Assembly: GCF_003818135.1 (NCBI RefSeq)
Contig: NZ_RPOH01000026.1
Coordinates: 1 to 64,000 of the forward strand
DNA length: 64,000 nt
Origin: Buttiauxella warmboldiae
Lineage (GTDB): Bacteria; Pseudomonadota; Gammaproteobacteria; Enterobacterales; Enterobacteriaceae
Direction: 5' to 3'
Shown here: positions 1 to 64,000 of the stretch, piece by piece
How the letters are laid out: every line of letters starts with the position of its first letter
How positions within the stretch are numbered: position 1 is the first letter of the stretch
Notes under the pieces: generated by a model
What the model was told of the DNA's origin: nothing
Seen by the model: the letters and a program-made list of their open reading frames with translations, nothing else
The model's database searches: none
Made by a program: the position numbers and the translations under genes

Positions 1-24
1 GGTTTTCACTGGCATACGACATAC

Positions 25-2094
25 TTACTGCAGCAGAGAGATATCCGCAACCTGCAAGAACAGCTCACGCAGTTTGGAAAGCAGGGTCAGACGGTTGATA
101 CGCAGCTCTTTCTCTTCTGCGTTCACCATCACTTTGTCAAAGAAGGCATCCACCGGCTCGCGCAGGTTGGCTAACTCTTCCAGCGCCTCCTGGTAACGGC
201 CTTCAGCGAAGAACGGTTCCAGTTTGTCGCGCAGCACCACCAGATGCGTGGCCAGGCGGATCTCTTCTGCTTCTTTCAGAACGGAGGCGTGAACGTGGTC
301 GTTCAGCTGTTCGTCTGACTTCGCCAGAATGTTAGAAACACGCTTGTTCGCCGCCGCCAGTGCAGATGAAGAGTCCAGCGTACGGAAGTGGGACACCGCC
401 TTCATACGCGCATCGAAATCAGCAGGTTTGGTTGGACGACGCGCCAGCACCGCCTGGATAGTATCCACGCTGTGGCCTTCTTCCTGATACCAGGCGCGGA
501 AACGGCCCAGCATAAAGTCGATGACTTCGTCGACAACCTTCTGGTTAGTCAGCTTCTCGCCGTAAAGGCGCACGGCCTCTTCGGTCAGAGTTTGCAGATC
601 CAGCGGCAGGTTTTTCTCCACGATGATACGCAGAACACCAAGGGCGGCACGACGCAGAGCAAACGGATCTTTGTCGCCTTTTGGATGCTGGCCGATACCG
701 AAGATGCCCGCGAGGGTATCCATTTTATCGGCGATCGCTACCGCGCAGGCCACCAGGTTAGACGGCAGTTCGTCGCCCGCAAAACGCGGCTGATACTGCT
801 CGTTGAGCGCAACCGCAACGTCTTCAGCTTCGCCGTCGTGACGCGCATAGTGCATGCCCATCACGCCCTGGGTGTCGGTAAACTCGAACACCATGTTGGT
901 CATCAGGTCGCATTTGGACAGTAAACCGGCGCGCGTTGCGTGGTTTACATCCGCGCCAATTTGGCCCGCGATCCAGCCAGAAAGGGCTTCGATACGGTTG
1001 GTTTTGTCGCGCAGCGTGCCGAGCTGTTGCTGGAACAGCACGGTTTCCAGACGCGGGAGATTATCTTCCAGGCGCTTTTTGCGGTCGGTATTGAAGAAGA
1101 ACTCGGCATCCGCCAGACGCGGGCGCACAACTTTCTCATTACCGGAGATAATCTGAATCGGGTCTTTTGATTCAATATTGGCGACGAAGATAAAGTTCGG
1201 CAGCAGTTTGCCGTCTTCGGCGTACACCGGGAAGTACTTCTGGTCACCTTTCATGGTGTAAACCAGCGCTTCCGCAGGCACCGCGAGGAATTTCTCTTCG
1301 AATTTCGCCGTCAGCACTACCGGCCATTCCACCAGAGAAGTCACTTCTTCCAGCAGGCTTTCGCTCAGATCGGCTTTACCGCCAATGTTGCGGGCCGCTT
1401 CTTCAGCGCCTTCTTTGATCGCCGCTTTACGCTGCTCGTAGTCGGCAATAACTTTGCCGCGCGTGAACAAAATTTCAGGATACTGTTCGGCGTTATCAAT
1501 GGTGAATTGCGGCTCGCCCATAAAGCGGTGGCCACGAATGATGCGGTCGGATGTGATACCCAGAATGGTGGCCGGGATCACTTCGTCGCCAAGCAGCAGA
1601 GTCACGGTGTGAACCGGACGCACGAATTGGGTGTTGTTATCACCCCAGCGCATCAGCTTTGGAATCGGCAATTTGGTCAGTGCGGTAGCAATCATCGTCG
1701 GCAGCAGCGCTTGCGCGCTTTCGCCCTTAACGTGCGCACGGTACATCAACCACTCGCCTTTATCCGTCACCAGACGTTCAGCCTGATCGACGGTGATGCC
1801 ACAGCCACGAGCCCAGCCTTCAGCAGCTTTGCCTGGTTTACCTTCTGCGTCGAACGCCGCAGAAATTGCCGGGCCGCGTTTTTCAACTTCACGGTCAGGC
1901 TGAGACTGCGCCAGATTAGAAATTTTCAGCGCCAGACGGCGCGGAGCCGCAAACCATTTGACTTCGCCATGAGCGAGGTTCGCCGCATCCAGTTCCGCAG
2001 TCACGTTCGCAGCAAAGGATTCCGCCAGGCTGCGCAGGGCTTTTGGTGGCAGCTCTTCAGTGCCGATCTCCACCAGAAAAGTTTTTTCAGACAT
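25..2094 (-). CDS. glyS: Glycine--tRNA ligase, beta subunit
   Basis: Encodes the beta subunit of the alpha2-beta2 bacterial glycyl-tRNA synthetase, which charges tRNA-Gly in the cytoplasm. The beta chain carries the tRNA-binding and anticodon-recognition parts. The protein is 689 aa, the same length as the E. coli subunit, and begins [21 protein letters not shown], the conserved N-terminus of GlyS. The C-terminal third (from about residue 560) is the DALR-type anticodon-binding region. It follows glyQ with only nine bases between them, so the two are one operon transcribed leftwards. The start at 2094 has a GAGG-like ribosome site just upstream. Nothing is unusual in length or frame. Confidence 0.98.
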
Positions 2095-2103
2095 GGCAGC
2101 CTC

Positions 2104-3015
2104 TTATTTATTCTTATTGCACATCGGGAAGCCAAGCGCTTCACGAGAAGCGTAATAGGCTTCGGCCACGGCTTTGGTCAGAGTACGAATACGCAGAATG
2201 TAGCGCTGGCGTTCAGTCACCGAGATGGCCTTGCGGGCATCAAGCAGGTTAAAGCTGTGCGCGGCTTTCAGAATGCGTTCGTAAGCAGGCAGCGGCAGCG
2301 GGTTTTCCAGCGCCAGCAGATGCTGTGCCTCTTTCTCATACTGCTCGAAGCAGGAGAACAGGAAATCCACATCGGCGTGTTCGAAGTTATAAGTTGATTG
2401 CTCAACTTCGTTCTGGTGGAACACGTCGCCATAGGTGGTTTTACCCAGCGGGCCGTCGCTCCAGACCAGGTCATAAACGCTGTCTACGCCCTGGATATAC
2501 ATCGCCAGGCGCTCTAAACCGTAGGTGATTTCACCGGTAACCGGTTTGCATTCCAGGCCGCCCACCTGCTGGAAGTAAGTGAACTGCGTCACTTCCATGC
2601 CGTTGAGCCACACTTCCCAGCCCAGACCCCAGGCGCCCAGCGTTGGGTTTTCCCAGTTGTCTTCTACGAAGCGAATGTCATGAATCGTTGGGTCCATACC
2701 CAGCTCTTTAAGCGACCCAAGGTACAGCTCCTGAATGTTGTCAGGGGAGGGCTTGAGAGCCACCTGAAACTGATAGTAGTGCTGTAAGCGGTTCGGGTTT
2801 TCACCGTAGCGGCCATCGGTAGGACGGCGCGATGGCTGCACATAAGCAGTCGCCATCGGTTCTGGCCCTAAAGCCCGCAGGCAGGTCATTGGGTGAGAGG
2901 TGCCGGCGCCGACTTCCATGTCCAAAGGTTGAACAATGGTGCAGCCCAGGCGACCCCAGTAGTCCTGTAACGTCAGGATCAGGCCTTGAAAGGTCTTGGT
3001 ATCAAACTTTTGCAT
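2104..3015 (-). CDS. glyQ: Glycine--tRNA ligase, alpha subunit
   Basis: Catalytic alpha subunit of tetrameric glycyl-tRNA synthetase; it makes glycyl-adenylate and transfers glycine to tRNA-Gly together with GlyS. The product is 303 aa, the family's standard length, starting [20 protein letters not shown] and containing the class II synthetase stretch around [23 protein letters not shown] that lines the active site. It is the first gene of the glyQS operon. About 110 bases separate it from the divergently placed control region next to ysaB, and these must hold the operon promoter. Confidence 0.98.
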
Positions 3016-3123
3016 GTTGATTTCGCACGCGTTCGAGAGGGTTAAAAAGGGAAGCGGCCAGTATACCTGTTGAGTGGAAGATAAACAGCCCGAATCGGCG
3101 TACCTTTGCCTGATGTTGCGGCG

Positions 3124-3441
3124 TTATGTCGTCGAAAGGTGTAAGAATTGACCGCTTTCGTCGAAGGAGCAGGTGAATCCCTCCCGGCGCGGGGTGCTGC
3201 CAGAAATCTCATAGCTTCCCTGGTACTGCTTCAAATCCACCACGCTGATGCGTTCGACGCGCGTATTGTAACGATGCGCCGCTTCACCTTTGCAGGTTTC
3301 AATCATCGCGTCCCCCTGAATCGCAGGAGACTGCGCAACTTGTGCATATTGCGGGTGTCGCTCCGGGGTACTACAGGCACTAAGTAAAAGGGCGGCTAAA
3401 ATTAGCAGCCAACGGCTATTTTTTATTTTTCGCATCATCAT
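3124..3441 (-). CDS. ysaB: YsaB-type small lipoprotein
   Basis: Small predicted lipoprotein of unknown function, 105 aa. The N-terminus has positive residues (MMMRKIKNSR), a hydrophobic stretch, and a lipobox LSAC with the lipidated Cys at residue 23, so the mature protein is about 83 aa and should be anchored in the cell envelope. Position between glyQ and yiaH matches E. coli ysaB. Three ATG codons in a row open the frame, and the ribosome site is weak, so the exact start (3441, 3438 or 3435) is uncertain. The lipobox makes the call as a lipoprotein firm; the role is not known. Confidence 0.85.
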   Translation of the reverse strand: MMMRKIKNSRWLLILAALLLSACSTPERHPQYAQVAQSPAIQGDAMIETCKGEAAHRYNTRVERISVVDLKQYQGSYEISGSTPRREGFTCSFDESGQFLHLSTT

Positions 3442-3577
3442 TGGTTATCTGTACGTTAAAATCGTTATTGTTATTCAATCATTAACCGGTATTACGCATT
3501 CTGCAAACCCGCATTTCACCTGACAAGAGAACGAATGCAAACTCAGATAAATACCCGTAAAGGCGCCAGAGGAACGA

Positions 3578-4573
3578 ATGCAGCAGAAAATTAACTGGGT
3601 TGATAACCTGCGCGGGATTGCGTGCCTGATGGTCGTCATGATTCATACCACAACCTGGTACATCACCAACGCCAATATCGTCAGCCCGTTTAGCTGGGAT
3701 TTATCGAACGTGCTGAATTCCGCATCCCGGGTGAGCGTACCGCTGTTTTTCATGATTTCAGGCTATCTGTTTTTCGGCGAACGCAGCGCGCAGCAGCGCC
3801 ACTTTTTGCGTATCGTCACCTGCCTGCTGTTTTATAGCGTACTTGCCCTGATTTACATCAAATTTTTTACCCCCATCAACGCCGGACTGTCGCTGCGCTA
3901 TATCCTGCAAAAACCGGTGTTCTACCACCTGTGGTTTTTCTTCGCCATCGTGGTTATCTATTTGCTGTCGCCACTCATTCAGGTGAAGAAGGTGAACGCG
4001 ATGGTGATTCTGGGGCTGATGGTGTTATTTGGCGTGGCGGCCAACCCCAATACCGTGCCGCAGACCCTGGATGGCGTAAAATGGCTACCGATTAATTTAT
4101 ATATTCGCGGCGATACGTTTTATTACGTGCTGTACGGCTTATTAGGGCGCGCAATTGGGATGCTGGAAACCGACAAACGCTGGGTTAGCGGCCTGGCTGC
4201 GGGTTTATTTGCGCTGTGTATTTTTTCGATTGCGACCGGCACGCGCCATCAATTAGAAGTGAACGGTAACTTTGCCGATACTTTTTATGTTTACTGCGGG
4301 CCGCTGGTGTTTATCGCGGCAATTAGCCTGCTGGTGCTGGTGAAAAACTGCCTGAATAGCCGCCCGCTGCCGGGGCTGGCGTTGATATCAAAACATTCGC
4401 TGGGGATTTACGGCTTCCACGCGCTGATTATCCACTTCCTGCGCACCCACGGCTACCAGATAACCCGCTCGCCGGTGCTCGATATTTTGTGGATTTTCGG
4501 CGCAACGCTTGCCGGAAGTTTGTTACTTTCCATAGCATTGCAGCGCATCGACACCCGAAAAATGGTGAGCTAG
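3578..4573 (+). CDS. wecH: Acyltransferase 3 family membrane protein (WecH/YiaH)
   Basis: Integral inner-membrane O-acyltransferase of 331 aa, the length of E. coli WecH (YiaH), which O-acetylates enterobacterial common antigen. The sequence opens [21 protein letters not shown], the typical first membrane segment of acyltransferase-3 proteins with the catalytic His (H23 in MIHTT), and continues with about ten hydrophobic segments. The start is supported by AGAGGAAC just upstream. It stands alone on the + strand. Its TAG stop overlaps the TAG of the converging regulator gene in a shared CTAG at 4570-4573. Substrate is inferred from the family, not visible in the sequence. Confidence 0.9.
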
Positions 4574-5487
4574 GCGTGACGGGCGCGGGCGCGATGCAGC
4601 TGTCGGGGGGAAGAAAACCCCGCTGCTATCGCCGCCTGCTCCATGCGCTGCCCCTGCAACAAGCGCTGTTCGGCAACCGCCAGGCGCAATTGCTCCAGGT
4701 AATCCCGCACCGAAATCCCCAAATGCTGCTGGAAAAGGCGCGATAAGTGGCGCGAACTGACGTGAACTTTGGCGGCAATTTCCTGCACATCCCACGCGGA
4801 CTCTGGTGCTGCCGAAAGCAGATCCTGAGCGCGATGCACGGCCGGGTGAATGTGGTTACGGTAGCGCAGCCACGGCGATAGTTGCGGGTCATCGCCGGAG
4901 CGGCGAAACCACACCACCATTTCGCGCGCCACATCCAGCGCAGCTTTTGGCCCACAGTAGCGGTTAATCAGATGCAGCGACAAATCGATGCCGGAAGTGA
5001 TCCCCGCGCTGGTCCAAATCCCCCGATCTTCAACAAATATGCGGTTATCTTTCACCTGCGCTCTGGGGGCCGCTACGCGTAGTCGCGCGAGAACATCATG
5101 ATGCGTGGTGCACTGCACGCCGTTCAGCAACCCGGCTTTTGCCGCCAGCAGCGCTCCCGAACAGACACACATCAGATTAAGCTGCTGGCCGTGAATGTGC
5201 GGTTGCAGGCGCGTCAGCCAGCGGCGTACCGTTTCCGCCTGTGGTATGTCGAAGTAATGACTGGAATCGCAAGAGCCCGGCAACACTAACAGGCTGCCGG
5301 GAGGAAAACTTTCCGGCAGCGGCTCAATACCCGAAAAATTAAGCCCGATGGAGGTGGCGACCTGCGGGTCCGGTCCGATGAAGCTCAGGTGAAAGGCGTC
5401 GCCCGCCAGCGCCAGCGTTTCCGCAGGCCCGGTCAGGTCGAGGGACAATACGCCAGGCAAAACCACGAACCAGACCCCAATACTCAC
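4570..5487 (-). CDS. GlxA-family AraC-type transcriptional regulator
   Basis: Predicted transcription factor of about 305 aa with two parts. The N-terminal 190 residues have the DJ-1/PfpI-like fold of GlxA-type regulators ([36 protein letters not shown] around the nucleophile elbow). The C-terminal 100 residues are an AraC helix-turn-helix pair ([17 protein letters not shown]). I chose the GTG at 5487 because it forms a GTGA overlap with the stop of the upstream hydrolase and has GGAG eight bases upstream; an ATG at 5505 is in frame but has no clear ribosome site. Coupling to the hydrolase gene suggests the two act in one small catabolic or stress response. The effector is unknown. Confidence 0.85.
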
Positions 5488-6026
5488 GATAAAGACTCCA
5501 GGCATTCGGCAACGGTTTGAATTTCCGCAAATCGCCCTGCCAACACCGTTTCCGTACGGTGGCGCAGGGTTTGGGTATCCAGCGTAACGCCTTTCCAGCT
5601 CATCGGGAAGGTGAGCGTCGCTTCACTGATAAAGGAGACACGATAACCCAGATCCGCTGCTACCCGCGTGGTGGTTTCGCAGCACTGTTCGGTACGGAGC
5701 CCGCAGATAATCAGGTGGTTAATATCACCTTTACGCAACCACAGGTCGAGGCCGGTATCGGTGAAGGCATTATGGACGTGTTTCTGAAACGTCACATCGG
5801 CTCGATGCTGCAAGAAAGGCATAGGTTTAACATAGCCGGACTCCAGCGCAAACGGGCCTGAATCGTCAACGTGGAAAATATCCACCACCGGTATTTTCAA
5901 ATCCTGGCAGCCGGAAATCAGCGCTGAAATGGCCTGCTGGAACGCAGGAAAATCAGCCTCCTGCCAGTAATCACGCTGGAAAAAAGATTGCTGGGTGTCG
6001 ATATTTATCAGGGCAGAACGGGACAT
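5484..6026 (-). CDS. Isochorismatase-family cysteine hydrolase
   Basis: Predicted amidase or hydrolase of 180 aa with the isochorismatase fold. The catalytic pattern is visible: Asp in ALINIDTQQSFF near the N-terminus, Lys in WLRKGDINHL, and the nucleophile region GLRTEQCCETTTRVAADLGY. The start at 6026 is fixed by AAGGAG seven bases upstream; a longer frame up to 6092 lacks a ribosome site. Its TGA stop overlaps the GTG start of the GlxA-type regulator, so both are translated from one message. The sequence does not show which substrate it uses; related enzymes cleave nicotinamide, ureido compounds or isochorismate. Confidence 0.85.
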   Translation of the reverse strand: MSRSALINIDTQQSFFQRDYWQEADFPAFQQAISALISGCQDLKIPVVDIFHVDDSGPFALESGYVKPMPFLQHRADVTFQKHVHNAFTDTGLDLWLRKGDINHLIICGLRTEQCCETTTRVAADLGYRVSFISEATLTFPMSWKGVTLDTQTLRHRTETVLAGRFAEIQTVAECLESLS

Positions 6027-6206
6027 TTTGGTACTCCTTATCACTGGGTATGAACCCATTGTGACAAGGGTTAGCGCGGTTGCTAAGACCAAAAACGGAC
6101 AGGATGAGGGTGGATCGGGACCCGTTGTCAGCCGCGAAGGAAAACCCTAAACAGCCCACCTGATTCGCCAGCAAATTATGTTACTCTCCAGAAAAATACG
6201 GAGAAC

Positions 6207-7229
6207 ATGATGAACAGCAAGGCGGCACGCCCCACGATAAGCGACGTCGCGAAAGCGGCAAAGACCGGAAAAACCAGTGTTTCCCGCTATCTGAACGGCG
6301 AGCAGAACGCGCTGTCCGACGGTCTGCGTTTACGCATTGAAACGGCGATCGCCGAACTCGATTACCGCCCAAGCCAAATGGCTCGCGGCCTGAAACGTGG
6401 GCGAACCCGCTTAATTGGCCTGATCATCGCCGATATCACCAACCCCTACTCCGTCGATGTGTTGAGCGGTATCGAAGCCGCCTGCCGTGAAAAGGGCTTT
6501 ACGCCGCTGGTCTGTAACACCAATAACGAAGTGGATCAGGAGCTGCATTACCTGGATTTGCTGCGCAGTTATCAGGTGGAAGGGATTGTGGTGAATGCGG
6601 TAGGGATGCGTGAAGAGGGCTTAAATCGCCTGCAACAATCTGCGCTGCCGATGGTGCTGATTGACCGCAAAATTCCTGATTTTGCCTGCGACATGGTCGG
6701 TCTGGATAACACGCAGGCCGCAACGACCGCCACCGAACACCTCGTGGAACAAGGCTTTGAAGCAATTCTGTTCCTCAGCGAACCGCTCGGTACAGTGAAC
6801 ACTCGCCGCGAGCGCCTGAAGGCGTTCCACGCTACTCTCAAACGCTACCCGGGCATTGTTGCCGAAAACGCCGAAGTGCCTTTGCACGAAGGCGATTTGA
6901 TGGACAATACCCTGCGCCACTTCCATTCCGCACACCGTGGCATGCGCAAAGCGGTGATTTCAGCGAATGGTGCGCTTACCCTTCAGGTGGCCCGTTCGCT
7001 GCGCCGCATCGGTCTGCACTGGGGCAGTGATATTGGCTTGCTTGGCTTCGATGAACTCGAATGGGCGGAGCTTGCCGGAGTCGGCATCACCACTCTTAAA
7101 CAGCCGACCTGGCAGATTGGTTACGCCGCGCTCGAACAGGTCGTGAAGCGCATTGAAGGCGGCAGCGACACCGTTTATGAACAGGTCTTTTCCGGCGAAT
7201 TAATCGTTCGCGGTTCTACCGTCCGTTAA
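6207..7229 (+). CDS. ptxS: LacI-family repressor of the ketogluconate operon (PtxS-type)
   Basis: DNA-binding repressor of 340 aa. The N-terminal LacI helix-turn-helix is clear (TISDVAKAAKTGKTSVSRYLNG, residues about 10-31), followed by the hinge SQMARGLKRGRTRLIGLI and a periplasmic-binding-protein-like effector domain. Gene order ptxS-kguE-kguK-kguT-kguD is the one known for Pseudomonas 2-ketogluconate use, where PtxS represses the operon and 2-ketogluconate relieves it. A 14-bp palindrome just downstream (7278-7291) resembles the PtxS operator. Two ATG codons in tandem open the gene; GGAG is closer to ideal spacing for the second (6210). The assignment rests on context and operator together. 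Confidence 0.85.
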   Translation: MMNSKAARPTISDVAKAAKTGKTSVSRYLNGEQNALSDGLRLRIETAIAELDYRPSQMARGLKRGRTRLIGLIIADITNPYSVDVLSGIEAACREKGFTPLVCNTNNEVDQELHYLDLLRSYQVEGIVVNAVGMREEGLNRLQQSALPMVLIDRKIPDFACDMVGLDNTQAATTATEHLVEQGFEAILFLSEPLGTVNTRRERLKAFHATLKRYPGIVAENAEVPLHEGDLMDNTLRHFHSAHRGMRKAVISANGALTLQVARSLRRIGLHWGSDIGLLGFDELEWAELAGVGITTLKQPTWQIGYAALEQVVKRIEGGSDTVYEQVFSGELIVRGSTVR

Positions 7230-7276
7230 TCAATGTTCGTGATAGCGATCATAAATTGAAGATGCCTGACTTTTCT

Positions 7277-7305
7277 TTGGAACCGGTTCCATCTAGCGTA
7301 ATAAT
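7277..7305 (+). promoter_or_regulatory. kgu operon promoter with PtxS-type operator
   Basis: TGGAACCGGTTCCA at 7278-7291 is a perfect 14-bp palindrome and closely matches the PtxS operator described in Pseudomonas (TGAAACCGGTTTCA). It overlaps a possible -35 (TTGGAA, 7277-7282), with TAATAA 16 bases further on (7299-7304) as a -10. A repressor bound here would block RNA polymerase. The promoter elements are my inference; the palindrome is directly visible. Confidence 0.8.
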
Positions 7306-7339
7306 GATGTTAACGAGATGAAGCTGCCCGGAGAATTGA

Positions 7340-8089
7340 ATGCCGAGAAAAATTATTGTCGTCACCGCCGCTTACGGGCATGACCGCATCGCCGCAATGG
7401 GCGGCCAACAAGCGCTGTTGCCGATTATCGCCAACGCCGGTGCTGACGGCGTGGAAATTCGCCGCGAGTTATTCGATCACACACAGCTTGATGCCTTGCC
7501 AGAACTGGCCCGGCAAATTGCTGCACATCAACTCGAAGCCTGTTATTCCGCACCGGAGCCGCTGTTTGTAGAAGACGGCAAACTTAATCCGCTGATCCCT
7601 TCTTTGCTGCTTGAAGCCCACCAGCTCAGTGCAACATGGCTAAAACTTTCTCTCGGCCACTTCCGTAGCAGCCAACAGTTTTCCCTCCTGCAACAGTGGC
7701 TTGCAGAAACAGAGGTGGCTTTGGTGGTGGAAAACGATCAGACAAACTGCGGCAAACTCGCCCCGATGCAGCGCTTTCAGGCCGCCTGTAAGGTGCTAAA
7801 CCTCCCCGTGACGCTAACGTTTGATATGGCCAATTGGCTGTGGGTCGATGAATCACCTGAAGCTGCGGCACGCGTGCTTGCGCCATCGGTCAGCTATATC
7901 CACGTCAAAGCCGCCGTGGCGCATCATTATCACTACCGGGCAATTGCGCTGGATGACGCCGAACCGCGCTGGCTGGAACTGTTAAAAAATCTGCCCGCCG
8001 ATGCCCCGCGCGCAATTGAATTCCCGCTCGAAGGCCGCGACCTGACGGTGGTCACGCGCCATTACGTCACTGTATTACGCGAGGTGTAA
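7340..8089 (+). CDS. kguE: KguE-type TIM-barrel sugar-phosphate epimerase/isomerase
   Basis: Cytoplasmic protein of 249 aa in the xylose-isomerase-like TIM-barrel superfamily, with typical patches GADGVEIRRELF, ATWLKLSLGHF, VVENDQTNCGKL and FDMANWLWVDE. It is the first gene after the PtxS-type operator and is followed at once by kguK, as in Pseudomonas kguEKTD. The precise reaction of KguE is not well established even in the model organism; it is described as an epimerase. The ATG at 7340 follows GGAG by six bases. Its TAA touches the kguK start with no gap. Confidence 0.85.
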   Translation: MPRKIIVVTAAYGHDRIAAMGGQQALLPIIANAGADGVEIRRELFDHTQLDALPELARQIAAHQLEACYSAPEPLFVEDGKLNPLIPSLLLEAHQLSATWLKLSLGHFRSSQQFSLLQQWLAETEVALVVENDQTNCGKLAPMQRFQAACKVLNLPVTLTFDMANWLWVDESPEAAARVLAPSVSYIHVKAAVAHHYHYRAIALDDAEPRWLELLKNLPADAPRAIEFPLEGRDLTVVTRHYVTVLREV

Positions 8090-9031
8090 ATGATGTCGAA
8101 TCAACTGGATGTGATAACCATTGGTGAAGCGATGGCAATGTTTGTCGCAGACGATGCTGGTGATTTAGCCGCCGCCGAACATTTTGTTAAGCGAGTCGCA
8201 GGCGCAGAGCTTAATGTCGCCACCGGGCTTGCGCGCCTTGGCCTCAATGTGGGCTGGGTCAGTCGCGTGGGCAATGATTCCTTTGGCCGTTTTGTGCTGC
8301 AGCAGCTGGCGAAAGAGAATATCGACAGCCGTGGCGTGACGACAGACGAGCGCTTTGCTACAGGCTTTCAGCTTAAATCTAAAGCAGAAAATGGAACCGA
8401 TCCCATTGTGGAATACTTCCGTAAAGGATCGGCGGCCAGCCATCTTTCTAGCGCTGATTTTAATGAAGAGTATTTTGGCTCGGCACGCCATCTACATTTA
8501 AGCGGCGTGGCGGCAGCACTGTCGGATAGTTCATTAGAACTGCTCAATCACGCCGCTCGCGTGATGAAGCAGCAAGGCAAAACGATCTCTTTTGACCCTA
8601 ATCTGCGCCCGGTGCTCTGGAAGAGTGAAGCAGAAATGGTGAAACAATTGAACCAACTCGCCTTCCAGGCAGACTGGGTGCTGCCAGGATTAAGCGAAGG
8701 CGCCATTCTGACCGGGCATAAAACACCAGAAGCGATTGCCGATTTCTATCTCGACCACGGCGTTAAGACCGTGGTGCTGAAAACGGGCGCTGATGGCGCA
8801 TGGTACAAAACGGCCTCAGGTGATAAAGGGGCAGTAAGTGCGGTAAAAGTCGAGAACGTCGTCGATACCGTCGGCGCTGGCGACGGTTTTGCGGTGGGAG
8901 TGATAAGCGCCCTGCTCGAAGGGAAAACCTTAGAACATGCCATCAGCCGCGGAAATAAAATCGGCTCACTGGCGATTCAAGCCATCGGCGATAGCGAAGG
9001 GTTACCGACCCGTAGCTCGCTTGGCGAATAA
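8090..9031 (+). CDS. kguK: 2-ketogluconate kinase (PfkB family)
   Basis: Sugar kinase of 313 aa that should phosphorylate 2-keto-D-gluconate to 2-keto-6-phosphogluconate in the cytoplasm. It shows the PfkB N-terminal signature (ITIGEAMAMF, GAELNVATGLARLG) and the C-terminal signature DTVGAGDGFAVG, with the catalytic base Asp265. The sequence also resembles KDG kinases, so substrate is assigned from the kgu gene order. It starts with tandem ATG codons directly after the kguE stop, with GAGGTG inside the end of kguE as ribosome site, so the two are translationally linked. Confidence 0.87.
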   Translation: MMSNQLDVITIGEAMAMFVADDAGDLAAAEHFVKRVAGAELNVATGLARLGLNVGWVSRVGNDSFGRFVLQQLAKENIDSRGVTTDERFATGFQLKSKAENGTDPIVEYFRKGSAASHLSSADFNEEYFGSARHLHLSGVAAALSDSSLELLNHAARVMKQQGKTISFDPNLRPVLWKSEAEMVKQLNQLAFQADWVLPGLSEGAILTGHKTPEAIADFYLDHGVKTVVLKTGADGAWYKTASGDKGAVSAVKVENVVDTVGAGDGFAVGVISALLEGKTLEHAISRGNKIGSLAIQAIGDSEGLPTRSSLGE

Positions 9032-9039
9032 ACAAAGAC

Positions 9040-9073
9040 TGCATCAGCTGTGCCCTACACCCGGCATGATGCA
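9040..9073 (+). repeat. Intercistronic inverted repeat, kguK-kguT
   Basis: TGCATCA at 9040-9046 and TGATGCA at 9067-9073 form a perfect 7-bp stem around 20 bases. There is no T-run, so it is more likely to stabilise or pause the message than to end it. Confidence 0.5.
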
Positions 9074-9098
9074 ACGTTCTCAACACCGAGGCTAGCCT

Positions 9099-10382
9099 AT
9101 GAAAACCCATACAATCGCGCCAAAACGTTGGTGGTACATCATGCCAATCGTGTTTATCACCTATAGCCTGGCGTACCTGGACCGTGCCAACTTTAGTTTT
9201 GCCTCTGCCGCAGGGATTAACGAAGACCTCGGGATCACCAAAGGGATTTCGTCGCTGCTGGGGGCTTTGTTCTTCCTCGGCTATTTTTTCTTCCAGATCC
9301 CAGGAGCGATGTACGCCGAACGTCGCAGCGTGCGCAAGCTGATCTTTGTCTGCCTGATCTTATGGGGTGGCTGCGCGTCGCTGACCGGTGTGGTCAGCAA
9401 TATTCCGGCGCTGGCGGCGATCCGTTTTATCCTCGGCGTGGTAGAAGCGGCGGTGATGCCCGCCATGCTGATTTACATCAGTAACTGGTTCACTAAGTCC
9501 GAGCGCTCGCGGGCTAACACTTTCTTAATCCTCGGTAATCCAGTGACGGTACTGTGGATGTCGGTGGTTTCAGGCTATCTGATTCAGGCCTTCGGCTGGC
9601 GTGAGATGTTTATCTTTGAAGGGATCCCGGCCATTATCTGGGCATTCGCCTGGTGGATGCTGGCCAAAGATAAACCTGCACAAGTTGGCTGGTTGTCTGA
9701 TGCAGAAAAATCCACGTTGCAGGCTCAACTGGAAAAAGAACAGCAGGGAATTAAAGCGGTGCGCAATTACGGCGAAGCGTTCCGTTCGCGCAACGTCGTG
9801 CTGCTGTGTATGCAATATTTCTGCTGGAGTATTGGTGTGTACGGCTTCGTGCTGTGGCTGCCGTCGATTATCCGCAATGCTGGCGCTGCGGGCATGGGGA
9901 TGGTGGAAGTGGGCTGGCTGTCATCGGTTCCTTATCTGGCGGCAACTATCGCGATGATTGTGGTGTCGTGGGCGTCAGATAAAATGCAGAACCGCAAGCT
10001 GTTCGTCTGGCCGCTGCTGCTGATTGGCGCGCTGGCATTCCTCGCCTCCTGGCTGGTTGGCGCTGACCATTTCTGGGTTTCTTATACTCTGCTGGTGATT
10101 GCCGGTGCGGCAATGTATGCCCCCTACGGCCCCTTTTTTGCCATTATTCCTGAAATGCTGCCACGCAACGTTGCCGGTGGCGCGATGGCATTAATTAACA
10201 GCATGGGGGCGCTCGGTTCGTTTGTCGGCTCCTGGTTTGTTGGCTACCTTAACGGTATAACGGGCAGTCCTGCCGCTTCCTACATATTTATGGGGGTAGC
10301 ATTGCTGGCTTCGGTGTGGCTAACTCTGATGGTGAAACCAGCGATAAACCAACAGGTTCCGGTGGCAGCACACCACGCCTAA
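9099..10382 (+). CDS. kguT: MFS 2-ketogluconate transporter
   Basis: Inner-membrane major facilitator of 427 aa from the anion:cation symporter (phthalate permease/ExuT-like) group, predicted to import 2-ketogluconate with protons. About twelve hydrophobic segments are visible, with the family motif [10 protein letters not shown] near residue 28 and the loop [11 protein letters not shown] after the second or third segment. It lies third in the kgu operon, 67 bases after kguK. A hairpin separates it from kguD. Substrate is inferred from the operon. Confidence 0.87.
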
Positions 10383-10387
10383 TCTCA

Positions 10388-10416
10388 AGCCAGGCGGCCA
10401 TTTTCACCGCCTGGCT
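10388..10416 (+). terminator. Intercistronic hairpin, kguT-kguD
   Basis: AGCCAGGCGG (10388-10397) and CCGCCTGGCT (10407-10416) form a perfect 10-bp GC-rich stem with a 9-base loop, placed between kguT and kguD. No clear T-run follows, so it may be a partial terminator or an mRNA-stabilising element that sets kguD levels. Confidence 0.6.
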
Positions 10417-10444
10417 GTATTCAAACTGTTTATCGGAGAACGCT

Positions 10445-11419
10445 ATGAAGCCGTCCGTTATCCTCTATAAAACGTTACCTGACGACCTGCTTGCCCGCCT
10501 GGAAAGCCACTTTACCGTGACCCAGCTTGCCGATTTAAGCCCGGAAACCGTCAGACAAAACGCACAGACTTTTGCCCGTGCGGAAGGAATTCTTGGTTCG
10601 AGCGAGAAAGTGGATAAGGCATTTTTAGAGCACACGCCTGGGCTGCGCGCCGCCTCCACGGTTTCCGTTGGCTACGACAATTTTGACGTGGCGGCGCTGA
10701 GCGAGCGCGGTATTGCGTTGATGCACACGCCAACCGTGTTAACCGAAACCGTCGCCGACACCATGATGACACTGGTGCTGGCAACTGCTCGCCGGGCGCT
10801 GGAAGTGGCGGAACGCGTAAAAACGGGCGAGTGGACGGGCAGCATCGGGCCGGACTGGTTTGGTATCGACGTGCACCACAAGACGATGGGGATTTTAGGC
10901 ATGGGCCGCATTGGCCTTGCGCTGGCGCAACGCGCGCATTTTGGCTTTAACATGCCGATTCTGTATAACGCACGCCGCCATCATCAGGAAGCAGAGGAGC
11001 GCTTTAACGCGCGTTATTGCGACCTCGATACCCTGCTGGCCGAATCCGATTTCGTCTGTATTTCCCTGCCGTTGACTGAGGAAACCTGGCACCTGATTGG
11101 TGCCGGGCAGCTGGCAAGAATGAAGTCCTCCGCCATTCTGATTAACGCCGGACGCGGCCCGGTTATCGACGAGAAAGCGTTAATTCAGGCGCTAATTGAA
11201 GGCAAAATTCACGCCGCAGGTCTCGACGTATTTGAGCAAGAGCCGCTGCCGCCTGACTCACCGCTGCTTAGTCTGCCAAATGTGGTGGCGCTGCCGCATA
11301 TCGGATCTGCGACGCACGAAACCCGCTACAACATGGCGGCCTGCGCGGTAGATAACCTGATTGCTGCGCTGAGTGGCAATGTGAAAGAGAACTGCGTCAA
11401 TCCGCAGGTACTGAAGTAA
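10445..11419 (+). CDS. kguD: 2-ketogluconate 6-phosphate/2-ketoacid reductase (GhrB/KguD family)
   Basis: NAD(P)H-dependent D-2-hydroxyacid dehydrogenase of 324 aa, the length of E. coli GhrB. The nucleotide-binding glycine motif [13 protein letters not shown] and the active-site signatures [20 protein letters not shown] and [12 protein letters not shown] (catalytic His) are present. As last gene of the kgu set it should reduce 2-keto-6-phosphogluconate to 6-phosphogluconate, which feeds the pentose phosphate or Entner-Doudoroff pathway. The ATG at 10445 has GGAG upstream. A longer in-frame reading to 10316 would overlap kguT and is rejected. It could also be annotated ghrB/tkrA. Confidence 0.87.
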
Positions 11420-11426
11420 TTATTGT

Positions 11427-11453
11427 GGCGGATGACGCTTGCGCTTATCCGCC
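11427..11453. repeat. REP-like palindrome after kguD
   Basis: GGCGGAT (11427-11433) pairs with ATCCGCC (11447-11453) around a 13-base GC-rich centre. The layout (GCGGAT...GCGCTTATCCGC) resembles enterobacterial REP elements, and a related copy lies at 46362-46385. It sits between the converging kguD and higA genes and may also act in transcription termination. Confidence 0.6.
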
Positions 11454-11471
11454 CTATGAAGCTATCGGCGT

Positions 11472-11840
11472 TTAACTAAGGTTTTGTATTAACTTGTCAA
11501 AAACCTCATCTCCATCATATAAATTAGCGGCTTCTGCCTGGATGGAGGAACGGGTAAGTTTATCGCGCAAGGCCTGCAACTTAGAGGTATCAACCGCGCT
11601 TTCCGCCGCCGCAAGGCTATGCGCATTTTGTAGCTTCATCCACACGCTGGCAGAACTGCCGATTACAATAGCTAACTTAACCGCCATTTCAGGCGTAAGG
11701 GCTGCTTTTTCAGTTAACAAGCGGCTTGCGGTTGAAGGTGCGATATCCATCGCTTTGGCAAACTCACGCAGACTTACGTTAAGTTCATCAAGCGCTTCCT
11801 GGATAATTGCCCCTGGATGCGGAGGGTTTTTCATTTTCAT
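11472..11840 (-). CDS. higA: HigA-type antitoxin (XRE family)
   Basis: Antitoxin of 122 aa that should bind and neutralise HigB and repress their shared promoter. It begins [20 protein letters not shown], the typical HigA opening, with a helix-turn-helix ([34 protein letters not shown]) and the conserved [14 protein letters not shown] patch. The start at 11840 overlaps the last base of the higB stop (TAATG), which couples the two genes. A longer frame to 11870 would run into higB. The toxin-first order is the one normal for higBA. Confidence 0.88.
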
Positions 11841-12118
11841 TAATGGTAGTCCTCGTAATTCAAATTCCACGCATCACCCTGATAAAATTCAAAAGTAATA
11901 CGCCAGTTCCCGGAAACAGTAATGGACCATAAGTTTTCTCGTTCCCCTTTCAGGGCATGAAGACGATAACCTGGCATATCTATATCAGTTATTTTTTCAG
12001 CCGCATCAATAATAGCCAGGCGGTTACGTAAACGCGGTACATGCTCCCGGGACAGCCCCTGAGGCTGTTTTTTTAAAAACAAGTTTTTGAGTCCTTTGTG
12101 CTTAAAACTTCTGATCAT
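11840..12118 (-). CDS. higB: HigB-type mRNA interferase toxin
   Basis: RelE-superfamily toxin of 92 aa that in the HigB family cleaves mRNA on the ribosome. The typical features are present: [10 protein letters not shown] near the start, [30 protein letters not shown] in the C-terminal half, and the end NLNYEDYH. The start at 12118 gives the standard length; a longer frame to 12157 is possible but has no family support. It is the first gene of a two-gene unit with higA, lying between the kgu locus and yibL. Confidence 0.88.
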
Positions 12119-12128
12119 CCGCACATCC

Positions 12129-12180
12129 TGTTCCCTCACAAGGAACAATATCACCACTGTTCCTTTTTACGCAACAGTGG
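12129..12180. promoter_or_regulatory. Probable HigA operator region
   Basis: Immediately upstream of higB, TGTTCC (12129-12134), AAGGAACA (12140-12147) and TGTTCCTT (12158-12165) form overlapping inverted repeats with alternating half-sites. A further perfect repeat, CCACTGTT (12154-12161) and AACAGTGG (12173-12180), overlaps the last of these. HigA proteins bind palindromes in this position, so autorepression is the simplest reading. Binding itself is inferred. Confidence 0.6.
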
Positions 12181-12283
12181 ATAGCTAAACAATTTAAGAA
12201 CGATATGACGGGAAAGAAATTCAATAAATAAAGGGAGCAGAAATACTGGGGAAGCTTCGCAAAAAGGAAATCGTGAGCAAAAT

Positions 12284-12317
12284 AAAGGGATAAACCAGAA
12301 CGGCCTATCCCTTTTTT
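12284..12317. terminator. Terminator between higB promoter region and yibL
   Basis: AAAGGGATA (12284-12292) and TATCCCTTT (12306-12314) form a perfect 9-bp stem, with a T-run on the + strand and a TATTTTG tract on the - strand. Being 18 bases after the yibL stop, it should end the leftward mtl-yibL transcript. Confidence 0.7.
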
Positions 12318-12331
12318 AAAAGCGGGAAAAA

Positions 12332-12694
12332 TTAGAAATCGGTATTAGCAAAACCGGTCATTTCTTCGAGATCCATTTCACGGCCTAACGCCGTCATGGG
12401 ATGCACAATCACCAGGCCACGCACCGCTTTTTTCAGCTTGCCCATATCAGCCTGTTCTTTCTTAGTGATAGGACGTTTGTACGGCAACGCCATCAGCTTT
12501 TGCGCTTCTTTGCTCAGCTTCTGGTTGCGCACCGCTTGCAGGCGCACAATTTCAATCTCCAGCTTCGCTTTCTCTTTTTCCAGCTCAGCATACTTTTCAA
12601 CATCGTTGATCAGATGCAATTGCGGCATTTCGTGACGGATGGCGTCCAGACGATCGCTAAGACGTTTGATTTCTGCTTTTTCGATTTCTTTCAT
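12332..12694 (-). CDS. yibL: YibL family protein (DUF2810)
   Basis: Conserved enterobacterial protein of 120 aa with unknown function, reported to associate with ribosomes in E. coli. The first half is highly charged and probably coiled coil ([38 protein letters not shown]). The conserved C-terminal patch [18 protein letters not shown] identifies it. It lies 83 bases after mtlR. E. coli has the small gene yibT between them, and there is no room for it here. Confidence 0.92.
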
Positions 12695-12777
12695 TTTTGA
12701 TTAACCGTGAATAACTTTCATTGCTGGCAAGGATACACCATTCGGCGTAAGAGGGCGAAAAGGGACTTTGCGTGAGA

Positions 12778-13305
12778 TTACTTCTGGAAGGCTTTTTTTA
12801 AGCTGATCCGTGAGATCAGCTCGGTTAAAGAGAGCACCATCGTTGAGCGGACAATCTGCTGGTAGCGCTGTTTTTGCATGGCAAACAGTTCAGGATCGCT
12901 GCCATCAACCCATTTGGGCGTCGGCGGCAGCGCTGAAACGCAGTGCAGTTCACCAAACGGGCCAAGCATTTCATCATCGGTAAAATTATATTCATTACCG
13001 TCGTGATTTAACTCTTCGCGTAGAGCCATCAGCAATTCACAATCTTCGTACTCGGCGCGATTGAGCACGCCAAGGCCGTAGATTAGCTTGAGGCGCACGG
13101 AAAGATCCCCTAACGGGCCATCGCCATCCAGCAGCGGTTCCACCGCGTATTTCACCGCATAATCATCTTTACGGAAGACCTGCAATACCAGGATATTCAC
13201 CGCTTCGGTAAGAAGGTCGACTGCGGCAATCAGCAGGCTGCGTACGGTTTTTCCGGCATTAAGACGCTCAAGCACACGGTTTTCAAAGGCCTGGGTTTCT
13301 TCCAT
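12778..13305 (-). CDS. mtlR: Mannitol operon repressor MtlR
   Basis: Cytoplasmic repressor of the mannitol operon, 175 aa. The sequence is close to E. coli MtlR from MEETQAFENRVLERLNAGKTVRS through to SLTELISRISLKKAFQK. The E. coli protein has about 20 more residues at the N-terminus; here the start at 13305 gives the shorter form, and no ribosome-supported upstream start was seen. MtlR has no classical helix-turn-helix, so how it acts on DNA is unclear in the family. It follows mtlD in the mtlADR order. Confidence 0.95.
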   Translation of the reverse strand: MEETQAFENRVLERLNAGKTVRSLLIAAVDLLTEAVNILVLQVFRKDDYAVKYAVEPLLDGDGPLGDLSVRLKLIYGLGVLNRAEYEDCELLMALREELNHDGNEYNFTDDEMLGPFGELHCVSALPPTPKWVDGSDPELFAMQKQRYQQIVRSTMVLSLTELISRISLKKAFQK

Positions 13306-13366
13306 CTTTGCCTACATCACTCAAAGTATTATTGGGTGCAGCGTCCGCGGCACCCGTTCTCTATAG

Positions 13367-14512
13367 CTATTTGCCGTTATAGGCGCTCACCGCTTCTGCC
13401 ACCGCATCGCTATTGACATCAAGGCCGGAGATCTCCGCAAGCGTGGCCTGCGGGCCTTTAGCCGCCAGCAGTTTCTCCAGCTCTTGCGCCTGCGGATCTT
13501 GCTCGCTGCGGTAATGCATCGCCGCCGCAATGCCGGCAATCAGGAATTGGCGCGGCAGGCCGTATTCAATCGTGCCCAGCAGCGGTTTAATCAGGCGGTC
13601 GCCCGCACTCAGTTTACGCAGCGGCTGGCGGCCCACACGTTCCACATCATCTTTCAGATACGGATTCTCGAAACGGCCCAGAATTTTCTGGATATAGGCC
13701 GCGTGCTTGTCTGCATCAAAGCCATAACGCTTGATCAGCACCGCGCCGCTTTCATCCATCGCCCCTTTCACCACCGCACGGATTTTCTCATCCAGAATGG
13801 CATCGCGGATGGTCTGATGACCGGCCAGCTGACCAAGGTACGCGGTTATAGCATGCCCGGTATTGAGCGTGAAGAGCTTACGCTCCACAAACGCCATCAG
13901 ATTATCAGTCAGCTCCATGCCAGCAATGTCAGGCAGCTCACCTTTGAACTGGGTTTTATCCACAATCCACTCGCTGAAGGTTTCAACGGTCACTTCAAGC
14001 GGGTCATTGGTGGCAGATTCTGAAGGCGGAACGATACGGTCAACGGCAGAATCAACAAAACCAACGTGCTGCTCAACCCAGGCCTGATCATCTTCAGAAA
14101 GTGCCTTCATCACGTGAGCTTTCAGCTGGCTGGTACCGCGCACCATATTTTCACAGGCGATAATGTTCAGCGGTTTTTCATTACCGTTGCTACGGCGCAG
14201 CACCAAACCTTTGGCGACAGCTGGCGCGATACGCTCCAACACAACCGGCCCGACGGCGGTGGTCACCAGGTCAACGTCGGCAATCAACCTAACAACATCG
14301 TCGCCGATGCTGCTGACGGCATTGACATTAGAAACCGTATCGATTTGCTCTTGCTCGCCCACCACGCGCACCTGGTAGCTATGGCGTTCGTTCAGCGCGT
14401 CCAGCACGGTTTGGTTAACGTCTGCGAAGGTCAGTTGGATACCCGCGTCTGCCAGCAGTTTTCCGATAAAGCCACGGCCGATATTACCTGCGCCAAAATG
14501 TAATGCTTTCAT
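13367..14512 (-). CDS. mtlD: Mannitol-1-phosphate 5-dehydrogenase
   Basis: NAD-dependent oxidation of D-mannitol 1-phosphate to fructose 6-phosphate. The 381-aa product starts [20 protein letters not shown], the N-terminal dinucleotide-binding motif of polyol-specific long-chain dehydrogenases; the Lys region [23 protein letters not shown] is also conserved. The ATG at 14512 has AAGGTG six bases upstream. A GTG at 14521 is in frame but overlaps that ribosome site, so it is rejected. It lies downstream of mtlA across a repeat-rich gap of about 107 bases. Confidence 0.97.
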
Positions 14513-14542
14513 GTCGTTCACCTTCTTAAATTTGAATTACCC

Positions 14543-14609
14543 GAGAGGGTTCGGGTGAGTCGTTTAGGGAAACGCCCCTCACCGGAACCCTCTCCCATCC
14601 GGGAGAGGG
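14543..14609 (-). repeat. Overlapping hairpins between mtlA and mtlD
   Basis: Two mutually exclusive stems share one arm. The short stem is CCCTCTCCC (14588-14596) with GGGAGAGGG (14601-14609), perfect over 9 bp. The long stem pairs 14543-14559 with 14578-14594 over 17 positions with one mismatch, enclosing a small CGTTT/AAACG hairpin. The sequence family (CTCACC...CCTCTCCC) recurs at 34702-34735 and 51120-51162, so this is a dispersed intergenic repeat. In this position it could also set the mtlA to mtlD ratio. Confidence 0.65.
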
Positions 14610-14619
14610 AAACTAAGAC

Positions 14620-16539
14620 TTACTTCTTACCGGCCAGCAGGTCGAGCACTTCCTGAACGCTGGTGGTATTCGCCAGGCGGTCAATCACCGACTCATCATC
14701 CAGCGCGTTGGTCAGGCTGGTGATCACCTGGATGTGTTCGTTATTGCGGGCAGCAATACCGATAACCAGGCGGGCAATATCTTCACTCTCTTCACCAAAG
14801 TGCACGCCGTGTGGATACTGACAGAACACTACGCCGGTTTTCAGCACGCGGTCTTTCGCTTCAACCGTACCGTGTGGAACCGCGATACCTTCACCCAGGT
14901 AAGTTGGGGTCAGTTTTTCGCGCTCGAACATCGCATCCACATATTCCGGCTGGACATAGCCACCGTTTACCAGTTGCTCACCGGCAAAGCGAATCGCCTC
15001 TTCTTTGGTGGTCGCCGTCAGGCCGAGGAACACGTTGCCAGCGCCCAGACGGAACAGCATCTCTTCGTCAGCAACGAAGCTGTCTTCCAGGCTGCTCATG
15101 ACCTTCACTTCTTTCTCGCTCAGGTTATGAGAGGCCACCAGACGCTCGGTCAGGTTGGAATACAGGCTGCTGTCGAGGAAGTTGGTCAGGGAAATATGCT
15201 GTGCCTGTGGCACCTGGCGCATCGCACGCTCGGTCAGGTCACGGTGCGTAATTACCAGGTCAACGTCATCCGGCAAGCTGTTGATTGCGCAGTTTGTCAC
15301 CGAGATATTTTTCAGGCCCGCATCGCTGACTTTCTTACGCAGCACGCCAGCACCCATGGCGCTTGAACCCATACCGGCGTCACACGCTACGATGATTTTG
15401 CGTACGTGGCTCAGGTCGTTAGACAAGCCAGCACCTACCGCCAGTGGCGCGGTTGCACCTTTGGATTCCGCTTTCATCTCAGCCATACGGCGAGCCGCGG
15501 CTTCAATATCATCTTCTTCTTTCACTTTGCTGGTTTTCAGCAAAATCGCTGAAACCACGAAGGAGACGATTGTTGCTGCAACGATTGCCGCGATATTCGC
15601 GAAGTAAGCACCTTTTGGCGTCATTGCCAGAACCGCAAGGATGGAACCCGGAGATGCCGGAGAAACCAGACCGCCGTTCAGCAGAGTCAGAGTGAACACG
15701 CCGGTCATACCACCGAGGATAACGGCCAGGATCAGACGTGGGTTCATCAGCACGTACGGGAAGTAAATTTCGTGAATACCGCCCAGGAAGTGGATGATTG
15801 CCGCGCCGCCCGCAGACTGCTTAGCATTGCCACGGCCGAAGAACATGTACGCCAGCAGCACGCCCATACCCGGACCCGGGTTGGCTTCAATCAGGAAGAA
15901 GATTGATTTGCCCAGCTCGTGAGACTGCTGAATGCCCAGCGGCGAGAAGATACCGTGGTTGATGGCGTTGTTCAGGAACAGGATTTTTGCCGGTTCTACG
16001 AAGATAGACGCCAGCGGCAGCATGTCATGAACCACCATGAAGTTAACGCCCGCCGCCAGAACTTTGGAGAGGACTTCAACTGCCGGGCCGATACCCATGA
16101 ACGCCAGAATCGCCAGAATCATACCGATGATGCCAGCGGAGAAGTTGTTCACCAGCATTTCAAAGCCGGATTTGATTTTGCCATCAACCCATGCGTCGAA
16201 ATGTTTAATCGCCCAACCGCCCAGAGGACCTGCGATCATCGCGCCGAGGAACATTGGCATATCCGCACCGACGATAACGCCCATGGTGGTGATGGCGCCG
16301 ACTACCCCACCACGGTCGCCGCCGATTAAGCGACCACCGGTATAACCGATGAGCAACGGCAGCAGGTAGGTAATCATCGGGCCGACCAGTTTCGCCAGCG
16401 TCTCGTTTGGCAACCATCCGGTTGGAATAAATAAAGCGGTGATAATACCCCAGGCGATAAATGCGCCGATGTTTGGCATGACCATGTTGCTCAGGAAACG
16501 ACCAAAGCTTTGCACTCTGATCTTGATATCGGATGACAT
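14620..16539 (-). CDS. mtlA: PTS mannitol transporter, EIICBA
   Basis: Inner-membrane permease that imports D-mannitol and phosphorylates it to mannitol 1-phosphate with phosphate from PEP via HPr. It has 639 aa (637 in E. coli). Domains in order: membrane IIC (about 1-345), IIB with the phosphorylated Cys386 in VACDAGMGSSAMG, and IIA with the phosphorylated His556 in AVPHGTVEAKD. The ATG at 16539 follows AAGGGG; a GTG two codons upstream is rejected. It is first in mtlADR, downstream of several CRP sites. Confidence 0.98.
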   Translation of the reverse strand: MSSDIKIRVQSFGRFLSNMVMPNIGAFIAWGIITALFIPTGWLPNETLAKLVGPMITYLLPLLIGYTGGRLIGGDRGGVVGAITTMGVIVGADMPMFLGAMIAGPLGGWAIKHFDAWVDGKIKSGFEMLVNNFSAGIIGMILAILAFMGIGPAVEVLSKVLAAGVNFMVVHDMLPLASIFVEPAKILFLNNAINHGIFSPLGIQQSHELGKSIFFLIEANPGPGMGVLLAYMFFGRGNAKQSAGGAAIIHFLGGIHEIYFPYVLMNPRLILAVILGGMTGVFTLTLLNGGLVSPASPGSILAVLAMTPKGAYFANIAAIVAATIVSFVVSAILLKTSKVKEEDDIEAAARRMAEMKAESKGATAPLAVGAGLSNDLSHVRKIIVACDAGMGSSAMGAGVLRKKVSDAGLKNISVTNCAINSLPDDVDLVITHRDLTERAMRQVPQAQHISLTNFLDSSLYSNLTERLVASHNLSEKEVKVMSSLEDSFVADEEMLFRLGAGNVFLGLTATTKEEAIRFAGEQLVNGGYVQPEYVDAMFEREKLTPTYLGEGIAVPHGTVEAKDRVLKTGVVFCQYPHGVHFGEESEDIARLVIGIAARNNEHIQVITSLTNALDDESVIDRLANTTSVQEVLDLLAGKK

Positions 16540-17014
16540 ACGCACACCCCTTGTTGTGTTTACGTGCTGAAAAAGTAGCCCGAGAATTATTGTTAATGTG
16601 GCGGCAACGCAGGGTTGCCAGATGCTCTAGTGAGGCGAAATCTGGCACGTGATCGTTAAGCTGTCCAGTAGTGGCAAATTTGTGTGACAAAGATCACTCA
16701 TTACGGGGGAGGCTGAAGCCAGATCTAGCGATCTGAATCACATAATGGCCGGGTAAAAAAAACGCATCAGCCATTTTTTGTTCATCTCTGACATCTTTAT
16801 GTGATGAAAGTCACACTTTACGATTATCACTTTGTTATTTAAATGTGAGTTACCTCACAAAATATTTTATGCCATTGTTCACTAGTGTGATCCAGGGCGA
16901 GGCGTGGATTTCATTTTGTCTGAAAACTACAGCGCAGCGGCAGGCGACTGTGTACTACTTTTTCAGGCAACCTGAACCATACTTACCCTTTGTCGATTAA
17001 AAATGGACGATGTC
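16540..17014. promoter_or_regulatory. Divergent mtlA/yibF control region with CRP-site array
   Basis: This 475-base gap contains no gene but has at least four CRP-like sites of the form TGTGA-N6-TCACA: 16683-16698 (TGTGACAAAGATCACT), 16727-16742 (on the - strand TGTGATTCAGATCGCT), 16800-16815 (TGTGATGAAAGTCACA) and 16844-16859 (TGTGAGTTACCTCACA). A fifth half-site, TGTGA, lies at 16886-16890. E. coli mtlA is known for several CRP sites, so catabolite control is expected. MtlR should act here too, but I recognise no MtlR site. I saw no additional ORF worth calling. Confidence 0.8.
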
Positions 17015-17623
17015 ATGAAACTTATCGGTAATTACACCAGCCCATACGTGCGCAAAATATCGGTAATCTTGCTGGAAAAGGGCATCACGTTTGAGTTTGT
17101 CAACGATAACCCGTGGACGGCAGAAAGCAGCACGCCGCAATATAACCCGCTGGGAAAAGTCCCGGCGCTGGTGACCGACGACGGCCAGTGCTGGTTCGAC
17201 TCCCCGGTGATTGCCGAGTATCTCGAACTGTTGGCTATCGCCCCACCTCTTATTCCACGCGAACCATTAGCCGCTCTGCAAATGCGCCAGATAGAGGCGC
17301 TGGCCGACGGCATTATGGACGCAGCGCTGGTTTCAGTGCGCGAGCGGCAGCGCCCGATTGAGCAACAATCTGAAACGGAGCTGCTGCGCCAGCGTGAGAA
17401 AATCAGCCGTGGGCTGACGCTGCTCGAACAGTACGCCGCGGATAAAAAACTGGATGCGGAAAACCTCAGCGTAGCGACCATCGCGGTAGCGTGCGCGGTG
17501 GGCTACCTCAACTTCCGGCGCGTTTCCCCGGGCTGGTGCGTGGAGCGCCCGCATCTGGTGAAACTGGTAGAGAAACTTTTCACACGTGAAAGTTTTGCCC
17601 GTACCGAACCGCCGACGGCATGA
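17015..17623 (+). CDS. yibF: Glutathione S-transferase-like protein YibF
   Basis: Cytoplasmic GST-fold protein of 202 aa, the E. coli YibF length. The thioredoxin-like N-terminal domain starts [23 protein letters not shown], with Ser9 at the site where GSTs contact glutathione, and contains [10 protein letters not shown] and DSPVIAEYL. The C-terminal helical domain ends [22 protein letters not shown]. The ATG at 17015 is chosen because it matches the family start; the frame extends four codons further upstream. Its substrate is unknown. It lies next to selA as in E. coli. Confidence 0.92.
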
Positions 17624-17635
17624 TCTATCGCCATG

Positions 17636-17657
17636 ACAGGGGGGCAACTCCCCCTGT
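17636..17657. terminator. Hairpin between yibF and selA
   Basis: ACAGGGGG (17636-17643) and CCCCCTGT (17650-17657) form a perfect 8-bp stem with a 6-base loop 13 bases after the yibF stop. No T-run follows, so termination may be only partial. The selA start lies 36 bases downstream. Confidence 0.55.
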
Positions 17658-17693
17658 AAACTATCGCGATATTTCACCACTCTGCGGCTTGCC

Positions 17694-19082
17694 ATGACTA
17701 CCCATCGCCCCTTGTACAGCCAGCTTCCTGCCATTGATAAGCTATTACGCGACGCCTCTTTCAGCACTTTGCTCAATACCTTCGGCCACACCCAGGTGGT
17801 TAACATCTTGCGTGAGATGCTGAACATTGCCCGGGAGCATATCCGCACTCAGCAAGCGCTACCCTGCTGGAACGACGATTGGGCAGCCCATGCTCAGTTG
17901 CAGCTTGCCTCAGCGCAGCGCAGCGCCTTGCTGCCGGTATTTAACCTGACCGGCACGGTGTTACACACCAACCTTGGGCGGGCCTTGCAGGCAGAAGCGG
18001 CGATTGAAGCGGTCACCCGGGCGATGCGCTACCCGGTGACGCTGGAATATGACCTGCACGGCGCACAACGCGGCCATCGTGACAGAGCCTTGTCCGGCCT
18101 GCTGTGCGAGCTGACCGGTGCGGAAGACGCCTGCATCGTCAATAACAACGCAGCGGCGGTGCTGCTGATGCTGGCAGCCTGCGCCAACGGTGAAGAAGTA
18201 GTGGTTTCTCGCGGCGAGCTGGTGGAAATTGGCGGCGCGTTCCGCATTCCGGATGTGATGCGCCAGGCCGGTTGCCAGCTTGTCGAAGTCGGCACCACCA
18301 ACCGTACCCATCTGAAAGATTATCGCCAGGCGGCGGGCGAAAACACCGCATTGCTGATGAAAGTCCACACCAGCAACTATCAGGTTGCGGGCTTTACTAA
18401 AACCGTCAGCGAGGCCGAACTGGTGGAGCTTGGCAACGAGCTGAACATTCCGGTTGTCACCGATTTAGGCAGCGGCTCGCTGGTCGATCTTAGCCAATGG
18501 GGGCTACCGGAAGAACCGATGCCGCAGCAGCTGATAGCTGCAGGCGTAAGCCTGGTGAGTTTTTCCGGGGACAAGCTGCTCGGTGGCCCGCAGGCGGGGA
18601 TTATTGTTGGCAAAAAAGAGCTTATCGCCCGTATCCAACAGCACCCGCTGAAACGCGCTTTACGCGCCGATAAAATGACGCTGGCGGCACTGGAAGCCAC
18701 CCTGCGCTTATATCAGCACCCGGAAACGCTGGCCGCAAGATTGCCGACGTTGCGCCTATTAACGCGTGATGCCGGCGAAATCACAACGCTCGCGCAACGG
18801 CTGCTACCTGCGTTTGAAGGCAAATTTGGCGAACATTTCACCCTGCTTGTCGAACCCTGTTTATCGCAAATTGGCAGCGGCTCTCTGCCTGTGGACAGGC
18901 TACCGAGCGCGGCGTTAACTTTCACCCCTAAAGATGGCCGTGGCACCACGCTTGCCACGCTCACCCAAAGCCTGCGCGAACTGGCTAAACCCATTATTGG
19001 CCGCATCAGCGATGGGCGTTTATGGCTCGATTTGCGCTGTCTTGAAGATGAAGCTGGCCTGCTGGAGAATTTACACCCGTGA
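17694..19082 (+). CDS. selA: L-seryl-tRNA(Sec) selenium transferase
   Basis: PLP enzyme that converts seryl-tRNA(Sec) to selenocysteinyl-tRNA(Sec) with selenophosphate. It has 462 aa (463 in E. coli). The PLP-binding lysine is Lys294 in [14 protein letters not shown]. Other conserved parts are [16 protein letters not shown] and [12 protein letters not shown]. It is followed directly by selB with a GTGA overlap. Presence of both genes implies that the cell makes selenoproteins somewhere, although the formate dehydrogenase in this window uses Cys. The tRNA(Sec) gene selC and selD are not in the window. Confidence 0.97.
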
Positions 19083-20926
19083 TTATTGCAACCGCCGGGC
19101 ATGTTGACCACGGCAAAACCACCCTGCTGCAGGCCTTAACCGGCGTGAATGCTGACCGTCTGCCGGAAGAGAAAAAGCGCGGCATGACCATCGACCTGGG
19201 CTACGCTTACTGGCCACAGCCCGACGGCCGAATTCCCGGTTTCATCGACGTGCCAGGGCATGAAAAATTCCTCGCCAATATGCTGGCAGGCGTAGGGGGT
19301 ATTGACCATGCGCTGCTGGTCGTCGCCTGCGACGATGGCGTGATGGCTCAAACCCGTGAGCATCTTGCCATTTTGCAATTAACCGGCAAACCGTCGCTGA
19401 CCGTGGCTTTAACCAAAGCCGACCGGGTGAGCGAAGCGCGTATCGATGAAGTCCGTGAATCAGTGCTGGAAACGGTCAAAGAATTTGGCTGGCAAGATGC
19501 TGCTTTGTTTGTCACCGCAGCCACCAGCGGCATCGGCATTGATGAGCTGCGCGCTCACCTGCTTGCGCTACCGGAACGCCCTCATCCGCGCCACCATCGC
19601 TTCCGCCTCGCCATTGACCGCGCATTTACGGTGAAAGGCGCAGGTCTGGTGGTCACCGGTACCGCGTTAAGCGGCGAAGTCAACATTGGCGACACGCTGT
19701 GGTTAACCGGCGCCGATAAGCCGATGCGCGTGCGCGGCCTGCATGCGCAAAACAGCAAAACAGAAACGGCGTCTGCCGGGCAACGTATCGCTCTGAATAT
19801 CAGCGGTGATGCGGAAAAAATGGAGATCAAACGCGGCGACTGGTTACTGGCGCAACGACCACTCCAGCCGGTGGAGCGCGTAATTGTTCAACTACAAAGC
19901 CATGCACCGCTGCAGCAGTGGCAACCGCTGCATATTCATCATGCCGCAAGCCACGTCACCGGGCGTATCTCGCTGCTGGAAGATGACCTGGCTGAACTGG
20001 TGTTGGATGTTCCGCTGTGGCTTGCAGACAACGACCGCCTGGTACTACGTGATATCAGCGCCCGCGCCACTCTTGCCGGTGCGCGAGCCATTCTTCTGCA
20101 TGCCCCACGTCGCGGCAAGCGCCAGCCTGCATTTTTGAACTGGCTACACCAGTTAAAACAGGCAGAAAACGATCGGTTTGCGCTCGACATTCATTTGCAG
20201 CGTAGCGCCGTGACATTGCCGGATTTCTCCTGGGCGCGGCAGCTCACCTCCCAGGGTTTGCAGGAGCTGCTGAACAGAAGCGATTATCTGCGCGCGGGCA
20301 ACAGCCTGCTTAGCGAGGCGCTTGCCGCACGCTGGCAGCAGAAACTGCTGGATGCCCTCGAGCGCTATCATCAACAGCATGACGACCAGCCAGGCCCCGG
20401 GCGCGAGCGCCTGCGCCGCATGGCGTTGCCTGGCGAAGACGAACCGCTGGTTCTGGCGTTAATCGAGAAAATGCGTCAGGAAGAGTTGCTCGCAAGTCGC
20501 CAGGGCTGGCTGCATCTTCCAGACCACAAACCGGGTTTCTCCGCCGAACAACTGGCGATATGGGAAAAAGTAGATGTGCTGTTTGGCGATGACCCGTGGT
20601 GGGTGCGCGATCTGGCGCGGGAAACGCAGCAAGATGAACAAACCATGCGCCAGTTGCTGCGCTTTGCCGCACAGCTCGGGCTGGTAACGGCGATCTTAAA
20701 AGATCGTTATTACCGCAACGATCGGATTCAAACCTTCGCTAATTTGATCCGCGAATTGGATCAAACGCAGGGCGCTACCAGCGCGGCGGATTTCCGTGAC
20801 AGTCTCGGCGTCGGTCGCAAACTTGCGGTGCAAATCCTCGAGTACTTTGACCGAATTGGCTTTACCCGCCGCCGTGGGAACGACCATTTGCTGCGTGATC
20901 AAGCCCTATTTATGACAGGAAAATAA
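19079..20926 (+). CDS. selB: Selenocysteine-specific elongation factor SelB
   Basis: GTPase that delivers selenocysteinyl-tRNA to UGA codons followed by a SECIS hairpin. It has 615 aa. The G1 motif GHVDHGKT is at residues 7-14, and other G-motifs are DVPGHEKF and TKADRV. The C-terminal third holds the winged-helix repeats that bind SECIS RNA ([55 protein letters not shown] is the last one). It starts with GTG inside the selA stop (GTGA). Start and length agree with E. coli SelB (614 aa). Confidence 0.97.
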
Positions 20927-20938
20927 ACCCTCCCCTAT

Positions 20939-20975
20939 AGCTACGTCACTGGAATAAACTCTCAGTGATGTAGTT
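20939..20975 (+). terminator. Probable terminator after selB
   Basis: AGCTACGTCACTG (20939-20951) pairs with CAGTGATGTAGTT (20963-20975), allowing G-T pairs, around an 11-base loop. It lies 12 bases after the selB stop and is followed by an AT-rich stretch (ATCTATATG). It probably ends the selAB message and separates it from yiaY. Confidence 0.55.
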
Positions 20976-21124
20976 ATCTATATGATATATAAAATATTAT
21001 AAACAACACCAATGCCAGGCTGATTATTTTTGCGGCTTCGATTACATTTAGCGGCTATTGAACTTTAATTTTCCGTTTAGAGGAATATGTTGTCAGCAAT
21101 CATCATTAACTAAGGGAAGTTATT

Positions 21125-22276
21125 ATGGCTGCTACCACATTTTTTATCCCTTCCGTCAACATCATCGGCACCCACTGCCTGGACGATGCATTAAATCACC
21201 TGCGCGAATACGGCATGCAGCGCGCCTTAATCGTCACCGATATCACGCTCTCAGCTCAGGGCCTGGCGAAAAACCTGCAGCAGGCCCTGGCAAGCCGCAA
21301 TATTCAAAGCTTCGTCTTTGACGGCACTCACCCTAACCCCACCACCAGCAACGTTGAAGCCGGGCTGGCACTGCTGTGCCAGCATCATTGCGACTGCGTG
21401 ATTTCGCTAGGCGGCGGCTCACCTCATGACTGCGCCAAAGGCATTGCGCTGGTGGCGACCAATGGCGGAAAAATTAGTGATTACGAAGGCGTCGATCGTT
21501 CTCAACACCCACAGCTGCCGCTCGTTGCTATCAATACCACAGCAGGCACCGCCTCAGAAATGACGCGCTTTTGTATCATCACTGATGAAAAGCGCCACAT
21601 TAAAATGGCGATTGTCGATAAGCATGTCACACCCATCCTGTCCGTTAACGACTCTGCACTGATGGTCGGTATGCCGCAATCGTTAACCGCCGCGACCGGT
21701 ATGGACGCTCTGACTCATGCGATCGAAGCTTACGTTTCGATTGCCGCAACGCCCATTACCGATGCCTGTGCGCTCAAAGCGATCGCCATGATCTGCCGCT
21801 CCCTGCCTGTCGCAGTAGCCCATGGCGATAACACACAAGCACGTGAAGAGATGGCCTATGCGCAGTTCCTTGCAGGCATGGCATTTAATAATGCCTCTCT
21901 AGGTTATGTTCATGCGATGGCCCACCAGCTTGGTGGCTTCTACGATTTACCACACGGCGTATGCAATGCAGTCCTGCTACCCTACGTGCAGCAATTTAAT
22001 AGCTCTGCCGCCGCGGGACGCCTGCGGGATGTTGCCGCTGCAATGGGGGTGGAGGTGACAAACATGTCCGATGCTGAAGGTGCTCAAGTCTGTATCAGCG
22101 CCATTCAGGAGCTGGCAAGCAGCGTCAATATACCCGCCGGTCTGCGCCAGCTGGGCGTGAAAGAAAAAGATATTGCCGAACTGGCGACCAACGCCCTGAA
22201 AGATGCCTGCGGATTGACCAATCCAGTACAAGCGACACATGAAGAGATCGTGGCTATTTATCTGGCAGCAATGTAA
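21125..22276 (+). CDS. yiaY: Iron-containing alcohol dehydrogenase YiaY
   Basis: Group III, Fe-dependent alcohol dehydrogenase of 383 aa, close to E. coli YiaY. The NAD site [11 protein letters not shown], the [15 protein letters not shown] stretch and the metal ligands in [34 protein letters not shown] are present. It should oxidise short-chain alcohols or reduce aldehydes; the physiological substrate is not known. The ATG at 21125 follows AAGGGAAG. In E. coli it lies between selB and aldB; here a foreign-looking gene separates it from aldB. Confidence 0.93.
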
Positions 22277-22290
22277 CGCACAGCAAACAG

Positions 22291-22323
22291 AAACCTTCTC
22301 TATCTATATGGAGAAGGTTTTAT
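22291..22323 (+). terminator. Rho-independent terminator of yiaY
   Basis: AAACCTTCTC (22291-22300) and GAGAAGGTTT (22311-22320) form a perfect 10-bp stem followed by TTTATT, 15 bases after the yiaY stop. Confidence 0.8.
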
Positions 22324-22472
22324 TGTAAAGCTAACAAGAATCTTGAACACCAGAGAAATCGATAAAAAATTAGCTTAATTAGACTATTACGTTGATCAAA
22401 GTGATGTATATCAAGTTTTTATTTTCCTGCATAAAGGAGTATCAATGGATACCCATTTTTGAGGCATAACCC

Positions 22473-23552
22473 ATGGATTTTATGGAAAAATTAAATACAC
22501 TTTCGGAAAAAATAAAACAACAAGCAAGTGCAATTCAAACTGAAGAAGCAACAAAAACAGCATTTGTGATGCCATTTATCCATAATGTATTAGGTTATGA
22601 TGTTTTTGATCCCACTGAAGTTGTTCCTGAGTTTATCTGTGATGTGGGAACTAAAAAAGGTGAAAAGATCGATTATGCTATTTTTAAAAATGGCGAAGTG
22701 CAAATTCTTATTGAATGTAAAAAAATAGGTGATGCGCTCAATCTAAACCACGCATCACAATTATTCAGATATTTTCACGTCACAAATGCACGTATTTCCA
22801 TTCTAACTAATGGTCAAGTTTATAAATTTTTCACCGATCTTGATTCTCCTAATAAAATGGATGAAAAACCTTTTCTTGAATTCGATTTATTAGATATTGA
22901 TGAGTATGTGCTACCAGAATTACGCAAACTAACTAAATCTGCATTTGATGTTGAATCGATTATTAATGCTGCAGGTGAGCTGAAATATGTTAGTCAAATT
23001 AAAAAATTAATTAATGCTCAATTTTCTACTCCTGATGAAGACTTTGTCCGATTCTTCGCATCAAGAGTCTATGACGGAATTATCACACAAAAAGTTCGTG
23101 ATTCTTTTACAGCGCTAACAAAAAAAGCAACGACTCAGTTCTTAAATGATCAGATAAACGAAAGGTTAAAATCGGCCATGAACGGGATACAAGTTCCTGT
23201 AGTGGCTTCAGAAACATCACCTGAACCATACAATGGAGAGCAAGAAGTTTCTGATGAGAACGAAATCCAGACTACACTTGAGGAGCTTGAGGGCTACCAC
23301 ATCGTTAAATCAATAGTACGCACAGTAGTTGAGGCAGGGCGAATCAGCCAGCGAGATACGAAAAGCTATTTTGGTATTTTACTTGATGATAATAATCGCA
23401 AACCAATATGCCGCTTACATTTCAATCGCAATCAAAAATACATTGGTATTTTTGATGCAGATAAAAATGAAACTCGTCATCCAATAACATCTTTAGACGA
23501 TATCTACCAGCACGCGGATATTTTGAAATCAACGGCCTGTTTGTACGATTAA
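22473..23552 (+). CDS. Solitary HsdR-N-type nuclease-like protein
   Basis: Protein of 359 aa whose first half resembles the N-terminal nuclease domain of type I restriction HsdR subunits. A PD-(D/E)xK-like core is visible: Asp68 in GEKIDYAIF and Glu81-x-Lys83 in ILIECKK. There is no helicase domain and no methylase or specificity gene nearby. A linker (about 236-272, acidic) leads to a small C-terminal domain (YHIVKSIVRTVVEAGRIS). The gene is clearly richer in A and T than its neighbours and separates yiaY from aldB, so it was probably acquired. The start at 22473 has GAGG upstream; Met4 is an alternative. Its function, defence or otherwise, is unknown. Confidence 0.8.
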   Translation: MDFMEKLNTLSEKIKQQASAIQTEEATKTAFVMPFIHNVLGYDVFDPTEVVPEFICDVGTKKGEKIDYAIFKNGEVQILIECKKIGDALNLNHASQLFRYFHVTNARISILTNGQVYKFFTDLDSPNKMDEKPFLEFDLLDIDEYVLPELRKLTKSAFDVESIINAAGELKYVSQIKKLINAQFSTPDEDFVRFFASRVYDGIITQKVRDSFTALTKKATTQFLNDQINERLKSAMNGIQVPVVASETSPEPYNGEQEVSDENEIQTTLEELEGYHIVKSIVRTVVEAGRISQRDTKSYFGILLDDNNRKPICRLHFNRNQKYIGIFDADKNETRHPITSLDDIYQHADILKSTACLYD

Positions 23553-23586
23553 TTTCGCACTCACTTTATTTAACAATGCTATTAGA

Positions 23587-23614
23587 ATCCCTTTCCTGAA
23601 TAGAGGAAAGGGAT
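23587..23614. terminator. Bidirectional hairpin between converging genes
   Basis: ATCCCTTTCCT (23587-23597) and AGGAAAGGGAT (23604-23614) form a perfect 11-bp stem with a 6-base loop, between the HsdR-N-type gene and aldB. It lacks a strong T-run but is well placed to stop transcripts from both sides. Confidence 0.65.
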
Positions 23615-23620
23615 CCACCA

Positions 23621-25159
23621 TCAGAACAACCCTAATGGCTTATCGGAATAGCTCACCAGCAGGCACTTGGTTTGCTGATAATGGTCCAGCATCATTTTAT
23701 GGGTTTCACGCCCGATACCGGATTGTTTGTAGCCACCGAACGCAGCATGGGCCGGATAAGCGTGGTAACAGTTAGTCCATACCCGCCCCGCCTGAATCCC
23801 GCGGCCCATTTTATAGGCCAGATTGCCGTTGCGGCTCCAGACGCCCGCCCCCAGGCCATATTCGGTATCGTTCGCCAGCTCCAGCGCCTCTTCCATCGTT
23901 TTAAAGGTCGTCACCGCGAGCACGGGTCCGAAGATCTCTTCCTGGAAAACGCGCATGTTATTTTTGCCAAACAGAATAGTTGGCTCAAGGTAGTAGCCCG
24001 CTTGCAGATCGCCATCCAGTATTTTACGGCGCCCGCCGGTCAGCACATCTGCGCCCTCTTTTTTACCGATATCAATATAGTTCAGAATGGTTTCCATCTG
24101 CCCCTGGGATACCTGCGCGCCCATCTGTGTGTTCACATCCAGCGGGTTTCCACTGCGGATCGATTCCACCCGGCGGATGGCGCGTTCCATAAAGCGTTCG
24201 TAAATAGATTCCTGCACCAGTGCGCGGCTCGGGCAGGTGCAAACTTCGCCCTGGTTGAAGGCAAACAGCGCAAAACCTTCCAGCGCTTTGTCGAAGAAGG
24301 CATCCTCTTCGTCCATCACATCAGCAAAGAAGATATTCGGGGATTTGCCGCCCAGCTCCAGCGTGACCGGGATAATGTTCCGGGTGGCATACTGCATGAT
24401 CTGCTGGCCCACTTCGGTAGAGCCGGTGAACGCCACTTTAGCGATGCGTTTTGAAGTTGCCAGATATTCGCCGATTTCCCCTCCGGCACCGTTCACCACG
24501 TTAATCACGCCTGGCGGCAGTAAATCACCCACCAGCTCCATCAATAACAGGACCGACAGCGGGGTTAAGCGTGCCGGTTTGAGCACAATGCAGTTACCTG
24601 CCGCCAGCGCCGGAGCCATCTTCCAGCTCGCCATCAGCAGTGGGAAGTTCCACGGAATAATCTGCGCGACCACACCAAGCGGTTCATGGAAGTGATACGC
24701 CACCGTGTCGCCGTCAACTTCGCTGATCCCACCTTCTTGCGCACGAATACAGGAGGCAAAATAGCGGAAATGGTCGATAGCCAGAGGCACGTCTGCGCCG
24801 CTGGTTTCACGAATCGGCTTGCCGTTATCCCAGGTTTCCGCCGCCGCCAGCAGCTCGATGTTCTGCTCCATGCGATCGGCAATTTTTAGCAGGATATTGG
24901 CGCGCTCCTGCACGGGCATGCTGCCCCAGGCGGCTTTCGCATCGTGCGCGGCATCAAGCGCCAAATCAATATCGCCTTTGCTGGAGCTGGCAATCTCGCA
25001 TAGCCGCTGACCGGTGACCGGGGTCAGGTTTTCGTCATATTTGCCGTCGACCGGTGGAACCCATTGGCCACCAATAAAGTTGTCGTAACGCGGTTTAAGC
25101 TTGAGCGGAAAACCATACTCGCCCGGGATAATGCGGGTATCGGGAGGATTATTTGTCAT
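23621..25159 (-). CDS. aldB: Aldehyde dehydrogenase B
   Basis: NAD(P)-dependent aldehyde dehydrogenase of 512 aa that oxidises acetaldehyde and similar aldehydes to acids; identical in length to E. coli AldB. It begins [20 protein letters not shown] and carries [11 protein letters not shown] with the general-base Glu, and [14 protein letters not shown] with the catalytic Cys. The ATG at 25159 follows AAGGAG; a frame reaching 25258 lacks a start site. In E. coli the gene is under CRP, Fis and sigma-S control; I did not recognise clear sites here. Confidence 0.96.
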
Positions 25160-25348
25160 CTTAGTCTCCTTGTCGGTTTGCACTCTCAAGCGTAGTCGTC
25201 GGCGCGGGTTTCTTCGCCAGTGTTTAAGCGCTTTACGACGCAGGTCACGGATTGGCAATGAGCGGATTAGGAGTAATCAGCCTGCAGGTTATGGGTTTTG
25301 ATACATACTTAAAGTTTACCTTTTCCCGTTTCGCTACAAGGATTGCTC

Positions 25349-26221
25349 ATGCGCCTGTTTATCAGTTTCGATGTAGGCGGTACCCATGTGAAGCATGGTT
25401 TATTCACCGAAGAGGGGGAGGTGCTGATCGCCGAAGAGTATGATACCCACTACGACCGCCAGCAGTTTCTGAATGCCTGGCAAAGCGTGGTGGCGGGATA
25501 CAGGCAACATAATGAAATTGCGGGTATTGCTATCAGCTTCCCCGGCTATATCAATCCCCATACCGGAAATGTCCCTAAGGCAGGAGCGCTGGAGTTCCTG
25601 GATGGCAGCAATTTGCTGGAGATTTTTGGTGAGCTGACGGACCTTCCCATTACCGTAGAAAACGATGCAAACTGCGCCGCACTCGGCGAAATGTGGCTCG
25701 GTGCAGGTAACGAATATGATTCGCTGGTCTGCGTGACGATTGGCACCGGCATCGGCGGCGGCATTATCGTCGATCGCGAATTGATGCGTGGCTCGCACTT
25801 CCGCGCCGGGGAGTTCGGCGTGTTGCCGGTCGGCAAATATGGCGAAGATATGCATCAGCTGGCGTCGGCCAGGGGGCTGATGGAAGCCTGTCGACGTGAA
25901 ATGAATATTCCCGCAGAAGAAAAAATCCACGGCAAAGAGATCTTTGCCCGCGCCGAAACGGATCTGCATATTCAGGGGGTTATCGACAACTGGGTGAAGC
26001 ATCTGGCACGTGGGATTTATAGCGTGGTATCGCTATTTGATCCGCAGGCCATTTTACTGGGCGGCGGCGTCAGTACCCAACCGATGCTCTATCCCATGCT
26101 GGAGCGCCACCTGGAAGGATTTAAATTCTGGGACGTGCTGAAAGTGCCGATTCGCCCCTGCAAACTGGGGAATAAAGCGGGGATGCTGGGTGCCGTCTGG
26201 CTGGCAAAACAGAAGCCATAA
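25349..26221 (+). CDS. ROK-family sugar kinase or regulator
   Basis: Protein of 290 aa with the ROK fold. The ATP-binding motifs SFDVGGTHVKHG and VENDANCAALGE, and GTGIGGGIIVD, are present. It has no helix-turn-helix at the N-terminus, so it is more likely a sugar kinase than a repressor. The Cys-rich zinc motif of many ROK kinases (CxCGxxGC) is missing; the corresponding stretch reads GVLPVGKYGEDMHQLASARGLMEACRRE. That pattern is seen in ROK kinases that use beta-glucosides or other sugars. The ATG at 25349 is preferred to a TTG two codons earlier. It is divergent from aldB. Confidence 0.8.
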   Translation: MRLFISFDVGGTHVKHGLFTEEGEVLIAEEYDTHYDRQQFLNAWQSVVAGYRQHNEIAGIAISFPGYINPHTGNVPKAGALEFLDGSNLLEIFGELTDLPITVENDANCAALGEMWLGAGNEYDSLVCVTIGTGIGGGIIVDRELMRGSHFRAGEFGVLPVGKYGEDMHQLASARGLMEACRREMNIPAEEKIHGKEIFARAETDLHIQGVIDNWVKHLARGIYSVVSLFDPQAILLGGGVSTQPMLYPMLERHLEGFKFWDVLKVPIRPCKLGNKAGMLGAVWLAKQKP

Positions 26222-26225
26222 CGCC

Positions 26226-26251
26226 AAAAAAAACCCGGCAAAGATGCCGGG
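26226..26251 (-). terminator. Rho-independent terminator of the OmpA-like gene
   Basis: CCCGGCA (26234-26240) and TGCCGGG (26245-26251) form a 7-bp GC stem with a 4-base loop. On the - strand it is followed by eight Ts (A-run at 26226-26233). It therefore ends the leftward OmpA-like transcript about 66 bases after its stop, and could stop the ROK gene as well. Confidence 0.85.
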
Positions 26252-26316
26252 CAACGTATTCAGGCGCTTCTCTCTGTGCAGCGTGCATTTGCACCGCATG
26301 CGCTGACGAATAATGC

Positions 26317-27363
26317 TTACTGCTCGCCCGCAATCTCAACCACTACGCGACGATCTGGCGCCAGGCAGTCAACAAGCTGGGATTTCGGCATATGGCTGTC
26401 GCAGCTGCTGCCGGTGACGGAATCGCTTTCACCACGCCCCTGCGCATGCACGCTTTGAACTGACATTCCTTGTGCTACCAGCGCATCAACGACGGCTTGC
26501 GCACGTTGCGCAGAAAGCTGCTGGTTGTAATCGGCCGCTCCCAGGCGGTCACTGTAGCCGACGACCGTTGTCGCACTGTTTTTCGCCGCCTGCATCTCAG
26601 GGCTGTGATACAGCTGCTGAATTGCCCCATGGCCCTCTGCGGTCAGCTGCGCTGAGTTAAAGCCAAACAGCACATCAGATTTCAGATTGAATTTTTTCAC
26701 TTCAGGCACTGCCGCCGCTGGCGCTGCAGCAGGGGCGATAACGGCGTCATCATGCTGGCCAAAGCGATAGACAATGCCCGCTGATACAGAGCTTACATCG
26801 CTGCTGATGCCAATCTGGTTAGCGTTGCCCACATTGCTGACCCACTGGTATTCCAGACGGCCAGCCCAGTTTTTAGTAAAGGCATATTCAGTACCGAGCG
26901 CGGCCAGCGGGCGCACACCGGTTTCAAAGTTGTTATGGCCCGCATTATTGGTTTCGGCGCGGTAACCCATCACACCTGCGCGACCGTAAATATCCCAGCT
27001 ATCCGTCAGGCCGTAGCTGGCTTTCACAGAGAGCTGCAGGCCCTGGCTCTTCATTTTCGCGCCCGCGACGCCGTTGTTGCCGTTAATGCCCATATTCCCA
27101 AGGTAGTCGTAGCCACCTTCAACGGCTAACCACGGAAGCACCTGATAACCGGCAAACACGCCGCCGCTGGCGTTGTCTTTATCGAAATCAAAGTCGGTGG
27201 CGCTGCTGGCGTTATCGCTGAAGTTTTTATCGCCGCTGGCATCAAAATAGTGCGACCAGCCCATTTTAGCGCCGCCGTACCAGGTGTTCGCATCTGCCGC
27301 AGCAAATACGTTAGAAACGGCGCAGACATTCAGCACGATTAAAGCGACAAGAGTCTTTTTCAT
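26317..27363 (-). CDS. OmpA-family outer-membrane protein (OmpA paralogue)
   Basis: Outer-membrane protein of 348 aa, with the same architecture as OmpA (346 aa in E. coli). A signal peptide is cleaved after about Ala21 (CAVSNVFA). The next 170 residues form the 8-strand barrel (NTWYGGAKMGWSHY; ending AGIVYRFGQ), then an Ala-Pro linker (APAAAPAAAVPEV) and the peptidoglycan-binding OmpA C-domain (LKSDVLFGFNSAQLTAEG; VVGYSDRLGAADYNQQLSAQRAQ; CLAPDRRVVVEI). Loops differ from OmpA, and the context differs from that of ompA, so it is probably a second copy. The regulator gene next to it may control it. Confidence 0.88.
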   Translation of the reverse strand: MKKTLVALIVLNVCAVSNVFAAADANTWYGGAKMGWSHYFDASGDKNFSDNASSATDFDFDKDNASGGVFAGYQVLPWLAVEGGYDYLGNMGINGNNGVAGAKMKSQGLQLSVKASYGLTDSWDIYGRAGVMGYRAETNNAGHNNFETGVRPLAALGTEYAFTKNWAGRLEYQWVSNVGNANQIGISSDVSSVSAGIVYRFGQHDDAVIAPAAAPAAAVPEVKKFNLKSDVLFGFNSAQLTAEGHGAIQQLYHSPEMQAAKNSATTVVGYSDRLGAADYNQQLSAQRAQAVVDALVAQGMSVQSVHAQGRGESDSVTGSSCDSHMPKSQLVDCLAPDRRVVVEIAGEQ

Positions 27364-27575
27364 ATATTCCCTAACATATCCTAATATCTGAGCAAACGAC
27401 TCAGAATTAAATTGCCATAAGTTTGTTGACAGGAATAATAAGGCAAGAGTTCGCCCGCTTAAATTTCTAATAAGTTTATTTTTAAATAAATCCGGTTTGC
27501 CGCATCACTCTGTAATGGAGAAAAACCATTAACACGCTGGGCTAAAAAATAATAGCTTCACTTTTCGTGCTGCTA

Positions 27576-28205
27576 TCAAAATTTCTCAGGCAAATGCTTC
27601 ATAGCGATTAAATAACCGCCTCTTTTAACCTCAATATAGCTTCCTGACTTCAGCGCAAAGATAACATTGAGCACGCTGCTGCGTGATAAATGCGTTCTTT
27701 CCTGAATATACTCAAGAATAGAGGTGCGCATTCTTGTGGCGAGCGGCAGCTGAATCATCTCCTGTAAATGATCGCGAATCACAGAATAGGTGCGTTGCTG
27801 CACCACCAGGTCATTGCGGTAAAAGAGATAGCTATTAAAGTAGGCCAGGGTAATGGCGACGTCGCGCCACAGATTTTGCCGATCGAATATCTCCATCGCC
27901 TTGCCCACACCGACACGCAGTATGGTTGATGCGGTTTCGACACGCAGAATATGGCAGCGCAGCGATTGCAGTGATTCAGCCAGACCAAACAGATGTGAAT
28001 CATAGGCGCTGGCAATCACCAGCCCGTCGGTGGCGCGTAAAACCGAAACTTCCCCTTGCATAAAGAGATACAGTTGCGCTTCTCCTTTGTATTCCCAGTG
28101 CAATCTCTTGCGCGGCACCACATTTATTTCATGGCTTTCCGGCAGCAGCGCGGCGAGCAGGCGCTCAATTGAGTCATCCGGTTTGGCGGGGGCAGATAAC
28201 GGCAT
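27576..28205 (-). CDS. IprA-like (YaiV-type) CRP-fold regulator
   Basis: Predicted transcription factor of 209 aa. The first 125 residues look like a degenerate cyclic-nucleotide-binding barrel, and the C-terminus is a winged helix (LSRSSVLNVIFALKSGSYIEVKRGGYLIAMKHLP). The pattern, including RTHLSRSSV and the closing LPEKF, resembles E. coli YaiV/IprA, described as an inhibitor of oxidative-stress resistance in Salmonella. No cAMP-contacting residues are evident. It lies 212 bases upstream of the OmpA-like gene on the same strand, which suggests local control. The link is inference. Confidence 0.75.
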   Translation of the reverse strand: MPLSAPAKPDDSIERLLAALLPESHEINVVPRKRLHWEYKGEAQLYLFMQGEVSVLRATDGLVIASAYDSHLFGLAESLQSLRCHILRVETASTILRVGVGKAMEIFDRQNLWRDVAITLAYFNSYLFYRNDLVVQQRTYSVIRDHLQEMIQLPLATRMRTSILEYIQERTHLSRSSVLNVIFALKSGSYIEVKRGGYLIAMKHLPEKF

Positions 28206-28420
28206 CAGTTTTCCTCGGTCAATGATTTCACTTTGATTATAGCCATCATGACCGCAGTTTAAAAATAAATAAAATCCTCATGAAATGCGCCGCGTTCTTC
28301 TGCCATTACTGCAAACGAAATATTTATATAACCAGAAATACTTTATCCACACCTGAGATATACCAGAAGCGGGAAAAATTTATTTTCAATCAAATTAAAG
28401 CTGGGCTTAGAGCGGCCAGC

Positions 28421-28453
28421 AAAAACGGTGGGCAGCGTTAAGCTTGCCCACCG
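28421..28453 (-). terminator. Rho-independent terminator of yajD
   Basis: CGGTGGGC (28426-28433) and GCCCACCG (28446-28453) form a perfect 8-bp stem. On the - strand it is followed by five Ts (A-run at 28421-28425). It lies just after the yajD stop and closes the fhlA-yajD direction of transcription. Confidence 0.85.
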
Positions 28454-28458
28454 AATAA

Positions 28459-28806
28459 TTATTTCTTTTTATTAAGCAGCGATTTTAAATCCGCGAAGGG
28501 ATTATAGGTCGCTTCGCCGACCTCTTTTTGAGCGTCTTCACCCGCTACTACACGCGTGCCGTATTGGTCGGCTTCGGTGTATTTGGAATGCTCATGGTCG
28601 TGGCAGTACAGGCACAATAGCTCCCAGTTGCTGCCGTCTTCCGGGTTATTGGTATGATCATGGTCGATATGGTGAACCGTCAGCTCGCGCAGGTTTGAAT
28701 AAACAAACTCACGCGAACAGCGCCCGCATACCCACGGGTAGATTTTTAATGCTTTTTCACGATAGCCGCTTTCCAGCCGCGTGTAGTTTTTCGGGATCAG
28801 AGCCAT
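28459..28806 (-). CDS. yajD: HNH nuclease family protein YajD
   Basis: Small HNH-type protein of 115 aa, nearly the same as E. coli YajD. Two CxxC pairs (CGRC at about 29-32 and CLYC) flank the HNH core TVHHIDHDHTNNPEDGSNWELLC, so a zinc-stabilised beta-beta-alpha metal nuclease fold is expected. Its biological role is unknown. The ATG at 28806 matches the family start; the frame extends two codons further. It lies 48 bases downstream of fhlA on the same strand. In E. coli it is elsewhere, away from the hydrogenase genes. Confidence 0.93.
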   Translation of the reverse strand: MALIPKNYTRLESGYREKALKIYPWVCGRCSREFVYSNLRELTVHHIDHDHTNNPEDGSNWELLCLYCHDHEHSKYTEADQYGTRVVAGEDAQKEVGEATYNPFADLKSLLNKKK

Positions 28807-28854
28807 AGTCAACGCCTGTCAATTATACAAATCAGAGATATCACCAGTTTCCGG

Positions 28855-30939
28855 TTAATTTCCCTCTTTATCAATCCCCAAACGTTTCATACGTGAAAGC
28901 AGCGTGGTGCGCTTTAACCCTAAACGTTGCGCCGCACCGCGCGGGCCAGCAACCACGCCGTTGGTCTCTTTGAGCACGCGCAAAATTCTCTGCGTCTCAT
29001 TTTCCCCTTCACGAAACTCTTCGCTCGCCACCAGCGGTGCCGGTTTTTCTTGCGGCGGCTGATAGTCCATTTCAGGCAAGGAGAGATGCAGCACATTGCC
29101 CCGGGTCAGCAGCACCGCGCGTTCGATGACGTTTTCCAGCTCGCGCACGTTGCCCGGCCAGTCCATACGGCTGAGCGCACGCAGGGTTTCAGCCGGAATG
29201 CTGTCAATATTGCGGTTCATGCGATGGGCGATTTTAAAGGTGAAGGATTTCACCAGCAGCGGAATATCTTCCGGGCGCTCGCGCAGCGGCGGCAGCATAA
29301 TCGGGAACACGTTCAGGCGGTAGTAAAGATCGCTGCGAAACTCGCGCTCCGCCACCATCTCTTTAAGATTGCGGTTGGTGGCGGCGATTAAGCGCACATC
29401 CACCTGCTGCACTTTATTGCTGCCAAGGCGCTCAAATTCTTGTTCCTGAAGCACGCGCAGCAGCTTCGGCTGCAGCTCCAGCGGCATATCGCCGACTTCA
29501 TCAAGGAACAGCGAGCTTTTATCCGCCAGCTCAAAACGCCCGATGCGCTGGGTGTTAGCGCCGGTAAATGCCCCGCGCTCGTGGCCGAACAGGTCGCTTT
29601 CCAGCAGCCCCGCGGGCATTGCCGCACAGTTAATTTTCACCATCCGGCGGCTGTTGCGCTCGCTCAGGTTGTGAATGGCTCGGGCAATCAGCTCCTTGCC
29701 CGTCCCCGTTTCACCAAGGATCAGCACGGTGCTATCGCTTTTGGCCACCATCTCAACCTGTTTAAGCACGTTGGACATCACGTCGCTGCGGCCAATAATT
29801 TCCCCAAAATCACTGGCGACATTATTGATCTGTTCGGTGAGATAGAGGTTCTCATCCACCAGGTTTTCTTTCAGGCGGTTGATTTCCTGATACGCCAGCG
29901 CGTTATCTACCGCAATCGCGATACGCTCGGCAATCTGGCGCAGCAGCTTGAGGTTTTGCGGGGTGAAGACGCCCGCCTTGCATTGCGCCAGTTTCAACAC
30001 GCCCAGCATGTTATTGCCGAAAGTGAGCGGCAGCAGGCACAGCGTCTGGATTTGGTTGCCCCACATTTCAAACAGCATGCGTTCATAGGGCGCAAGCCTG
30101 TCGCCTTGATTGAGGTTTAACAGCAGCATTTCGCCGCTTTTAAACACCCGTTCGGAGAGCGTACCCGTCAGGGCCACATCGCTTTGGTCGTGGATTGGCG
30201 ACTGCTCATCGACAAAGTGGGTGGAATAGACCGTCAGCCGGTCTTTGCGGTTGCCGCGCAAAACAATGCTGATGGAATCAATGGAGAAGTAGTGATGGAT
30301 CTCGCGGGCAATCTCGCCGATCAGTTCATCAAGATCGAGCTTTGACAGCACGGTGTTTGTCACCGCGACCAGGATACGGAAATCGTCACGTTCGCGGCAC
30401 AGCTGCTGATAGCCAAGGTGTGAGTCGATACGGCTCTGGATTTGTTCTGCCACCAGCCCGACTATCTGCGCCAGCGTATGCAGACGGTTGAGCTCTTTAT
30501 CCGTCCAGTTTTGATCGCTATTGCGGATGAACTCACAGCCGCCAAAAATTTTGCCTTCAGCGGCCAGCGGCAGCAGGCAGTAGCGGCCGAAAGGCGCGTA
30601 CAGTTCGAGATTCATCACCTGCGGCCAGGTGTCGTTAAACTCTTCCTGGGTGCAAACTAGCGCTTCCGGGCGCGAAAGCACCCGCCGCACCGGCCCATTT
30701 GCCAGCACCATTTCATCTTCGTAATGCAGCTCTTTGCCGTGGTTATCCAGGCCATAAAAGGCCACGCGCTGGTGCAGCGGATGATAAAGCAGAATATTCA
30801 CTCTGTCCGCCAGCGCCCCCTGCTTCGCCAGCTGCGTCAGGCTGCTGGCAAGGGCCGGGAGATCGGGTTGCTGCAGCAGGGTACGCGTAATATCAAACAG
30901 CCCCTGCTGCCCGAGATCGCTCATCGGTGTGTATGGCAT
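28855..30939 (-). CDS. fhlA: Formate hydrogenlyase transcriptional activator
   Basis: Sigma-54-dependent activator of 694 aa (692 in E. coli) that senses formate and turns on the FHL genes. It has two GAF-type regions in the first 380 residues, an AAA+ domain with Walker A GETGTGKE, the sigma-54 contact GAFTGA and Walker [10 protein letters not shown], and a Fis-type helix-turn-helix at the C-terminus ([26 protein letters not shown]). It has no phosphorylatable receiver domain, as is normal for FhlA. It lies downstream of hypE. A terminator-like hairpin sits right in front of it. Confidence 0.97.
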
Positions 30940-30950
30940 TTTGCTTATCC

Positions 30951-30979
30951 AAAAAAAGAGACCCGGCGAGTGACCGGGT
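30951..30979 (-). terminator. Terminator between hypE and fhlA
   Basis: ACCCGG (30961-30966) and CCGGGT (30974-30979) form a 6-bp stem followed on the - strand by CTC and seven Ts (A-run at 30951-30957). It is a good Rho-independent terminator for the hyp operon. The T-run ends only 11 bases before the fhlA ATG, so the structure also overlaps the fhlA leader. Read-through would be needed for fhlA to be cotranscribed with hyp. Confidence 0.75.
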
Positions 30980-31056
30980 AAGGAGTGTATTTATCATATA
31001 AATCGCGCCCGATGCTTTAGTGTAGCCAGAGTGCTACGCGGTAATCCGGGCCTGGG

Positions 31057-32067
31057 TCAACAAATGCGTGGTAGCGGTTCAGAATGCGGCAAATCTAAGG
31101 TCCGTTTTACCCCATAAAGTCCGGCGACGCGTACGCCTTTACGTTCAACGACATCGCCAATAATTGCCGCCTCTGTGCCGGACGGATGAGCGCGCAGTGC
31201 CGCAAGCACCGCTTCGGCGGATTCACGTTGAACCGCAATCACCAGTTTACCTTCGTTGGCAAAATTCAGCGCGTCAAGGCCGAGCAATTCACACACGCCA
31301 CGCACTGCCGGGTTTAACGGCAGCTGGCTTTCAGCCACTTCCATTCCATATCCACAGGACGCCGCAAACTCATGCAGTACCGCATTCACGCCGCCGCGCG
31401 TGGCATCCCGCAGCGCTTTTACGCCGGGGATCTTCACCAGAGGGGCGATTAGCGGGGCCAGCACCGCACAATCACTGCTTAGCGCCCCTTCCAGACCCAG
31501 CGATTCACGCAGGTTAAGGATAGTCGCTCCGTGGTCACCTAAGGTCCCGCTGACGATCAAGACATCCCCCACGCCGATCTGCTGCGTGCCCCAGTTCAGA
31601 CCTGCGGGAATGGCGCCCATCCCTGCGGTGTTGATAAACAGCTTATCTGCCGCCCCGCGCTGCACGACTTTGGTATCCCCCGTCACCACGGCAATACCGG
31701 CCGCTTTAGCCGTCGCCGCCATACTGGTGACAACACGCTCCAGCGTTTCCAGGGGTAAACCTTCTTCAAGGATAAATCCGCACGATAGCCAGCGCGGCGT
31801 CGCCCCGCAGACCGCAATGTCGTTCGCCGTCCCGCAAATAGCTAATTTGCCGATATCGCCGCCGGGGAAAAACAGCGGGTCGATAACATAGCTGTCGGTG
31901 GAAAAGGCCAGCCGGTCACCGCTGGCCGTCAGTTCAGCCAGCGGCAATCGGGCCTGATCTTCCTGCTCTGACAGCCACGGATTATCAAATGCCTGCATAA
32001 ACAAGTCAGCTACCAGCTTTTGCATTGCCTGGCCGCCGCTGCCGTGGGCGAGTTCTATCGTTTTCAT
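31057..32067 (-). CDS. hypE: Hydrogenase maturation protein HypE
   Basis: ATP-dependent dehydratase of 336 aa that converts a carboxamide on its C-terminal Cys to thiocyanate, the cyanide donor for the Fe ligands of NiFe hydrogenases. The C-terminus ends PLPRIC, so Cys336 is in place. The N-terminus [18 protein letters not shown] and the ATP-binding FSTDSYVIDPLFFPGGDIGKLAI region are conserved. The ATG at 32067 forms an ATGA overlap with the hypD stop; a longer frame to 32343 would run through hypD and is rejected. Confidence 0.97.
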   Translation of the reverse strand: MKTIELAHGSGGQAMQKLVADLFMQAFDNPWLSEQEDQARLPLAELTASGDRLAFSTDSYVIDPLFFPGGDIGKLAICGTANDIAVCGATPRWLSCGFILEEGLPLETLERVVTSMAATAKAAGIAVVTGDTKVVQRGAADKLFINTAGMGAIPAGLNWGTQQIGVGDVLIVSGTLGDHGATILNLRESLGLEGALSSDCAVLAPLIAPLVKIPGVKALRDATRGGVNAVLHEFAASCGYGMEVAESQLPLNPAVRGVCELLGLDALNFANEGKLVIAVQRESAEAVLAALRAHPSGTEAAIIGDVVERKGVRVAGLYGVKRTLDLPHSEPLPRIC

Positions 32068-33188
32068 GCTTCGCACTCCTGGCCGCGATACTGATACCAC
32101 GCGGCACATGCACCTTCGGATGACACCATCAAAGCGCCAAAGGCATTTTGAGGATTGCAGGTTTGGCCGAACATCGGGCACTGATGCGGTTTGCAACGCC
32201 CGGTGAGCACATCGCCACAGCGGGCGAGCGGGTCGTCGTACACCTGCTGCGGCGCGGGTTTGAAATGATCCTCCGCATCGAACTGACGATAGTCTGCGGT
32301 CAGCTGTACGCCGGAATCGCTGATGGTGCCAAGCCCGCGCCATTCCGCATCACCGCGCACGGTAAACACCTCTGAAATCGCCTGCTGCGCCAGGTTGTTT
32401 CCGGCATCCGGCACCACGCGTTTGTACTGATTTTCCACTTTGCTGCGCTGCTGGATTTTTTGCTCCACCAGCATCACCACGCCCTGCAATAAATCCAGCG
32501 GCTCAAAGCCTGCCACCACCAGCGGGCGCTGATGCTGGGTCGCGATAAAATGATAGGCGGCGGTGCCGATCACCATGCTGACATGACCGGGAGCGAGGAA
32601 CGCATCAATGCCGTTATCCGGCTGTTCAAGCAGGCTACGCAACGTAGGGATCAGCGTGATGTGCTGGCAGAAAAAGTAAAAATTAGTGATGCCCTGCGCT
32701 TTCGCCTGTTGCAGCGTGATGGCGGTCGTCGGCATCGTAGTTTCAAAACCGAGGCCAAAGAACACCACTTTTTTATCCAGATTCTGACTGGCTAAAGCGA
32801 GCGCATCCATCGGCGAATACACCACGCGCACATCCGCACCGCGCGCTTTGGCCTGCATCAGCGAGCCGTTTTTACCCGGCACGCGCATCGCGTCGCCAAA
32901 GGTGCAAAAAATCACCTCCGGGTGGCTGGCAATTTCGATACAGGTGTCGATACGCCCCATGGGCAACACGCACACCGGGCAGCCGGGCCCATGAATAAAC
33001 TCAATGTTATCGGGCAGTAACTGGTCGAGACCAAACTTAAAGATAGCGTGTGTATGCCCACCGCAGACTTCCATAATGCGCAGCGGGCGCCGTGCGGTAT
33101 AGGGCAGCTCAGGCGCGCGTTCACGTAACACATCAATAAGCTGCATCACTTTTTCCGGCGCACGATATTCATCAACAAAGCGCATCAT
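32064..33188 (-). CDS. hypD: Hydrogenase maturation protein HypD
   Basis: Iron-sulfur scaffold of 374 aa on which, with HypC, the Fe(CN)2CO unit of NiFe hydrogenases is built. Conserved cysteine patches are visible: CGGHTH (about 42), GPGCPVC (about 70) and the C-terminal 4Fe-4S ligands in [14 protein letters not shown] and CNPQ. Two ATG codons open the gene. The first (33188) overlaps the hypC stop as ATGA; the second (33185) would match the E. coli start. Between hypC and hypE, all with overlaps. Confidence 0.97.
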
Positions 33189-33445
33189 CGACTTTCTTCC
33201 CCAAACAGCAGGCCGCCAACGTCAGGCTCCACTTCAAACATGTTTTGCAATGCGTCGAGCGTGTCGCGAGCTTCGGCTTCATCAATAATAGCCATCGCAA
33301 AACCAACGTGAACCAGCACCCACTGGCCAGGTTGCGCCTCGCCCACCAGCATCAGGTTGACGTCGCGTTTGATGCCGCAGACATCGACTTTGGCGCTACC
33401 GTCTGGCAAACGCTCAACGATTTGGCCCGGAATGCCTATGCACAT
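33185..33445 (-). CDS. hypC: Hydrogenase assembly chaperone HypC
   Basis: Small chaperone of 86 aa that carries the Fe(CN)2CO group with HypD and binds the immature large subunit HycE. The essential Cys2 follows the start Met ([11 protein letters not shown]), and His46 is in [11 protein letters not shown]. It overlaps hypB by 10 bases and hypD by 4. E. coli HypC serves hydrogenase 3, and the location in the FHL cluster suggests the same pairing here. Confidence 0.97.
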
Positions 33446-34299
33446 CGTTCAGCCTCCAGCCAGTTCAGCCATTGTTCCATGCCTTCGCCGCTGGTCGCGG
33501 AAACCAGAATGATTTCAATATCCGGATTCACCTGGCGGGCGTAATCGAGGCATTTATCGACGTCGAACTGTAAGTACGGCAGCAGATCGATTTTGTTGAG
33601 CAGCATGAGGGAAGCCGCAGCAAACATATGGGGATATTTCAGCGGTTTGTCTTCGCCTTCGGTAACCGAAAGCACCGCCACTTTATGGCGTTCGCCGAGA
33701 TCAAAACTCGCCGGGCACACCAGGTTACCCACGTTTTCGATAAACAGAATGCCGTTACGTTCAAGCGGCAGGCGCTGCATGGCATCGCGGATCATCTGCG
33801 CATCAAGGTGGCAACCTTTGCCAGTATTCACCTGAATGGCTGGCGTGCCGGTGGCGCGAATACGTTCCGCGTCATTCACCGTTTGCTGATCGCCTTCAAT
33901 AACCGCGCAAGGTACATTACCGTGCAGGCGTTTTAAGCTTTCGGTCAGCAGCGTGGTTTTACCGGAGCCTGGGCTGGAAACCAGGTTCAGCACCAGCTGT
34001 TGCCGTTTAGCAAATTGTTCGCGGTTATACACGGCGAGCTGGTTGTTCTTATCGAGCACGTTAAGTTCGATTTCCAGCATCCGGCGCTGCGTCATACCGG
34101 GCGCGTGGGTGCCCGCCGCGCCGTGACCGTAATGCAGGTCACCCTGATCGTCGGCAGTGGGGGCAAATTTCATGCCGGTGATTGGCGTCAGCGCTCGCGC
34201 GGCTGGCGCAAAAGGCGCACTACGGAAACCGGAGTGCGGGTTGCGCTCATCGCCTTCTATATACAGGTTGCCTTCAGCACAACCACAGGTGCTACACAT
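33436..34299 (-). CDS. hypB: Hydrogenase nickel incorporation GTPase HypB
   Basis: GTPase of 287 aa that inserts nickel into hydrogenase precursors with HypA. The N-terminal nickel site MCSTCGC is present, and the P-loop SSPGSGKT is at about 108-115. Further conserved segments are [21 protein letters not shown] and NKIDLLPYL. It has no long His-rich stretch, as in E. coli. It overlaps the end of hypA by eight bases. Confidence 0.97.
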
Positions 34300-34651
34300 G
34301 ATTTGTCTCCTCTACTTCCAGACGTTTAATCTGTACGCCATCATCCGCCACGATGCGTAAGTTGCTGCCTTCGCACAGCGGGCAGCGCCGCACCAGCTGC
34401 GTTAACAAGGTGATGTGTTGCTGACAGCCGTAGCACCAGCATTCCGCTTGCTGTTGATGAATATGAAGCTGGCAGCCTTCGGCTAAGGTGTCGCGGCACA
34501 CTAAGTCGAAACAGAACTCCAGCGCGCTTTGCTCAACGCAGGAGAAAGCGCCCACTTCGAGCCAGACGCCGGTGACGCGAGTCGCGCCGTGCTGGCGGGC
34601 CTGAGCTTCAATGAGTTCCAGTGCGCGTTGGCAGAGGGTGATTTCGTGCAT
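34292..34651 (-). CDS. hypA: Hydrogenase nickel metallochaperone HypA
   Basis: Nickel and zinc protein of 119 aa that partners HypB. Nickel ligands His2 and Glu3 follow the start Met ([13 protein letters not shown]), and the zinc-site cysteines are Cys73, Cys76, Cys90 and Cys93, at the same positions as in E. coli HypA. The ATG at 34651 follows GGAGG. A longer frame up to 34741 would start inside the promoter and is rejected. It is first in the hypABCDE operon, with a sigma-54-type promoter upstream. Confidence 0.97.
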
Positions 34652-34681
34652 AGTACCTCCGGGGATATCTGGCAGAGGTAA

Positions 34682-34697
34682 TGCAAGGATGATGCCA
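34682..34697 (-). promoter_or_regulatory. Sigma-54 promoter of hypA
   Basis: On the - strand the sequence reads TGGCATCATCCTTGCA, a close match to the sigma-54 consensus TGGCAC-N5-TTGCW with correct spacing. The -12 element ends about 31 bases upstream of the hypA ATG. In E. coli the hyp operon also has a sigma-54 promoter under FhlA. Confidence 0.8.
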
Positions 34698-34701
34698 GAT
34701 G

Positions 34702-34735
34702 CAGCCTCACCCTCGGGGAGAGTCGGGGTGAGGGT
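34702..34735. repeat. GC-rich intergenic repeat near hypA
   Basis: CCTCACC and GGTGAGG arms around a short CTC/GAG stem make an imperfect palindrome of the same family as 14543-14609 and 51120-51162. It lies between the hypA promoter and the candidate FhlA site. Confidence 0.5.
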
Positions 34736-34759
34736 GATCAATCAACGCACCGTCAAAGA

Positions 34760-34772
34760 TGTCGAAATGACA
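34760..34772. promoter_or_regulatory. Candidate FhlA activator site, hyc-hyp interval
   Basis: TGTCGAAATGACA is an imperfect palindrome (TGTC-N5-GACA) about 65 bases upstream of the hycA sigma-54 -24 element and about 60 bases from that of hypA. A near copy lies between hycA and hycB. In E. coli, FhlA sites occur in both intervals. Binding is inferred. Confidence 0.6.
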
Positions 34773-34838
34773 TGTCAACTCTGCGGCTACCCGCCACGAA
34801 TCCACACAAAAACCAACAATTTCAGACAAATACAAACT

Positions 34839-34854
34839 TGGCACGAAACATGCT
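34839..34854 (+). promoter_or_regulatory. Sigma-54 promoter of the hyc operon
   Basis: TGGCACGAAACATGCT has the -24/-12 layout of sigma-54 promoters. The E. coli hyc promoter is very similar (TGGCACAAAAAATGCT). It lies 37 bases upstream of the hycA ATG. Confidence 0.85.
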
Positions 34855-34890
34855 CTGTAGACGCATCAGCAAAAACAGAGTGATTTAAAA

Positions 34891-35346
34891 ATGAACATTT
34901 GGGAACTGAGCGAAAAAGCCGAATACATTGCCGACAAGCACCAGCGCTTGCTTACGCAGTGGCAGCAATACTGCAATACGTTGATTCAGGGCATCACCCT
35001 TTCTAAAGCCAGGCTGCATCACGCGGTAGGCTGCAACCCTGATGATTCCCTGCGCTTCTTCTTATTTGACCATTTCATTATTAACGTGCGCCTCGCCGAA
35101 GGCTTTAACAGCCATACCATTGAATACTATGTCGAAAAACGTAGCGGCGAAGACAGAGTCCTGATTGCCAAAGCGATGCTTGATGACGAAGGCCGCATCG
35201 ACAACAGCATCAGTAACCGTGACCGCGAAAACGTGCTCGATCATTACCTCGAAAAAATTCGTCCGGTCTATGAAAGCCTGTACAGCGCAGTGAACAGCGA
35301 TACCCCAGTGTCGATGGGTCAACTGCAGCAAAGTGCTCAGGCCTGA
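34891..35346 (+). CDS. hycA: Formate hydrogenlyase regulatory protein HycA
   Basis: Negative regulator of FHL genes, 151 aa (153 in E. coli). In E. coli HycA counteracts FhlA, probably by protein contact. The conserved stretches are MNIWELSEKAEYIADKH, GITLSKARLHHAVGC and FNSHTIEYYVE. No DNA-binding motif is evident, in line with the family. It is first in the hyc operon, 37 bases after a sigma-54 promoter. Confidence 0.95.
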   Translation: MNIWELSEKAEYIADKHQRLLTQWQQYCNTLIQGITLSKARLHHAVGCNPDDSLRFFLFDHFIINVRLAEGFNSHTIEYYVEKRSGEDRVLIAKAMLDDEGRIDNSISNRDRENVLDHYLEKIRPVYESLYSAVNSDTPVSMGQLQQSAQA

Positions 35347-35359
35347 TTGCTCCTCTGGG

Positions 35360-35382
35360 TGTCGAAAACTGTCGAAACGACA
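35360..35382. promoter_or_regulatory. Candidate FhlA site between hycA and hycB
   Basis: TGTCGAAACGACA at 35370-35382 is a TGTC-N5-GACA palindrome, preceded directly by another half, TGTCGAAAAC, at 35360-35369. It matches the motif at 34760-34772. E. coli also has an FhlA activating sequence between hycA and hycB that serves the hyp operon. Confidence 0.6.
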
Positions 35383-35431
35383 GGCTTCGGCACGGTTTCG
35401 TCAAAAATGATGATGCTTTAAGGAACACCTG

Positions 35432-36037
35432 GTGAACCGCTTTATTATCGCCGACTCCAAACTCTGCATGGGTTGCCATACCTGCGAGGCGGCCTGCTCT
35501 GAAACGCACCGCCTGCACGGCCTGCAATCCATGCCGCGCCTGAAAGTGATGCGTGACGCGAATGATTCCGCGCCGCAAATGTGCCATCACTGCGAAGATG
35601 CGCCCTGCGCGGGCGTTTGCCCGGCTAACGCTATTACTCGCATCGATGGCGCGGTACAGCTTAATGAAAGCCTCTGCGTCAGCTGCAAACTGTGCGCCAT
35701 CGCCTGCCCGTTCGGTTCGATTGAATTCTCCGGCAGCCGTCCTATCCATATCCCGGCAAATGCCAACAGCCCGAAGGCACCACCAGCCCCTCCCGCACCT
35801 GCTCGCGTCAGCTCGCTAATCGACTGGGTGCCCGGCATTCGCGCCATTGCGGTGAAATGCGACCTGTGCAGTTTCGATGAAAATGGCCCGGCGTGTGTGC
35901 GCACCTGCCCGACCAAAGCATTGCGCGTGGTTGATAACCACGATATTGCCCAATCAAGCAAGCGCAAACGTGAACTGACCCTGGGCGCGACGCCTGGCGA
36001 TCTCACCCTGTTTACCCAGCCGAAGGTGAAAAAATGA
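35432..36037 (+). CDS. hycB: FHL electron-transfer subunit HycB (4Fe-4S)
   Basis: Ferredoxin-like protein of 201 aa that passes electrons from formate dehydrogenase FdhF to hydrogenase 3. Four cysteine clusters for 4Fe-4S centres are visible: CMGCHTCEAAC, CHHCEDAPCAGVC, CVSCKLCAIAC and CDLCSFDENGPACVRTC. It starts with GTG at 35432 with AAGGA upstream. A Pro-Ala linker (PKAPPAPPAPAR) precedes the last cluster. The stop overlaps the hycC start (ATGA). Confidence 0.96.
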   Translation: MNRFIIADSKLCMGCHTCEAACSETHRLHGLQSMPRLKVMRDANDSAPQMCHHCEDAPCAGVCPANAITRIDGAVQLNESLCVSCKLCAIACPFGSIEFSGSRPIHIPANANSPKAPPAPPAPARVSSLIDWVPGIRAIAVKCDLCSFDENGPACVRTCPTKALRVVDNHDIAQSSKRKRELTLGATPGDLTLFTQPKVKK

Positions 36038-37842
36038 GTGCTTTTATCCTGATTCATTGGGCGCTGATGGGATTTGTGCTAAGCGCGGTGCTGGCAGGTA
36101 TCACGGCCTTTAATAAGCCGATTAGCGGTTTTATTGCTGGGATCGGCGGAACCATCAGCTCGATCATGGTTTTACTCGCCGGTTTCAATGCCTTAACTGG
36201 CTTTACCGGTATGGCGCAAGTCTGGCAGCTGCATGTACAGCTTAACGCGTTTAACGGCGTGTGGCTGGTGACGCTGGCTCTGCCTGGCCTGTTCATCTCT
36301 TTGTTTAACATCGACTGGCATCGTCATCACGCCATTAAAGCGAACGGCTTGCTGGTGAACCTGGTGATGGCGGCAGCGGTAGCGGCACTGGTTGCGGATA
36401 ACCTCGGCATGCTGGTGGTGCTGGCGGAAATCGTGGCGTTGAGCGGCTACTTCCTGACGGGCTGCCAGAAATCCGGCCAGCTTTGGTTTGCGCTGGGCCG
36501 CCTGGGTACGATGCTGCTGGCGGTGGCCTGCGGGTTACTGTGGAAACAGTACGGCACGCTGAGCTATGCCGAACTACACCAGATGACCAACGGCGCACCA
36601 ATCAGCTCCGTAGTCTGGCTGCTGAGCCTGGTCGGTTTTGGCCTGCTTGCAGGCATTATTCCGCTGCATGGCTGGGTCCCGCAAGCACACGCCAACGCTT
36701 CTGCTCCGGCAGCCGCGCTGTTCTCCGCCGTGGTGCTGAAAATTGGCCTGTACGGCATCATGAGTTTCTCGCTTATCAGCAACGTCATGCCGTTATGGTG
36801 GGGCATTTTAGTCGTAGTTCTGGGGATAATTACTGCGTTTATCGGCGGCCTGTACGCGCTGATGGAGCACAACATCAACCGCCTGCTGGCTTATCACTCG
36901 CTGGAAAACATCGGCATTATTCTGCTCGGCCTGGGCTGTGGCCTGATGGGGCTTGCGCTAAACGAATCAACGCTGGTGGCGCTCGGGATGGTGGGTGGCC
37001 TGTATCACCTGTTCAACCATAGCCTGTTCAAAACCACGTTGTTCCTCGGCGCTGGCGCGGTCTGGTTCCGTACCGGTCATCGCGATATCGAAAAGCTCGG
37101 TGGGATTGGCAAACGTATGCCGCTGATTGCTATCGCCATGCTGGTGGGTTTAATGGCGATGGCTGCACTGCCTCCGCTCAACGGTTTTGCCGGTGAGTGG
37201 GTCATTTACCAGTCCTTCTTCCACCTCGGCACGTTGCCGCTGTTTATTGCACATTTCTTAGGGCCGCTGTTGGCTGTAGGCCTGGCGATTACCGGCGCGC
37301 TGGCGGTGATGTGTATGGCGAAGGTTTATGGTGTGACTTTCCTCGGCGCGCCTCGCACCCCAGAAGCTGAAAACGCGACCCCGGCACCTTTCCTGATGAG
37401 CCTGTCCGTGGCAGCGCTGGCCGCCTGTTGTGTGATTGCCGGGGTTGCCGCTCCGTGGTTGATTCCGCTACTGCAAAACGCGATTCCGCTGCCGCTGCAA
37501 ACCGCGAATACCACCGTTTCACAACCGATGATTACCCTGCTGCTGATTGCCAGCCCGCTGCTGCCCTTCATTCTGATGGTGATGTTCCGTGGCGACCGTC
37601 TGCCAAACCGCACACGCGGCACGGCCTGGGTCTGCGGTTACGATCACGAACAGGCGATGGTGATTACGGCGGGCGGTTTTGCTCAGCCAGTGAAAGCGGC
37701 GTTCGCGCCGCTGCTGAAACTGCGCAAAACCCTGAACCCGGTGAAGTGGGTGCCTGGCTGGCAGTGTGATTGCCTTGCCGGTACGTTCCGTCGCCTGGCG
37801 ATGATCGAACTGGCGGTGTTGCTGGTTGCGGTTTGCGCTTAA
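36034..37842 (+). CDS. hycC: FHL membrane subunit HycC (NuoL/M/N-like)
   Basis: Large inner-membrane subunit of hydrogenase 3, 602 aa (608 in E. coli), homologous to the antiporter-like subunits of complex I. About 14-16 hydrophobic segments are present, with the conserved stretch HGWVPQAHANASAPAAALFSAVVLKIGLYG in the proton-channel region and the Lys in LFNHSLFKTTLFLGAGA. It anchors the soluble arm to the membrane with HycD. Confidence 0.96.
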   Translation: MSAFILIHWALMGFVLSAVLAGITAFNKPISGFIAGIGGTISSIMVLLAGFNALTGFTGMAQVWQLHVQLNAFNGVWLVTLALPGLFISLFNIDWHRHHAIKANGLLVNLVMAAAVAALVADNLGMLVVLAEIVALSGYFLTGCQKSGQLWFALGRLGTMLLAVACGLLWKQYGTLSYAELHQMTNGAPISSVVWLLSLVGFGLLAGIIPLHGWVPQAHANASAPAAALFSAVVLKIGLYGIMSFSLISNVMPLWWGILVVVLGIITAFIGGLYALMEHNINRLLAYHSLENIGIILLGLGCGLMGLALNESTLVALGMVGGLYHLFNHSLFKTTLFLGAGAVWFRTGHRDIEKLGGIGKRMPLIAIAMLVGLMAMAALPPLNGFAGEWVIYQSFFHLGTLPLFIAHFLGPLLAVGLAITGALAVMCMAKVYGVTFLGAPRTPEAENATPAPFLMSLSVAALAACCVIAGVAAPWLIPLLQNAIPLPLQTANTTVSQPMITLLLIASPLLPFILMVMFRGDRLPNRTRGTAWVCGYDHEQAMVITAGGFAQPVKAAFAPLLKLRKTLNPVKWVPGWQCDCLAGTFRRLAMIELAVLLVAVCA

Positions 37843-37852
37843 GGAGCCTGAG

Positions 37853-38779
37853 ATGAATACCCTTTTCTTTTCGTTGATTCAGGCGCTGGTTTTGTTTGCC
37901 GTCGCGCCGCTGTTGTCTGGTATTACCCGCGTCACTCGCGCCCGTATGCACAACCGCCGTGGGCCTGGCGTACTGCAGGAATATCGCGACCTGTTTAAAT
38001 TATTTAGCCGCCAAAGCGTGGCCCCAGCCGCCTCCGGCTGGGTGTTCCGCCTGATGCCGTTTGTGATGGTTGGCGTGATGCTGACGATTGCCACCGCTCT
38101 GCCGGTGGTAACGCTGTATTCACCGCTGCCGTCGCTGGGCGATTTGATAACGCTTATCTATCTGTTCGCCATCGCCCGTTTCTTCTTTGCGATTGCGGGT
38201 CTCGACACCGGTAGCCCGTTTACCGCCATCGGGGCCAGCCGTGAAGCGATGTTGGGCGTGCTGGTTGAGCCCATCCTGATTCTGGGACTGTGGGTTGCCG
38301 CGCAAGTGGCAGGTAGCACGCATATCAGCAATATCGCTTCCACCATTTATCACTGGCCAGCCGCACAAAGCTTAACGCTGATCCTCGCGCTCGCCGCCTG
38401 CGCATTCGCCACCTTTATCGAAATGGGCAAACTGCCGTTTGACCTCGCAGAAGCCGAGCAGGAATTGCAGGAAGGGCCGTTGACCGAATACAGCGGCGCA
38501 GGTTTTGCGGTGCTGAAATGGGGGATTTCCCTCAAGCAGCTGGTAGTGCTGCAAATGTTCGTTGGCGTGTTCCTGCCGTGGGGCCAGATGAGCGAATTTA
38601 GCTGGGGCGGCCTGGCGATTGCGCTGGTTCTGGCCGCGGTAAAACTGGTTGCTGGCGTACTGATTATTGCGCTGTTCGAGAACAGCATGGCGCGTTTGCG
38701 CATGCTGGAAACCTCAACGGTTACCTGGGCCGGTTTTGGCTTTGCCTTTTTAGCCTTCGTCTCCTTGCTGGCGGCGTGA
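37853..38779 (+). CDS. hycD: FHL membrane subunit HycD (NuoH-like)
   Basis: Inner-membrane subunit of 308 aa, homologous to NuoH of complex I, that connects the catalytic arm (HycE, HycG) to the membrane. Conserved features are RRGPGVLQEYRDLFKLF near residue 40 and the acidic loop EMGKLPFDLAEAEQELQEGPLTEYSG. The ATG at 37853 follows AAGGAG; a longer frame to 37826 would overlap hycC and is rejected. Confidence 0.96.
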   Translation: MNTLFFSLIQALVLFAVAPLLSGITRVTRARMHNRRGPGVLQEYRDLFKLFSRQSVAPAASGWVFRLMPFVMVGVMLTIATALPVVTLYSPLPSLGDLITLIYLFAIARFFFAIAGLDTGSPFTAIGASREAMLGVLVEPILILGLWVAAQVAGSTHISNIASTIYHWPAAQSLTLILALAACAFATFIEMGKLPFDLAEAEQELQEGPLTEYSGAGFAVLKWGISLKQLVVLQMFVGVFLPWGQMSEFSWGGLAIALVLAAVKLVAGVLIIALFENSMARLRMLETSTVTWAGFGFAFLAFVSLLAA

Positions 38780-38796
38780 TTTAAGAGAATTTATCT

Positions 38797-40506
38797 ATGT
38801 CTGAAGAAAAGATTGGCCAACATTATCTCGCGGCGCTGCATAAGCAATTTCCTCATGCGGTGATCGACGAAGCGTGGCAGACCAAAGACCAAATCACCGT
38901 CACCGTGAAGCTCAATATGCTGCCAGAAGTGGTGGAGTGGCTTTACTACCAGCAGGGCGGCTGGTTATCCGTGCTGTTCGGCAACGATGAGCGCCAGCTG
39001 TGCGGTAACTATGCGGTGTATTACGTGCTTTCCATGGAAAGCGGCGTGAAATGCTGGATTACCGTGCGCGTAGAAGTTGACGCCGACAAACCGGAATTCC
39101 CGTCCGTTACGCCACGCGTACCTGCTGCGGTTTGGGGCGAGCGTGAAGTGCGCGACATGTACGGCCTGCAGCCTGTCGGTCTGCCGGATGAGCGCCGTTT
39201 AGTGCTGCCGGATGACTGGCCAGACGACCTGTATCCGCTGCGTAAAGACAGCATGGATTACCGCCAGCGCCCGGCACCAACCAGCGATCGGGAAACTTAC
39301 GAGTTCATCAACGAACTGGGCAGCAAAAAGAACAACGTGGTGCCGATTGGCCCGCTGCATGTGACAAGCGATGAACCCGGCCACTTCCGCCTGTTCGTTG
39401 ATGGCGAAAACATTATCGACGCCGATTACCGTCTGTTCTACGTCCACCGCGGCATGGAAAAACTGGCTGAAACCCGTATGGGCTACAACGAAGTCACCTT
39501 CTTGTCTGACCGCGTATGTGGCATCTGTGGCTTCGCCCACAGCACCGCCTATACCACCTCAGTTGAGAACGCGATGGGCATCGTGGTGCCAGAACGCGCC
39601 CAGATGATCCGCGCGATTTTGCTGGAAGTAGAACGACTGCACAGCCACCTGCTGAACCTCGGCCTCGCCTGCCACTTCGTCGGCTTCGACTCCGGCTTTA
39701 TGCAGTTCTTCCGCGTGCGTGAGATGTCGATGAAAATGGCAGAAATCCTCACCGGCGCGCGTAAAACTTACGGCCTGAACCTGATCGGCGGGATTCGCCG
39801 CGATCTGTTGAAAGACGACATGATCCAGACGCGCCAGCTGGCACAGCAGATGCGTCGCGAAGTGAAAGATCTGGTCGATATCCTGATGAGCACGCCAAAC
39901 ATCGAACAACGCACCGTCGGCATTGGCCGCCTGGACCCGCAAATCGCCCGCGATTTCAGCAACGTCGGCCCAATGGTTCGCGCCAGCGGCCACGCCCGTG
40001 ACACTCGTGCCGATCACCCGTTTGTCGGCTACGGCCTGCTGCCAATGGAAGTTCACAGCGAAACCGGCTGTGATGTGCTTTCACGCCTGAAAGTGCGTAT
40101 TAACGAGGTGTATACCGCATTGAATATGATTGATTTCGGCCTCGATAACCTGCCTGGCGGCCCGCTGGCGGTAGACGGCTTCACCTATATTCCGAACCGT
40201 TTCGCGCTTGGTTTCTCTGAAGCCCCGCGCGGCGATGATATTCACTGGTCGATGACCGGCGATAACCAGAAACTGTACCGCTGGCGCTGCCGTGCGGCGA
40301 CCTACGCCAACTGGCCAACGCTGCGTTACATGCTGCGCGGCAACACCGTTTCTGATGCGCCACTGATCATCGGCAGCCTGGACCCTTGCTACTCCTGTAC
40401 CGACCGCATGACGGTGGTGGATGTACGCAAGCGCAAGACCAAAGTGGTGCCGTACAAAGAGCTTGAGCGCTACAGCATTGAACGTACTAATTCGCCGCTG
40501 AAATAG
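38797..40506 (+). CDS. hycE: Hydrogenase 3 large subunit HycE
   Basis: NiFe catalytic subunit of 569 aa, the E. coli length. The N-terminal 170 residues are NuoC-like, the rest NuoD-like. The nickel ligands are Cys241, Cys244, Cys531 and Cys534 (RVCGICGFAH and DPCYSCTDR). After Arg537 comes a 32-residue C-terminal extension starting MTVVDVRKRK that HycI should remove once nickel is in place, as in E. coli. It produces H2 with electrons received through HycG, HycF and HycB. Confidence 0.98.
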   Translation: MSEEKIGQHYLAALHKQFPHAVIDEAWQTKDQITVTVKLNMLPEVVEWLYYQQGGWLSVLFGNDERQLCGNYAVYYVLSMESGVKCWITVRVEVDADKPEFPSVTPRVPAAVWGEREVRDMYGLQPVGLPDERRLVLPDDWPDDLYPLRKDSMDYRQRPAPTSDRETYEFINELGSKKNNVVPIGPLHVTSDEPGHFRLFVDGENIIDADYRLFYVHRGMEKLAETRMGYNEVTFLSDRVCGICGFAHSTAYTTSVENAMGIVVPERAQMIRAILLEVERLHSHLLNLGLACHFVGFDSGFMQFFRVREMSMKMAEILTGARKTYGLNLIGGIRRDLLKDDMIQTRQLAQQMRREVKDLVDILMSTPNIEQRTVGIGRLDPQIARDFSNVGPMVRASGHARDTRADHPFVGYGLLPMEVHSETGCDVLSRLKVRINEVYTALNMIDFGLDNLPGGPLAVDGFTYIPNRFALGFSEAPRGDDIHWSMTGDNQKLYRWRCRAATYANWPTLRYMLRGNTVSDAPLIIGSLDPCYSCTDRMTVVDVRKRKTKVVPYKELERYSIERTNSPLK

Positions 40507-40517
40507 ACGGAGTCACC

Positions 40518-41063
40518 ATGTTTAACTTCATCAAAAAAGCCATTAAAGGCGGCGTGGCCACCGAGTCGTACCCGCTTCAACCGATCGCCGTGGACCCGAA
40601 TTTCCGTGGCAAACCGGAACACAACCCGCAGCAATGTATCGGCTGTGCGGCCTGCGTGAACGCCTGTCCTTCCAACGCCCTGACGGTGGAAACCGATCTG
40701 ATGGCGGGGCAACTGGCGTGGACTTTTAACCTGGGGCGCTGCATTTTCTGCGCGCGCTGTGAAGAAGTCTGCCCAACGGCAGCCATCAAGCTTTCTCAGC
40801 AATATGAGCTGGCGGTGTGGAACAAGGCGGATTTCCTGCAGCAGGCGCACTTTGATCTGTGCGACTGCCGCCAGTGCGGCAGGCCTTATGCCGTGCAAAA
40901 AGAGATTGATTACGCGATTGCGCTGCTTGAGCACAACGGCAACAAACTTGCCGAAGCGCACCGCGCCTCGTTCGAAACCTGCCCCGAATGCAAACGTAAG
41001 CTTTGCCTGGTCTCTTCCGACCAGATCGACCTTAGCCGCCAGATAAGAGAGGTGCGCTCATGA
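40518..41063 (+). CDS. hycF: FHL iron-sulfur subunit HycF (NuoI-like)
   Basis: Two-cluster ferredoxin of 181 aa, related to NuoI, that carries electrons within the soluble arm of FHL. The 4Fe-4S motifs [12 protein letters not shown] and [12 protein letters not shown] are present. The C-terminal part has extra cysteine pairs ([18 protein letters not shown]) that may bind a further metal. The stop overlaps the hycG start as ATGA. Confidence 0.95.
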
Positions 41064-41827
41064 GTATGTTACTCGGCCCGCGCGACGATAAAGGCATGCC
41101 AGTGCCGATGACGGTGGATGAGTCCATCAGCCTGATGAAAACGTCGCTGCTGAAAAAAATCAAACGCTCCGCCTATGTTTACCGCGTTGACTGCGGTGGC
41201 TGTAACGGCTGCGAAATCGAAATTTTCGCCACCCTTTCACCACTTTTCGATGCAGAACGCTTCGGGATCAAAGTGGTTCCGTCGCCACGTCATGCGGACA
41301 TTTTACTGTTTACCGGCGCTGTGACTCGCGCTATGCGTTCCCCCGCGCTACGCGCATGGGAATCAGCGCCGGACCCAAAAATATGTATTTCCTACGGCGC
41401 ATGCGGCAACAGCGGCGGCATCTTCCACGATCTGTATTGCGTCTGGGGCGGCACCGATAAAATCGTCCCGGTAGACGTTTATATTCCAGGCTGCCCGCCA
41501 ACGCCTGCGGCAACGCTGTACGGCTTTGCTATGGCATTAGGCTTGCTGGAGCAGAAAATCCACGCCCGCGAAGCCAGCGAAATGGATGCTCAACCGGCGC
41601 AGATTCTGCACCCGGATATGGTTCAGCCATTGCGTGTGCGCATCGACCGCGAGGCACGTCGTCTGGCAGGCTATCGCTATGGCCGCCAGATTGCCGACAG
41701 CTATATGGAAAACCTGACCGCCGGAAACGGCAGCGTCCAGCAGTGGCTGGCCCACGAGAACGATCCGCGTCTGACTGAAATCGTCAGCAATCTGGAAGCG
41801 CTGGTGAAGCAGGAGCGCGTGCCATGA
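41060..41827 (+). CDS. hycG: Hydrogenase 3 small subunit HycG (NuoB-like)
   Basis: Small subunit of 255 aa that holds the 4Fe-4S cluster next to the NiFe site. Cluster ligands are in [22 protein letters not shown] and YIPGCPPTP. The length is that of E. coli HycG. The last 70 residues are less conserved. It overlaps hycF and hycH by four bases each. Confidence 0.96.
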
Positions 41828-42234
41828 GCGAGTCGGTGGTGTTTTGCCAGCTTAGCCGTAAGTTTGTCGATGAAAACGACAACACGCCGAGCGATGCGCA
41901 ACAGGTGGTCTATTACAGCCTGGCAATCGGCCACCATCTGGGCGTTATCGACTGCCTGAAAGAGAACCTGGTTTGCTCGTATGAGCCTTACAAAGCGTGG
42001 ATTGCCACGCTTGAAGAGGGCAGCGAAGCGCGGCGCAAAATGGAAGGGGTGCCGCGCTACGGTGAAATCGTTATCGACCAAAGCCATGTGGTTTTGCTGG
42101 CGAAAGCGTTTGATGCCGCCAAACCAACGCAAACTGAACAGCAGCAAGAGTGGAGCCAGGAATTGCTCGATATGCTGCAAGCTATTCAACAAGAACCCGC
42201 TATTTATTTGATGGTTCGGAGGCGTTATGACTAA
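41824..42234 (+). CDS. hycH: Formate hydrogenlyase maturation protein HycH
   Basis: Accessory protein of 136 aa needed for making active hydrogenase 3 in E. coli but not part of the final complex. It begins [22 protein letters not shown] and keeps the family patch [16 protein letters not shown]. Its exact action is unknown. It overlaps the start of hycI by eight bases. Confidence 0.95.
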
Positions 42235-42700
42235 TGTTTTGCTGTGCGTCGGCAACAGCATGATGGGCGACGATGGCGCAGGCCCATTACTTGCCGAGAA
42301 ATGCCAGGCCGCCCCGCAAGGCGACTGGGTGGTTATCGACGGCGGCAGCGCGCCGGAAAACGATGTGGTCGCGATTCGTGAATTGCGCCCGGATAGATTG
42401 CTGCTGGTGGATGCGACGGATATGGGCCTCAATCCTGGCGAAATCCGCATCATCGACCCGGACGACATCGCGGAAATGTTTATGATGACCACCCACAATA
42501 TGCCGCTCAACTACCTGATCGATCAGCTGAAAGAAGACGTTGGCGAGGTGATTTTCTTGGGTATTCAGCCCGATATCATCGGCTTCTACTACCCAATGAC
42601 CGACGCGGTAAAAGCGGCAGTTGAGACGGTATATCAAAGCCTGGCTGGCTGGGAAGGAAAAGGCGGTTTCGCACAGCTGGAAGCGCCTGAATTTGAGTGA
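42227..42700 (+). CDS. hycI: Hydrogenase 3 maturation endopeptidase HycI
   Basis: Nickel-dependent protease of 157 aa that removes the C-terminal peptide of HycE after nickel insertion. The metal-sensing acidic and histidine residues are in NSMMGDDGAG (Asp16), LLLVDATDMG and TTHNMPLNYL. The start has GGAGG upstream. It is the last gene of the hyc operon; a toxin-antitoxin pair follows on the other strand. Confidence 0.96.
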   Translation: MTNVLLCVGNSMMGDDGAGPLLAEKCQAAPQGDWVVIDGGSAPENDVVAIRELRPDRLLLVDATDMGLNPGEIRIIDPDDIAEMFMMTTHNMPLNYLIDQLKEDVGEVIFLGIQPDIIGFYYPMTDAVKAAVETVYQSLAGWEGKGGFAQLEAPEFE

Positions 42701-42715
42701 TTTTTGGTCGCTGGA

Positions 42716-42761
42716 GCTGCGCTTATTCCCCTGCAAAACCGCCTGGTTGAATAAGCGCAGC
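42716..42761. terminator. Long perfect hairpin at the end of the hyc operon
   Basis: GCTGCGCTTATTC (42716-42728) and GAATAAGCGCAGC (42749-42761) form a perfect 13-bp stem with a 20-base loop. It lies 15 bases after hycI and 18 bases before the antitoxin stop, so it can stop both. There is no T-run. The GCGCTTAT core recalls REP elements. Confidence 0.65.
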
Positions 42762-42779
42762 ATCAGCTGATAATTCAAA

Positions 42780-43064
42780 TTATAGGTAGTGGATATTGAG
42801 CGAGATCTTTGCGCCGCAGGCTGAGGCATAACGCTTGAGCATTTTGACGCTGGCGCTAAGCGGTTTTTTCTCAAGACGGCTAATACCCAACGCGTTGGTA
42901 CCAAGCTTGTTTGCCAGCTCCATTTGCGTCAGTCCTGCTCTCTCACGCATTTCATATAATGCCTGAATTAACAGGATCTCCTGGTCGGCTTCATGGTATG
43001 CCTGCACGGACTCATCATCGCAAAGCATTCTTGTTTTCAGTTCATCAAGACAGACAGGTTTCAC
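42780..43064 (-). CDS. XRE-family antitoxin
   Basis: Predicted antitoxin of 94 aa with a helix-turn-helix in its C-terminal half (MRERAGLTQMELANKLGTNALGISRLEKKPLSASVKMLKRYASACG), similar to HigA-like partners of Gp49-type toxins. Its ATG overlaps the toxin stop (ATGA), so the two genes are translated together. The pair sits between hycI and hydN, where E. coli has the asc genes. Confidence 0.8.
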   Translation of the reverse strand: MKPVCLDELKTRMLCDDESVQAYHEADQEILLIQALYEMRERAGLTQMELANKLGTNALGISRLEKKPLSASVKMLKRYASACGAKISLNIHYL

Positions 43065-43363
43065 TTCATCAACTCCTTCAACCTTATACGTGCAATTTCA
43101 ATGGCCTGATCCGGAGTTTTGCGTGTCTTTTTCGTAAAGGCATGCAGAATATAAATAGTTTGCCCGTAGCTAAAAGCATAGACCGTACGAGCAATCTCTT
43201 TATCGCCCACTCGCAGTTCAAAAAGCCCGTTACCCAACACCCGGCTATGGGGCATTCGCAGTTGATTTCCTTCAGATTCGAGTCGTTCAATTAAGCGAAA
43301 CATTCGGCCTCGCAATTGCGAGGGTAAAGCCACGAGTTCTTCGGCTGCCGCTTCATGCGTCAA
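43061..43363 (-). CDS. RelE/Gp49-type toxin with unusual start
   Basis: Predicted RelE/ParE-superfamily (Gp49-like) toxin of up to 100 aa. The core is intact: LPSQLRGRMFRLIERLESEG, HSRVLGNGLFELRVGDKEIARTVYAFSYGQTIYILHAFTKKTRKTPDQAIEIARIR. The only in-frame start at this end is TTG (43363), 11 bases from GGAGG and directly after an in-frame TGA. An ATG with ideal spacing to GGAGG (43367) lies in another frame and stops after four codons. This suggests a small indel at the 5' end; the toxin may be weakly made or inactive. Confidence 0.7.
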   Translation of the reverse strand: MTHEAAAEELVALPSQLRGRMFRLIERLESEGNQLRMPHSRVLGNGLFELRVGDKEIARTVYAFSYGQTIYILHAFTKKTRKTPDQAIEIARIRLKELMK

Positions 43364-43481
43364 TCATATTAACCCCTCCGTTCGTTAAAACATATCAAGA
43401 GGGAAACCTTCCCTGACGCATTTTTGGTTTGGCGTTGAGGAATTGCGAGGGGCTTTGCAAACCCTCTGTCATCTGCCCAAA

Positions 43482-43507
43482 TGACATCGTCAAATGTGTC
43501 GATGTCA
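43482..43507. promoter_or_regulatory. Palindrome upstream of hydN, candidate FhlA site
   Basis: TGACATCG (43482-43489) and CGATGTCA (43500-43507) form a perfect 8-bp inverted repeat with a 10-base spacer, about 57 bases upstream of the hydN -24 element. It shares the TGTC/GACA elements with the sites at 34760 and 35370. Spacing and position fit an activator of a sigma-54 promoter. Confidence 0.6.
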
Positions 43508-43563
43508 CTGTCATCCCACCCCGGATCAATGCGCCACGCCCGGAATCACGCTAGTTTCAAAGT

Positions 43564-43579
43564 TGGCACACTTTATGTA
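43564..43579 (+). promoter_or_regulatory. Probable sigma-54 promoter of hydN-fdhF
   Basis: TGGCACACTTTATGTA has a perfect -24 (TGGCAC) and a weak -12 (ATGTA instead of TTGCW). It lies 42 bases upstream of the hydN ATG. Together with the palindrome upstream it suggests FhlA control of the whole hydN-fdhF-hypF unit. Confidence 0.6.
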
Positions 43580-43620
43580 TGCCTAACACCGACTGATAAA
43601 AACACTCTTTCCAGGAGGCT

Positions 43621-44169
43621 ATGATGAACCGATTCATCATTGCTGATTCAAGCAAATGTATTGGCTGTCGCACTTGCGAAGTGGCCTGTGTCGTGTCCCA
43701 CCAGGAAGCGCAGGATTGCGCCGCATTAACCCCGCAAACCTTCCTGCCACGTATTCACGTGATTAAAGGCGTAAATGTTTCTACCGCGACCATGTGCCGC
43801 CAGTGCGAAGACGCCCCTTGCGCCAACGTCTGCCCGAACGGGGCCATCGCCCGCGAGCATGGCTTTGTCAACGTCATGCAGGAACGCTGCATCGGTTGCA
43901 AAACCTGCGTGGTTGCTTGCCCGTACGGCGCAATGGAAGTGGTTGTGCGTCCGGTTGTGCGCAACAGCGGCGCGGGTCTTAACGTAATGGCCGAAAAAGC
44001 CGAAGCGAATAAATGCGACCTTTGCCACACCCGCGCATCAGGCCCGGCCTGTATGGAAGCCTGTCCAACTAACGCCATTATCTGCGTTGATCGCAACAAA
44101 CTTGAACAAATGAGTGCCGAAAAACGCCGTCGTGCCGCGTTTGATGCCACTTCATCTTTGATTTTCTAA
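43621..44169 (+). CDS. hydN: Electron-transport protein HydN (4Fe-4S)
   Basis: Ferredoxin-like protein of 182 aa, related to HycB, that in E. coli supports formate dehydrogenase activity. Four cysteine groups are visible: CIGCRTCEVAC, CRQCEDAPCANVC, CIGCKTCVVAC and CDLCHTRASGPACMEAC. Two ATG codons open it; GGAGG fits both. It lies 34 bases ahead of fdhF with no terminator between, so they are probably cotranscribed. The C-terminus is a few residues longer than in E. coli (175 aa). Confidence 0.94.
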   Translation: MMNRFIIADSSKCIGCRTCEVACVVSHQEAQDCAALTPQTFLPRIHVIKGVNVSTATMCRQCEDAPCANVCPNGAIAREHGFVNVMQERCIGCKTCVVACPYGAMEVVVRPVVRNSGAGLNVMAEKAEANKCDLCHTRASGPACMEACPTNAIICVDRNKLEQMSAEKRRRAAFDATSSLIF

Positions 44170-44203
44170 TTTCGCTTATTCACTTTTAACAGGTCTGTTA
44201 CTG

Positions 44204-46354
44204 ATGAAAAAAATTACCAGCGTCTGCCCTTACTGTGGTGCCGGCTGCAAACTGAAACTGGTTGTTGAGAAGAACAAAATTATCCGCGCTGAAGCGGCTG
44301 ATGGCGTGACAAACCAAAATGAACTCTGCCTGAAGGGCTACTACGGCTGGGATTTTCTCAACGACACTAAGCTGCTCACACCGCGTCTGACGCAGCCGAT
44401 GATTCGTTACGAAAAAGGCGGAAAACTTCAGCCAGTCAGCTGGGAAGAAGCCATTAGCTATACCGCTAAACGCCTGAAAGCGATTAAAGAACAATATGGC
44501 CCGCGCTCAATTATGACCACGGGTTCTTCGCGCGGTACGGGTAACGAAACCAACTATGTGATGCAGAAGTTTGCACGCGCCGTGCTGCATACCAACAACG
44601 TCGACTGCTGTGCGCGCGTTTGCCACGGGCCGTCGGTTGCCGGTTTGCAGGTGACGCTGGGAAATGGTGCGATGAGTAACTCCATCGGCGAGATCGAAAA
44701 TTCAAAATGCCTGCTGGTGTTTGGCTACAACTGCGCCGATTCGCACCCGATAGTGGCGCGTCGCGTGATTAAAGCGAAAGAAAACGGCGCAAAAATCATT
44801 GTTTGCGATCCGCGTCGTATCGAAACCGCGCGCATTGCCGATCAACATTTACAGCTGAAAAACGGCTGTAATATGGCGCTGGTGAATGCGTTTGGCTATG
44901 TGCTGCTCGAAGAGAATCTCTACGATCAAGAGTACGTTGCAAAATTCGCCGCAGGTCTGGATGCTTACCGCGAGGTGGTTAAAGGCTACGCGCCAGAAGA
45001 GGTTGAGCACCTGACCGGCGTGCCTGCGCATCAAGTGCGCCAGGCGATGCGCACATTTGCCGCTGCCCCTTCCGCCACCATTATGTGGGGCATGGGCGTG
45101 ACTCAGTTCGGCCAGGCAGTGGATGTCGTAAAAGGGCTTTCAAGCCTTGCGCTGCTGACCGGCAACCTCGGCCGCGAAAACGTCGGCGTTGGCCCGGTGC
45201 GTGGGCAGAACAACGTGCAGGGCGCGTGCGATATGGGCGTGCTGCCCAACCAGTTCCCCGGTTATCAGGATGTGGTTGACCCGCAAGTGCGCGCCAAATT
45301 CGCCAAGGCCTGGGGCATCAACGTCGATGATATGGACGACAAAGTTGGCGTGCGTATTACCGAAGTGCCGCACATGGCAATTCATGACGAGATGAAAGCC
45401 TACTACATCATGGGTGAAGACCCGTTGCAGACCGAAGCCGATCTTGGCCTGGTGCGCAAAGGTTTTGCAGCGCTCGATTTTGTGGTGGTGCAAGACATCT
45501 TTATGACCAAAACCGCGGAAATGGCAGATGTGATTTTGCCCGCCACTTCCTGGGGCGAGCACGGCGGCGTGTTTACCTGTGCCGACCGTGGTTTCCAGCG
45601 CTTTGAGAAAGCCATCGAGCCGAAATACAACGTCAAACGTGACTGGGAAATTATCAGCCTCATCGCCACCGAGATGGGCTACCCAATGCACTACGACAAC
45701 AACCAGCAAATCTGGGATGAACTGCGCGAGCTGTGCCCGCTGTTCTACGGCGTAACTTACGAAAAAATGGGCGATATGGGCCATGTCCAGTGGCCTTGCC
45801 CGACGCTGGATCACCCCGGCACGCCCTATCTGTACAAAGACAGCAAGTTCGATACCCCAACCGGTAAGGGCCAGTTATTTGCCGCCGAGTGGCGCGCGCC
45901 TGCCGAAACGCCGGATGCCGAATACCCGCTGGTGCTCTGTACCGTGCGCGAAGTCGGCCACTACTCCTGCCGCTCGATGACCGGCAACTGCGCGGCACTG
46001 CAAACCCTGGCCGATGAACCCGGCTTTGTGCAGATGAACCCGGCAGACGCTGAAAAGCTCGGCATCAAAGACCAACAGCTGGTGTGGGTCAGTTCACGCC
46101 GCGGCAAAGTGATTAGCCGGGCGCAAGTGAACGAGCGCATCAACCTCGGCTCGGTTTATATGACCTACCAGTGGTGGATTGGCGCGTGTAACGAGCTGAC
46201 GCAGGACAATCTCGACCCGATTTCCAAAACGCCGGAAACCAAGTATTGCGCGGTTAACGTCAGCCAGATTGCCGACCAGCAATGGGCAGAAAACTACGCG
46301 CAGACGACATACAGCAAGATGAAAGCGCGTTTGCGCCAGGCTGTGGAGGTTTAA
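44204..46354 (+). CDS. fdhF: Formate dehydrogenase H, cysteine form
   Basis: Molybdenum (bis-MGD) formate dehydrogenase of 716 aa that oxidises formate to CO2 and feeds electrons to hydrogenase 3. The 4Fe-4S ligands Cys8, Cys11, Cys15 and Cys42 are present. Codon 140 (44621-44623) is TGC, giving DCCARVCHGPS, where E. coli has the selenocysteine codon TGA followed by the same His. No in-frame TGA occurs. The bases after it no longer fold into the full SECIS upper stem. Length matches E. coli (715). It should work without selenium, probably with a lower rate per enzyme. Confidence 0.96.
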   Translation: MKKITSVCPYCGAGCKLKLVVEKNKIIRAEAADGVTNQNELCLKGYYGWDFLNDTKLLTPRLTQPMIRYEKGGKLQPVSWEEAISYTAKRLKAIKEQYGPRSIMTTGSSRGTGNETNYVMQKFARAVLHTNNVDCCARVCHGPSVAGLQVTLGNGAMSNSIGEIENSKCLLVFGYNCADSHPIVARRVIKAKENGAKIIVCDPRRIETARIADQHLQLKNGCNMALVNAFGYVLLEENLYDQEYVAKFAAGLDAYREVVKGYAPEEVEHLTGVPAHQVRQAMRTFAAAPSATIMWGMGVTQFGQAVDVVKGLSSLALLTGNLGRENVGVGPVRGQNNVQGACDMGVLPNQFPGYQDVVDPQVRAKFAKAWGINVDDMDDKVGVRITEVPHMAIHDEMKAYYIMGEDPLQTEADLGLVRKGFAALDFVVVQDIFMTKTAEMADVILPATSWGEHGGVFTCADRGFQRFEKAIEPKYNVKRDWEIISLIATEMGYPMHYDNNQQIWDELRELCPLFYGVTYEKMGDMGHVQWPCPTLDHPGTPYLYKDSKFDTPTGKGQLFAAEWRAPAETPDAEYPLVLCTVREVGHYSCRSMTGNCAALQTLADEPGFVQMNPADAEKLGIKDQQLVWVSSRRGKVISRAQVNERINLGSVYMTYQWWIGACNELTQDNLDPISKTPETKYCAVNVSQIADQQWAENYAQTTYSKMKARLRQAVEV

Positions 46355-46361
46355 AAAAATG

Positions 46362-46385
46362 GTGGATGGCGCTCCGCTTATCCAC
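46362..46385. repeat. REP-like palindrome between fdhF and hypF
   Basis: GTGGAT (46362-46367) and ATCCAC (46380-46385) flank GGCGCTCCGCTT. The form matches the element after kguD (GCGGAT...GCTTATCCGC), so both belong to one REP-like family. Confidence 0.55.
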
Positions 46386-46416
46386 TCTACCAGTTCCTTA
46401 AAATTGGGTACAAATT

Positions 46417-48654
46417 GTGAATCTTAACGGCGTGATGCTACGCATTCGCGGCAAAGTTCAGGGCGTTGGCTTCCGGCCATTCGTCTGGCAACTGGCGCAA
46501 AAACTCAACCTGACCGGCGACGTCTGCAATGACGGCGCAGGTGTGTTGGTGCGCCTGATGTCGATGCCCGATGCGTTTATCAGCGAGCTTCACGCCCATT
46601 GCCCGCCGCTGGCTCGGATTGATAGCGTTGAGCAATCGACCCTGCAGTGGAACGCTGCCCCGCAGGATTTCACCATCATCCACAGCGCCAGTTGTACGAT
46701 GGATACGCAAATTGTCCCCGATGCGGCAACCTGCCCCGACTGCCTGCGTGAACTTAACGACCCGAACGATCGCCGCTATCGTTATCCATTTATCAACTGC
46801 ACCCACTGCGGCCCGCGTTTCACCATTATTAATGCGATGCCGTATGACCGGCCAAACACGGTGATGGCAGCATTTCCGCTATGCCCGGCGTGCGAAAAAG
46901 AGTACCGCGACCCCATGGATCGCCGCTTCCACGCTCAGCCGGTTGCCTGCCCTGAATGCGGGCCGCAAATCGAATGGCTTTGTGGCGAGCAAAAGTTTGA
47001 GCGCGAAAATGCGTTACAGGCCGCCATTACGGCGTTAAAAGACGGGAAAATCGTTGCGATTAAAGGGTTGGGTGGGTTCCACCTGGCGGTTGATGCACGT
47101 AACGACGCCGCCGTTTCCCGCTTACGCGCCCGCAAACATCGCCCGACAAAACCGCTGGCGGTCATGCTACCGGACTCACAGGGTCTGCCTGCCAATGTGG
47201 TCGCCCAACTCAACACGCCAGCGGCCCCGATTGTGCTAATGGCAAAGTCCGATCTTTGCGGATTAAGCCAATTTATCGCTCCGCATTTAAGCGAAGTGGG
47301 CGTGATGCTGCCCGCCAACCCGCTACAACACCTGCTGCTGCAGGATTTCGGCGGCCCGCTGGTGATGACCTCCGGTAATCTAAACGGCAAACCGCCCGCG
47401 ATGACCAACCAGCAGGCGCTGGCAGAGTTAGCCGCAATTGCTGACGGCTGGCTGCTGCACAACCGCAATATCGTGCAGCGCATGGATGATTCAGTGGTAC
47501 GCGCCGGCGGCGAAGTGCTGCGCCGTGCCAGAGGTTTTGTGCCGGATGCGCTGGCGCTGCCGCCAGGCTTTGAGGCCATACCGCCGATACTTGCGGTTGG
47601 CGCGGATCTGAAAAATACCTTCTGCTTACTGCGCGGTAACCAGGCGGTGCTGAGCCAGCATCTGGGCGACCTTGCAGAAGAGGGCGTTGAACAGCAGTGG
47701 CATAAAGCGCGAAAGCTGATGTGCGAAGCCTATGACTTTACGCCGCAGCAGATCGTTGTTGATGCCCATCCCGGTTACCACAGCGCCCGCATCGGGCAAG
47801 AAATGGGCTTGCCGGTAAGCCGTGTTTTGCACCACCACACCCATGCTGTGGCATGCATGGCCGAACATGGCTGGCCGCGGGAAGGGGGAGACGTGATTGC
47901 GCTCACCCTGGACGGCATTGGTTATGGTGAGAACAACCAGCTTTGGGGCGGTGAATGCTTACGCGTTAATTACCGCGAGTGCGAACATCTCGGCGGCTTA
48001 CCGGCGGTGGCGCTACCGGGTGGTGACCTCGCGGCCAGCCAGCCGTGGCGAAACCTACTCGCTCATTGCGAGGCGTTTGTAGCGAACTGGCAGCAACTCC
48101 CTGAAACCGAGGCGGTACGTGCACAAAACTGGCCGTTACTGGCGACGGCCATTGCGCGTGGAATTAACGCACCTCTCGCTTCCTCCGCAGGGCGATTATT
48201 TGACGCCGCCGCAGCGGCACTGAACTGCGCCCCGCTGCAACAAAGTTATGAAGGCGAAGCCGCCTGCCGCTTTGAAGCGCTGGCGTCGCAAAGCGGCTGG
48301 TGCAACCACCCCGTCACGCTGCCCGTTATCGCCGGCAAGCTGAATTTGGCTACCTTCTGGCGGCAATGGCTAAGCTGGCATGGCAACGCGCCTGCCCGAG
48401 CCTGGGCATTTCATGATGCGCTGGCAAAAGGGTTCGCCGATTTGGCCCGAATTCATGCGCATGAGCGCTCAATTACCACTCTCGTATTCAGCGGTGGCGT
48501 ACTGCATAACCAGCTGCTGCGCCAAAGATTTTCGTACCATCTCGCAGATTTTACCCTGCTCTTCCCGACACTGTTGCCTGCGGGTGACGGTGCCCTTGCG
48601 TTGGGCCAGGCTCTTATTGCCGCAGCCCGTCTCCCCCTTCCTTCACAAGGATAA
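46417..48654 (+). CDS. hypF: Carbamoyltransferase HypF
   Basis: Enzyme of 745 aa that makes carbamoyl-adenylate and passes the carbamoyl group to the HypE C-terminal Cys, the first step of cyanide ligand synthesis. In order: acylphosphatase domain ([17 protein letters not shown]), two zinc fingers (Cys106/109/128/131 and Cys156/159/178/181), a YrdC-like domain ([14 protein letters not shown]) and a Kae1-like domain ([16 protein letters not shown]). It starts with GTG at 46417; I saw no strong ribosome site. In E. coli it follows hydN directly; here fdhF lies between. Confidence 0.95.
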
Positions 48655-48658
48655 AATG

Positions 48659-49681
48659 ATGTTATTGCGTGTTCTTCGTGACCAGCCACGCGCTGCTTTT
48701 CTGCTCGCGGGTTTAGTCGCCGCCAATCTTGCCGCCTGGGCCTGGGCGCTGGTTTCGTTCCACCACAGCACCGCGCTGATGGCGGCAAGTCTGCTGGCAT
48801 GGTGCTACGGCTTACGCCATGCGGTCGATGCCGATCACATTGCGGCGATTGATAACGTGACGCGCAAAATGATGCAGCAGGGAAAACGCCCGTTCGGTAT
48901 CGGCGCCTGGTTCTCACTCGGCCACTCCAGCATCGTGGTGCTGGCATCCGTGGCGATTGCCGCAACGGCAGCAGCCTTCCAGAGCGATATGGACTGGTTT
49001 CATGAGGTTGGCGGGGTGATTGGCACCGCAGTTTCAGCCTGTTTCTTGCTGGCGATGGCGCTGGTCAACCTGGTGATTCTGCATGGCGTATGGCGCAACT
49101 TCCGTCAGTTAAAACGCGGTAAATCCCCCGGCGCTGAAGCGACGGATTTTAACGGCGCTGGCATGATGAGCTGGCTGTTCCGCTCCACGTTCAGGCTGAT
49201 CAACAAAAGCTGGCATATGTATCTGGTGGGCTTTTTGTTCGGCCTGGGCTTTGATACCGCAACGGAAATTGGCGTGCTGGGTATTTCTGCTGCCAGCGCC
49301 TCAAGCGGCATGTCGATGTGGTCGATTCTGGTGTTCCCGGCGCTATTTGCCAGCGGCATGGCGCTGATTGATACGCTCGACAATATGATCATGGTTGGCG
49401 CATATGGCTGGGCGTTTAACAAACCGCAGCGCAAGCTCTATTACAATATGACCATCACCGGCACCTCGGTTGTGGTGGCGCTGTTTATCGGCGGCATGGA
49501 AGCATTAGGGCTGTTAGCCGATAAATTCGACCTGCATACCGGCCTGTGGAAATGGGTTGATGCGCTCAATGAAAACCTCGGTAATGCGGGCTTTATCGTG
49601 GTTGGGCTGTTTATCGCCTGCTGGATTGTGTCGATGCTGAACTATCGCTGGAAAGGGTACGACTCTTTGGTGGTTCGTTAA
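48659..49681 (+). CDS. NiCoT-family nickel/cobalt permease
   Basis: Inner-membrane nickel (or cobalt) transporter of 340 aa, from the HoxN/NixA family, with about eight membrane segments. The signature HX4DH is in segment II (His54, Asp59, His60 in RHAVDADHIAAIDN), with LGHSSIV and GFDTATEIG as further signatures. The second of two ATG codons (48659) is seven bases from AAGGA; the first (48656) is possible. A longer frame to 48380 runs through hypF and is rejected. Position four bases after hypF implies it supplies nickel to hydrogenase 3. E. coli K-12 relies on NikABCDE instead. Confidence 0.9.
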   Translation: MLLRVLRDQPRAAFLLAGLVAANLAAWAWALVSFHHSTALMAASLLAWCYGLRHAVDADHIAAIDNVTRKMMQQGKRPFGIGAWFSLGHSSIVVLASVAIAATAAAFQSDMDWFHEVGGVIGTAVSACFLLAMALVNLVILHGVWRNFRQLKRGKSPGAEATDFNGAGMMSWLFRSTFRLINKSWHMYLVGFLFGLGFDTATEIGVLGISAASASSGMSMWSILVFPALFASGMALIDTLDNMIMVGAYGWAFNKPQRKLYYNMTITGTSVVVALFIGGMEALGLLADKFDLHTGLWKWVDALNENLGNAGFIVVGLFIACWIVSMLNYRWKGYDSLVVR

Positions 49682-49687
49682 TCAGGC

Positions 49688-49727
49688 CAGCCTTCTCCCT
49701 TTCCGGGAAGAAGGCTGTTAACTTTTT
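49688..49727. terminator. Terminator between the nickel permease and avtA
   Basis: CAGCCTTCT (49688-49696) and AGAAGGCTG (49709-49717) pair, with inner C and G runs, and TTTTT follows at 49723-49727. It ends the FHL island transcript and lies in front of the converging avtA stop. Confidence 0.85.
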
Positions 49728-50979
49728 ACTTCGCTTCGGCCCAGGCGCGCTCAATCTCTTCGGCAAGAATCTTCACCCCCGCCTCGATTTTTTCAGGTTC
49801 CGGTACATAGTTCATGCGCATGCACTGGTGCGTATGCGGCCACGGCTTATCAAGGCCCGGGAAGAAGTAATCCCCCGGCACCATCAGCACGCCGCGCTTT
49901 TTCAGGCGCTGATACAGCAGTTCGGTGGAAATCGGCAGATCTTTAAACCATAACCAGAGGAAAATCGCCCCTTCCGGTTTGTGGATCAGGCAGCGTTCTG
50001 GCGACAAATAGCGGCGAAGAGTGGCGATAGTTTGCTGAACACGCTGGTAATAAAACGGTTTAATCACGGTTTCAGACAAGCGCAGCAGGTCGTTACGTTT
50101 AATCATCTCGCACACCATTGTCGGCCCGATACCGCCCGGAGCCAGGCTGATAATGCCGTTCATGTTGCTGATAGCGGAGATAATTTTTTCATTGGCGATA
50201 ATGATGCCGCAGCGGCTGCCCGGCAGGCCGAGCTTCGAGAGGCTCATGCACAGAATGATGTTCGGATTCCACAGCGGACGGGCTTCGCTAAAAATAATAC
50301 CGGGGAACGGCACGCCATACGCGTTATCAATCACCAGCGGGATACCGTGCTGATTTGCCAGCGCATCGAGCTTGATCAGCTCTTCATCGGTAATGACGTT
50401 GCCGGTCGGGTTGGTGGGGCGCGACACGCAGATCATTCCGGTATCCGGGCCAATATGCAGGTGTTCGAAGTCGACATGGTATTTAAACTGGCCTTCCGGC
50501 AGCAGTTCAATATTCGGGCGCGTCGAGACAAACAGCTCTTCTTCAAGGCCGGAATCCGCGTAGCCAATATATTCCGGTGCCAGCGGGAACAGCACTTTTT
50601 TGCTGCTGCCATCGGCGTAGCGCCCCGCGAACAGGTTAAACAAGTAGAAAAACGCGCTCTGGCTGCCATTTGTCAGTGCAATATTCTGCGATGTAATATC
50701 CCAGCCTAATTCGCTGCGCAGCATCTGCGCCAGCACGTCAAGTAGCTCACTTTTCCCCTGTGGACCATCGTAATTGCATAGCGCATCGGCCATTTTCCCG
50801 TTTGCCAGCATCTGAGCCAGCAGCTGCTGGAAGTAGTCGTTCATGGCAGGAATTTGCGCCGGGTTGCCGCCGCCGAGCATAATCGCGCCTGGCGTACGCA
50901 ATCCGTCGTTGAGGTCCTCCATCAGGCGAGTAATGCCTGCATGGCGGGTAAATTTGTCGCCGAAAAGTGAAAACGTCAT
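49726..50979 (-). CDS. avtA: Valine--pyruvate aminotransferase
   Basis: PLP enzyme of 417 aa, the length of E. coli AvtA, that transfers the amino group between valine and pyruvate, giving 2-ketoisovalerate and alanine. It starts MTFSLFGDKFTRHAGITRL. The PLP lysine is in SLSKLGLPGSRCG, and DNAYGVPFPG is also conserved. The ATG at 50979 is preferred; the frame continues eight codons upstream without family support. It lies before malS as in E. coli. Confidence 0.96.
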   Translation of the reverse strand: MTFSLFGDKFTRHAGITRLMEDLNDGLRTPGAIMLGGGNPAQIPAMNDYFQQLLAQMLANGKMADALCNYDGPQGKSELLDVLAQMLRSELGWDITSQNIALTNGSQSAFFYLFNLFAGRYADGSSKKVLFPLAPEYIGYADSGLEEELFVSTRPNIELLPEGQFKYHVDFEHLHIGPDTGMICVSRPTNPTGNVITDEELIKLDALANQHGIPLVIDNAYGVPFPGIIFSEARPLWNPNIILCMSLSKLGLPGSRCGIIIANEKIISAISNMNGIISLAPGGIGPTMVCEMIKRNDLLRLSETVIKPFYYQRVQQTIATLRRYLSPERCLIHKPEGAIFLWLWFKDLPISTELLYQRLKKRGVLMVPGDYFFPGLDKPWPHTHQCMRMNYVPEPEKIEAGVKILAEEIERAWAEAK

Positions 50980-51119
50980 AACGTAGAGGTCTTTGACTAT
51001 CAAAAGAAGCTAACCATAGCGCCGGAAAAGACGCGGTGCAAACGCATTAAGGATAGCCGACACTGAGCAATATGCTGCAGATTGACGGGTGGGCAGCACA
51101 TAATGTTGAAGAGCGGGCT

Positions 51120-51162
51120 ACCCTCACCCCGGCCTCTCCCTGAGGGAGAGAGTTAGGGAGAG
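51120..51162. repeat. GC-rich intergenic repeat between avtA and malS
   Basis: CTCTCCCT and AGGGAGAG form a hairpin, and CCTCTCCCT can pair instead with AGGGAGAGG further right, giving two exclusive stems with a CCCTCACC start. It is the same family as the elements at 14543-14609 and 34702-34735. Confidence 0.6.
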
Positions 51163-51181
51163 GACATACAGCGCAAAAAAG

Positions 51182-53200
51182 TTAAAGATTACCCGCCCAC
51201 ACCACCATCACTTTGTCATCGCCTGCGGCGCGGCTAAAGCCGTACCCCTGCTTGATACTCAGCGTGTTTTGCTCTCCCGCCCCGATTGCCGGATGGCGGG
51301 CGCGGAACTGGCTGATTTTCTGCCAGTGCGCGAGCGTGGCGACGTTTTGCCCCCAGTTCATATCCGAACGCGTGCCTTGCAGCGGGTCGGAACCGGTCGG
51401 ACCAGGCGGGCGCTCGGTTTCATCGCCATAGAAAATCTGCACCGCGCCCGGTGCCAGCAACAGTAGTTCAGCCGCACGCGGGCCGCCTTCGCGGAACAGG
51501 CGGGTATCGTGGGAGGAAAGGTAGCTAAGAACGTTGAAATCCTGCAATTTTGTCGTCATCTGCTGCCAGGTGAGATCGATATCAGCCAGGCAATCCACGG
51601 CCTTTGCCGCCTGTTCCTGATAATCAAAATTGATCATCGCATCAAAGCCGCTGCGGTAGTAATCGCTGTGCATTACGCCGTGGCCCCAGGATTCACCGGT
51701 CATCCAGAACGGGGCGTCATCGAGTTTCTTCTCCGGGTTAGCTTTTTTCCAGTCGTCCAGTGCCGCCACAGACTGCTCTTTAAGCTGCAGCCAGCCTGCT
51801 TTTTCGACATGTTTTGCGGTATCCACCCGGAAACCGTCGATGCCGTAATCACGCACCCACTGGCTGAGCCAATGGGTCAGATAATCACGCACGGTCGCAT
51901 CCGCAATTTCTTGCGCGCCGCTATCAGGCTTATGGCGATAAAAAATCGGCAAACCCGCGGGCTGCGTTGATTCGGTTATTAAATCCGGCAGGAAGGCCAG
52001 CGACATGGTTAAGTCGTCAAAGCCTGGGGGGTTATAATCGCCAATGTCGGTGCGGATCCAGTTCTTACCCCACCAGTTTTGCCAGGCCGCTTTATCGCCA
52101 AAGTTGATGTAATCATTGAAGGAATGCCAGCTTTGGCCGGGGCCGGGCTTCCAGTCGCTCCAGCGCTTGCCGAGCGTTTTTGTCAGCTCATCCCCCTTGA
52201 GATACAGCGCGCCAAACTGGTACTCCTGCATATCGGCAAGCGTGGCGTAGCCGGTGTGGTTCATCACGACGTCGAACAAAATGCGGATGCCGCGTTTATG
52301 CGCCTCATCCACTAGCGTGCGCAGTTCATCTTCGGTCCCCATGTTGGCATCGAGTTTTGTCCAGTCCATGGTGTAGTAACCGTGGTAGGCGTAATGCGGG
52401 AAATCCCCTTTCGTGCCGCCGCCAACCCAGCCGTGAATTTGCTCAAGCGGCGAGCTAATCCATAACGCGTTAACTCCCAGCCTCTGTAAATAATCGAGTT
52501 TTTGCGTTAGCCCGGCCAGATCGCCACCGTGAAACGTGCCTATCTCCTGTCTGCCATCTTTATGGCGGCCATAGCTGTTATCGTTTTGTGGATTGCCGTT
52601 TGCAAAGCGGTCGGTCAGCACAAAGTAGATCGTGGCGTTGCGCCAGCTGAATGGCGCAGCCTGTTGGGTGGCGGCAGATTCGAGTAGCAGCAGGCCATTG
52701 CTGTTCGCTGCGGGCATCAGGGTTATCTGGCCTTGCGTAACCGTGGCCGTCGTGCCGCTGTAAAAATCACGCACTTCGCTGCCTTCGGCAAAGGTTTTGC
52801 TGACATCCAGCGTGAGCGGCTTACCGTCCCATACCGGGCACTGGCGGGTAATATCAACCGGAGCGGCCTGCTTCTCATCTTTCACGCTGATGCTGAGCGT
52901 TGGCGTTCCGCTGCGCGTATCGATTTGCATGCGGTATTCACCTGCACGAAACAGGCGCCATACGGGAGCTTCTCCTGCGCAGGGCTTCAGTGACAGCATC
53001 TGGTTGAGCTTTATTGATTCTGCAGGCTGCCAGCATGCCCGTTCGTGCGTAAACGTTAGCGGCAAAGCCCCTTTTGCGAGCTTTCCTTCACTGACAAACA
53101 GCCCCGGCCCCTGGATTTTAAAGTCAGGCAAACCGGGGGCGTTCCAGGCGGCCTGCACAAGCCCCGGGAACAGTAGAATGAGCAGCGGTAATTTTTTCAT
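51182..53200 (-). CDS. malS: Periplasmic alpha-amylase MalS
   Basis: Exported alpha-amylase of 672 aa (676 in E. coli) that cuts longer maltodextrins in the periplasm. A signal peptide is cleaved after about Ala17 (LLFPGLVQA). The GH13 regions are present: DVVMNHTG, DGFRVDTAKHV with the nucleophile Asp, TGESWGHG with the acid Glu, and LSSHDTRLF. The N-terminal 180 residues are a carbohydrate-binding-like extension typical for MalS. A MalT box upstream indicates control by maltotriose. Confidence 0.96.
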   Translation of the reverse strand: MKKLPLLILLFPGLVQAAWNAPGLPDFKIQGPGLFVSEGKLAKGALPLTFTHERACWQPAESIKLNQMLSLKPCAGEAPVWRLFRAGEYRMQIDTRSGTPTLSISVKDEKQAAPVDITRQCPVWDGKPLTLDVSKTFAEGSEVRDFYSGTTATVTQGQITLMPAANSNGLLLLESAATQQAAPFSWRNATIYFVLTDRFANGNPQNDNSYGRHKDGRQEIGTFHGGDLAGLTQKLDYLQRLGVNALWISSPLEQIHGWVGGGTKGDFPHYAYHGYYTMDWTKLDANMGTEDELRTLVDEAHKRGIRILFDVVMNHTGYATLADMQEYQFGALYLKGDELTKTLGKRWSDWKPGPGQSWHSFNDYINFGDKAAWQNWWGKNWIRTDIGDYNPPGFDDLTMSLAFLPDLITESTQPAGLPIFYRHKPDSGAQEIADATVRDYLTHWLSQWVRDYGIDGFRVDTAKHVEKAGWLQLKEQSVAALDDWKKANPEKKLDDAPFWMTGESWGHGVMHSDYYRSGFDAMINFDYQEQAAKAVDCLADIDLTWQQMTTKLQDFNVLSYLSSHDTRLFREGGPRAAELLLLAPGAVQIFYGDETERPPGPTGSDPLQGTRSDMNWGQNVATLAHWQKISQFRARHPAIGAGEQNTLSIKQGYGFSRAAGDDKVMVVWAGNL

Positions 53201-53515
53201 AGGGTTAAGCCGGTGATGATCTTTTATTCAGTCTGGCACCGTTTTAATTAACTGAATTCATCCTCTCAGGGGATTATTGGGGATGAGGAACCAGGGGGAG
53301 TAAAGGCGCGATCTATTAGCTAAAAATATGCGATAAGCATCGCATATTTCGCTACTTTTTAGCGTCGGAAGAACATTCCAGGCGACAGCGTTTAGGAATC
53401 GGATTATTTCTTTTGGTGCTCCGGGAGTCTATTTTTGTTAGTATCCGCGTTTAGTTTATTCGAAACCTTTGACAAATAAGGCACGGCAAACGCAACGATC
53501 CGACCAGGAGATCTA
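53201..53515. promoter_or_regulatory. malS/bax control region with MalT box
   Basis: This 315-base gap between divergent malS and bax has no further gene. GGGGATGAGG at 53279-53288 is a perfect match to the MalT box (GGGGAKGAGG), and GGGGATTATT (53269-53278) directly before it and GGGGGAGTAA (53294-53303) after it are weaker look-alikes. They fit MalT activation of malS. The rest is AT-rich, and I recognised no other site. Confidence 0.75.
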
Positions 53516-54349
53516 ATGATATCAACCCCATTCCGACGATTTGGGGCTGCGATACTGATGTTACTGACCTGCAGTTTTTCAACTGGGGTATTAGCAAGTC
53601 AACATGAGCCAAAATCGCATAAAGCCCATTTAGTTAACGCTAAAAGCACTACGACACACGGTAAGAAACTGGCAAGCAGTAAAAAAGAGTATTCTCGCAA
53701 TAGTGAAATTGCATCGCTCCCTGATTTGCGAAAATACCCTTCCGGAACACCGAGAAAAAAAGCGTTTCTCCGGACGCTCATGCCATACATTACAAGTCAA
53801 AATGCAGCGATTACTGCTGACCGTAACTGGTTGGTTTCTAAGCAGTATGAAAAACGCTGGTCACCATCAGAGCGTACGCGTCTGAAAGATATTACTAAAC
53901 GCTATAAAATTGCGTGGAATGGTAATACTAAGCACGTGCCGTGGAACACGCTGATGGAAAAAGTCGACATTATTCCTACCAATATGGTGGCAACGATGGC
54001 CGCAGCCGAAAGCGGCTGGGGCACCTCTAAACTTGCCCGTAGTAATAACAACCTGTTCGGCATGAAGTGCAGCAAGCGCCATTGCAACAACGAACCTGGC
54101 AAAGTTAAAGGCTATTTGCATTACAATTCGGTTAAAGAAGGCGTTAACGCGTACGTAACAAATCTGAATACGCACCCGGCCTATAAATCTTTCCGTAAAT
54201 CACGCGCCCAATTGCGTAAAGCGGATCAAGAAGTGACCGCCAGTAATATGATCCATAAGCTGAAAGGGTATTCCACACGCGGCAGCAGCTATAATAACTA
54301 CCTGTTTGCCATGTACCAATCCAATCAGCGCTTTATGGCACCGAACTAA
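53516..54349 (+). CDS. bax: Bax protein (glucosaminidase domain)
   Basis: Predicted exported protein of 277 aa with a signal peptide cleaved after about Ala27 (SFSTGVLA) and a C-terminal N-acetylglucosaminidase (GH73-type) domain. The catalytic Glu is in MVATMAAAESGWGTSKLARSNNNLFGMKC. It should act on peptidoglycan, but a precise role is not established. The basic linker (about 30-65) is low in complexity. The ATG at 53516 has AGGAG six bases upstream. Position between malS and xylR is as in E. coli. Confidence 0.9.
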   Translation: MISTPFRRFGAAILMLLTCSFSTGVLASQHEPKSHKAHLVNAKSTTTHGKKLASSKKEYSRNSEIASLPDLRKYPSGTPRKKAFLRTLMPYITSQNAAITADRNWLVSKQYEKRWSPSERTRLKDITKRYKIAWNGNTKHVPWNTLMEKVDIIPTNMVATMAAAESGWGTSKLARSNNNLFGMKCSKRHCNNEPGKVKGYLHYNSVKEGVNAYVTNLNTHPAYKSFRKSRAQLRKADQEVTASNMIHKLKGYSTRGSSYNNYLFAMYQSNQRFMAPN

Positions 54350-54388
54350 TTAACTAAAAATAGATTGTTAATAATAAGTAATAATTCA

Positions 54389-54415
54389 CGCCTTCTCTAT
54401 GAAGGCGTTTTTTTT
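54389..54415 (+). terminator. Rho-independent terminator of bax
   Basis: CGCCTTC (54389-54395) and GAAGGCG (54401-54407) with a 5-base loop, followed by eight Ts at 54408-54415. It is a strong terminator 40 bases after bax. Confidence 0.9.
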
Positions 54416-54430
54416 AGCCTCAACCCTCAC

Positions 54431-55609
54431 TCAAACTAATATTTCACTATATCTTTCCCGGTGTTCCTTCGGCGTTGCGTCGTACTCTTTTTTAAATACC
54501 GAATAGAAATACTGCAGCGAAGGGTAACCGCACATTTGCGATATTTCGTTAATCGACAACGAGGTGGACACCAGCAAGCTGCGGGCTTTTTCAAGTTTTT
54601 CGGCATGAATCATGGCGTGAATCGTCTCGCCCACTTCCTCCTTAAAGCGCTTCTCCAGATTGGAGCGCGAGATGCCTACCGCATCCAGCACCTGCTCCAC
54701 TTTAATCCCTTTGCAGGCATGGTTGCGGATGTAATGCATCGCCTGAATCACCGCCGGATCGTGCAGCGAACGATAATCCGTTGAACGCCGCTCCACCACG
54801 CGCATCGGCGGCACCAGCACACGCTGTAGCGCCAGCGGTTCATTATCCAGTAAACGATGCAGCAATTTAGCCGCCTGATAGCCCATCTGCCTTGTCCCCT
54901 GCGCCACCGATGAGAGCGCCACCCGCGACAGATAGCGGGTCAGCTCTTCGTTATCAATGCCAATCACGCAGAGCTTTTCCGGCACCGGAATATGCAGATG
55001 CTCACAGACTTGCAAAAGATGACGCGCTCGCGCATCGGTCACGGCAATAATGCCGGTTTGTGGGGGCAGCGTTTGCACCCAATCCGCGAGGCGGTTTTGC
55101 GCGTGTTGCCAGTTCTCAGGGGCCGTTTCTATTCCCTGATACACCACTCCACGGTATTTTTCCTGCGCCACAAGCTGGTTAAAAGCATATTCACGCTCCA
55201 TCGCCCAGCGTTTGCCACTGGAGTTCGGCAAACCATAGAAGGCGAAGCGCTGAACGCCTTTCTCCTTGAGATGCAAAAAGGCGCTTTCCACCAGCGCATG
55301 GTTGTCGGTGGCGATGTAATGCACCGGCGGATAGTGTTCAGGTAAGTGGTAAGAGCCCCCCACCCCCACAATCGGCACATCAGCCCCGTCTAACAAACGC
55401 TGGATTTCACTATCATCAAAATCGGCAATCACCCCGTCGCCCAGCCACTCTTTGATATTGTCGATGCGGGCGCGGAAATCCTCTTCGATAAAGATGTCCC
55501 ATTCGGATTGAGAGGCCTGCAAATATTCACCCACCCCCTCCACGACCTGGCGGTCGTAGGCTTTATTGGCATTGAATAACAACGTAATGCGATGACGCTT
55601 CTCAAACAT
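54431..55609 (-). CDS. xylR: Xylose operon activator XylR
   Basis: Activator of the xylose genes, 392 aa as in E. coli. The first 275 residues are a LacI/periplasmic-binding-like xylose sensor (ITLLFNANKAYDRQVVEGVGEYL), and the last 110 are an AraC-type DNA-binding domain (ISRSNLEKRFKEEVGE; SINEISQMCGYPSLQYFYSVFKKEY). The ATG at 55609 matches the E. coli start; the frame runs seven codons further without a ribosome site. It follows xylH on the same strand with 93 bases between. Confidence 0.97.
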   Translation of the reverse strand: MFEKRHRITLLFNANKAYDRQVVEGVGEYLQASQSEWDIFIEEDFRARIDNIKEWLGDGVIADFDDSEIQRLLDGADVPIVGVGGSYHLPEHYPPVHYIATDNHALVESAFLHLKEKGVQRFAFYGLPNSSGKRWAMEREYAFNQLVAQEKYRGVVYQGIETAPENWQHAQNRLADWVQTLPPQTGIIAVTDARARHLLQVCEHLHIPVPEKLCVIGIDNEELTRYLSRVALSSVAQGTRQMGYQAAKLLHRLLDNEPLALQRVLVPPMRVVERRSTDYRSLHDPAVIQAMHYIRNHACKGIKVEQVLDAVGISRSNLEKRFKEEVGETIHAMIHAEKLEKARSLLVSTSLSINEISQMCGYPSLQYFYSVFKKEYDATPKEHRERYSEILV

Positions 55610-55702
55610 GCTTTTCATTCCTGATAACAAAACCGTATCTGCAATACCACAACGGCACCAATGCCGGGGGACCTTACCCCGGCATTGTGATCGTTGCCAC
55701 AG

Positions 55703-56884
55703 TTACGCTCTGCGTTTCGTGGCCGAGTCCATCCACACCGCCAGCAGCAAAATGGCCCCTTTGACGATGTATTGCCAGAAGGTGGGGACGTCCATCATGC
55801 TCATACCGTTATCGAGCGAAGCCATAATAAAGGCGCCCATCACCGCACCCGCCACGCTCCCTATGCCGCCTGCAAGGCTGGTGCCGCCAATGACACAGGC
55901 CGCAATGGCGTCCAGCTCAGCGATATTCCCGGCGGACGGAGAGCCCGCGCCCAGGCGCGAGCTAAGAATCAACCCGGCAATAGCGACCATCAGTCCGTTA
56001 ATGGCGAATACCGCAAGCTTAGTGCGCTCGACATTGATACCCGAGAGGCGCGCCGCTTCAATATTGCCGCCAATCGCGTAAATACGCCGCCCAAACGCGG
56101 TGCGGGTCGCCATAAACATCCCCGCCAGCAGCAATAAGGTAAGGATCAGCACCGGCGTTGGCACGCCGCGATAGTCATTAAGTAACCAGATGGCTCCTAA
56201 CACGATGACCGCCGTGATGGCCTGACGCCCGACGACGCCCGTCGAGGCGGGAGTTGCCAGCCCTAGCGCTTCGCGGCGCGTGCGCATACGCCATTGCCAG
56301 GCCACAAAAATGACCAGTCCTAATGTGCCGATACCAAAGCCAATGCCATCAGGTAAATAGCTCTGCCCGATTTGTGACATCGCCGCGCTGGTCGGTGAAA
56401 CGGTGGTGCCGTTAGTCATGCCAATTAGCACGCCGCGAAACGCCAGCATTCCGGCCAGCGTGACGATAAACGACGGCACTTTGCGATACGCCACCCACCA
56501 TCCATTCCACGCGCCCAGCGCCAGCCCAAGCAGCAGGGTGACAGCAATCGTTAGCGGTAAAGGCCAGCCCAGCCACACATCGAAAATGGCCGCTACGCCA
56601 CCCAGCAACCCCATCATCGAGCCGACGGAAAGATCGATTTCTGCCGAAATAATAACGAACACCATGCCAACGGCCAGAATCCCGGTAATGGCCGTTTGCC
56701 GCAGCAGGTTAGAGATGTTTCTGGCGCTGAGATAAGCGCCGTCCGTGGTCCAGGTGAAGAAAAGCATGATGGCTACTATCGCCGCAATCATGACAAAAAC
56801 CTGCAGATTGAGGGTGCGTAAACCTGCAAAAGGTGAGGCCGGGTGCGCCGTGAGTTTCATTTCAGACTGCTTGATTTTCGACAT
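55703..56884 (-). CDS. xylH: Xylose ABC transporter permease XylH
   Basis: Inner-membrane permease of 393 aa for high-affinity D-xylose import, with about ten hydrophobic segments. [16 protein letters not shown] and [19 protein letters not shown] are family signatures. The start at 56884 overlaps the end of xylG by 23 bases, the same arrangement as in E. coli. An ATG at 56893 is in frame but less likely. Confidence 0.97.
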
Positions 56885-58403
56885 GCTGTTCACTCCTCAG
56901 TGCGGCTTCCATGACCTGCTGCTGGGTCAGGTTGTGGTTAATCAGGTCGGCTTTGATGCGCCCTTCATGCATCACCAGCACCCGGTCGCTCAGACCGAGG
57001 ACTTCCGGCAATTCCGATGAGATAACAATCACCGCAATCCCCTGCCCAACCAGCTGATTAATCAGCTTGTAGATTTCATACTTCGCACCGATATCGATGC
57101 CGCGCGTGGGTTCATCGAGGATCAGAATGCGCGGATTGAGCAGCAGACAGCGCGCAAGAATCGCTTTTTGCTGGTTGCCGCCGCTGAGCCGGCCAATCGC
57201 CAGCTCAGGCGACGAGGTTTTTACTTTCAGCCGCCTGATGGATTGCAGCACGCAGTGTTGTTCGGCGGCATCGTCAAGGTGGGTGAGCGCGCCCGAAAAC
57301 TGACTAAGTGCTGCCAGCGTGATGTTTTGCCCCACCGCCATCACCGGCACGATGCCATCTTTTTTACGATCTTCGGGCACCATCGCAATGCCGTGAGCGA
57401 TAGCTTGCTGGCAGTGACTCAGGGTGACCGGTTTGTTATCAATGAAAATCTGGCCTTCTGATTTACCCGGCCAGACGCCAAACAGGCACTGCACGGCTTC
57501 GGTACGCCCGGCGCCAACCAGCCCCGCAATACCCAGAATTTCCCCCTGGTGCAGGGAAAACGAGATGTCGTTGACGCGTTTGATATGCCGGTTCACCGGA
57601 TGCCAGGCCGTGAGATGCTCGACGCGCAGAATTTCAGCCCCGATCTGGTGCGGTTCATTAGGATAGAGCGCCGTAAGCTCGCGCCCGACCATCATGGTAA
57701 TGATGTCATCTTCACCCATCAGCGCAGCTTCCCGCGTGCCGACAGGCTGCCCGTCGCGGATAACGCAGATGGTGTCGGAAATGGCTTTCACTTCGTTAAG
57801 TTTGTGCGAGATATAAATGCAGGCGATGCCATGCGCTTGCAGGTCGCGAATAATCCCCAGCAGCACCGCCGTTTCCTGCCCGGTCAGGGAAGCGGTTGGC
57901 TCATCGAGGATCAGTAAACGCACCTGTTTATTCAGCGCTTTGGCGATTTCAACCAGCTGCTGTTGCCCAAGCCCCAGCGAACCGACGCGGGTATCCGGAG
58001 AGATATTCAGGCTCACCTGCGCCAGCAGCTTCTGAGCGCGCAGCGTCATGCTGTCGTAATCGAGTACCCCATGCCGGGATAGCTCCGCGCCGAGGAAAAT
58101 ATTCTCAAGCACCGTCAGATGCTTCACCAGCGCCAGCTCCTGGTGAATAATTGCAATGCCTTTACGTTCGGTATCGCGGATGTGGCTCGCCTGTAGTTTT
58201 TCACCGGCAAACCAGATTTCCCCTTCATAACTGCCGTAAGGATAAATCCCGCACAGCACTTTCATCAGCGTGGATTTGCCGGAGCCGTTTTCGCCGCACA
58301 GGGACATCACCTCACCCGCATCCACCGCCAGGCTGACGTTATCCACCGCCTTTACGGCACCAAAAGCTTTGGTAATATTTTTCATTTCCAGTAAACAAGG
58401 CAT
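56862..58403 (-). CDS. xylG: Xylose ABC transporter ATP-binding protein XylG
   Basis: ATPase of 513 aa with two fused ABC domains, as usual for sugar importers of this group. The first Walker A is GENGSGKST at residues 37-45, with signature [15 protein letters not shown] and Walker [10 protein letters not shown]. The second half has a degenerate loop GLVGAGRTE and an intact signature LSGGNQQK with LILDEPTRG. It starts with ATG following GGAGGGG. A hairpin separates it from xylF. Confidence 0.97.
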
Positions 58404-58432
58404 AGCCCCTCCTTTACCTGTTTTAAGGGTAT

Positions 58433-58454
58433 CGCCCGTGGCAGCACACGGGCG
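58433..58454 (-). repeat. Intercistronic hairpin xylF-xylG
   Basis: CGCCCGTG (58433-58440) and CACGGGCG (58447-58454) form a perfect 8-bp GC stem with a 6-base loop just after xylF. Such hairpins after binding-protein genes protect the upstream message and keep the downstream genes lower. Confidence 0.65.
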
Positions 58455-58461
58455 CAGTGGG

Positions 58462-59454
58462 TTATAGCTCGCTCTTTTTGTGGAAACCGTCGGCCACCAG
58501 GGTGCTGTCGATATTGGTTTTATCGACTTCGATGGGGGTCAACAGCCGTGAAGGGACATCTTTTACGCCGTTATTGAGTACCGCATCAGAAGCGGGTTGT
58601 TTGCCCTCGCCTAATTCCACGGCAATTTCAGCCGCCGTATTCGCAAGCTGGGTGATGGGCTTGTACACCGTCATGGTTTGCGTACCGGCAATAATGCGTT
58701 TCACCGCAGCCAAATCCGCATCCTGCCCGGAAATTGCCACTTTGCCTGACAGCCCCTGCGCGCTTAGCGCCTGGATTGCTCCTCCGGCCGTCGCATCGTT
58801 TGAGGCCACGACCGCATCAATTTTATTGTTATTGGCCGTTAGCGCATTTTCCATAATTTTCAATGCATTTTCTGGCAGCCAGCCGTCCGCCCATTGGTCG
58901 CCGACGATTTTAATTTTCCCGCTATCGATATAGGGCTTTAATACTTTCATCTGGCCGGCGCGGAACAGTTTGGCATTATTATCAACCGGTGAGCCTCCCA
59001 TTAAGAAATAATTACCAGAAGGCACTTTACTAACAATGCTTTGCGCCTGCAACTCACCGACCTTTTCATTATCAAACGAGATGTAATAATCAATATCAGC
59101 ATTATTAATCATACGATCATAGGCTAATACTTTTATTCCTTCCCGCCTGGCTTCGGCAATGACATTACTTAATACCTGGCCGTTGTAAGGAATAATCACC
59201 AGCACATCGACGCCACGGTTAATCATGTTTTCGATTTGCGACATCTGCGTCTCTTCGTTGCCATTCGCCGATTGCACAAACACTTTCGCGCCCAGCGACT
59301 CGGCCTTTTTAACAAAGATATCGCGGTCTTTCTGCCAGCGCTCAAGGCGCAAGTCATCTATTGCCATGCCGATTTTGACTTCTTTGGCGATACCGCTGAC
59401 GCTGGTCAACACCAGCGAGGCACACAACGTCAGCAGGAGGTTCTTAATCTTCAT
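58462..59454 (-). CDS. xylF: D-xylose-binding periplasmic protein XylF
   Basis: Periplasmic xylose-binding protein of 330 aa, the E. coli length. The signal peptide ends at about Ala23 ([10 protein letters not shown]), and the mature form starts [20 protein letters not shown]. It delivers xylose to XylGH. The gene is first in xylFGH(R), divergent from xylA. Confidence 0.97.
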
Positions 59455-59822
59455 ATTGTTATACCTGTGTAGGGTGGAATAAATCGGATTAAAAATTATT
59501 TATCGTCGAGCGAAAAGGATTGTTGACCGGGAATGGCAATCCGGCAATTACAGATTTTTATCTTCGCATTACGTTTTTTTGTTTAATTGTTAATTTATGA
59601 TGGCGATCGGCTTTTAAATTAACGGCAAGATTTATTGCGTTATTTACGCAGATAGCAAAAAAAATTAATTCATCGGCTATTCAGCTGTTTTTTGCGAGGC
59701 AGCGCACAGTTAAGCATTCTCTGAATCGCAGTGTGAAATAACGTAATTGAGCAACGCCCGAGGAAAATCCAGGATGGTCACAGAATCGCTTACTTGCCGC
59801 CCCCCTGATTACGGAGTTAATT
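59455..59822. promoter_or_regulatory. Divergent xylF/xylA control region
   Basis: This 368-base gap carries the signals for both xylose operons. The block at 59545-59573 (CAATTACAGATTTTTATCTTCGC and on) is nearly the reverse complement of the XylR-binding block upstream of E. coli xylF as I recall it. TATGATGGCGATCGGC at 59596-59611 is a weak CRP-like site in the middle. A block GTGTGAAATAACGTAATTGA at 59731-59750 is almost the same as the stretch upstream of E. coli xylA. No gene was seen here. Exact XylR half-sites at xylA were not resolved. Confidence 0.7.
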
Positions 59823-61145
59823 ATGCAAGCCTATTTCGACCAACTTGAGCGTGTACGTTTTGAAGGCCCTAAAACCACTAACCCCCTGGCATTCCGCCAC
59901 TATAATCCAGATGAAATGGTGCTGGGCAAACGCATGGAAGATCACCTGCGTTTTGCCGCGTGCTACTGGCACAATTTCTGCTGGAACGGCGCAGATATGT
60001 TCGGCGTCGGCTCGTTTGAACGCCCATGGCAGCAGGCTGGCGACGCGCTAGCGCTGGCAAAAAATAAAGCAGACGTGGCCTTCGAATTCTTCCATAAGCT
60101 GAACGTTCCCTACTACTGCTTCCACGATGTGGACGTGTCGCCAGAAGGCGCGTCGCTGAAGGAATACCTGAATAATTTCGCGCAGATGACTGAGGTGCTG
60201 GAGCAAAAACAGCAACAGAGCGGCGTGAAATTATTATGGGGCACGGCTAACTGCTTTACCCATCCTCGTTACGGCGCAGGTGCGGCGACCAACCCGGACC
60301 CGGAAGTGTTCTCCTGGGCGGCAACGCAGGTCGCTACGGCGATGAATGCCACCCACAGGCTGGGCGGTGAAAACTATGTCCTGTGGGGAGGGCGTGAAGG
60401 TTACGAATCCTTGCTCAATACCGATCTGCGCCAGGAACGTGAACAAATTGGCCGCTTTATGCAGATGGTGGTGGAGCACAAACATAAAATTGGTTTCCGC
60501 GGCACGCTGCTTATCGAACCGAAACCGCAGGAGCCCACCAAGCACCAGTACGATTACGATGTCGCCACGGTTTACGGCTTCCTGAAGCAGTTCGGGCTGG
60601 AAAAAGAGATCAAAGTTAACATTGAAGCGAACCACGCCACGCTTGCCGGCCACTCGTTCCATCACGAAATCGCCAGCGCTATCGCATTGGGCATCTTCGG
60701 CTCCGTCGACGCCAACCGCGGCGATCCGCAGCTGGGCTGGGATACCGACCAGTTCCCTAATAGCGTGGAAGAAAACTCGCTGGTGATGTACGAAATTCTC
60801 AAAGCAGGCGGCTTTACCACCGGTGGCCTGAACTTTGACGCCAAAGTCCGTCGCCAGAGTACCGATAAGTACGATCTGTTCTACGGCCATATTGGGGCGA
60901 TGGACGTCATGGCGCTGTCATTGAAAATTGCGGCGCGGATGATTGAAGAAGGCGAGCTGGATAAACGCGTCGCCAGGCGTTATGCCGCCTGGAATGGTGA
61001 GATTGGCCAGCAAATCCTGAAAGGGCAAATGTCGCTGGCGCAGGTGGCGCAGTACGCTGAACAGCATAACCTGGCGCCGCAGCACCAGAGCGGGCATCAG
61101 GAGCTGCTGGAAAACCTGGTGAATCACTATCTGTTTGATAGATAA
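59823..61145 (+). CDS. xylA: Xylose isomerase
   Basis: Converts D-xylose to D-xylulose in the cytoplasm; 440 aa as in E. coli. The catalytic His is in [13 protein letters not shown], and metal ligands are in [35 protein letters not shown] and [17 protein letters not shown]. It starts at the ATG at 59823 with GGAG upstream. It is divergent from xylF and followed by xylB after a hairpin. Confidence 0.98.
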
Positions 61146-61171
61146 CTTACTGCTCGATAAACAGATTTCCC

Positions 61172-61194
61172 CGCGCCACGTTTTACGTGGCGCG
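61172..61194 (+). repeat. Intercistronic hairpin xylA-xylB
   Basis: CGCGCCACGT (61172-61181) and ACGTGGCGCG (61185-61194) form a perfect 10-bp stem with a 3-base loop, followed by TTTATAAGGAG, which includes the xylB ribosome site. It may attenuate xylB and protect xylA mRNA. Confidence 0.7.
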
Positions 61195-61210
61195 TTTATA
61201 AGGAGTCTCT

Positions 61211-62665
61211 ATGTATATCGGAATCGATCTCGGCACCTCGGGTGTGAAGGCGATTTTGCTGGATGAGCAAGGCGAAGTGCTGGCATCGCGCACTGAAGCG
61301 CTGACGGTGTCGCGCCCGCATCCGTTATGGTCGGAGCAAGATCCTGAACACTGGTGGCAAGCCACTGACCGCGCGATGAAAGCGCTCGGCGAACAGCACT
61401 CCCTTGCGGGTGTTAAAGCACTAGGCATTGCCGGGCAAATGCACGGCGCAACGCTGCTTGATAAGCAGCAGAACGTTTTGCGCCCGGCGATCTTATGGAA
61501 CGACGGGCGCTGCGGCGCAGAGTGCGCATTGTTAGAAGCTCGCGTACCTGATTCACGCCAGATTACCGGCAACCTGATGATGCCGGGCTTTACCGCACCA
61601 AAACTGCTGTGGGTTCAACGCCACGAGCCAGAAATTTTCGCACAAATTGATAAGGTGCTGCTGCCAAAAGATTATCTGCGGCTGCGGATGAGCGGTATTT
61701 TTGCCAGCGACATGTCTGATGCCGCAGGCACGATGTGGCTGGACGTCGCAAAGCGCGACTGGAGCGACACAATGCTCGATGCCTGCCAGCTAAGCCGCCG
61801 GCAGATGCCCGCGTTATCTGAAGGCTGCGAAATAACCGGCTCGCTGAAAGCAGACGTCGCCCGGGCGTGGAATATGCCCGCCGTACCTGTGATTGCCGGC
61901 GGGGGGGATAACGCTGCGGGGGCCGTGGGCGTGGGCATGATGGATGTCGGCCAGGCGATGCTGTCGCTGGGGACATCCGGCGTGTACTTTGCCGTCAGCG
62001 AGGGTTTTCGCAGCAGGCCAGAAAGCGCGGTGCACAGTTTTTGTCACGCCCTGCCCAACCGCTGGCACTTAATGTCCGTGATGCTCAGCGCGGCCTCCTG
62101 CCTCGACTGGGCGGCAAAGCTCACCGGGCTTGCAACGGTTCCGGCCCTGCTCGCTGCGGCAGAAAAAGCCGATGAGGAAGCGGGCGATATCTGGTTCCTG
62201 CCCTATCTTTCCGGCGAGCGCACGCCGCATAATAATCCGCAGGCAAAAGGCGTGTTCTTTGGCCTGACTCATCAACATGGTCCCGCAGAGCTTGCACGCG
62301 CGGTGCTGGAAGGCGTGGGCTATGCGCTGGCGGAGGGTATGGACGCGGTGCATTCCTGTGGCGTGACGCCGCAAAGCGTGACGCTTATCGGCGGCGGTGC
62401 GCGAAGCCCGTACTGGCGGCAAATGCTGGCGGATATCAGCGGGCAAACGCTTGATTACCGCACGGGAGGCGACGTTGGCCCGGCGCTGGGAGCGGCGCGC
62501 CTGGCGCAAATTGCGATCAATCCAGATACGCCTTTGCCATCGCTGTTGCCGCAGCTAGCACCAGAGCAACAGCATCAGCCGGATAGCGTGCGTCATCAAC
62601 GTTACCAGCCCCGCCGCAAAATGTTTAACCAGATTTATCAGCAGCTGTTACCGCTAATGTCGTAG
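61211..62665 (+). CDS. xylB: Xylulokinase
   Basis: FGGY-family kinase of 484 aa that phosphorylates D-xylulose to xylulose 5-phosphate for the pentose phosphate pathway. The N-terminal phosphate site YIGIDLGTSGVKAILLDEQG, the region GQMHGATLLD, the catalytic Asp in AGGGDNAAGAVGVG and the adenine-binding GGGARSPYWRQMLADI are present. AAGGAG lies nine bases before the ATG. Length is that of E. coli XylB. Confidence 0.98.
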   Translation: MYIGIDLGTSGVKAILLDEQGEVLASRTEALTVSRPHPLWSEQDPEHWWQATDRAMKALGEQHSLAGVKALGIAGQMHGATLLDKQQNVLRPAILWNDGRCGAECALLEARVPDSRQITGNLMMPGFTAPKLLWVQRHEPEIFAQIDKVLLPKDYLRLRMSGIFASDMSDAAGTMWLDVAKRDWSDTMLDACQLSRRQMPALSEGCEITGSLKADVARAWNMPAVPVIAGGGDNAAGAVGVGMMDVGQAMLSLGTSGVYFAVSEGFRSRPESAVHSFCHALPNRWHLMSVMLSAASCLDWAAKLTGLATVPALLAAAEKADEEAGDIWFLPYLSGERTPHNNPQAKGVFFGLTHQHGPAELARAVLEGVGYALAEGMDAVHSCGVTPQSVTLIGGGARSPYWRQMLADISGQTLDYRTGGDVGPALGAARLAQIAINPDTPLPSLLPQLAPEQQHQPDSVRHQRYQPRRKMFNQIYQQLLPLMS

Positions 62666-62680
62666 AGAGTGGCCGAAGTT

Positions 62681-62707
62681 ATCGCTCTGGCATTTTGTCA
62701 GAGCGAT
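62681..62707. terminator. Bidirectional hairpin xylB/gntK
   Basis: ATCGCTCTG (62681-62689) and CAGAGCGAT (62699-62707) form a perfect 9-bp stem with a 9-base loop between the converging xylB and gntK genes. The T-runs are weak, so efficiency is uncertain. Confidence 0.65.
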
Positions 62708-62726
62708 ATTGCGGTTAAAACATGCG

Positions 62727-63263
62727 TTACTCTGCCGCACTGTTTTTATGAATCACATCAATAGTACTGGCCACCACCCCTTCGAGCGTCTGGTCAATCT
62801 CCACCACCAGCACATCAGGTTCATCAGCGCCGGGCTCTTCCAGCGTTTCAAACTGCGTCACCAGCATCTGCGTTTTGAAGAAGTGCCCCTTGCGCGCTTT
62901 CAGACGGTTTTCAATCACCTCAAAATCACCTTTCATGTAGATGAAAGAGAGGTTCGGGTTTCCTGCACGCAGCTGGTCGCGATAGATTTTTTTCAGCGCA
63001 GAGCAGACGATCAAAGAGACTTTATTGGTGCGTTGCATGGCAAAAGCAGCATCGTTCAGCGCCTGCAGCCAGGGCTTACGGTCTTCATCGTTAAGCGGCT
63101 CACCGGATGCCATTTTCATGATATTGCAGCGTGGATGCAGGAAATCACCGTCAAGAAACGCCGCGTGAAGCTGATAGGCAACTTCGCTTGCAACAGCAGA
63201 TTTACCGCTGCCAGAGACGCCCATCAGGACGTAGATGTGATGGTCATGGTTGGTAGTACTCAT
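62727..63263 (-). CDS. gntK: Gluconokinase, thermoresistant
   Basis: Phosphorylates D-gluconate to 6-phosphogluconate. It has 178 aa (175 in E. coli). The P-loop GVSGSGKS is at residues 15-22, and DGDFLHPRCNIMKMASGEPLND and VCSALKKIYRDQLR are conserved. Two GntR-type operators lie upstream. In E. coli gntK is followed by the transporter gntU; here the next gene to the left is xylB on the other strand, so gntU is absent from this location. Confidence 0.97.
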   Translation of the reverse strand: MSTTNHDHHIYVLMGVSGSGKSAVASEVAYQLHAAFLDGDFLHPRCNIMKMASGEPLNDEDRKPWLQALNDAAFAMQRTNKVSLIVCSALKKIYRDQLRAGNPNLSFIYMKGDFEVIENRLKARKGHFFKTQMLVTQFETLEEPGADEPDVLVVEIDQTLEGVVASTIDVIHKNSAAE

Positions 63264-63302
63264 AGCGTAGCTCCGACTGGCACAGCGAGTGTGACATGAA
63301 AT

Positions 63303-63329
63303 TGTTACGGGTAACTGTTATCGGTAACA
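63303..63329. promoter_or_regulatory. Tandem GntR operators upstream of gntK
   Basis: TGTTACGGGTAACT (63303-63316) and TGTTATCGGTAACA (63316-63329) are adjoining 14-bp palindromes that match the E. coli GntR site (TGTTA-N4-TAACA). They lie 40-66 bases upstream of the gntK start, where bound repressor would block transcription. Confidence 0.8.
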
Positions 63330-63384
63330 TTGTCGATAGCGCGGTAGCAATAAGCAATCATCATTCGCTTAAAAAGCGAATAAC

Positions 63385-63400
63385 TGTGAACTACATCAAA
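63385..63400. promoter_or_regulatory. Candidate CRP site of gntK
   Basis: TGTGAACTACATCAAA matches one half of the CRP consensus perfectly (TGTGA) and the other in three of five positions (TCAAA for TCACA). E. coli gntKU is CRP-activated. It lies about 130 bases upstream of gntK, between gntR and the operators. Confidence 0.5.
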
Positions 63401-63460
63401 CAATCTTGCGGACGTAGACTATTTTGCAGTCAATGCCGCCTGCAAGCTGAAACCGCTTCG

Positions 63461-64000
63461 TTAAATGGAGCCGCCCGGCGAGAGCGTAAAGCCCAAATCC
63501 AGCCTCTGTGGCATTACGGTTTCACCGCGGATGCGCGCCATTAAACGCTCGGCGCCAATACGCCCCATACGTTCACGCGGCGTCAGCACGCTGGCAAGAC
63601 GCGGCTCCATCACCTGCCCGATATCGTGGCCGTGGAAACCGGCAATCGCCATATCTTGCGGAATACGCAAGCCCTGACGCTGGCATTCAAATGCTGCACC
63701 GATGGCTAAGTCATCGTTGGTACAAAAAATACTGTCGAGCTGTGGATATTCGCGCCTGGCCTGGCGGAACAGCTCAATCCCGGTGGAATAGGAAGACGAG
63801 TTCTCGACCATCACGCTATACGGCACAAGGCCCGCATCACGCATCGCCTGCTCGTACCCTTTTTTCTTAATCACGGTACGCTCATCCAGGCGTGCGCCGA
63901 GATAGGCAACGTGGCGATGGCCACGCGCAATAATGGCGGCGGTCATCTGGCGTGCGGCTTCAAAGTTATCAAAACCGACGGCAATATCGAGGCATGGCGA
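63461..64000 (-). CDS. gntR: Gluconate repressor GntR (5' part outside window)
   Basis: C-terminal 179 residues of a LacI-type repressor; the start and the DNA-binding domain lie beyond the right edge. The visible frame runs from SPCLDIAVGFDNFEAARQM to the stop after LGFTLSPGGSI, closely like E. coli GntR (331 aa in full). Conserved parts of the effector domain are HRHVAYLGARLDERT, FCTNDDLAIGAAFECQRQG and MAIAGFHGHDIGQ. It represses gluconate genes unless gluconate is present. It is transcribed towards gntK. Confidence 0.95.
   Translation of the reverse strand, partial: SPCLDIAVGFDNFEAARQMTAAIIARGHRHVAYLGARLDERTVIKKKGYEQAMRDAGLVPYSVMVENSSSYSTGIELFRQARREYPQLDSIFCTNDDLAIGAAFECQRQGLRIPQDMAIAGFHGHDIGQVMEPRLASVLTPRERMGRIGAERLMARIRGETVMPQRLDLGFTLSPGGSI

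Follow-up and report, generated by a model that had tools for sequence, protein, structure and literature searches.

A first-pass annotation of the DNA studied here noted that formate dehydrogenase H (FdhF, FDH-H) with cysteine (Cys) in place of selenocysteine (Sec) is known in other bacteria, and such enzymes are indeed in print for Serratia (PMC6004506) and Pectobacterium (PMC7384014). The accessible portion of the latter report describes, in the formate hydrogenlyase (FHL)-2 locus of Pectobacterium atrosepticum, a selenium-free FdhF with Cys140 (ECA1250), encoded next to hydrogenase, hypF and hoxN genes, with Hyf (Hyd-4) as the hydrogenase and no Sec machinery; the enzyme is active, its deletion lowering H2 production about 500-fold, and its authors state that more than half of the species with FHL genes use the Cys form (PMC7384014). 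In Serratia liquefaciens a unit of hydN and a Cys-type fdhF has been described, and the gas product is given as not yet identified in the available text of that study (PMC6004506). Replacing Sec by Cys in the E. coli enzyme lowers its activity about 20-fold, according to the accessible parts of two papers (PMC3349551, PMC6004506).

The gene considered here lies in a stretch of 64,000 nucleotides from Buttiauxella warmboldiae (hereafter the window). Like the Pectobacterium gene, it encodes a selenium-free FdhF with Cys140 and lies by hydrogenase, hypF and hoxN-type genes, but in Buttiauxella the hydrogenase is Hyc, and both Sec machinery and a Sec FdhF are present. As in Serratia liquefaciens, hydN forms a unit with the Cys fdhF, though in a different genus; the fdhF of other Serratia species falls in the same clade as the window gene. 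E. coli FDH-H (PDB 1aa6), for which the role of residue 140 is established, is of the same family and shares the conserved active-site residues. However, it has Sec140 and a SECIS, its gene lies apart from the hyc operon and it groups in the tree with a second Buttiauxella fdhF, whereas the window enzyme has Cys140 and its gene lies near hyc. Pairs of Sec and Cys fdhF genes have reportedly been described in Treponema.

The Cys-type fdhF, its neighbours and a second fdhF

The window fdhF (44204..46354, + strand) is an intact open reading frame for an FDH-H alpha subunit of 716 residues, which matches TIGR01591 with 919.5 bits over residues 7-686 (curated cut-off 666.25) and E. coli FDH-H (1aa6) with 1135.5 bits, at 67% protein identity. 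Codon 140 (44621..44623, + strand), TGA in Sec forms, is TGC by sequence and alignment, as the first-pass annotation had reported, in the context DCCARV-C-HGPSVAGLQ; no in-frame TGA occurs in the reading frame, which hence does not specify a selenoprotein. A sequencing error, such as a miscalled TGA, is ruled out by an in-frame Cys codon at this position in the window's genome and in each of the 11 other Buttiauxella genomes examined. Among the 108 aligned sequences of at least 78% identity (near-duplicates counted), Cys 8, 11, 15 and 42 and Lys44 are kept in all 108, and His141 and Arg333 in 107; these are active-site residues. The sole exception, the Cys-type FdhF of Intestinirhabdus alba (L107:10001-12145), has Cys for His141 and His for Arg333 and, judged by these residues, may be an inactive or altered enzyme.

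Upstream of fdhF, at a distance of 34 bp, lies hydN for an electron-transfer protein (43621..44169, + strand; NF007658 371.6 bits, cut-off 260). On the downstream side are hypF for the hydrogenase maturation carbamoyltransferase (46417..48654, + strand; TIGR00143 900.1 bits, cut-off 466.1) and a gene for a HoxN/NixA-family nickel transporter (48380..49681, + strand; TIGR00802 406.3 bits, cut-off 333.05), the start codon of which is uncertain and the reading frame of which overlaps hypF. The hyc operon, hycA to hycI (34891..42700, + strand), for the hydrogenase-3 part of FHL, was identified by Pfam (HycA), NCBIfam (HycC, HycF) and family matches (HycH, HycI), while hycB, D, E and G are named from gene order only, none having a match above cut-off to a family of its own name. 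Additionally, the minus strand carries fhlA for the formate-dependent activator (28855..30939; NF011958 1314.8 bits, cut-off 830) and hypE, hypD and hypB (31057..34299; family matches). A candidate sigma-54 promoter, TTGGCAC..., was seen by eye before hydN (43563..43579, + strand); it is imperfect at -12, and a scan allowing one mismatch did not report it. Between hycI and hydN, an open reading frame of 127 codons (42911-43294) is 54-58% identical in three Buttiauxella loci, has no NCBIfam or Pfam match and may not be a real gene.

The genome holds a second FdhF gene (C30:96448-98583), 66% identical to the window FdhF, in which a single in-frame TGA is followed by a complete SECIS (Rfam SECIS_2, 83.2 bits), and two more TGA formate dehydrogenase genes, FdnG/FdoG-like, on C67 and C42 (SECIS_3, 84.3 bits). 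Searches for both kinds had been proposed in the first-pass annotation, which rightly allowed for remaining selenoproteins and placed selA and selB about 25 kb away; these genes (17694..20926, + strand) lie at 23 kb, both above cut-off (TIGR00474 608.9 bits, cut-off 267.9; TIGR00475 769.5 bits, cut-off 242.25). A tRNA-Sec (78.9 bits) and selD (456 bits) are also present. The second FdhF gene rules out the window fdhF as the sole fdhF of the genome: the E. coli-type fdhF is a separate gene, and the window gene is not the fdhF of E. coli with a Cys inserted. Since a TGA fdhF, further TGA formate dehydrogenases and the Sec machinery are all present, the window gene is the selenium-free partner in an isoenzyme pair, and each of the 12 Buttiauxella genomes carries one Cys and one TGA copy. 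The search of relatives covered 60 genomes, the window's own included, of which 25 have an FdhF match at E 1e-150; across 369 sampled genomes of the class, a match at E 1e-200 was found only in the window's own genome.

Among the best 80 of the 591 fdhF loci found, those of Buttiauxella are the closest (93-97% identical), and hydN lies immediately 5' of fdhF in 54 and hypF immediately 3' in 49. With hydN-fdhF so common an arrangement, the placement of a Cys form in this island, which had been called notable, is not unusual among the loci examined, and the gene is of a known kind of selenium-free FDH-H that is widespread in E. coli relatives. As 25 of these best 80 loci have none of the other FHL genes searched for nearby, save one weak fhlA match, the partner of FdhF need not always be hydrogenase-3. 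One of the 80, in Providencia, has hyc/hyf-type genes on the downstream side only. In Hafnia, Franconibacter and two Silvania loci (L054, L056, L075, L103), a Cys and a TGA fdhF lie 3-6 kb apart in one FHL island. In the one E. coli strain inspected hydN adjoins hypF across a gap of 152 bp, in which no fdhF remnant was found.

Base pairing and codon use after codon 140

The E. coli-type SECIS has five upper-stem pairs, U17 and a loop GU. The equivalent stretch of the window (44621..44662, + strand), assessed by base pairing, folding and Rfam, has neither the loop motif GGTCTG nor the two foot pairs. Counting from the T of codon 140, three pairs form (18-29, 19-28 and 20-27) and U17 is kept, while positions 15-31 and 16-30 are G-G, leaving the stem short of five pairs; the description of retained upper pairs above two G-G mismatches at the foot is accurate base for base. 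The loop reads GGTTTG, against GGTCTG in Sec forms. The loss of pair 16-30 follows from Gln at residue 149, no codon of which can form it; Gln stands here in 116 of 126 Cys sequences and in five Sec sequences, and His in 27 of 58 Sec sequences. Pair 19-28 is dictated by the protein, pairs 18-29 and 20-27 each rest on one synonymous base, and all three occur together in 34 of 124 Cys sequences.

Across 177 FdhF sequences (53 Sec, 124 Cys; counting near-duplicates but not the two outgroup sequences), all five pairs with U17 and the loop GU are found in 34 of the 53 Sec sequences and in none of the Cys sequences. In a count with duplicates dropped and additional loci included, GGTCTG at bases 22-27 occurs in 55/55 Sec and 1/117 Cys sequences (Raoultella planticola). 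The 19 Sec sequences that fail the E. coli pairing are one from Hafnia and 18 from groups f9, f207, f21, f25, f12 and f6; judged by eye, the sister group (f21, f25, f12, f6) seems to use a different pairing register. The Sec fdhF of f25, f21 and f6 (L136, L138, L139, L174, L134, L146, L150) reads CGGTCTGG, and in G703, G431, G446 and G633 this gene lies at most 20 kb from a divergent selB.

The three pairs and U17 kept in the window would suit descent from an E. coli-type Sec fdhF that was converted to Cys and whose SECIS decayed but can still be recognised, a history that we consider highly improbable. A SECIS_2 match in the window fdhF at a relaxed threshold (34.4 bits against a gathering score of 70; E 1.4e-4 in 2151 bases) and the Sec state of the group that is sister to the clade of the window gene (the island clade, see below) could also be cited for it, but two other Cys copies score close to the window gene (Hafnia 33.9 bits, Shewanella L128 40.2 bits). 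At gathering scores Rfam reports no SECIS in the window, and among four more Cys copies SECIS_2 gave no match for L106 (E <=0.5) or for L125, L126 and L127 (E <=2). Shewanella Sec copies score 34.6 (L114), 44.9 (L140), 41.1 (L141) and 41.1 bits (L129), and sub-gathering SECIS_2 scores were rejected as evidence of relic or function, since Sec and Cys copies overlap. The fold comparison proposed in the first-pass annotation proved uninformative, as Sec and Cys forms are not told apart by single-strand folding energy: z was -0.17 for the window, -1.40 for the second Buttiauxella fdhF, -1.56 for E. coli, 0.00 and -1.37 for Shewanella Sec and Cys, and -1.94 and -2.09 for Hafnia Sec and Cys.

Synonymous codon choice after codon 140 of the window fdhF agrees with the Sec consensus at 4 of 8 codons, where codon usage predicts 2.7 (SD 1.2). 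In all five identity bands of Cys sequences the match exceeds expectation, by 0.4-1.1 of 8 codons, as decay from a Sec gene would have it, and a control over the remaining codons was therefore run. The 320 other codons of the gene show an excess in every band (0.035-0.067 per codon; at the SECIS codons it is 0.036-0.124, the top value coming from 17 near-identical Buttiauxella sequences of one lineage), and the rest of the window gene matches at 126/208 against 106.5 expected. With a like excess over the rest of the gene, the SECIS codons show little beyond general kinship. A SECIS remnant in the sense of the accessible part of PMC1794560, namely Sec-type bases beyond what protein, codon usage and kinship account for, was not found in the window fdhF. 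The decay of an E. coli-type SECIS is further opposed by the separate E. coli-type TGA fdhF of the genome, by the misfit of the sister Sec group to the E. coli pairing and by L157, a Cys gene with a Sec sister (L155), which is seemingly a fresh Sec-to-Cys loss and still has the loop AGGTCT that the window lacks. Thus, of the claim that the SECIS is no longer maintained, the absence of a complete SECIS stands, but the decay of a former one is not supported, given the 4/8 match and the control excess. The genomes of L157 and L155 (G564, G615) are of one genus, and the Cys one is without selB, selD or tRNA-Sec above cut-off.

Ancestral state of residue 140 and proposed role of the enzyme

In a first tree (101 FdhF and 8 outgroup sequences, column 140 masked), the window gene falls inside a clade of 58 sequences, 55 Cys and 3 Sec. 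A second tree (63 sequences, again leaving column 140 out, mixture model, 1000 ultrafast bootstraps; support as bootstrap/SH-aLRT) places it with Cys FdhF of FHL loci in the island clade (100/100; 27 Cys and 4 Sec sequences), the sister of which is a Sec group (97/96). The four Sec sequences are from Shewanella and nest beside Shewanella Cys copies (97/90, 100/100, 99/96). Forcing the 27 Cys sequences together, a group chosen after the tree was seen, costs 86.6 log units (AU p 3e-46). Since a Cys clade without the Shewanella Sec genes is thus rejected, either Sec was regained in Shewanella or it was ancestral in the whole island clade, lost in parallel four to five times and kept by Shewanella alone; the range in this count stems from one weak deeper branch of the clade (89/55). 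The same clades emerge from each of three parts of the protein, although the Shewanella group reaches only 30 SH-aLRT in the middle one, and no chimeric Shewanella fdhF was seen across them.

A two-state model allowing Cys-to-Sec change reaches lnL -18.82, against -27.05 for the best irreversible model over the roots tried, which argues against repeated parallel loss. Five of six rate settings give a Cys island ancestor (probability 0.996-0.999); with Cys-to-Sec change near zero that ancestor is Sec (Cys 0.02), at lnL -41.2 against -19.2. Unless reversal is close to zero, the Cys state of the window's clade is therefore old. The tree asked for in the first-pass annotation accordingly places the window's Cys form and its island ancestor, but gives the ancestor shared with the sister Sec group a Cys probability of anywhere from 0.05 to 0.80.

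The constant rates of these models are violated in that lineages without selB must give up Sec. A selB above cut-off is present in 39 of 52 genomes tested, and is lacking in 11 of 14 with Cys-only FdhF, but in only one of the 36 that have a TGA copy (G573, in which a contig end is close to tRNA-Sec and fdhF); the remaining two have no FHL-type FdhF. That several Cys lineages are without selB above cut-off lends weight to parallel loss, as does the ease of a Sec-to-Cys change, which takes one base and occurs elsewhere in the tree (L157; L160/L162).

Taken together, the sequence, the second gene, the Sec machinery, the tree and the synteny make it very probable that the window fdhF is a working selenium-independent FDH-H in a hydN-fdhF-hypF unit near the hyc operon. 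Cys140 would replace Sec as the molybdenum ligand, formate would be oxidised to CO2 and the electrons would pass to hydrogenase-3 to yield H2; this activity, the partnership with hydrogenase-3 and a division of labour with the Sec copy are inferred. The Cys state would have been inherited from an old Cys clade rather than arising by recent loss in an E. coli-type fdhF, and the DNA after codon 140 would behave as ordinary coding sequence. As the Sec isoenzyme is also present, FHL could form with or without selenium. The roughly 20-fold drop in activity of the Cys variant and the rate setting with Cys at 0.02 (lnL -41.2 vs -19.2) weigh against this reading.

Sec-type fdhF of Shewanella within the Cys clade

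An FHL-type FdhF at E 1e-200 is present in 11 of 146 genomes of the Shewanellaceae (group f6); five carry the island type, four of them with Cys and Sec copies (G694, G1063, G647, G1147) and one with a Sec copy only (G755). TGA fdhF with a complete SECIS was found at L114 (10418-10459), L140, L141 and L129; all four have the five pairs, U17 and AGGTCT, with paired changes relative to E. coli (15-31 is C-G or U-A for G-C, and 18-29 is C-G for U-A). All five island-type genomes have selB above cut-off (a broken gene in G1147), and tRNA-Sec and selD are present in the three tested; Sec decoding of these fdhF genes is predicted. In G1147 both fdhF copies (L195, L204) and selB are broken across frames, possibly through sequencing errors in the assembly.

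The Sec copy of S. fodinae and of G694 comes after hyc/hyf-type genes and hydN, with a further hydN-fdhF(Cys) pair 12-18 kb away; in one genome of the related lineage f10, a Cys copy occupies the spot that holds the Sec copy in these two. The Sec copy of G755 has hydN and no hyc-type gene within the 19 kb examined. We lean towards duplication of a hydN-fdhF(Cys) pair, after which one copy would have gained TGA together with a new SECIS, whether through substitutions or a very short gene conversion; in some Shewanella species this copy lies by the hyc/hyf-type operon. The conserved protein stretch SVAGL already dictates a large part of the SECIS loop and stem, so that few changes, most of them synonymous, would turn a Cys gene with Arg or His at position 149 into a Sec gene. 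In the tree, the stem branch is 0.19 for the Sec copies against 0.054 for the Cys copies, as expected of a changed copy and contrary to parallel loss. Against a functional SECIS in the Sec copies stand SECIS_2 scores of 34.6-44.9 bits, no higher than those of some Cys copies, and folding without signal.

Fourteen sites set both other Sec groups apart from the island Cys sequences; the Shewanella Sec copies are Sec-type at four of them and the Shewanella Cys copies at none (with variation at one of the four), which fits convergence or retention. Retention is what an ancestral Sec kept by Shewanella alone would leave, and we regard that history, with its parallel losses elsewhere, as plausible though somewhat doubtful. 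Around the TGA (bases 360-450) the S. fodinae Sec gene is 0.82 identical to the E. coli Sec gene and 0.70 to its own Cys copy, and a short gene conversion may therefore have occurred.

According to the accessible part of a 2006 survey, formate dehydrogenases (FdhA) show seven Sec-to-Cys and no Cys-to-Sec changes (PMC1794560), and a 2026 review, in its accessible text, lists FdhA among the few families with Sec-to-Cys change (PMC13188914). In a partial literature search that took in few subscription papers, we recognised no published report of a Cys-to-Sec change in FdhF. The notable part of these data is the Shewanella fdhF and not the window gene, which is one more selenium-free FDH-H kept beside a Sec isoenzyme. 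The Cys/Sec pair of Buttiauxella constitutes a natural system for asking what selenium buys in H2 production, and the Shewanella Sec genes within a well-supported Cys clade make Cys-to-Sec reversal directly testable, which bears on the 2006 claim as stated in the accessible part of that survey (PMC1794560).
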